Below the pieces are notes generated by a model, which saw only the letters and a list, made by a program, of their open reading frames with translations, was not told where the DNA came from and searched no databases. Made by a program: the position numbers and the translations under genes. From contig JAURQC010000074.1 in the NCBI GenBank assembly GCA_030836325.1, forward strand, positions 1 to 21,094: a stretch of 21,094 bases of DNA, written 5' to 3'. Below are positions 1 through 21,094 of the stretch, one piece after another. Each line of letters opens with the position of its first letter. The first letter of the stretch is position 1. The DNA is from Candidatus Nanopelagicales bacterium (GTDB lineage: Bacteria; Actinomycetota; Actinomycetes; S36-B12).

Positions 1-25
1 CCAAATGAGATGGAGTGTCGCCGAC

Positions 26-940
26 ATGCCCGACCTCACCGGTCGGACGGCCATCGTGACAGGTGCCAACTCCGGTCTCGGTTTCTATACGGCCCAGGCG
101 CTGGCCCGCAACGGTGCTTCGGTAACGATGGCGGTTCGCGACGTGGCAAAGGGCAACGCAGCTCGCGAGGTCATGGGTCCAGTGCGGGGCAACGTGGATG
201 TCTGGCGGCTGGACCTCAGTGACCTGGGCTCGGCTCGGACGTTCGCCGAGCAATGGTCTCAGAACCATGAGACGGGCCTGGACCTCCTCATCAACAACGC
301 CGGCATCATGGCGATTCCCCGCCGGGAAAGTACAGACGGTCATGAGATGCAATTCGCCACTAATCACCTCGGGCACTTCGCTCTTACTGGGCTCTTGCTT
401 CCAGCGTTGGTGGCGATCCCTCACTCGCGCGTGGTGAATGTTTCCTCCGGCGCCCACCGGATGGCTCGGCGCATAAACTTTGACGATCTCATGGGTGTGC
501 GGAAGTACAGCAAGTGGGGCGCATACGGACAGAGCAAACTCGCCAACCTGCTCTTCACATCGGAGTTGCAGCGACGCTTGGCAGCCAACGACCTCACCGT
601 CACTTGTTCGGCAGCGCACCCTGGCTACGCCGCCACCAACTTGCAGGGGGTCGGACCGGCGATGAGCAGTGCTCCAGGTGCCAGCCTGGAAGGCAAGGTC
701 ACCGCGTTGGCGAACAAATTGATCGCCCAGTCACCACAGATGGGAGCACTCCCCTCGCTATTCGCCGCGACGATGCCCGGCCTTCCGGGTAATTCCTATG
801 TCGGTCCGGGTGGTTTCGGTGAAATGCGTGGGCACCCGAAACTGGTTGACCGATCGGAGGCAGCGAAGGATCCTGCCCAAGCGGCGCGACTCTGGGAGGT
901 CAGCGAGGATCTCACCGGCGTTCGCTTCCCACTCGACTAA
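26..940 (+). CDS. Short-chain dehydrogenase/reductase (SDR), retinol dehydrogenase-like
   Basis: This is a classical NAD(P)-dependent SDR of 304 residues, probably cytosolic; the substrate cannot be read from sequence. The Rossmann cofactor motif TGANSGLG is at residues 12-19, NNAG at 90-93, the catalytic serine is in NVSSG (about 138-142), and the catalytic YGQSK pair is Y167/K171. The overall pattern (NHLGHF, then AAHPGYAATNL near 197-206) is typical of the retinol dehydrogenase/WW-domain-oxidoreductase-like branch. An in-frame ATG at position 5 would add seven residues. I prefer the ATG at 26 because MPDLTGRTAIVTG is a normal SDR N-terminus and a GGAG lies at 12-15. A second oxidoreductase follows within 13 bp, so the two are probably co-transcribed and may act on related substrates. 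The promoter lies outside the window or is not visible. Confidence 0.9.
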   Translation: MPDLTGRTAIVTGANSGLGFYTAQALARNGASVTMAVRDVAKGNAAREVMGPVRGNVDVWRLDLSDLGSARTFAEQWSQNHETGLDLLINNAGIMAIPRRESTDGHEMQFATNHLGHFALTGLLLPALVAIPHSRVVNVSSGAHRMARRINFDDLMGVRKYSKWGAYGQSKLANLLFTSELQRRLAANDLTVTCSAAHPGYAATNLQGVGPAMSSAPGASLEGKVTALANKLIAQSPQMGALPSLFAATMPGLPGNSYVGPGGFGEMRGHPKLVDRSEAAKDPAQAARLWEVSEDLTGVRFPLD

Positions 941-942
941 TC

Positions 943-947
943 AGGAA
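943..947 (+). promoter_or_regulatory. Ribosome binding site supporting a TTG start
   Basis: AGGAA lies six bases before the TTG at 954, whereas the first in-frame ATG (972) has no purine-rich stretch in the usual window. This decides the start of the following oxidoreductase in favour of TTG. Confidence 0.45.
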
Positions 948-953
948 CTTCAC

Positions 954-1991
954 TTGGCTACCGCGTCACGTATGTTCGCTGTACGGCTGCATGGTCACGG
1001 TGGCCTAGAGCAGCTCGTTTTCGAAGAAGTCCCGGTTCCGCAACCAGGCCCCGACGATGTCGTCATTCGCGTCGGCGCTTCCTCGGTCAACAACACCGAT
1101 ATCAACACTCGCATCGGCTGGTACTCCAAGTCAGAAGCCGACCAACTGACCTCGTGGTCGGGTACCGGAATGACGTTTCCTCGAATCCAAGGTGCCGACT
1201 GTTGCGGGCGCATCGTCGCGGTTGGGGCGAGGGTTGATCCAGGTCGAATTGGGCAACGTGTGCTCGTTCGGACCATGCAAGAACCCGAGGTGATCAACGG
1301 AGCCACAAGGCAGGTGACCCTTGGCTCCGAGATCGACGGTGCCTTCGCGCAATTCGTCACCGTCCGCTCATCCGAGGCTTTCACCATCGAGAGCCCCCTC
1401 ACCGACGTCGAGCTAGCGACTTTCCCGTGCGCGTATTCCACCGCCGAAGGCCTGCTACAACGAGCGAATGTGGCTGGCGATGACGTACTGATCACGGGCG
1501 CATCCGGAGGAGTGGGATCCGCCCTCGTTCAGCTCGCCGCGATGCGGGGGGCTCGAATCTCGGCGGTGGCTAGTTCTCGCCACCATGACGCACTTCGTCA
1601 CCTGGGAGCCACCACCGTGGTCACCCGGGGCGCCGACGTGTGCCGTGAGCTCGGCGAGTCGACGATGGACGTAGTTATCGACGTCGTCGGCGGGCCCGAA
1701 TTCCCATCGCTTCTGAGAGCACTGAAACCCGGGGGTAGATACGCGACGTCAGGGGCAGTCGGCGGAGCCATTGTGGATCTTGATCTCCGCGATCTCTATC
1801 TGAAGGACCTCACGCTCTTCGGCTGCACTTTCCACTCTCGGTCAGTATTCGAAGACCTCATCGGGTACATCGAGGCGGGAAAACTCAAGCCGCTCCTTGC
1901 CGACATCTACCCGCTCAAAGATCTCGCGCTAGCCCAGGAGCGGTTCGGAGCCAAGGATTTCGTCGGAAAGATTGGAATCACTATCCCCTGA
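954..1991 (+). CDS. Medium-chain dehydrogenase/reductase, quinone oxidoreductase/zinc-independent ADH type
   Basis: This NAD(P)H-dependent oxidoreductase has 345 residues from the TTG start. It has an N-terminal GroES-like domain (about 8-135) and a Rossmann domain with the cofactor loop GASGGVG at 182-188, followed by a quinone oxidoreductase-like C-terminus ending in KDFVGKIGITIP. I do not see the cluster of four structural-zinc cysteines of classical alcohol dehydrogenases, so it is probably of the zinc-independent quinone-reductase/enoyl-reductase type. The TTG at 954 has an AGGAA six bases upstream; the ATG at 972 would give a protein six residues shorter without a visible binding site. 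It lies 13 bp after the SDR stop and is probably co-transcribed with it. The substrate is unknown. tRNA-Tyr on the opposite strand follows, and no convincing terminator separates them. Confidence 0.87.
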   Translation: MATASRMFAVRLHGHGGLEQLVFEEVPVPQPGPDDVVIRVGASSVNNTDINTRIGWYSKSEADQLTSWSGTGMTFPRIQGADCCGRIVAVGARVDPGRIGQRVLVRTMQEPEVINGATRQVTLGSEIDGAFAQFVTVRSSEAFTIESPLTDVELATFPCAYSTAEGLLQRANVAGDDVLITGASGGVGSALVQLAAMRGARISAVASSRHHDALRHLGATTVVTRGADVCRELGESTMDVVIDVVGGPEFPSLLRALKPGGRYATSGAVGGAIVDLDLRDLYLKDLTLFGCTFHSRSVFEDLIGYIEAGKLKPLLADIYPLKDLALAQERFGAKDFVGKIGITIP

Positions 1992-2025
1992 CCTGGGGCA
2001 TGACCACAAGATCCCTGAAGCGACG

Positions 2026-2111
2026 TGGTGGCAGGTGCAGGATTCGAACCTGCGTAGGCGTAAGCCGACGGATTTACAGTCCGCTCCCATTGGCCGCTCG
2101 GGCAACCTGCC
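2026..2111 (-). tRNA. tRNA-Tyr (anticodon GUA)
   Basis: On the minus strand this reads as a class II tRNA of 86 bases including an encoded CCA. The acceptor stem pairs GGCAGGT (2111-2105) with ACCTGCC (2036-2030). The anticodon loop is CTGTAAA with GTA as anticodon, on a five-pair stem with one G-T pair. A long variable arm follows, then the T-arm with loop TTCGAAT. The discriminator base is A and CCA is encoded at 2028-2026. It lies 54 bp downstream of the HAD-hydrolase stop on the same strand, so it may be read through from that gene or have its own promoter; I could not identify one with confidence. Confidence 0.97.
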
Positions 2112-2165
2112 TTGCTGTGCGACGCCTGTCTAACAGCGCGTGAAACCTTACAGGTGAGACTTTCC

Positions 2166-2813
2166 TTACCGTAGGCCGACTCCGGTGAGCGCCTGCCGCA
2201 TCGAAACCTCGGTGGTGATCTGTCTGCGAACGTCGCCTGCGAACCCATCGGGCGGCACGCCGACAAACCCTGCCCCAGCGGCAAGGGCAGCCTCGGCGTC
2301 CCAAGTCGAGTCACCAATCATCACGACATCACTCACGGCGACGCCGAGCAATCGACAAGCTTCCTGAACGCCGTCGGGTTCGGGTTTCGGCTTGATCTGG
2401 GGATCACGTCCGACCACAAAATCAATCTCCCGGCCGATTTGAAGATCGTGGTAACCCAGTACCCCGATGGCAACATCAGTCGGAAGCAACGTGATCACGG
2501 CCGTTGGGATGGCAGCAAGGCTCCCGCGAACATCATCCACAGTTGGCATCAGATGGGACTGGGGTATTGCTGCGCGCTCATGAACTGCGATCGCATTGGA
2601 GATCTGTAGCCAACGAGGGTCACCGAGAAATGCGTGCAGCACCCCCATGCACGCGACAGTGGCGCGATCCCAATCGGTGGTGGGCACATCCGCGTCCGCC
2701 CACTCCCCCACAAGCGTCTGCACATCGGCAAGGGCTGCACGGTAATCGGTGAACGACTGCAGATCGACAAGGGTGCGATCAAGGTCGAGGAGTAAAGCCC
2801 GCGGCGTCGACAT
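2166..2813 (-). CDS. HAD-superfamily hydrolase
   Basis: This is a 215-residue HAD phosphatase-like protein, probably a cytosolic Mg-dependent phosphohydrolase acting on a small phosphorylated metabolite. Visible motifs are motif I DLDRT with nucleophile D10 and acid/base D12, motif II T108 at the end of a hydrophobic strand, motif III lysine in KPKPEP (141-146), and motif IV GDSTWD with D168 and D172. A helical cap lies between about 18 and 90, the arrangement of phosphoglycolate phosphatase/pyrophosphatase-like members. The frame stays open far upstream, but that part is antisense to the YajQ gene. I chose the ATG at 2813, directly before the family-typical N-terminus. An ATG at 2840 would add nine residues; neither has a clear Shine-Dalgarno. 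It is divergent from yajQ with about 100 bp between them. The substrate is unknown. Confidence 0.85.
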
Positions 2814-2912
2814 AAACTCAGGTTCCCACGCGAGCAACATCCGCTGTGCCGATTGCCTCAATCGTTCCCGCGCGTCGCAGTAGGGTCGAGGCTGCAAACT
2901 CGAGGAGGAGCA

Positions 2913-3404
2913 ATGGCCGACAGCAGTTTCGACATCGTGAGTGAAGTGGATAAGCAAGAGGCGGATAACGCCCTCAACCAGGCCGCTAAAGAGGTCTCTC
3001 AGCGTTTCGACTTCAAGAACACCGGGACCACCATCGAGTGGAAGAGCGACATGGTCGTGGAGATCACGTCCTCGACCGAAGAACGCGCAAGCGCCGCCCT
3101 CGATGTGCTGAAGGACAAGATCGTCAAGCGGGGCATCAGCCTCAAGGCCTTCGACCACGGCGACCCACGCTCCTCCGGCAAGGAGTACAAAATCAACGGT
3201 ACGTTCAAGTCGGGTATCTCCTCCGACCAAGCTAAAAAACTCAGCAAGATCATCCGCGACGAAGGGCCAAAGGGCGTCAAGACCCAAATCCAGGGCGACG
3301 AACTTCGCGTAACTCACAAGAGCCGCGATGCACTCCAGGACGTCATCGCCCTCGTCAAAGGATCGGATCTCGACTTCGCGGTCCAGTTCGTCAACTACCG
3401 CTAG
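2913..3404 (+). CDS. yajQ: YajQ family (UPF0234) nucleotide/RNA-binding protein
   Basis: This 163-residue protein matches the YajQ family over its full length and has the usual size. The signature N-terminus [16 protein letters not shown] is followed by the paired-domain pattern containing FDFKNT near 32-37, KRGI near 72-75 and the C-terminal [11 protein letters not shown]. Family members bind RNA or nucleotides, and one characterised Xanthomonas homologue is a cyclic-di-GMP effector; the role here cannot be deduced. The start is fixed by a strong GAGGAGG at 2902-2908 before the ATG at 2913, so the longer open frame from 2853 is not used. It is divergent from the HAD hydrolase. Its 3' end overlaps the 3' end of the NuoI-like ferredoxin gene on the other strand by 14 bp. 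Confidence 0.95.
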
Positions 3405-3729
3405 GCCACCAGCGAGCCAAATCTTCTGTGTGCTGACACAGATCGGAACGGTCCGCGGCTGGGTAATCAAACTGACTTCGCCATTCCAGTGCATCGAACG
3501 GGCAGACTTCGATGCAGATTCCGCAGTACATGCACAGCCCGTAATCGATAGCAAAGTCATCGAGAACGTTCATCTTGCGGGGCCGCCGCGCGCCCTCCTC
3601 CGTGACCTCCTCGGTATGCGACTCCAGGGTGATGCACCAGGAAGGACATTCCCGAACGCACAACATGCACGACGTGCAAGCCTCAGGAAGTAGCGCAATC
3701 ACATTGCGCTTGCCCACAACGTCACTCAT
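3391..3729 (-). CDS. NuoI-like 2x[4Fe-4S] ferredoxin-domain protein (stand-alone paralogue)
   Basis: This small iron-sulfur protein of 112 residues carries two complete CxxCxxCxxxCP motifs (C18/C21/C24/C28 and C66/C69/C72/C76). It should therefore bind two [4Fe-4S] clusters, as NuoI and hydrogenase polyferredoxin subunits do. It is shorter than the real NuoI of this genome (177 residues, 17614-18147) and lacks its N-terminal helix and long tail. There is no transmembrane segment. The start ATG at 3729 lies 8 bp inside the end of the NuoC-like gene, giving translational coupling. It is the last gene of the nuoB-like/nuoC-like/nuoI-like trio and probably passes electrons between a soluble donor and the NuoB-like N2-type cluster. 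Whether it works in complex I, in another complex or as a free ferredoxin is unknown. The last 14 bp overlap yajQ tail to tail. Confidence 0.85.
3425..3442. other. Small inverted repeat just past the yajQ stop
   Basis: A perfect 7-bp stem (TCTGTGT/ACACAGA) with a 4-base loop begins 20 bp after the yajQ stop, inside the 3' end of the NuoI-like gene. There is no T-run on the plus strand and the stem is not GC-rich, so it is at best a weak terminator or RNA-end structure. It could equally be chance. Confidence 0.25.
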
Positions 3730-4198
3730 CGTCAACCCATTCGGCGCGAACACCTGGAGGCAACTTTCGACGGCGCGACCGCTCGTTTTGGTCGCGACCC
3801 GGCCACGGAGTGTCCACTCGCGCAGTCAAAGCCGAGGTCTTGCGTAGCGGTGCGGACAAAGCCGGGGTACGAGCTTGTCGCCACAGCAGCGGCTCAAGAT
3901 CTCCGCGATCGGTGAACTCGATCCCGAACATCTCAGATGTTTCACGCTCGTGCCAATCAGCCCCGGGGAAGCGCGCCACCACGCTGGGCGCTCGAGGAGC
4001 CTCCACGTCGAGTTCACATCTCAACATCTCAGCATTTCCCGACCCGGGATCTACGAGATGCACGAGCAGATAGAGCCGATCGGCGGTGTCGACTGCCGTC
4101 AGCCAATCCACGACATCCAGGCCACGTTCTGCTCGCTCATTGCAGGACTCGACCCAATCGTCAACAAGAACATCCACGATCACATCTGTGGCGTTCAT
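3722..4198 (-). CDS. NuoC-like (complex I 30-kDa subunit family) protein, stand-alone paralogue
   Basis: This 158-residue protein carries the 30-kDa-subunit signature: WHERETSEMFGIEF at 82-95, then a GDLEPLLW segment (99-106) and APLRKTSAL (116-124), corresponding to the HPDLR...PLRKDYPL end of canonical NuoC. The C-terminus is a basic, proline-containing tail (about 133-158). It is soluble, with no membrane segment or cofactor motif, and is probably a scaffold that docks the NuoB-like subunit. The ATG at 4198 overlaps the TGA of the NuoB-like gene by 4 bp, and the NuoI-like gene starts 8 bp before its stop. Longer in-frame extensions upstream lie opposite the NuoB-like gene and are rejected. 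The main nuoC is not in this window; by usual gene order it should lie beyond nuoG. Confidence 0.83.
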   Translation of the reverse strand: MNATDVIVDVLVDDWVESCNERAERGLDVVDWLTAVDTADRLYLLVHLVDPGSGNAEMLRCELDVEAPRAPSVVARFPGADWHERETSEMFGIEFTDRGDLEPLLWRQARTPALSAPLRKTSALTARVDTPWPGRDQNERSRRRKLPPGVRAEWVDDE

Positions 4199-4614
4199 CG
4201 ATCCGCCATCGAATCGACGATTCGCTCCAATTCGGCCACGAGTGCCTCTGGACGTGGCGGACACCCGGGTACATAGGAGAGCACCTGTGCGTTTGTAAGA
4301 ACGTCGTCCAGGCCGGTCACCACACTCGGAGCATCCCAGTAAGGCCCGCCGCTTGTCGCACACGCACCGAAACTCACGACGGCAACCGATCCATGACCGG
4401 AATAGTCGTCGTACATGCGTCGAAGGGCTGGCTCAAGTGCCTTCGTGATGGTTCCAGCGACCACCACAATGGTGTGACGAGTCTCGTCCCCGGCACCGTG
4501 CATCGCCTCGATAAGTCCGCGCTGCGCTGCAGCCTCAACCTCAAGGGTGCAACAGGCAAGACCAGCCCCGACAACGTCGATCGCCACTTCGGGACGGGAA
4601 GCCAATCGCCACAC
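4195..4614 (-). CDS. NuoB-like (complex I 20-kDa/N2-cluster subunit family) protein, stand-alone paralogue
   Basis: This homologue of NuoB and the small subunits of energy-converting hydrogenases has 139 residues. All four N2-cluster ligands are present: adjacent C21/C22 in GLACCTLE, C85 in GACATSGG, and C118 in VPGCPPRPEAL. It should therefore bind an N2-type [4Fe-4S] cluster. It is shorter than canonical NuoB (usually about 160-200 residues), mainly at the N-terminus. The start is uncertain. GTG at 4614 is the first standard start codon after the in-frame stop at 4648-4650, and no strong Shine-Dalgarno precedes it. It is the first gene of the trio and is divergent from korA across 132 bp. 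No NuoD or [NiFe] large-subunit partner is encoded nearby, which is odd because NuoB normally packs against that subunit. Confidence 0.84.
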   Translation of the reverse strand: MWRLASRPEVAIDVVGAGLACCTLEVEAAAQRGLIEAMHGAGDETRHTIVVVAGTITKALEPALRRMYDDYSGHGSVAVVSFGACATSGGPYWDAPSVVTGLDDVLTNAQVLSYVPGCPPRPEALVAELERIVDSMADR

Positions 4615-4746
4615 GTGCCGCAGGCTATCCCGCCCGAGTATTGATGATCACGATTCGGATACCGCCGTGGTGCTGCAAAAGGAAAGGGACCAGAATGTGG
4701 CATAGAGAGAACCCCCTAATCATCTGTTTCACGAGGAAGCGGTGGC
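4615..4746. promoter_or_regulatory. Divergent intergenic region between the NuoB-like gene and korA
   Basis: This 132-bp spacer must hold the promoters of both the nuoB/C/I-like trio and korAB unless one is transcribed from elsewhere. The part next to korA is visibly AT-richer and ends in GAGGAAG (4733-4739), the korA ribosome binding site. I see a TGATCA palindrome at 4645-4650 and a loose GTAT/ATAC pair (4638-4641, 4659-4662), but no -10/-35 pair good enough to call. Shared regulation of the two units is an inference from the arrangement. Confidence 0.4.
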
Positions 4747-6621
4747 ATGACCAAGCAGGTTGTCGAGGTCGATCGCGTCGTCATCCGATTCGCCGGCGAT
4801 TCCGGCGACGGAATGCAACTGACCGGAGACCGATTCACATCCGAAGCGGCATGGATGGGCAACGACCTGCTCACCCTGCCCAACTTCCCGGCCGAGATCC
4901 GCGCCCCAGCCGGAACCTTGCCCGGTGTCTCAAGCTTCCAGCTGGCTTTCGCCGACCACGACATCACGACCCCGGGTGATCAGCCAAACGTCCTAGTGGC
5001 CATGAACCCTGCAGCCCTCAAGGCGAACATCGGCGACCTTCCCCGCGGATCTGATCTCATCGTCAACACCGACGAGTTCACCAAGCGCAATCTGGAGAAG
5101 GTCGGCTACACCCAAAGCCCCTTGGAGGACGACTCCTTGGAGGCCTACCGCCTCCATCCCATCGCGCTCACCTCGATGACAGTCGAAGCGCTGAAGGAAT
5201 TCGACATCACAAAGAAGGAAGCAGAGCGGGCAAAGAACATGTTCGCCCTCGGCCTACTTCTGTGGCTCTACCACCGACCGACTGAGGGAACGATCGAATT
5301 CCTCGAGAAGAAATTCGCCAGCAAGCCCGAAATCATGAAGGCGAACATCGCTGCATTCCAGGCTGGCTGGTCCTACGGCGAGACCACCGAGGAGTTCTCG
5401 GTTCAGTACGAAGTAAAGCCGGCTCCCATGGAAACCGGCACTTACCGGAACATCACCGGGAATCTCGCCTTGTCCTACGGGCTCATCGCTGCCTCGGAGA
5501 AGTCTGGACTTCGACTCTTCCTCGGGTCCTACCCGATCACGCCGGCGTCGGACATCCTGCATGAACTCAGCAAGCACAAGCGGTTCGGCGTGATGACATT
5601 CCAGGCCGAGGACGAAATCGCCGGCATCGGTGCGGCGCTCGGGGCCTCCTATGGCGGCTCACTCGGAGTCACAACTACGTCAGGCCCAGGCATCGCCCTG
5701 AAGTCCGAGACCATCGGGCTGGCAGTCTCGCTCGAACTTCCACTACTCGTAGTCAATGTTCAGCGCGGTGGACCCTCGACCGGACTGCCCACAAAGACCG
5801 AGCAATCCGACCTGCTCCAGGCGATGTTCGGACGAAACGGAGAATCACCAGTCCCGATCGTCGCGCCTCAGAGCCCATCCGACTGTTTCGACGCAGCCCT
5901 CGAGGCGGCTCGCATAGCGATCACGTACCGCACGCCCGTGTTCCTACTGTCCGACGGCTACCTAGCCAACGGCTCTGAGCCTTGGCAACTTCCCGACGTC
6001 GATGCGTTGCCTAGCATCGATCCAAACTTCGCGACCGAGCCGAACCACACCAAGGAGGACGGCTCATCTGAGTTCTGGGCCTACCAGCGCGACCCCGAAA
6101 CACTGGCCCGTCCCTGGGCCATCCCAGGAACCGCAGGCCTTGAACACCGCATTGGCGGCCTTGAGAAGGCTGATGGCTCGGGAAACATCTCCTACGATCC
6201 CGAGAACCACGATCACATGGTTCGCCTCCGACAAGCCAAGGTCGACGCAATAGCGGACTCGATCCCCGATATCGAGGTGGAAGACCCCAGCGGAGAAGCC
6301 CGGATTCTCATTCTCGGTTGGGGATCCACCTACGGACCCATCGGTGCTGCCTGCCAGATCGCCCGACGCTCCGGCATCAAGGTCGCCCAGGCGCACCTAC
6401 GGCATTTGAACCCGTTCCCGAAAAACCTAGGCGAGGTCCTTCGGTCCTACGAACGCGTTGTGGTGCCCGAGATGAACCTCGGGCAGTTGAACATGCTGCT
6501 GCGCTCTGCGTTCCTCGTCGACACGTACGGCTACAACCAAGTCCGAGGCTTGCCCTTCAAGTCGTCAGAACTCGTAGATGTAATAACCGAACTTTCCCAG
6601 CAGATGGAGGAGTCGCGATGA
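4747..6621 (+). CDS. korA: 2-oxoacid:ferredoxin oxidoreductase, fused gamma-alpha subunit (2-oxoglutarate type)
   Basis: KorA and KorB together oxidatively decarboxylate a 2-oxoacid with CoA and reduce ferredoxin, giving a CoA-dependent, NAD-independent route through the TCA cycle in aerobic actinobacteria. The 624-residue protein has the gamma domain at the N-terminus (GDSGDG at 17-22, gamma family pattern to about 200). The pyrimidine-binding alpha domain follows from about 235, with YPITPASDI at 262-270, QAEDEI at 286-291, TSGPG at 311-315 and GPSTGLPTKTEQSDL at 342-356. The C-terminal domain ends with MNLGQLNMLLRS and GYNQVRGLPF. No ferredoxin domain is fused. The ATG at 4747 has a GAGGAAG seven bases upstream. 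The stop overlaps the korB start (ATGA). 2-Oxoglutarate as substrate rests on family resemblance to actinobacterial KorA; other 2-oxoacids are not excluded. Confidence 0.93.
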   Translation: MTKQVVEVDRVVIRFAGDSGDGMQLTGDRFTSEAAWMGNDLLTLPNFPAEIRAPAGTLPGVSSFQLAFADHDITTPGDQPNVLVAMNPAALKANIGDLPRGSDLIVNTDEFTKRNLEKVGYTQSPLEDDSLEAYRLHPIALTSMTVEALKEFDITKKEAERAKNMFALGLLLWLYHRPTEGTIEFLEKKFASKPEIMKANIAAFQAGWSYGETTEEFSVQYEVKPAPMETGTYRNITGNLALSYGLIAASEKSGLRLFLGSYPITPASDILHELSKHKRFGVMTFQAEDEIAGIGAALGASYGGSLGVTTTSGPGIALKSETIGLAVSLELPLLVVNVQRGGPSTGLPTKTEQSDLLQAMFGRNGESPVPIVAPQSPSDCFDAALEAARIAITYRTPVFLLSDGYLANGSEPWQLPDVDALPSIDPNFATEPNHTKEDGSSEFWAYQRDPETLARPWAIPGTAGLEHRIGGLEKADGSGNISYDPENHDHMVRLRQAKVDAIADSIPDIEVEDPSGEARILILGWGSTYGPIGAACQIARRSGIKVAQAHLRHLNPFPKNLGEVLRSYERVVVPEMNLGQLNMLLRSAFLVDTYGYNQVRGLPFKSSELVDVITELSQQMEESR

Positions 6622-7676
6622 CAACCGAAGCGTTCCCCGCACTGTCCCTCGTGCCGAAGTCGGACGTGGAGATGAAGGCCAAGGACTTCAAGACCGATCA
6701 AGAAGTCCGCTGGTGCCCCGGCTGCGGCGACTACGCGATTCTCGCTGCCGTCCAAGGCTTCATGCCCGAGATGGGCCTCAAGCGCGAGAACATCGTGTTC
6801 GTCTCAGGAATCGGCTGTTCGTCACGCTTCCCGTATTACATGAACACCTACGGTGTGCACAGCATCCATGGGCGCGCTCCGGCTATCGCCACGGGACTTG
6901 CCACCACGCGACCCGACCTGTCGGTGTGGGTTGTGACAGGTGACGGCGACGCCCTGAGCATCGGTGGAAACCACCTCATCCATGCCCTACGACGCAACGT
7001 GAATCTAAAAATCCTGCTGTTCAACAACCGGATCTACGGCCTCACCAAAGGCCAGTACTCTCCCACCTCCGAGCAGGGCAAGGTCACTAAGAGCACGCCT
7101 CAGGGATCCGTCGACTACGCCTTCAACCCAGTCTCGGTGGCACTTGGTGCCGAAGCCACGTTCGTTGCTCGGACAATCGACTCCGACCGAAAGCACCTCA
7201 CGGACGTTTTGCGCGCTGCGGCTGCCCACGAAGGCTCGGCGCTGGTTGAGATCTACCAGAACTGCAACATCTTCAACGACGGTGCCTGGGAGCCGCTCAA
7301 GGAAAACGACGTTCGCGAGGACAACCTGATTCGGCTCGAGCACGATCAGCCGATCATCTTTGGCAATCAGCAAGACAAGTGCGTGATCCGCGACATCGAC
7401 GGCCATTTGCAGGTGAAAACGATCGCTGAAGTCGACCAGTCGGAAATCATCATCTTCGATGCCCACGCGAAGGATCCCGGACTGGCGTTCGGCCTCTCGC
7501 GGCTCTACAACCCGCGCACGCTCACGAACACCCCGATCGGCATCTTCCGGGACGTCACGCATCGAGAGGCATACGACCGCATGGCTCAGCAGCAGGTGGC
7601 TGATGTCATCGAAGCCGAGGGTCCGGGCGACTTACGCACGTTGCTGCACGGCAGCGACACCTGGACCATCAACTGA
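6618..7676 (+). CDS. korB: 2-oxoacid:ferredoxin oxidoreductase, beta subunit (thiamine-diphosphate binding)
   Basis: This 352-residue catalytic beta subunit binds thiamine diphosphate and a [4Fe-4S] cluster. CPGCGD at 33-38 supplies two cluster cysteines and C67 (GIGCSS) a third. GDGD at 108-111 begins the Mg-thiamine diphosphate motif, which continues to the LLFNNRIYGLTKGQYSPT segment. A further conserved cysteine lies in the NCNIFNDGAW region. The ATG at 6618 overlaps the korA TGA by 4 bp and is preceded by GGAGGAG at 6606-6612, so the longer frame upstream (from 6318) is a shadow of korA. It is translationally coupled to korA. The reduced ferredoxin it makes is a plausible electron donor for the neighbouring NuoB/C/I-like proteins. 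The RarD-type transporter follows without a gap. Confidence 0.94.
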   Translation: MTTEAFPALSLVPKSDVEMKAKDFKTDQEVRWCPGCGDYAILAAVQGFMPEMGLKRENIVFVSGIGCSSRFPYYMNTYGVHSIHGRAPAIATGLATTRPDLSVWVVTGDGDALSIGGNHLIHALRRNVNLKILLFNNRIYGLTKGQYSPTSEQGKVTKSTPQGSVDYAFNPVSVALGAEATFVARTIDSDRKHLTDVLRAAAAHEGSALVEIYQNCNIFNDGAWEPLKENDVREDNLIRLEHDQPIIFGNQQDKCVIRDIDGHLQVKTIAEVDQSEIIIFDAHAKDPGLAFGLSRLYNPRTLTNTPIGIFRDVTHREAYDRMAQQQVADVIEAEGPGDLRTLLHGSDTWTIN

Positions 7677-8626
7677 GCACGGGTACCGACGACACCTCAG
7701 CCCAACACCGACTCGGGCTGCTCCTTGGCGTATCCGCATGGGTGATGTGGGGCCTTTTCCCTCTGTACTTCACCCTTCTTGATCAGGTGGCACCCCTTGA
7801 GGTGGTCGCCCATCGGATTATCTGGACTCTGGTCTTTCTCATCATCGTGATTTCTATCGCTCGCAATTGGGGCAGTGTGCGACGGGCAATGAATAAGCGC
7901 ACGCTGCTGATACTGCTTGTTGCAGCCGTGTTTATCTCTATCAACTGGCTTGTCTACGTCTACGCCGTTGCCAGCGACCAACTTGTCCAAGCCTCACTCG
8001 GCTACTTCATCAATCCACTCATCTCAGTTGCGCTCGGAGTGCTGTTGCTCCGCGAACGTCTGCGTCGTCTTCAGTGGGTGGCGGTCGTCATCGCGATCGT
8101 GGCGGTCGTCATCTTGACCGTCAGCTACGGGGCACTGCCGTGGATCAGTCTCACTCTCGGCCTGAGCTTTGGCATGTACGGCCTTCTCAAGAAACTCGCC
8201 AACGTCGGATCCACGGACAGCCTGGTGATCGAGACTGCTGCCTTGGCGCCCTTCGCCCTAGCCCTGATGGGGGTGTGGGAGGCAAACGGACAAGCCGCCT
8301 TCGCGCTCGATGGCTGGCAGATAAGCGTGCTGCTGATACTGCTCGGCCCGGTTACGGCCCTGCCGCTCTTGGCCTTCGGTGGGGCCGCAACGCGTATCCC
8401 GCTCTCCACGTTGGGTGTCCTTCAATACATCACGCCGATCTTCCAGTTCAGCATCGGCGTCTTCATCTTCGGCGAAGCGATGCCTGGATCTCGCTGGCTC
8501 GGTTTCCTGTTCATCTGGTCCGCCCTAGTGGTCTTTTCCACCGACGCCTACCGTCATTCCCGAAACAGGCAGCAAACCAAGAACGAAAAACTGATTGAGG
8601 AACTCGAGATCGGTGAGGTTACGTGA
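7673..8626 (+). CDS. rarD: RarD-type EamA/DMT-superfamily permease (CTG start proposed)
   Basis: This inner-membrane transporter of the drug/metabolite superfamily has about ten hydrophobic helices. It resembles RarD along its whole length: GLFPLYF in helix 1, HRIIWT, ASLGYFINPLISVALG, STLGVLQYITPIFQF, then a charged C-terminal tail. The substrate is unknown. The first standard start codon is GTG at 7742, but that would cut helix 1 in half. The in-frame codons upstream encode RLGLLLGVSAWVMWG, the expected first half. No ATG, GTG or TTG lies between the in-frame stop at 7601 and 7742. I therefore propose CTG at 7673, which overlaps the korB TGA as CTGA and gives 317 residues; CTG at 7718 is an alternative. 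From GTG at 7742 it would be 294 residues. It is probably cotranscribed with korAB, although a functional link is not evident. Confidence 0.85.
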   Translation: MSTGTDDTSAQHRLGLLLGVSAWVMWGLFPLYFTLLDQVAPLEVVAHRIIWTLVFLIIVISIARNWGSVRRAMNKRTLLILLVAAVFISINWLVYVYAVASDQLVQASLGYFINPLISVALGVLLLRERLRRLQWVAVVIAIVAVVILTVSYGALPWISLTLGLSFGMYGLLKKLANVGSTDSLVIETAALAPFALALMGVWEANGQAAFALDGWQISVLLILLGPVTALPLLAFGGAATRIPLSTLGVLQYITPIFQFSIGVFIFGEAMPGSRWLGFLFIWSALVVFSTDAYRHSRNRQQTKNEKLIEELEIGEVT

Positions 8627-8672
8627 ACTAGCCTTCAATGAGGATGTAGGAAAAGTCACTCGCTAGTTCGCG
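8622..8672. terminator. Inverted repeat across the convergent gene junction, possible bidirectional 3'-end structure
   Basis: CGTGAACTAGC (8622-8632) pairs with GCTAGTTCGCG (8662-8672): ten Watson-Crick pairs plus one G-T, with a 29-base loop. It covers the rarD stop codon and the stop of the repeat protein, which are separated by a single base. There is no T-run of the kind found at classic terminators, so it may be an RNA-end-stabilising hairpin instead of a terminator. The role is inferred only from position. Confidence 0.35.
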
Positions 8673-10403
8673 CAGATTCGTCGCCAATACCTGTCTCGCG
8701 CAGATGTAGGTGCCAGCGCCGCTCCGAGGCCGATGTTGGACCGTGACCGTGTCATATCCGGGATTCAATTCATCAAACGGCACCCGCTCAACAATCTCGC
8801 ATGGACCCCCTTCGGTACGGGCTGTCCCAATTTCGCCTTGCCGGTACACCCAGGTTTCCTCGCGTTGGTCGTTCGCGCGCCCTGAGACCGCAAAAACGAT
8901 GTCCACCAATTCCTTCTCCGAAACTGACTTCACTTCTGGGACGATCGGAGTACGAGGAATCAATGCGGTGTCCTCCAATTTGGTATCCCAGAGCATCGTG
9001 ATATTCGGAGCATTCACTGGGCGAAGCGTCTGGACATCGAAGGCCGTGTTGAAAAAGCCGCCTGCGACGATTCGCTCGCCCTCGAGTTCCCCAATCGTCA
9101 TGCCTCGTCCAGGCATTAGCGAGCCGTCAGGGCACGCATCGAAGAGACCGCCAGGGCGACCTCGACTGTCCATAAAGGTCCAATCGGCAGTTAGATCCGA
9201 GTTTAGGCGCGCGACTCCCACCGAGTTGTGGCTGCTTCCGTCGAGGTTAACCAGACCGTTAAATCGACCGGCGATAACGTAGCCACCGTTCCTGGTGGGG
9301 ACGATCTTGTGGACCTCTAGCGGAACAGGTGAGACAGCCTGTGCCCCGCCAGTCGCGTCAGTCCGCTCGACACAGTCTCCAAGCGTCGCTTGCACAAGAC
9401 GAGGCGCCTGTGATCGAACTCTCTGACCTCCAAGAACCGCGAGACCACGGGCCGCAGAATCCGAGCCAAAACTCGTGAACGATCCACCCACCACCGCAGG
9501 CGAGTTCGGCTGCTGCACGATGCTGAAAACCTGACCGTTCTCTCTTCCCGCGCGGGCTCCTCCTTCGAAGGTGCTCATCAGCTCTCCACGGGTCGAAATT
9601 TGGGCGATGCTACCCACTTTCTCACCCTGGTACTTGTCGAAGATTCCCCCAATAAGGATGGAATCGTCGGGCCTCGTCGCGATGGTGAAAATCATCGGGT
9701 CACGCAAAGCAGTGCGTCGACGATCCTTGATATTCAACTGTGATTCGAAAGTTGGATCGAGGCGAAGCACGCGATCCTCTCCGAGAATGACTCGGGCCAC
9801 TCCTTTTGCCGGTCGCTTGCTGAACCGACTGAATTGCCCTCCGACAAGGAAGACGCCGGGCGCAACGGTTTCAATGTCAAATACAAGACCGTTAAATCCA
9901 CGATCGGGGAAACCGTTTCGCCCCGAAGAAGGAGGCTCTTCGAATCTAAAGCTCGGGTCTTCACGGCCAAACTGATCAACGAGTTTGATGGTGTCACCGT
10001 CCGCGAACTGGCCGCCTAGCAGATAGAAACTGTTGCCAATGGGCTCAATCGCAAATACGTTGTTACCGAACTCGACGAGGGTATCTCCAAATCGAATTTG
10101 TATGGGGGAGACCTCAAGACGAAAATTTGGATCAGAACTGCCGTCATTTCGGATCGCGACTATTCCCGGAGTATCGAATCCTCGATACGAATCGAACGCA
10201 CCCCCAACGAGGAATCCAGTCTCAGTTCCAACGATATCTCCGTAGATCTCGGGAGTGTTGCCCTCCTCTCGGCCGAAGCCTGCACCTGCATTGAACTCCA
10301 GATCCACAGCGCCCGGACGTGCTTGATCAGCAGCGACCACCCCGGTCACCGAACCCAATGTCAAAGCGACGCTCAGGCCTACAACAGTTGCGGAACGATA
10401 CAT
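8628..10403 (-). CDS. Secreted protein with seven delta-60 (DUF5122-type) repeats
   Basis: I recognise the repeat type but not a specific function. The 591-residue protein begins with a signal peptide (about 1-24, cleavage near VVA-AD). Seven units follow, centred on a hydrophobic-GG-x-F core: FLVGGAFDSY (64), FYLLGGQF (126), FLVGGQFSRF (185), ILIGGIFDKY (249), AVVGGSFTSF (303), YVIAGRFNGL (375) and RIVAGGFFNT (444). Several end in the delta-60 pattern of asp/gly-rich turn plus D-x-x-F. Spacing is 54-72 residues, which would suit a seven-bladed propeller. A C-terminal region (about 485-591) is different and unrecognised. Four cysteines (344, 424, 535, 568) could form two disulfides. No lipobox, LPxTG or anchor is visible. 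The ATG at 10403 follows AGGAGG at 10411-10416. Sampled lines are only 42-52% GC, below the neighbours, which may indicate transfer. Confidence 0.82.
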   Translation of the reverse strand: MYRSATVVGLSVALTLGSVTGVVAADQARPGAVDLEFNAGAGFGREEGNTPEIYGDIVGTETGFLVGGAFDSYRGFDTPGIVAIRNDGSSDPNFRLEVSPIQIRFGDTLVEFGNNVFAIEPIGNSFYLLGGQFADGDTIKLVDQFGREDPSFRFEEPPSSGRNGFPDRGFNGLVFDIETVAPGVFLVGGQFSRFSKRPAKGVARVILGEDRVLRLDPTFESQLNIKDRRRTALRDPMIFTIATRPDDSILIGGIFDKYQGEKVGSIAQISTRGELMSTFEGGARAGRENGQVFSIVQQPNSPAVVGGSFTSFGSDSAARGLAVLGGQRVRSQAPRLVQATLGDCVERTDATGGAQAVSPVPLEVHKIVPTRNGGYVIAGRFNGLVNLDGSSHNSVGVARLNSDLTADWTFMDSRGRPGGLFDACPDGSLMPGRGMTIGELEGERIVAGGFFNTAFDVQTLRPVNAPNITMLWDTKLEDTALIPRTPIVPEVKSVSEKELVDIVFAVSGRANDQREETWVYRQGEIGTARTEGGPCEIVERVPFDELNPGYDTVTVQHRPRSGAGTYICARQVLATNLRELASDFSYILIEG

Positions 10404-10460
10404 GTGCGAACCTCCTCGCCAGATACTGACACAACGTTGAGCCAACTGAGAAGGCAGTGA
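10404..10460 (-). promoter_or_regulatory. 5' region of the secreted repeat protein
   Basis: Only 57 bp separate the operon terminator from the start of the repeat protein. If that gene is transcribed independently its promoter must lie here or overlap the terminator. I see a strong AGGAGG at 10411-10416 (seven bases from the ATG) and a weak TATCTG-like element, but no -35/-10 pair I would defend. Confidence 0.3.
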
Positions 10461-10485
10461 GAAAAGTGGGGTGCTAGTACCCCAC
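10461..10485 (-). terminator. Rho-independent terminator of the nuo/polyprenyl-synthase operon
   Basis: On the minus strand a GTGGGGT/ACCCCAC stem of at least seven pairs (10485-10466), with a short loop containing CTAG, is followed directly by TTTTC. It begins 36 bp past the stop of the polyprenyl synthase and precedes the next gene on the same strand, which is where the operon would be expected to end. Confidence 0.75.
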
Positions 10486-10520
10486 CCGGAGCCAAGGAAG
10501 GACGTGAATATTCGGCGCAC

Positions 10521-11519
10521 CTAGCCAGTGCGATTGACAACGTAATCGCACAGAGCTTCAAGCGCTTCCTTGGCTGGACCCTCGGGCAGCGGCTCCAGCG
10601 TCCGACGAGCATCGCCTGCCCAGCGCCGGGCTTCCTCGCGGGCCGACTCCAACGCAGGGTGCGCACGCAGCAACTCGAGTGCACGGGCATGTTCACCGTC
10701 GTCGGGAATGGGGCCGGACAGGAATCCGATCAAAGGTTCATCCGCTGGATCGTCACTCCCCTGAGCGATCAGGGTCGCCAGGGTGGGGACACCTTCTCTG
10801 AGATCGGTACCCGGCGACTTGCCTGACTGTGTTGCATCCGAGGCGATGTCCACAATGTCGTCTGCAAGCTGGAAGGCGACGCCGATGGCTTCGCCGAACC
10901 GGCTCATGATGTCGACGGTCGCCTGGTCCGCTCCAGCCATCATGGTCCCGAACCGACCCGCGGTGGCAATCAGCGATCCCGTCTTGTCCGAGAGAACTTG
11001 GAGGTGGTGCTTCACCGGATCGATGCCGTCATCGGGGCCGACGCTTTCGCGTATCTGCCCGGTGCACAGGCGCTCGAACGTCTGCGCCTGAATACGGACC
11101 GCATCCGGGCCGAGGTCGGCAAGGATGTCCGAGGCCCGCGCGAAGAGGAAATCACCGGTGAGGATTGCGATCGAGTTATCCCAGCGGGCGTTCGCCGACG
11201 GAGCCCCCCGGCGCAGCTGGGCCTCGTCCATGACGTCGTCGTGGTAGAGCGTTGCCAAGTGTGTCAGCTCAACCACTACCGCGGCCTTCATGACGTCGTC
11301 GTTCGCCGGATGGGGGCCGAAGTGCGACGCCAGCACCGTCAAGAGCGGCCGAAACCTCTTGCCACCGGCGTCAACAAGGTGTCGGGACGTCTCGGTCACG
11401 AAGGGGTAGTCGCTGACCACCGCGCTGCGCAGGGCGATCTCCACCTCTTCCAAAGCGGCGGCAAGCGAAGAATCGAAGGCAGGATCGACCGACAGTTCGC
11501 CAAGCGGGCTTTCGGTCAT
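10521..11519 (-). CDS. Long-chain all-trans polyprenyl diphosphate synthase
   Basis: This cytosolic or membrane-associated prenyltransferase of 332 residues condenses isopentenyl diphosphate units into a long isoprenoid, probably the menaquinone side chain. Both aspartate-rich motifs are present: DDVMD at 94-98 (first) and DDIVD at 220-224 (second). GGKRFRP at 52-58 binds the substrate diphosphate. The residue five before the first motif is a small alanine (A89), which in this family permits chains longer than farnesyl or geranylgeranyl. The ATG at 11519 lies only 12 bp after the nuoN stop, so it is the last gene of the nuo operon. That placement fits provision of the quinone that complex I reduces. 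Exact chain length (C35-C50) cannot be read from the sequence. A terminator follows at 10461-10485. Confidence 0.92.
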   Translation of the reverse strand: MTESPLGELSVDPAFDSSLAAALEEVEIALRSAVVSDYPFVTETSRHLVDAGGKRFRPLLTVLASHFGPHPANDDVMKAAVVVELTHLATLYHDDVMDEAQLRRGAPSANARWDNSIAILTGDFLFARASDILADLGPDAVRIQAQTFERLCTGQIRESVGPDDGIDPVKHHLQVLSDKTGSLIATAGRFGTMMAGADQATVDIMSRFGEAIGVAFQLADDIVDIASDATQSGKSPGTDLREGVPTLATLIAQGSDDPADEPLIGFLSGPIPDDGEHARALELLRAHPALESAREEARRWAGDARRTLEPLPEGPAKEALEALCDYVVNRTG

Positions 11520-11531
11520 GGCTCGACGGTA

Positions 11532-13064
11532 CTACCGGATGAAGACATCGGCATTTGTGACCAGATCCAAGATGGGCTGGGGAACCACACCCAAGATCAC
11601 AGTCACAGCCACGCCCGCCGCCAGGGCGACGGTGGTGAAGGCTGAGGGGATCGCCACGGACGCCGTCTGCTCGGTCTCCTGGGCGAAGAACATGACCACG
11701 ATCACCCGTACGTAGAAGAAGGCGGCAATCAGGCTGGCAACCACACCCACGAGGACCAGCCAGACCATGCCCGCCTCGATTGCCGCCGCGAACACTCCGA
11801 ACTTGCCGACGAATCCGGACGTGAGCGGGATTCCGGCCAAACCCAGCATGAATATCGCGAAGGCGGATGCCACGATCGGCGATTTCCGACCGATACCCGC
11901 CCAGGATGCCAGATTCGTTGCCTCGCCGTTGGGATCACGGATCATCGAGATGATCGCGAAGGCTCCGATCGTGGTGAAACCGTAGGCAATGAGATAGAAC
12001 ATCGTGCTTGCGATGCCAGCAGCGGACGCAGCGGCTACACCGATAAGGATGAAGCCAGCCTGGGCGACCGAAGAGTAAGCGAGCATGCGCTTCACATCGG
12101 TCTGGACGACCGCCACGATCGAACCCACGAGCATCGTCAGGATCGCCACGATCCAGATGATGGGCTCCCAATCCCAGCGAACACCACCGAAGGCCACGTA
12201 GAGGATGCGCAGCAGTGCGCCAAAGGCCGCGATCTTGACCGTTGCGGCCATGAAACCGGTGACGGGCGTGGGCGCTCCCTGGTAAACATCAGGCACCCAC
12301 TGATGGAACGGCACCGCGCCGACCTTGAACAGCAGGCCGATGAGGACCATGCCCAGGCCGATCATCAAGACAAGCGACTCACCGGGCTTGCTGGTGACGG
12401 TCTGGGCGATTTCGGGGAACGTGATGGAACCTGCATAGCCGTAAACGAGTGCCGCCCCGTAGAGGAAGAAGGCGGATGAGAAAGCACCGAGGAGGAAGTA
12501 CTTCAGGGCAGCTTCCTGGCTGAGCAAACGACGACGCCTGGCCATGCCGGTCATCAAGTACAACGGCAGGGACATGACTTCTAAGGCGATGAACATCACG
12601 AGCAAATCGTTCGCCGAGACGAAAAGCATCATGCCGAGGACCGCGAACAGCGTCAGTGGCCAGATCTCGGTCTGCAGGTAGCCGCGCTGGGTGAACTGCT
12701 TCTCTTCCTCCGAGCCAGGGAGGGAAGACACCCGTGAGGCGAAGGCATCTCCCACGGAATCGATCGAGCGCTCGGCCATTAATGCCGCCCCGAGGATCGA
12801 GATGACCACGATTGCACCCTGCAGGACCAGAGCGGGACCGTCGATCACCACCGCCTGTCCGGCCGTAACCGTCCGAGTCGAAGCGTTGATAACGATCAGC
12901 ACGGCAGCTGCGATGAGCGAGCCGAACACGATGAGCAACTGCAGGTAGCGTCGAACGCCACGAGGAGTGAAGGCCTCGACGAGGACAGAGACGATCGCGG
13001 CGGCAAAGACAACGATCATCGGGGCGATCGCTACATAGTCGATGGCAGGAGGCGTGTAGTTCAC
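11532..13064 (-). CDS. nuoN: NADH-quinone oxidoreductase subunit N
   Basis: This antiporter-like membrane subunit of complex I has 510 residues and about 14 helices, and contributes one proton channel of the membrane arm. The family pattern PFHQWVPDVYQGAPTPVTGF is followed by the helix containing AATVKIAAFGALLR with its conserved lysine. Further on, LVGSIVAVVQTDVKRMLAYS and SVAQAGFILIG are typical of NuoN. The start is GTG at 13064, set by a near-perfect AAGGAGGT (13077-13070) five bases upstream and a 4-bp GTGA overlap with the nuoM stop. An internal soluble stretch at about 96-120 (RVSSLPGSEEEKQF) interrupts the N-terminal helices, as seen in actinobacterial NuoN. Confidence 0.96.
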   Translation of the reverse strand: MNYTPPAIDYVAIAPMIVVFAAAIVSVLVEAFTPRGVRRYLQLLIVFGSLIAAAVLIVINASTRTVTAGQAVVIDGPALVLQGAIVVISILGAALMAERSIDSVGDAFASRVSSLPGSEEEKQFTQRGYLQTEIWPLTLFAVLGMMLFVSANDLLVMFIALEVMSLPLYLMTGMARRRRLLSQEAALKYFLLGAFSSAFFLYGAALVYGYAGSITFPEIAQTVTSKPGESLVLMIGLGMVLIGLLFKVGAVPFHQWVPDVYQGAPTPVTGFMAATVKIAAFGALLRILYVAFGGVRWDWEPIIWIVAILTMLVGSIVAVVQTDVKRMLAYSSVAQAGFILIGVAAASAAGIASTMFYLIAYGFTTIGAFAIISMIRDPNGEATNLASWAGIGRKSPIVASAFAIFMLGLAGIPLTSGFVGKFGVFAAAIEAGMVWLVLVGVVASLIAAFFYVRVIVVMFFAQETEQTASVAIPSAFTTVALAAGVAVTVILGVVPQPILDLVTNADVFIR

Positions 13065-14608
13065 TGCTGACCTCCTTCACTCGAGAGCACGGGGTCTGGG
13101 TCGACCGCCGAGATGGTGTTCATGGTCCAGTCGACCGCTGGGTTGATGACGTTCAGCAGCGGTGCTGGGTAGAAGCCCAGGGTGATGGTGAGCGCGGCAA
13201 TCGGTACGAGTGCCGTGATCTCCCGGCCCTTGAGGTCGGTGATGCCTTCGACGCTCGGATTGACTGGTCCGGTCATGGACTTCTGGTAGAGCCGCAGCAC
13301 GTAGGCCGCGGTAATCACGATGCCCAGGGTGGCGACGGCGCCGACCCACAAGTAGCGCTCGAAGGCACCCAGCAGCACGAGGAACTCACCCACGAAGGAC
13401 ACCAGGCCTGGTAGAGCTAGCGAGGACAGCGCCGCTACCAGGAAGAAGCCGGCCAGCACCGGAGCAACCTTGTTGACACCGCCATAGTCGGAAATGAGAG
13501 CCGACTGGCGACGCCTGGACATCAAGAACCCGGCGGTCAGGAACAACGCGGCCGTGGAGAGACCGTGCGCCACCATGTACACCACGGAACCGGACTGCCC
13601 AGCGCTGGTGAAGACAAAAATGCCAAGGGCGATGAATCCGAAGTGGGACATCGAGGAATAGGCGAACAGTCGCTTCATGTCCTGCGCGGTGAGAGCCACG
13701 TAAGCGCCGTAGAAGATGCCGATCAGCGCCATGCCGATGACCACGGGTGCGTAGAACTCACTTGCAGCAGGAAAGATCGGCAGGCAATAGCGGATCATTC
13801 CGAAGGTGCCCACCTTGTCCAGAACACCGATCAGGAGCACCGAGGTGCCTGGCTTGGACTGAGCAGCAGCGTCCGGCAGCCAGGTATGGAATGGCCACAG
13901 CGGGGCCTTGATCGCGAAGGCGAAGAAGAAGCCGAGGAACAGCATCTTCTGGGTGTTCGGATCCATGTCCATGCCCACGAGAGACAGGAAGTCAAAGGTT
14001 CCGGTGCCAAGTTCTTGTGCCGAGACGACGTATAGGCCTATCAACGAAGCGAGCATGAACAGCCCACCGAGCAGGCTGTAGAGCAAGAACTTGATGGCGG
14101 CGTAGGAGCGCTGCGGACCGCCGTAGCGACCGATCATGAAGTAAACCGGCACCAGCATGACTTCGAAGAAGACATAGAACAAGAACACGTCGGTGGCCGA
14201 GAACACACCGATCATCAAGGCTTCCAGAGCCAAGATCAATGCGAAGTAGCCCTTGACCGAACCCTCGGACTCTTGATCTCCCTCGATGTCGCGCCAGCCG
14301 GCGAGGATGACGATGGGAACGAGTGTGGCCGCAAGGGCGACGAGCACGAGTCCGATGCCGTCCAGCCCCACGGAGTAGGAGATGCCGAAGGCAGGGATCC
14401 AGGGATAGGACTCCACAAACTGGAACGGAGCGCTGGAAGCTCCATCGAACTGGAGCGCCATGGCAATGGTCAGCGCGAGCACAGCAAACGAGACAACGAG
14501 CGCGACCTGCTTGGCGAGCGTCGGCTTCGATCTGGGCAGTAAGGCGACCACGATGCTGCCGACCAACGGCAGCACCCCGAGGGTGGTCAACCAGGGGAAC
14601 GCACTCAC
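13061..14608 (-). CDS. nuoM: NADH-quinone oxidoreductase subunit M
   Basis: This antiporter-like proton-pumping subunit of the complex I membrane arm has 515 residues and about 14 transmembrane helices. Recognisable segments are FYVFFEVMLVPVYFMIG with the conserved channel glutamate, WPFHTWLPDAAAQSKPGTS, and the following VLDKVGTFGMIRYCL, an actinobacterial form of the NuoM lysine helix. YSSMSHFGFIALG follows. The start is GTG at 14608, whose first base is the last base of the nuoL TAG, so translation is probably coupled. The stop overlaps the nuoN start by 4 bp. The C-terminal residues after the last helix are short and acidic. Confidence 0.96.
   Translation of the reverse strand: MSAFPWLTTLGVLPLVGSIVVALLPRSKPTLAKQVALVVSFAVLALTIAMALQFDGASSAPFQFVESYPWIPAFGISYSVGLDGIGLVLVALAATLVPIVILAGWRDIEGDQESEGSVKGYFALILALEALMIGVFSATDVFLFYVFFEVMLVPVYFMIGRYGGPQRSYAAIKFLLYSLLGGLFMLASLIGLYVVSAQELGTGTFDFLSLVGMDMDPNTQKMLFLGFFFAFAIKAPLWPFHTWLPDAAAQSKPGTSVLLIGVLDKVGTFGMIRYCLPIFPAASEFYAPVVIGMALIGIFYGAYVALTAQDMKRLFAYSSMSHFGFIALGIFVFTSAGQSGSVVYMVAHGLSTAALFLTAGFLMSRRRQSALISDYGGVNKVAPVLAGFFLVAALSSLALPGLVSFVGEFLVLLGAFERYLWVGAVATLGIVITAAYVLRLYQKSMTGPVNPSVEGITDLKGREITALVPIAALTITLGFYPAPLLNVINPAVDWTMNTISAVDPDPVLSSEGGQQ
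13070..13077 (-). promoter_or_regulatory. Strong Shine-Dalgarno fixing the nuoN GTG start
   Basis: AAGGAGGT on the minus strand lies inside the 3' end of nuoM, five bases before the nuoN GTG. It is the best anti-16S match noticed in the nuo segment and may keep nuoN translation independent of coupling. Confidence 0.7.
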
Positions 14609-16500
14609 TACAGCCTCACCAGGATCAGCGCGAGGGCGACGATGAGGGCGCCCCCGACCATGGACAACGCGTACGAACGGGCGAACCCGCTTTGACTACG
14701 CCGCAACCGGCGTGCGAGATCTCCGACGAAGGCCCCGGTCCAGTTGACGAAACCGTCGACCGCCTTGGTGTCGAAAGTGGTTAGCGCATCGGCCGTGCGG
14801 TACGTCGGCTGCACCACCAGGACATCGTTCACGGCATCGCCGTAAAGGTCCTGACGCGCAGCCCGCGTGAGCACGTTGCCCCGCGGCGCCTCGACCGGCA
14901 CGTCCTTGCGGGCGTACATAACCCAACCGATGATGGCACCGATGATGACGACTATGAGCGTGACGCCAATGTAGAACGACGTCGGCAACGGCGTCGGTAC
15001 GGACTCGTATCCGACGACCGGCTCGAGCCATTCTTCAATGTTGCCCCAGAAGAGCAGCGCCATCCCCATGAACGTGGAGCCGATCGCCAAGATGATCAGC
15101 GGAATCGTCATGACCGCCGGGGACTCGTGCGGATGAGCGTCGTCCTCCCAGCGCTTTTTGCCGAAGAAGGTCATCGCGATCATCCGGGTCATGTAGAAAC
15201 CGGTGATGCCCGCAGCCAGGATGGCGGCGGCACCGATCACCCAGTTGCGCTCGAAAGCGGCGTGGATAATTTCGTCCTTCGACCAGAAGCCGGAGAACGG
15301 AGGGATGCCGATAATTGCGAGGTACCCGGCCATGAAGGTGATGAATGTGATCACCATGACGCCCTTGAGCGCGCCATACCTGCGCATGTTGACGTTGTCG
15401 TTCATGCCGTGCATGACCGATCCAGCACCGAGGAACAAACCGGCCTTGAATACGCCATGTGTGAGCAGGTGGAAAATCGCGAAGACGTAGCCGATCGGCC
15501 CCAGACCAGCAGCAAAAACCATGTACCCGATCTGGCTCATGGTTGATCCAGCCAGAGACTTCTTGATGTCGTCCTTGGCCGAACCGATGATGGCACCCAT
15601 GAAGATGGTGATCAGGCCAACGACGACGACGGCCGTCGCGGCCCACGCGGCTGCGTCGTAGATCGCGTTGCTGCGGGCAATGAGGTACACGCCGGCGGTC
15701 ACCATCGTTGCAGCGTGGATGAGGGCCGAGACCGGGGTCGGACCCTCCATCGCGTCCAAGAGCCAGGCTTGGAGAGGGAACTGTGCGGACTTACCGGCGG
15801 CTGCAAGCAAGAGCAGGAGGCCGATGGCAGTGAGCGTGCCCTCACTGGCCTCACTCGCCTGACCGAACACATCCTGGAACGTGATCGAACCGAAGGTGAT
15901 GAAGATCAGCATGATCGCCAGGGAAAGGCCAACGTCACCGACCCGGTTGATGATGAATGCCTTCTTCGCAGCGGCGGCGGCGCTCGGCTTTTGCTGCCAG
16001 AAACCAATCAACAGATAGCTGGCAAGACCAACGCCCTCCCAGCCGACATAGAGCAGGAGGTAGTTGTTAGCCAGCACCAAGATGAGCATCGCGGCAACGA
16101 ACAAGTTCAGGTATCCGAAGAACTTCCGACGATCGGGGTCGTGGGACATGTAGCCGAGTGAGTAGATGTGGATCAGGGCACCGACGATGGTGATGAGCAA
16201 CACGAAGACCATTGAGAGCTGGTCCAACTGCAGCGCGAAGGACGCTTGGAATGATCCAACAAAGACCCAGTCGTAGACGTTCTGAACCACGGTCCGCTGC
16301 TCGGCGGGCTGGTCCATCATCGCTAGCAGCATCAGCACGCCGAGCACCGCGGACCCAACCACGGTCAGCACACCGAGGTAGGGACCCCAGGAGTTTGTTC
16401 GTCGACCGCCGAAGAGAAGGATCACCGCACCTGCAGCCGGGAGTGCTATCAACACCCACAGCAGTGCGAAGATCCCCTCGGCGGGGATGATCTCGGTCAC
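14608..16500 (-). CDS. nuoL: NADH-quinone oxidoreductase subunit L
   Basis: This is the distal antiporter-like subunit of complex I, with 630 residues and about 16 helices plus the lateral helix expected near the C-terminus. Signature segments are [16 protein letters not shown], the [20 protein letters not shown] channel region followed by [15 protein letters not shown], and [10 protein letters not shown] charged stretch near 540-600 lies before the final hydrophobic helix, matching the lateral-helix region. The start is GTG at 16500, 23 bp after the nuoK stop, with AGGA at the right distance. That is the widest gap within the visible nuo genes. The stop overlaps the nuoM start by one base. 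Confidence 0.96.
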
Positions 16501-16523
16501 GTAGTCGTCCTATTCGCTATTGG

Positions 16524-16823
16524 TCAGTACTTCAACAGGTTGGGTTCGTCGATCGATGCAGATCGTCGGGTTCTGAAGATCGTCACAATGATCGCCAAGC
16601 CGACGACGACCTCAGCGGCAGCAACAACCATTACGAAGAAGGCGACGACCTGACCGTCCAAGTTGCCGTTCATCCGCGCGAATGCGACAAAGGCCAAATT
16701 GGCAGCATTCAGCATCAACTCGACGGACATGAACACGATGATCGCGTTGCGCCGCACCAGCACACCGATGGCTCCGATGCTGAAGAGCAGCGCCGAGAGC
16801 ATGACGTAGTTCGCCGGGTTCAT
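16524..16823 (-). CDS. nuoK: NADH-quinone oxidoreductase subunit K
   Basis: This small proton-translocating membrane subunit has 99 residues, the usual size, with three helices. The two buried glutamates essential in this family are visible: E35 in [14 protein letters not shown] and E71 in [11 protein letters not shown]. The ATG at 16823 overlaps the nuoJ TGA by 4 bp. The C-terminus (about 84-99) is a short basic/polar tail. Confidence 0.96.
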
Positions 16824-17617
16824 CGGTCCTCGCCCTCGGTCGACATCGAACCTGCGGAGAGCTGGCGGACCTCGTCAAGTTCGGCCTGATCAACGTCGCG
16901 GACGTCCTCGCGGACCCGCAAGGGCTCGGGCACGCTGAGATCGCTTGTGCTTCCGTCGGGAAGCAACGCGGGGGTGTCGACCGCATTGTGACGTGCGTAG
17001 ACGCCCGGGGGTGGAAGTTGACCGGGGTGCTCGCCAGAGGCGAACCGGTCTTGCGAGAGTTCGCGCTGGGTTCGCTTGGGCATCCAGCGTTCGCGGTGGG
17101 TCAGGATCATCGCGCCCATGGCCGCCGTGATCAGCAGGGCTGCCGTGACCTCAAAGGCGATCAGGTAGGGGCCGAACATCAACGAGGCCAGGCCTTCGAC
17201 GTTGCCACCCTGAGCAGCGTTGGCGGCATCTAGGCCGACGGACGAAGTCTCCATCAAGCCGTTTCCGATCCCTGCCACTAGCAGGATCGAGAAACCAATA
17301 CCCAGCAGAAAGGCAGCCACTCGTTGACCCTTGATGGTTTCGATCAGCGAATCGGAAGAATCGACGCCAACCACCATCAACACGAACAAGAACAGCATCA
17401 TCACCGCGCCGGTGTAAACGATGATCTGCACCATGCCCAAGAAGGGGGCCGAATTCGCGACGTACAAGATCGCGAGGTTCACCATCGTCAACGCGATGAA
17501 GAGCGCACTGTGAACGGCCTTTCGTGAAATGACCATTCCAAGAGCACCGATAACCGCCAGCGTGCCGCTCACCCAAAAGACGATGGCCTCGCCGATACCT
17601 ACTTCACCGCCGTTCAT
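16820..17617 (-). CDS. nuoJ: NADH-quinone oxidoreductase subunit J
   Basis: This complex I membrane subunit has 265 residues. Five helices occupy about residues 8-175, including the conserved [19 protein letters not shown] segment around the pi-bulge helix. The last 85-90 residues form a hydrophilic, proline- and acid-rich tail ([21 protein letters not shown] and onwards) absent from the E. coli protein (about 184 residues). Extended tails of this kind are usual in actinobacteria, so I treat it as real. ATGA overlaps join it to nuoI upstream and nuoK downstream. Confidence 0.95.
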
Positions 17618-18147
17618 GAGGCTTGCTCCTGCTCGGGGACCGAACCGGTCACCTTGTTGGCGTAGTAGTCCTGCTCAGTGGTTCCAGGGACCATCGGGTG
17701 TGGCGGCTGGATCATGCCCGGCAGTAGGGGTGCAAGCAGCTGGTCCTTCTCGTAGATGAGATCGGCTCGACTGCTGTCTGCAAGCTCGTACTCATTGGTC
17801 ATGGTCAACGCCCGAGTCGGGCAGGCCTCAATGCAAAGCCCGCAGAAGATACAGCGCAGATAGTTGATCTGGTAGACGCGCCCGTACCGCTCCCCCGGCG
17901 AGTAGCGCTCCTCATCGGTGTTGTCCGCACCCTCAACGTAGATCGCATCCGCCGGGCACGCCCACGCGCACAGTTCGCAGCCGACGCACTTCTCGAGCCC
18001 ATCCGCCCAGCGGTTCAGTTGATGTCGTCCGTGGAAACGGGGCTTGGTGGGTTGCTTATCTTCGGGGTACTGCTCGGTGACGACCTTCTTGAACATCGTC
18101 CCGAAGGTAACTCCGAAGCCGCGTACGGCTTGGGGCAACTCAGCCAT
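17614..18147 (-). CDS. nuoI: NADH-quinone oxidoreductase subunit I
   Basis: This peripheral-arm subunit carries the N6a and N6b [4Fe-4S] clusters. It has 177 residues, with [12 protein letters not shown] at 54-65 and [12 protein letters not shown] at 99-110. An amphipathic N-terminal segment ([16 protein letters not shown]) sits on the membrane. The C-terminal tail (about 135-177) is proline-rich and polar. A GAGGAGG six bases upstream fixes the ATG at 18147, which overlaps the end of nuoH by 8 bp. It is clearly distinct from the shorter NuoI-like protein at 3391-3729. Confidence 0.96.
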
Positions 18148-19528
18148 TCGAGTCCTCCTCGTTCACGGTTGCCTCGTTCGTGGTTGCGTCATCTGTGCTC
18201 TCTTCACTGAGGGTTGCCGTCGCACTGCCGGCGCCTAATTCAGCCTTGGTGACCGTCGCGCGGCGTGGCGTGTACTCGAATCGTTGTCCGGGCAGAGGCG
18301 GCACCGGGTGACCCGTGGCAGCACCGGTCAAGACCTCATTCACTCGACGCGCATTGTCTTCTTCGGCCAGGGCCCGACGCTCCTCCTTGCGGTTGGCTCG
18401 GATCTGGAAAAGCCACGAACCACCGAGAAGGACGACGATCACTACCGCCCCGATGAGGAGTAGTTCAGTGTTGGACAACGCGACATCGTTACGGAACAAG
18501 CGTGCGACGGAAACGATGACGACCCAGACCAACGCAGCCGGGATCAGCACTTTCCAGCCAAACTTCATGAACTGGTCGTAGCGCAGACGCGGGAGCGTTC
18601 CGCGAAGCCAGATAAAGATGAAAATGAACAACTGCACCTTGATCAGCCACCACAGCACGGGCCACCATCCTGAGTTGGCGCCCTCCCACAGCGACAGCGG
18701 CCAGGGTGCGAGGTACCCACCGAGGAACAAGGTGGTGGCCAGGGCAGAAACGGTGACCATATTGATGTACTCAGCGAGGAAGAACATCGCGAACTTCAGC
18801 GACGAGTACTCGGTGTGGAACCCACCGACGAGCTCGCCCTCGGCCTCGGGGAGGTCGAAGGGTGCACGGTTGGTCTCTCCCACCATCGAGGTGACGTAGA
18901 TCAGGAAGCTCGGCAACAAGATCACTGCGAACCAGATCGGCTGCTGGGCCAAAACGATTTCGGACGTGGACATCGAGCCCGCGTAGATGAACACCGCAAC
19001 GAATGACAGTCCCATGGCAATTTCGTACGAGATGACCTGGGCTGTAGACCGCAGTCCACCAAGCAGTGGGTAGGTCGAACCAGAGGACCAGCCGGCCAGC
19101 ACCAGGCCGTAGACGCCAATCGATGCGATCGCCAGAACGTAGAGAACCGAGACCGGGAAATCAGTCAGCTGAAGCGGGGTCTCAACTCCAAAGACCGAGA
19201 CGGTGGGACCGAAAGGTATGACAGCGAAGGCTACGAATGCTGCGGTCGCCGAGATGACCGGTGCGATCCAGTAGACACCAACGTGCGCCGCCTTCGGAAT
19301 GATCTCTTCCTTGAAGGCAAGTTTGAAACCGTCCATCAAGGATTGCAAAAGCCCCTGGGGACCGACGCGGTTGGGGCCGATCCGGTTCTGCATCCGCGAT
19401 ACGACGCGGCGCTCCCACCAGATGGTGAACAGGGTCAGCAGGACGAGGAGCGCAAAGATGGCAACCGTCTTACCGAGAACCATCCACCACGGGTCGGTTC
19501 CAAAGAGACCGAATTGACCTCCGGTCAT
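18140..19528 (-). CDS. nuoH: NADH-quinone oxidoreductase subunit H
   Basis: This membrane subunit forms the quinone-access chamber of complex I. It has 462 residues, well above the roughly 325 of E. coli NuoH. The conserved loop [20 protein letters not shown] and FKLAFKEE follow helix 1, and later [18 protein letters not shown] and [10 protein letters not shown] are diagnostic. Eight helices are followed by a ninth hydrophobic stretch ([19 protein letters not shown]) and a soluble tail of about 85 residues that is first basic, then Thr/Ser/Glu-rich. The ATG at 19528 overlaps the nuoG TGA (ATGA), and GGGAGGT lies five bases upstream (19540-19534). The longer open frame reaching 19825 is antisense-like extension into nuoG and is rejected. 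Confidence 0.95.
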
Positions 19529-21094
19529 GCCGGACCTCCCTTGCTGAGTCGGACGACGTCGCCGTAGCCAGCGCCGAGGTCCCGGTAGACGCGACTGCCC
19601 TCGGAATTCGTTGGCAGCCACACCACCGAATCGATCATGGAGTCGTCGATTTCTACGGACACGGTGATCGATCCCGAGGGACCGTGAACGGTGACCTGGC
19701 CACCAGCCTCGATGCCGTGTCCGGTTGCCGTGGACGAAGACATGCGCGCCGTGGTGGGACGTGCGGTAGCCGCTAGGTGTGGCTCGCCCTCTTGCATGAC
19801 GCCAAGGTCGAGCAGAAGGCGCCACGTGGCCAGGCGGACTGCCTCGCGGTCAGTTGGGACGGCAGCGCTACGCGTCGGCGATGTTCGGGCACCTGTCCAA
19901 GCGCCGAGGCGGCCGAGTTCACCGCGCAACTCCGACACCGTTCGTGGTGATGCGACACCGAGCTCGTCCGCCAGCATGGCGAGCACGGATGCATCCGAAT
20001 CCATCATGGCGTCGCGGAAAACCTGCCCGAAGGGACGCGGGCGACCTTCCCAGTCCAGGAAGGTGCCGGCCTTCTCGCTGACAACCGCGACTGGAAAGAC
20101 GACGTCGGCCATGGCCGTGATCGCCGAATGATGGTTTTCCAAGGAGACCACGAAATCGACGTTGCCCAACGCCTCGGCAATGTCTTCGGGGTAGTCGGAG
20201 GCTTCGACACCCGCGACGAGCGCGCTTCGTACCGAGCCGGCCAGCATGGCTTCGCGTAGCGCTCCACCGGAGAGTCCCGGTTGCGGGAGCGCATCGACGT
20301 CGACGTTCCACGCAGCGGCGACCTGGTCGCGTGCCTGCGGGTCATCGAGGGGACGGCCGCCGGGCAGGAGTCCGGCGAGTGCGCCGGCATCGAGCGCACC
20401 ACGCTCACCCGCGCGGCGGGGAACCCACGCCAGGGCAGCACCGGTCTGCTCGGCCAGTTGCGCAACGGCCGACAACGTTCCGGGAGCTGTCGCAGCGCGC
20501 TCGCCCACCATGATCACCGCGCCGGGTTGGGCAAGCGCATCACGGACGTCTGCCGGAAGAGACTCGACAGCCTTTGCTTCATCGCCAGGGACCGCGGGAA
20601 CGAGGGTGCCGTTCATCTTGGACAGGCCACGGCTCGCGCCAGCAGCGACCGAGTAGACACGTGTTCCCGAGGTCGAGGCCTTGCGAAGCCGCAGGAACAC
20701 GATCGGGGATTCATCTTCCGGCTCGAATGCGACGAGCAGCACGACCGGTGACTTTTCAAGATCGGCGTACTCGATCCGCATCGGCGTTCCCGCCACCTTC
20801 GCAGCAAGGAAGTCGCGTTCTTCTGCTGACGCTGCGCGGGCCCGGAAGTCAATATGGTCCGTTCCCAATGCAACCCGGGCGAAGCGGGAATAGGCGTAAG
20901 CGTCTTCCATTGTTGCTCGGCCACCTACGAGCACCGCGGTGTCCGAGCCGGCAGCCTGCAAGCCTCGGGCAGCAATTGCAAGGGCCTCGGGCCAAGACGC
21001 TGTGCGCAGCTCGCCGTTCTCGCGCACCATCGGCCACTCGAGCCGACCCTGCTGCATGTATGCGAAGGCGAAACGGCCTTTGTCGCAGTTCCAC
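19525..21094 (-). CDS. nuoG: NADH-quinone oxidoreductase subunit G, C-terminal part (cut by window edge)
   Basis: NuoG is the large iron-sulfur subunit of the complex I electron-input arm. Only about 522 C-terminal residues are here. The frame is open to the window end, beginning with [12 protein letters not shown], so the ATG near 21057 is internal and not the start. The visible part is the catalytically inert molybdopterin-oxidoreductase domain, with [18 protein letters not shown] and [11 protein letters not shown], then a final beta-rich domain ending RLSKGGPA. The N-terminal [2Fe-2S]/[4Fe-4S] cluster domains should lie beyond 21094. It overlaps nuoH by 4 bp. Its presence shows that the main complex I here includes the NADH-side module, unlike the F420- or ferredoxin-only reduced forms. 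Confidence 0.94.

Follow-up and report, generated by a model that had tools for sequence, protein, structure and literature searches.

Genes at the locus

The window, that is, the whole stretch of 21,094 nucleotides that was analysed, carries on its minus strand three overlapping genes encoding short homologues of the complex I subunits NuoB, NuoC and NuoI, here termed NuoBx, NuoCx and NuoIx (Table 1). The trio had been recognized in a sequence-only reading of this DNA, and coordinates and profile scans agree with that description. NuoBx matches Pfam Oxidored_q6 (55.3 bits, cut-off 27), NuoCx carries the 30-kDa signature ascribed to it (Complex1_30kDa, 71.5 bits, cut-off 22.5), and NuoIx, scanned as 3391-3753, matches Fer4 (46.5, cut-off 21.1), Pfam being without a NuoI-specific model. 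These scores are well above chance, yet the three proteins fall far under the NCBIfam cut-offs for NuoB (77.3 vs 142.7), NuoC (46.5 vs 122.45) and NuoI (63.5 vs 113.05); the window's canonical NuoI, by contrast, scores above its cut-offs (148.1; 314.5 against 163). The proposed N2 ligands of NuoBx were also found again, C85 and C118 being invariant and C21 and C22 nearly invariant in 36 aligned rows (the window's row is in twice), and both four-cysteine motifs, hence the eight cluster cysteines reported earlier, are present in NuoIx. The starts are coupled, as had been noted: NuoBx and NuoCx overlap by ATGA, and the NuoIx start codon sits within the end of NuoCx.

Table 1. Coordinates of the trio and of neighbouring features in the window.
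Feature	Position	Strand	Remarks
yajQ homologue, convergent neighbour	2910..3404	+	Start approximate
NuoIx, 2x[4Fe-4S] NuoI-like, without N-terminal helix motif	3391..3726	-	ATG at 3726
NuoCx, short 30-kDa-subunit homologue	3722..4198	-	158 aa; ATGA overlap with NuoBx
NuoBx, NuoB-like, four N2-cluster cysteines, without SLW segment and PRQAD loop	4195..4614	-	GTG start; 139 aa
Intergenic region between divergent trio operon and korAB	4615..4746	.	Coordinates
KorA, 2-oxoacid:acceptor oxidoreductase alpha subunit, divergent from trio	4747..6621	+	TIGR03710, 671 bits
KorB, beta subunit, overlaps korA	6618..7676	+	Start by eye; 253.7 bits vs TIGR02177 cut-off 261.9 (scanned 6615-7676)
Canonical complex I operon (paralogous system), nuoN through nuoG visible	11532..21057	-	NuoI scanned, other names by eye

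No gene for a large subunit or for NuoH adjoins the trio in the window. The normal nuo operon that had been placed some 7 kb away does lie there, beginning about 6.9 kb from the trio. The convergent gene, which we take to be yajQ, has homologues at 44 of the 50 complete trio loci and is probably context only. These 50 come from 56 fetched loci, and most of the genomes concerned are metagenome-assembled by title, with completeness not given; a genome scan with NuoBx alone as query returned no relative.

A separate large subunit and its ancestry

A NuoD paralogue (NuoDx) was found away from the trio in 38 of the 40 trio genomes tested (12/12 and 26/28), G319 and G322 being the two in which it was not found. 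The 40 were drawn from the 50 with a complete trio, leaving out L004, L013, L015, L019, L020, L022, L023, L025, L029 and L032. The earlier statement that the trio has neither large nor membrane subunit thus holds for the DNA beside it in the window, but for the large subunit it fails in the genomes of relatives. There NuoDx is encoded elsewhere and its tree has the order of the NuoB tree, a finding that the earlier reading had itself named as refuting its proposal, and a complex without a large subunit is ruled out. We infer that NuoDx is present in the window's own genome too.

In the NuoD tree the groups follow the order canonical, full 11-subunit, Streptomyces type, trio, and the trio NuoDs form one clade of many branches (SH-aLRT 99) in which G008 branches first. 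The order is the same in the NuoB tree. In both, the trio lineage falls with the 11-subunit (nuo2) group, apart from canonical Nuo, and the Streptomyces-type group stands nearest to it. The trees were quick ones, rooted on canonical plus hydrogenase rows, with X letters removed from some rows of each. The NuoD tree and its site table cover 36 of the 38 NuoDx genomes (G316 is split and G317 partial, and neither is included; the minimum row length was 250 aa) and 41 other rows: 11 canonical, 19 called full 11-subunit, in four of which the arm was checked, most others being assigned because a NuoB match lies no more than about 2-3 kb away, and 11 Streptomyces-type, labelled by size and gene order, one of them G074. 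In the NuoD tree, for which the method warns of long branches, G211 splits off ahead of the remaining full 11-subunit rows. In the NuoB tree the outgroup is not one side of a branch. A hydrogenase pair is placed among the trio rows; with a branch length of 8.4, this is read as long-branch attraction.

The earlier reading had left it to family trees to decide between complex I and group 4 hydrogenases, and the result favours the second complex I. Sequence scores point the same way, being higher against complex I chains than against hydrogenase chains for B (93 vs 61 bits) and for D (254 vs 151), and of 12 trio genomes scanned for PF00374, nine give no match and three match in a protein that is not NuoDx. 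A modelled NuoBx does fit MbhJ with a TM score of 0.70, vs 0.58-0.69 with NuoB. A hydrogenase remnant is ruled out by the NuoD tree, the sequence scores and the PF00374 result, and the trio is, by sequence comparison, a reduced complex I. Calculations on the relatives place the trio and NuoDx in common ancestry with the actinobacterial second, 11-subunit complex I (nuo2).

Distances were also compared between the separately encoded NuoDx and the trio. After removal of NuoN, the NuoDx distances correlate with those of B, C and I at partial r 0.60, 0.60 and 0.54 (0/999 permutations as high), compared with 0.40 for KorA (1/999), 0.25 for YajQ (9/999) and -0.14 for GGPPS. Uncorrected, however, NuoD distances track canonical NuoN (r 0.82) no less closely than B and C (0.81 each). 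NuoBx, NuoCx, NuoIx and NuoDx presumably form one complex.

Apparent loss of the membrane arm and of the parts facing it

No membrane nuo gene was seen downstream of any of the 50 complete trios, within 0-9333 bases of downstream DNA (at least 3 kb in 25 of the 50). A single NuoH gene, canonical by score, is found in 34 of the 40 trio genomes, in pieces in G003, G316 and G329; none is found in G314 and G335, and more than one in G004, G008, G010 and G312. Exactly three antiporter-type matches were obtained in 16 of the 26 trio genomes for which they are given. Elsewhere there are two (G311), four with one gene split (G320, G323) or six with the canonical set on two contigs (G002), and extra matches occur in G003, G007, G004 and G334, as well as in G008 and G010, which have an orphan arm and others. 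The membrane arm thus seems to have been lost in the trio lineage.

Parts of the remaining subunits that face the membrane and the quinone have been trimmed. The SLW segment and PRQAD loop of NuoB occur in 0/46 trio rows vs 37/37 second-complex rows. The former include the window, 8 of 54 having been missed by the motif search and left out (L006, L011, L012, L039, L040, L042, L044, L045); the latter come from 29 genomes, G074 included, with eight genes fetched twice and 22 different cores, and 14 of the 29 were checked for a second membrane arm (13 through an additional NuoH, full-size or cut, and G211 through its operon), the rest being placed by tree. The N-terminal helix motif of NuoI is likewise found in 0/50 trios vs 7/7 fuller operons (G074 included); the lone match among 18 trio-locus NuoI rows is the canonical NuoI of L055. 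In NuoD, the Thr of HPxTHG is kept in 2/36 trio rows vs 41/41 other rows, the quinone-site His in 26/36 vs 41/41, the His of SSHL in 8/36 vs 40/41, and the acidic residue at GMELGAL in 11/36 (3 Glu, 8 Asp), in a column gappy in the trio, vs 40/41. A change of Tyr to Trp in NuoD was considered as a further loss at the quinone site and ruled out, as it is a trait of all second-complex NuoDs, common to the full 11-subunit and Streptomyces-type forms.

G074, with the gene order A-B-C-123-aa NuoH-I and no K-N match, is a transitional form. It keeps the NuoB, NuoI and NuoD gate motifs despite its shrunken arm; in this genome, then, loss of the arm was not simply accompanied by trimming.

The surroundings of the N2 cluster have been retained. 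Arg, RHD and Trp of the NuoDx N2 shell are invariant (36/36 trio rows), whereas canonical NuoD has Thr in place of the N2-side Arg (11/11 rows). A gene of the MidA/NDUFAF7 methyltransferase family (PF02636) lies upstream of NuoDx on the same strand in 25 of 35 loci, so that a linked PF02636 gene recurs in the relatives beside a NuoD with the target arginine; as a methyltransferase, its product is ruled out as a membrane anchor. The family was found in 12/16 trio, 11/11 Streptomyces-type, 0/5 full 11-subunit and 2/17 canonical-only genomes, the last chosen by profile scores. The full 11-subunit relatives keep the arginine, with MidA absent in 5/5.

A probable module without its pump, and other readings

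The trio and NuoDx are probably a membrane-arm-less derivative of the second complex I, working as a soluble or peripheral electron-transfer module; we put this at roughly 0.66. Calculation on the relatives provides its elements, namely NuoDx, nuo2 ancestry, absence of arm genes, lost parts, the cysteine set, the N2 shell and purifying selection. In such a module ferredoxin, or KorAB itself, encoded divergently from the trio, would supply NuoIx with low-potential electrons. These would travel on to the N2 cluster of NuoBx and leave at the cleft between NuoBx and NuoDx, where the acceptor would be something else than membrane quinone in the usual tunnel. NuoBCDI-x would then move electrons without proton pumping, and the arginine of NuoDx that adjoins N2 may be methylated by MidA. 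A bolder version can be offered only tentatively: NuoBCDI-x as a new class of soluble oxidoreductase, leading from ferredoxin or KorAB through NuoIx and N2 to a reworked cleft and a soluble or surface acceptor, lacking arm, quinone tunnel and pump, and with arginine methylation tuning N2.

The sequence-only reading had proposed a soluble iron-sulfur wire or an input module docking in trans on complex I subunits. A soluble iron-sulfur module is plausible, and NuoDx supplies the partner in trans. Docking of NuoBCDI-x on the canonical NuoA/H/J-N arm, replacing the NADH-oxidising arm so that ferredoxin or KorAB drives the ordinary pump, is on the other hand unlikely. In its favour, the window has the trio close to the canonical operon, many relatives have it near the nuoL-M-N end of that operon, most trio genomes have that one NuoH gene only (34/40), and uncorrected NuoD distances follow canonical NuoN; however, the membrane-facing segments of NuoB and NuoI are gone from the trio lineage and the NuoD quinone gate is eroded, while the canonical and second complexes compared keep all of them, and docking is disfavoured for this reason.

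It is also rather improbable that B-C-I and D serve KorAB as an iron-sulfur accessory within a larger 2-oxoacid oxidoreductase. The korAB genes are divergent from the trio, korA is found at 42 of the 50 complete trio loci, korAB and the second complex I are some 4 kb apart in the Streptomyces-type genome L150, and the D-KorA correlation was matched by a single permutation in 999. Against this, that link is weaker than those of D with B, C and I, NuoIx scores 37 bits against PorD/KorD TIGR02179 (cut-off 60.05), and KorA is missing from 6 of the 16 trio genomes tested, a proportion not to be taken as a frequency because the 16 include seven with a trio locus lacking korA. KorAB is thereby ruled out as an obligate partner and cannot be the sole donor.

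Very improbable is a complete but scattered enzyme, with an arm provided in trans by an orphan operon. Unlinked A-H-J-K-L-M-N operons do exist in G008 (Marihabitans), the first branch among trio NuoDs, and in G010 (Raineyella), but only one NuoH gene was found in 34 of the 40 trio genomes, and G183, G194 and G174 contain NuoH-like genes that score similarly (138-152 bits) in addition to a complete second NuoH, which makes the orphan arm look like a different system.

That the trio is a dying, functionless relic of nuo2 is scarcely credible: its parts have been lost and its proteins evolve fast (mean distances of 0.46-0.85 for B, C, D and I vs 0.19-0.34 for YajQ, KorA, NuoN and GGPPS), but dN/dS is 0.02-0.29 over nine pairs per gene, by a simple Nei-Gojobori count with silent sites saturated in some pairs and one NuoIx pair without amino-acid change, the cysteines and N2 shell are retained, and the trio NuoDs form a single, many-branched clade. 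The earlier argument against decay is upheld by these ratios and by the 50 complete trios of other genomes; judged from the sequences, the trio is intact and under purifying selection.

The electron wire and the ion pump of complex I are commonly regarded as inseparable. In the trio lineage evolution seems to have parted the two, the wire to N2 being under selection, the pump gone and the quinone gate eroded, with surviving intermediates that run from a linked 11-subunit form through an unlinked nuoD2 and a 123-aa NuoH to no arm at all. On this evidence the 'orphan' nuoBCI genes of Actinomycetota seem to be more than annotation noise, and the case opens questions as to the role of N2 and the NuoD site without a membrane, the identity of the donor, and the reason for which the MidA arginine is retained.

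Comparison with known systems

Among the matches listed from the open-licence PMC literature, none described a NuoBCDI or B-C-I system devoid of a membrane arm. The canonical 14-subunit complex I shares the four homologues and the cluster ligands, but has an NADH module and a pump, carries Thr for Arg in NuoD and branches apart from the trio. Group 4 [NiFe] hydrogenases (Mbh, formate hydrogenlyase) show distant homology in the small and large subunits, including the fit of NuoBx to MbhJ, but NuoDx has no PF00374 match in the 12 trio genomes scanned and complex I chains score higher.

PMC3829151 and PMC8042128 describe the methylation of Arg85 of NDUFS2 by NDUFAF7/MidA. The PF02636 gene adjoining NuoDx and the invariant target arginine recall that system; methylation of NuoDx is putative, however, and most Streptomyces-type loci have the gene on the opposite strand. 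The Desulfitobacterium complex, as portrayed in PMC11238625, similarly has a B-C-D-I core without an NADH module, and ferredoxin-type donors have been proposed there, though by that account no common donor is known; it keeps a membrane arm and quinone reduction, whereas the trio lineage is without A, H and J-N. The closest counterpart is the second complex I of Streptomyces, whose cluster is given in PMC3765725 as nuoA2, B2, D2 and H2-N2. Like the trio it has no NuoEFG and a nuoD2 apart from the cluster, and it is nearest to the trio in the trees; it differs in having a membrane arm, the NuoI helix motif and the NuoB PRQAD loop, all three of which the trio lineage is without.

The trio and its neighbours

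The sequence-only reading described three overlapping minus-strand genes resembling nuoB, nuoC and nuoI, with a normal nuo operon about 7 kb away. Pfam matches and coordinates (Table) confirm this arrangement and place the operon, which encodes the canonical (14-subunit) complex, ~6.9 kb off. The trio proteins all fall far under the cut-offs of the NCBIfam NuoB, NuoC and NuoI models. The genes korA and korB, encoding the 2-oxoacid:acceptor oxidoreductase KorAB, diverge from the trio across a gap of 132 bases, and a convergent gene, taken to be a yajQ homologue, lies downstream.

Table. Coordinates of features in the window and in relatives' loci.
Feature	Location	Strand	Remarks
NuoBx (NuoB-like)	4195-4614	(-)	139 aa; overlapping block 3391-4614; Pfam above cut-off
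NuoCx (NuoC-like)	3722-4198	(-)	158 aa; same block; Pfam above cut-off
NuoIx (NuoI-like)	3391-3726	(-)	ATG at 3726; same block; Pfam Fer4 above cut-off
630-aa protein	window 8628-10520	(-)	between GGPPS and RarD-like genes; sole match a sub-threshold beta-propeller (DUF5122)
tRNA-Tyr (GTA)	window 2026-2111	(-)	downstream of HAD-family hydrolase gene
Orphan A-H-J-K-L-M-N operon	L172 (G008:C2:373000-388000), 5276-13533		J by position
Orphan A-H-J-K-L-M-N operon	L173 (G010:C22:280000-296000)		J by position
NuoH-like, 123 aa	L151 10930-11301 (G074)		flanked by nuoC and nuoI; matches Pfam NADHdh in two short stretches
MidA-family gene	G291:C21:965495-966769		directly beside second NuoB

At four related loci (L003, L005, L006 and L007) the GGPPS and RarD-like genes lie too close together to accommodate the 630-aa protein.

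Genome-level statements from here on concern relatives' genomes, not the window's own. A profile of NuoBx relatives retrieved 56 loci, of which 50 hold B, C and I; four others are cut by contig ends (L047, L048, L054, L056), and the remaining two, L051 and L053, represent complex I clusters from a Chloroflexota and a Coriobacteriia genome. In the 50 complete loci korA is present in 42 and yajQ lies downstream in 44, and none has a membrane nuo gene after the trio in the downstream DNA examined (0-9333 bases, at least 3 kb in 25 loci). Low dN/dS values in nine pairs per gene (NuoBx 0.02-0.19; NuoCx 0.13-0.29; NuoIx 0.03-0.15, one pair lacking any amino-acid change; KorA, for comparison, 0.01-0.05) indicate that the trio is under purifying selection. 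Seven loci (L001, L015, L022, L023, L029, L031, L032) carry record titles (Rubrivirga, Bifidobacterium breve) at odds with their gene content and tree positions, and are probably mislabelled or mixed metagenome bins.

A large subunit encoded away from the trio

The supposed lack of a large subunit is not borne out in relatives. In 12 of 12 trio genomes a second NuoD-like protein of ~375 aa (NuoDx) is encoded away from the trio; in G001 and G003, where both share a contig, ~65-68 kb separate them. Of 28 further trio genomes 26 also have it, 24 with a whole copy, one with a split copy and one with a copy at a contig end; it was not found in the other two, G319 and G322. Among the first 12, PF00374 has matches in just three genomes, and none of the proteins matched is NuoDx. 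The NuoB family is represented in the 12 by one canonical copy and NuoBx, with a third match in three genomes.

With canonical NuoN distances removed, NuoDx distances correlate with those of NuoBx, NuoCx and NuoIx (partial r 0.60, 0.60 and 0.54; 0 of 999 permutations as high), all above KorA (0.40; 1/999), YajQ (0.25; 9/999) and GGPPS (-0.14). Uncorrected, r is 0.82 with canonical NuoN, 0.81 with NuoBx and NuoCx and 0.76 with NuoIx, and the first value counts against co-divergence of NuoDx and the trio.

Origin within the second complex I

The trio system, together with NuoDx the quartet NuoBCDI-x, belongs in reduced, arm-less form to the Actinomycetota second complex I lineage, the 11-subunit form without NuoEFG. 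The observation of the sequence-only reading stands and its interpretation is half right. A large subunit elsewhere with matching phylogeny, which that reading had set against itself, is what was found in relatives: NuoDx exists there, and the NuoB and NuoD trees have the same order. In the NuoD tree (79 rows) canonical sequences are followed by the full 11-subunit form (G211 first), the Streptomyces type and the trio, whose NuoD forms one clade (SH-aLRT 99) with Marihabitans branching first; in the NuoB tree a hydrogenase pair with a very long branch is pulled in among the trio sequences. Among 296 Actinomycetota genomes the strongest NuoDx-profile matches, besides trio genome G003, lie in 11 Streptomyces-type genomes, at sites other than the second NuoB.

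Gene order forms a series from full operon to D-unlinked operon to trio. Complete A-B-C-D-H-I-J-K-L-M-N operons occur in G174, G270 and G211 (in G036 cut after A-B-C-D-H), and A-B-C-H-I-J-K-L-M-N with D elsewhere in G258, G140 and G097, with korAB ~4 kb from the operon in G140. A separate nuoD2 is described for Streptomyces in PMC3765725. The transitional form is G074, whose locus holds A, B, C, a shrunken NuoH (Pfam 45 bits), I and perhaps a J remnant; a search there for K-N gave zero matches. Among the matches listed from open-licence PMC papers, no published account of an arm-less NuoBCDI or B-C-I was found.

Search for a membrane arm elsewhere

A single NuoH gene, canonical by score, is present in 34 of 40 trio genomes (three in pieces); two have none and four more than one. 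Of 26 trio genomes searched for antiporter-type proteins, 16 have exactly three matches. The second NuoH of G312 scores like canonical, and the extra one of G004 belongs to a hydrogenase-like cluster. G008 and G010 carry an orphan arm operon (Table), beside which no B, C, D or I was recognised. It is probably another system, judging by score, because similarly scoring NuoH-like genes occur in G183, G194 and G174, all with a second full NuoH. The hydrogenase-like clusters of G004 (L169) and G010 (L170) encode NuoB-, NuoM- and NuoD-like proteins, with a NuoH-like one in L169, and are separate from the trio system.

Motifs lost and kept

Two NuoB elements flank the Cys pair, the SLW segment preceding it and the PRQAD loop following it; each is found in 37/37 second-complex rows (29 genomes) and 0/46 trio rows (canonical: 9/11 and 11/11). 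The NuoI N-terminal helix motif is found in 7/7 fuller operons and 0/50 trio proteins. In NuoD, canonical, full-type and Streptomyces-type rows taken together stand against trio NuoDx as follows: the HPxTHG Thr 41/41 versus 2/36, the quinone-site His (numbering assumed by us) 41/41 versus 26/36, the SSHL His 40/41 versus 8/36, and the GMELGAL acidic residue, in a gappy column, 40/41 versus 11/36. The Arg, RHD and Trp beside N2, the iron-sulfur cluster of NuoB, are kept in 36/36 NuoDx. A Trp replacing the canonical quinone-site Tyr is common to the whole second-complex family. G074, with its shrunken arm, retains the NuoB, NuoI and NuoD motifs.

A methyltransferase gene and the N2 arginine

The gene adjoining NuoDx encodes a protein of PF02636, the MidA/NDUFAF7 family. 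In 25 of 35 trio-type NuoDx loci this gene precedes NuoDx on the same strand, 24 times at a distance of no more than 322 bases; at Streptomyces-type NuoD loci a PF02636 gene occurs within the examined DNA in 8/11, mostly on the opposite strand. By genome, the family is present in 12/16 trio, 11/11 Streptomyces-type, 0/5 full 11-subunit and 2/17 canonical-only genomes. One of the last two, G291 (Table), is so classed on its best NuoD score. NDUFAF7 dimethylates Arg85 of NDUFS2, as PMC3829151 reports; the target arginine is present in 36/36 trio NuoDx, 11/11 Streptomyces-type and 19/19 full-type NuoD, and is Thr in 11/11 canonical ones. The apparent NuoB counterpart, by eye, is Arg in canonical sequences here and Ala in the second NuoB. 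Loci L058 and L158 against L097-L114 show an apparent Arg/Thr exchange beside N2 (NuoD Thr canonical, Arg second-complex; NuoB side by eye); PMC8042128 describes such an exchange between the NuoD-type subunit and its NuoB partner in Thermus.

Proposed working

Ordinary quinone reduction with pumping by the quartet is unlikely, because its own NuoH is absent and the quinone gate is eroded. The four genes, their ancestry, the absence of arm genes, the membrane-facing losses and the kept redox core are results of calculation. In the proposed mechanism NuoIx may be reduced by ferredoxin or by KorAB directly, electrons would pass from it to N2 in NuoBx, and the NuoBx/NuoDx cleft would hand them on. 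KorAB is frequent, yet missing in 6 of 16 trio genomes tested, so that free ferredoxin is the simpler donor. For the 11-subunit enzyme a ferredoxin-type donor has been put forward, with the remark that no common donor is known (PMC11238625).

Comparison with complex I and hydrogenases

For the NuoBx model (pLDDT 80.5) complex I NuoB chains rank first by E-value, but among the matches listed MbhJ, a hydrogenase chain, is an equally good fit by TM-score (0.70 versus 0.58-0.69), so this fold alone does not decide between complex I and hydrogenase. The NuoDx model (pLDDT 81.6) has complex I NuoD in 50 of the 50 matches listed, and profile scores for complex I versus hydrogenase (B 93 versus 61 bits, D 254 versus 151 bits) favour complex I kinship for NuoBx and NuoDx.
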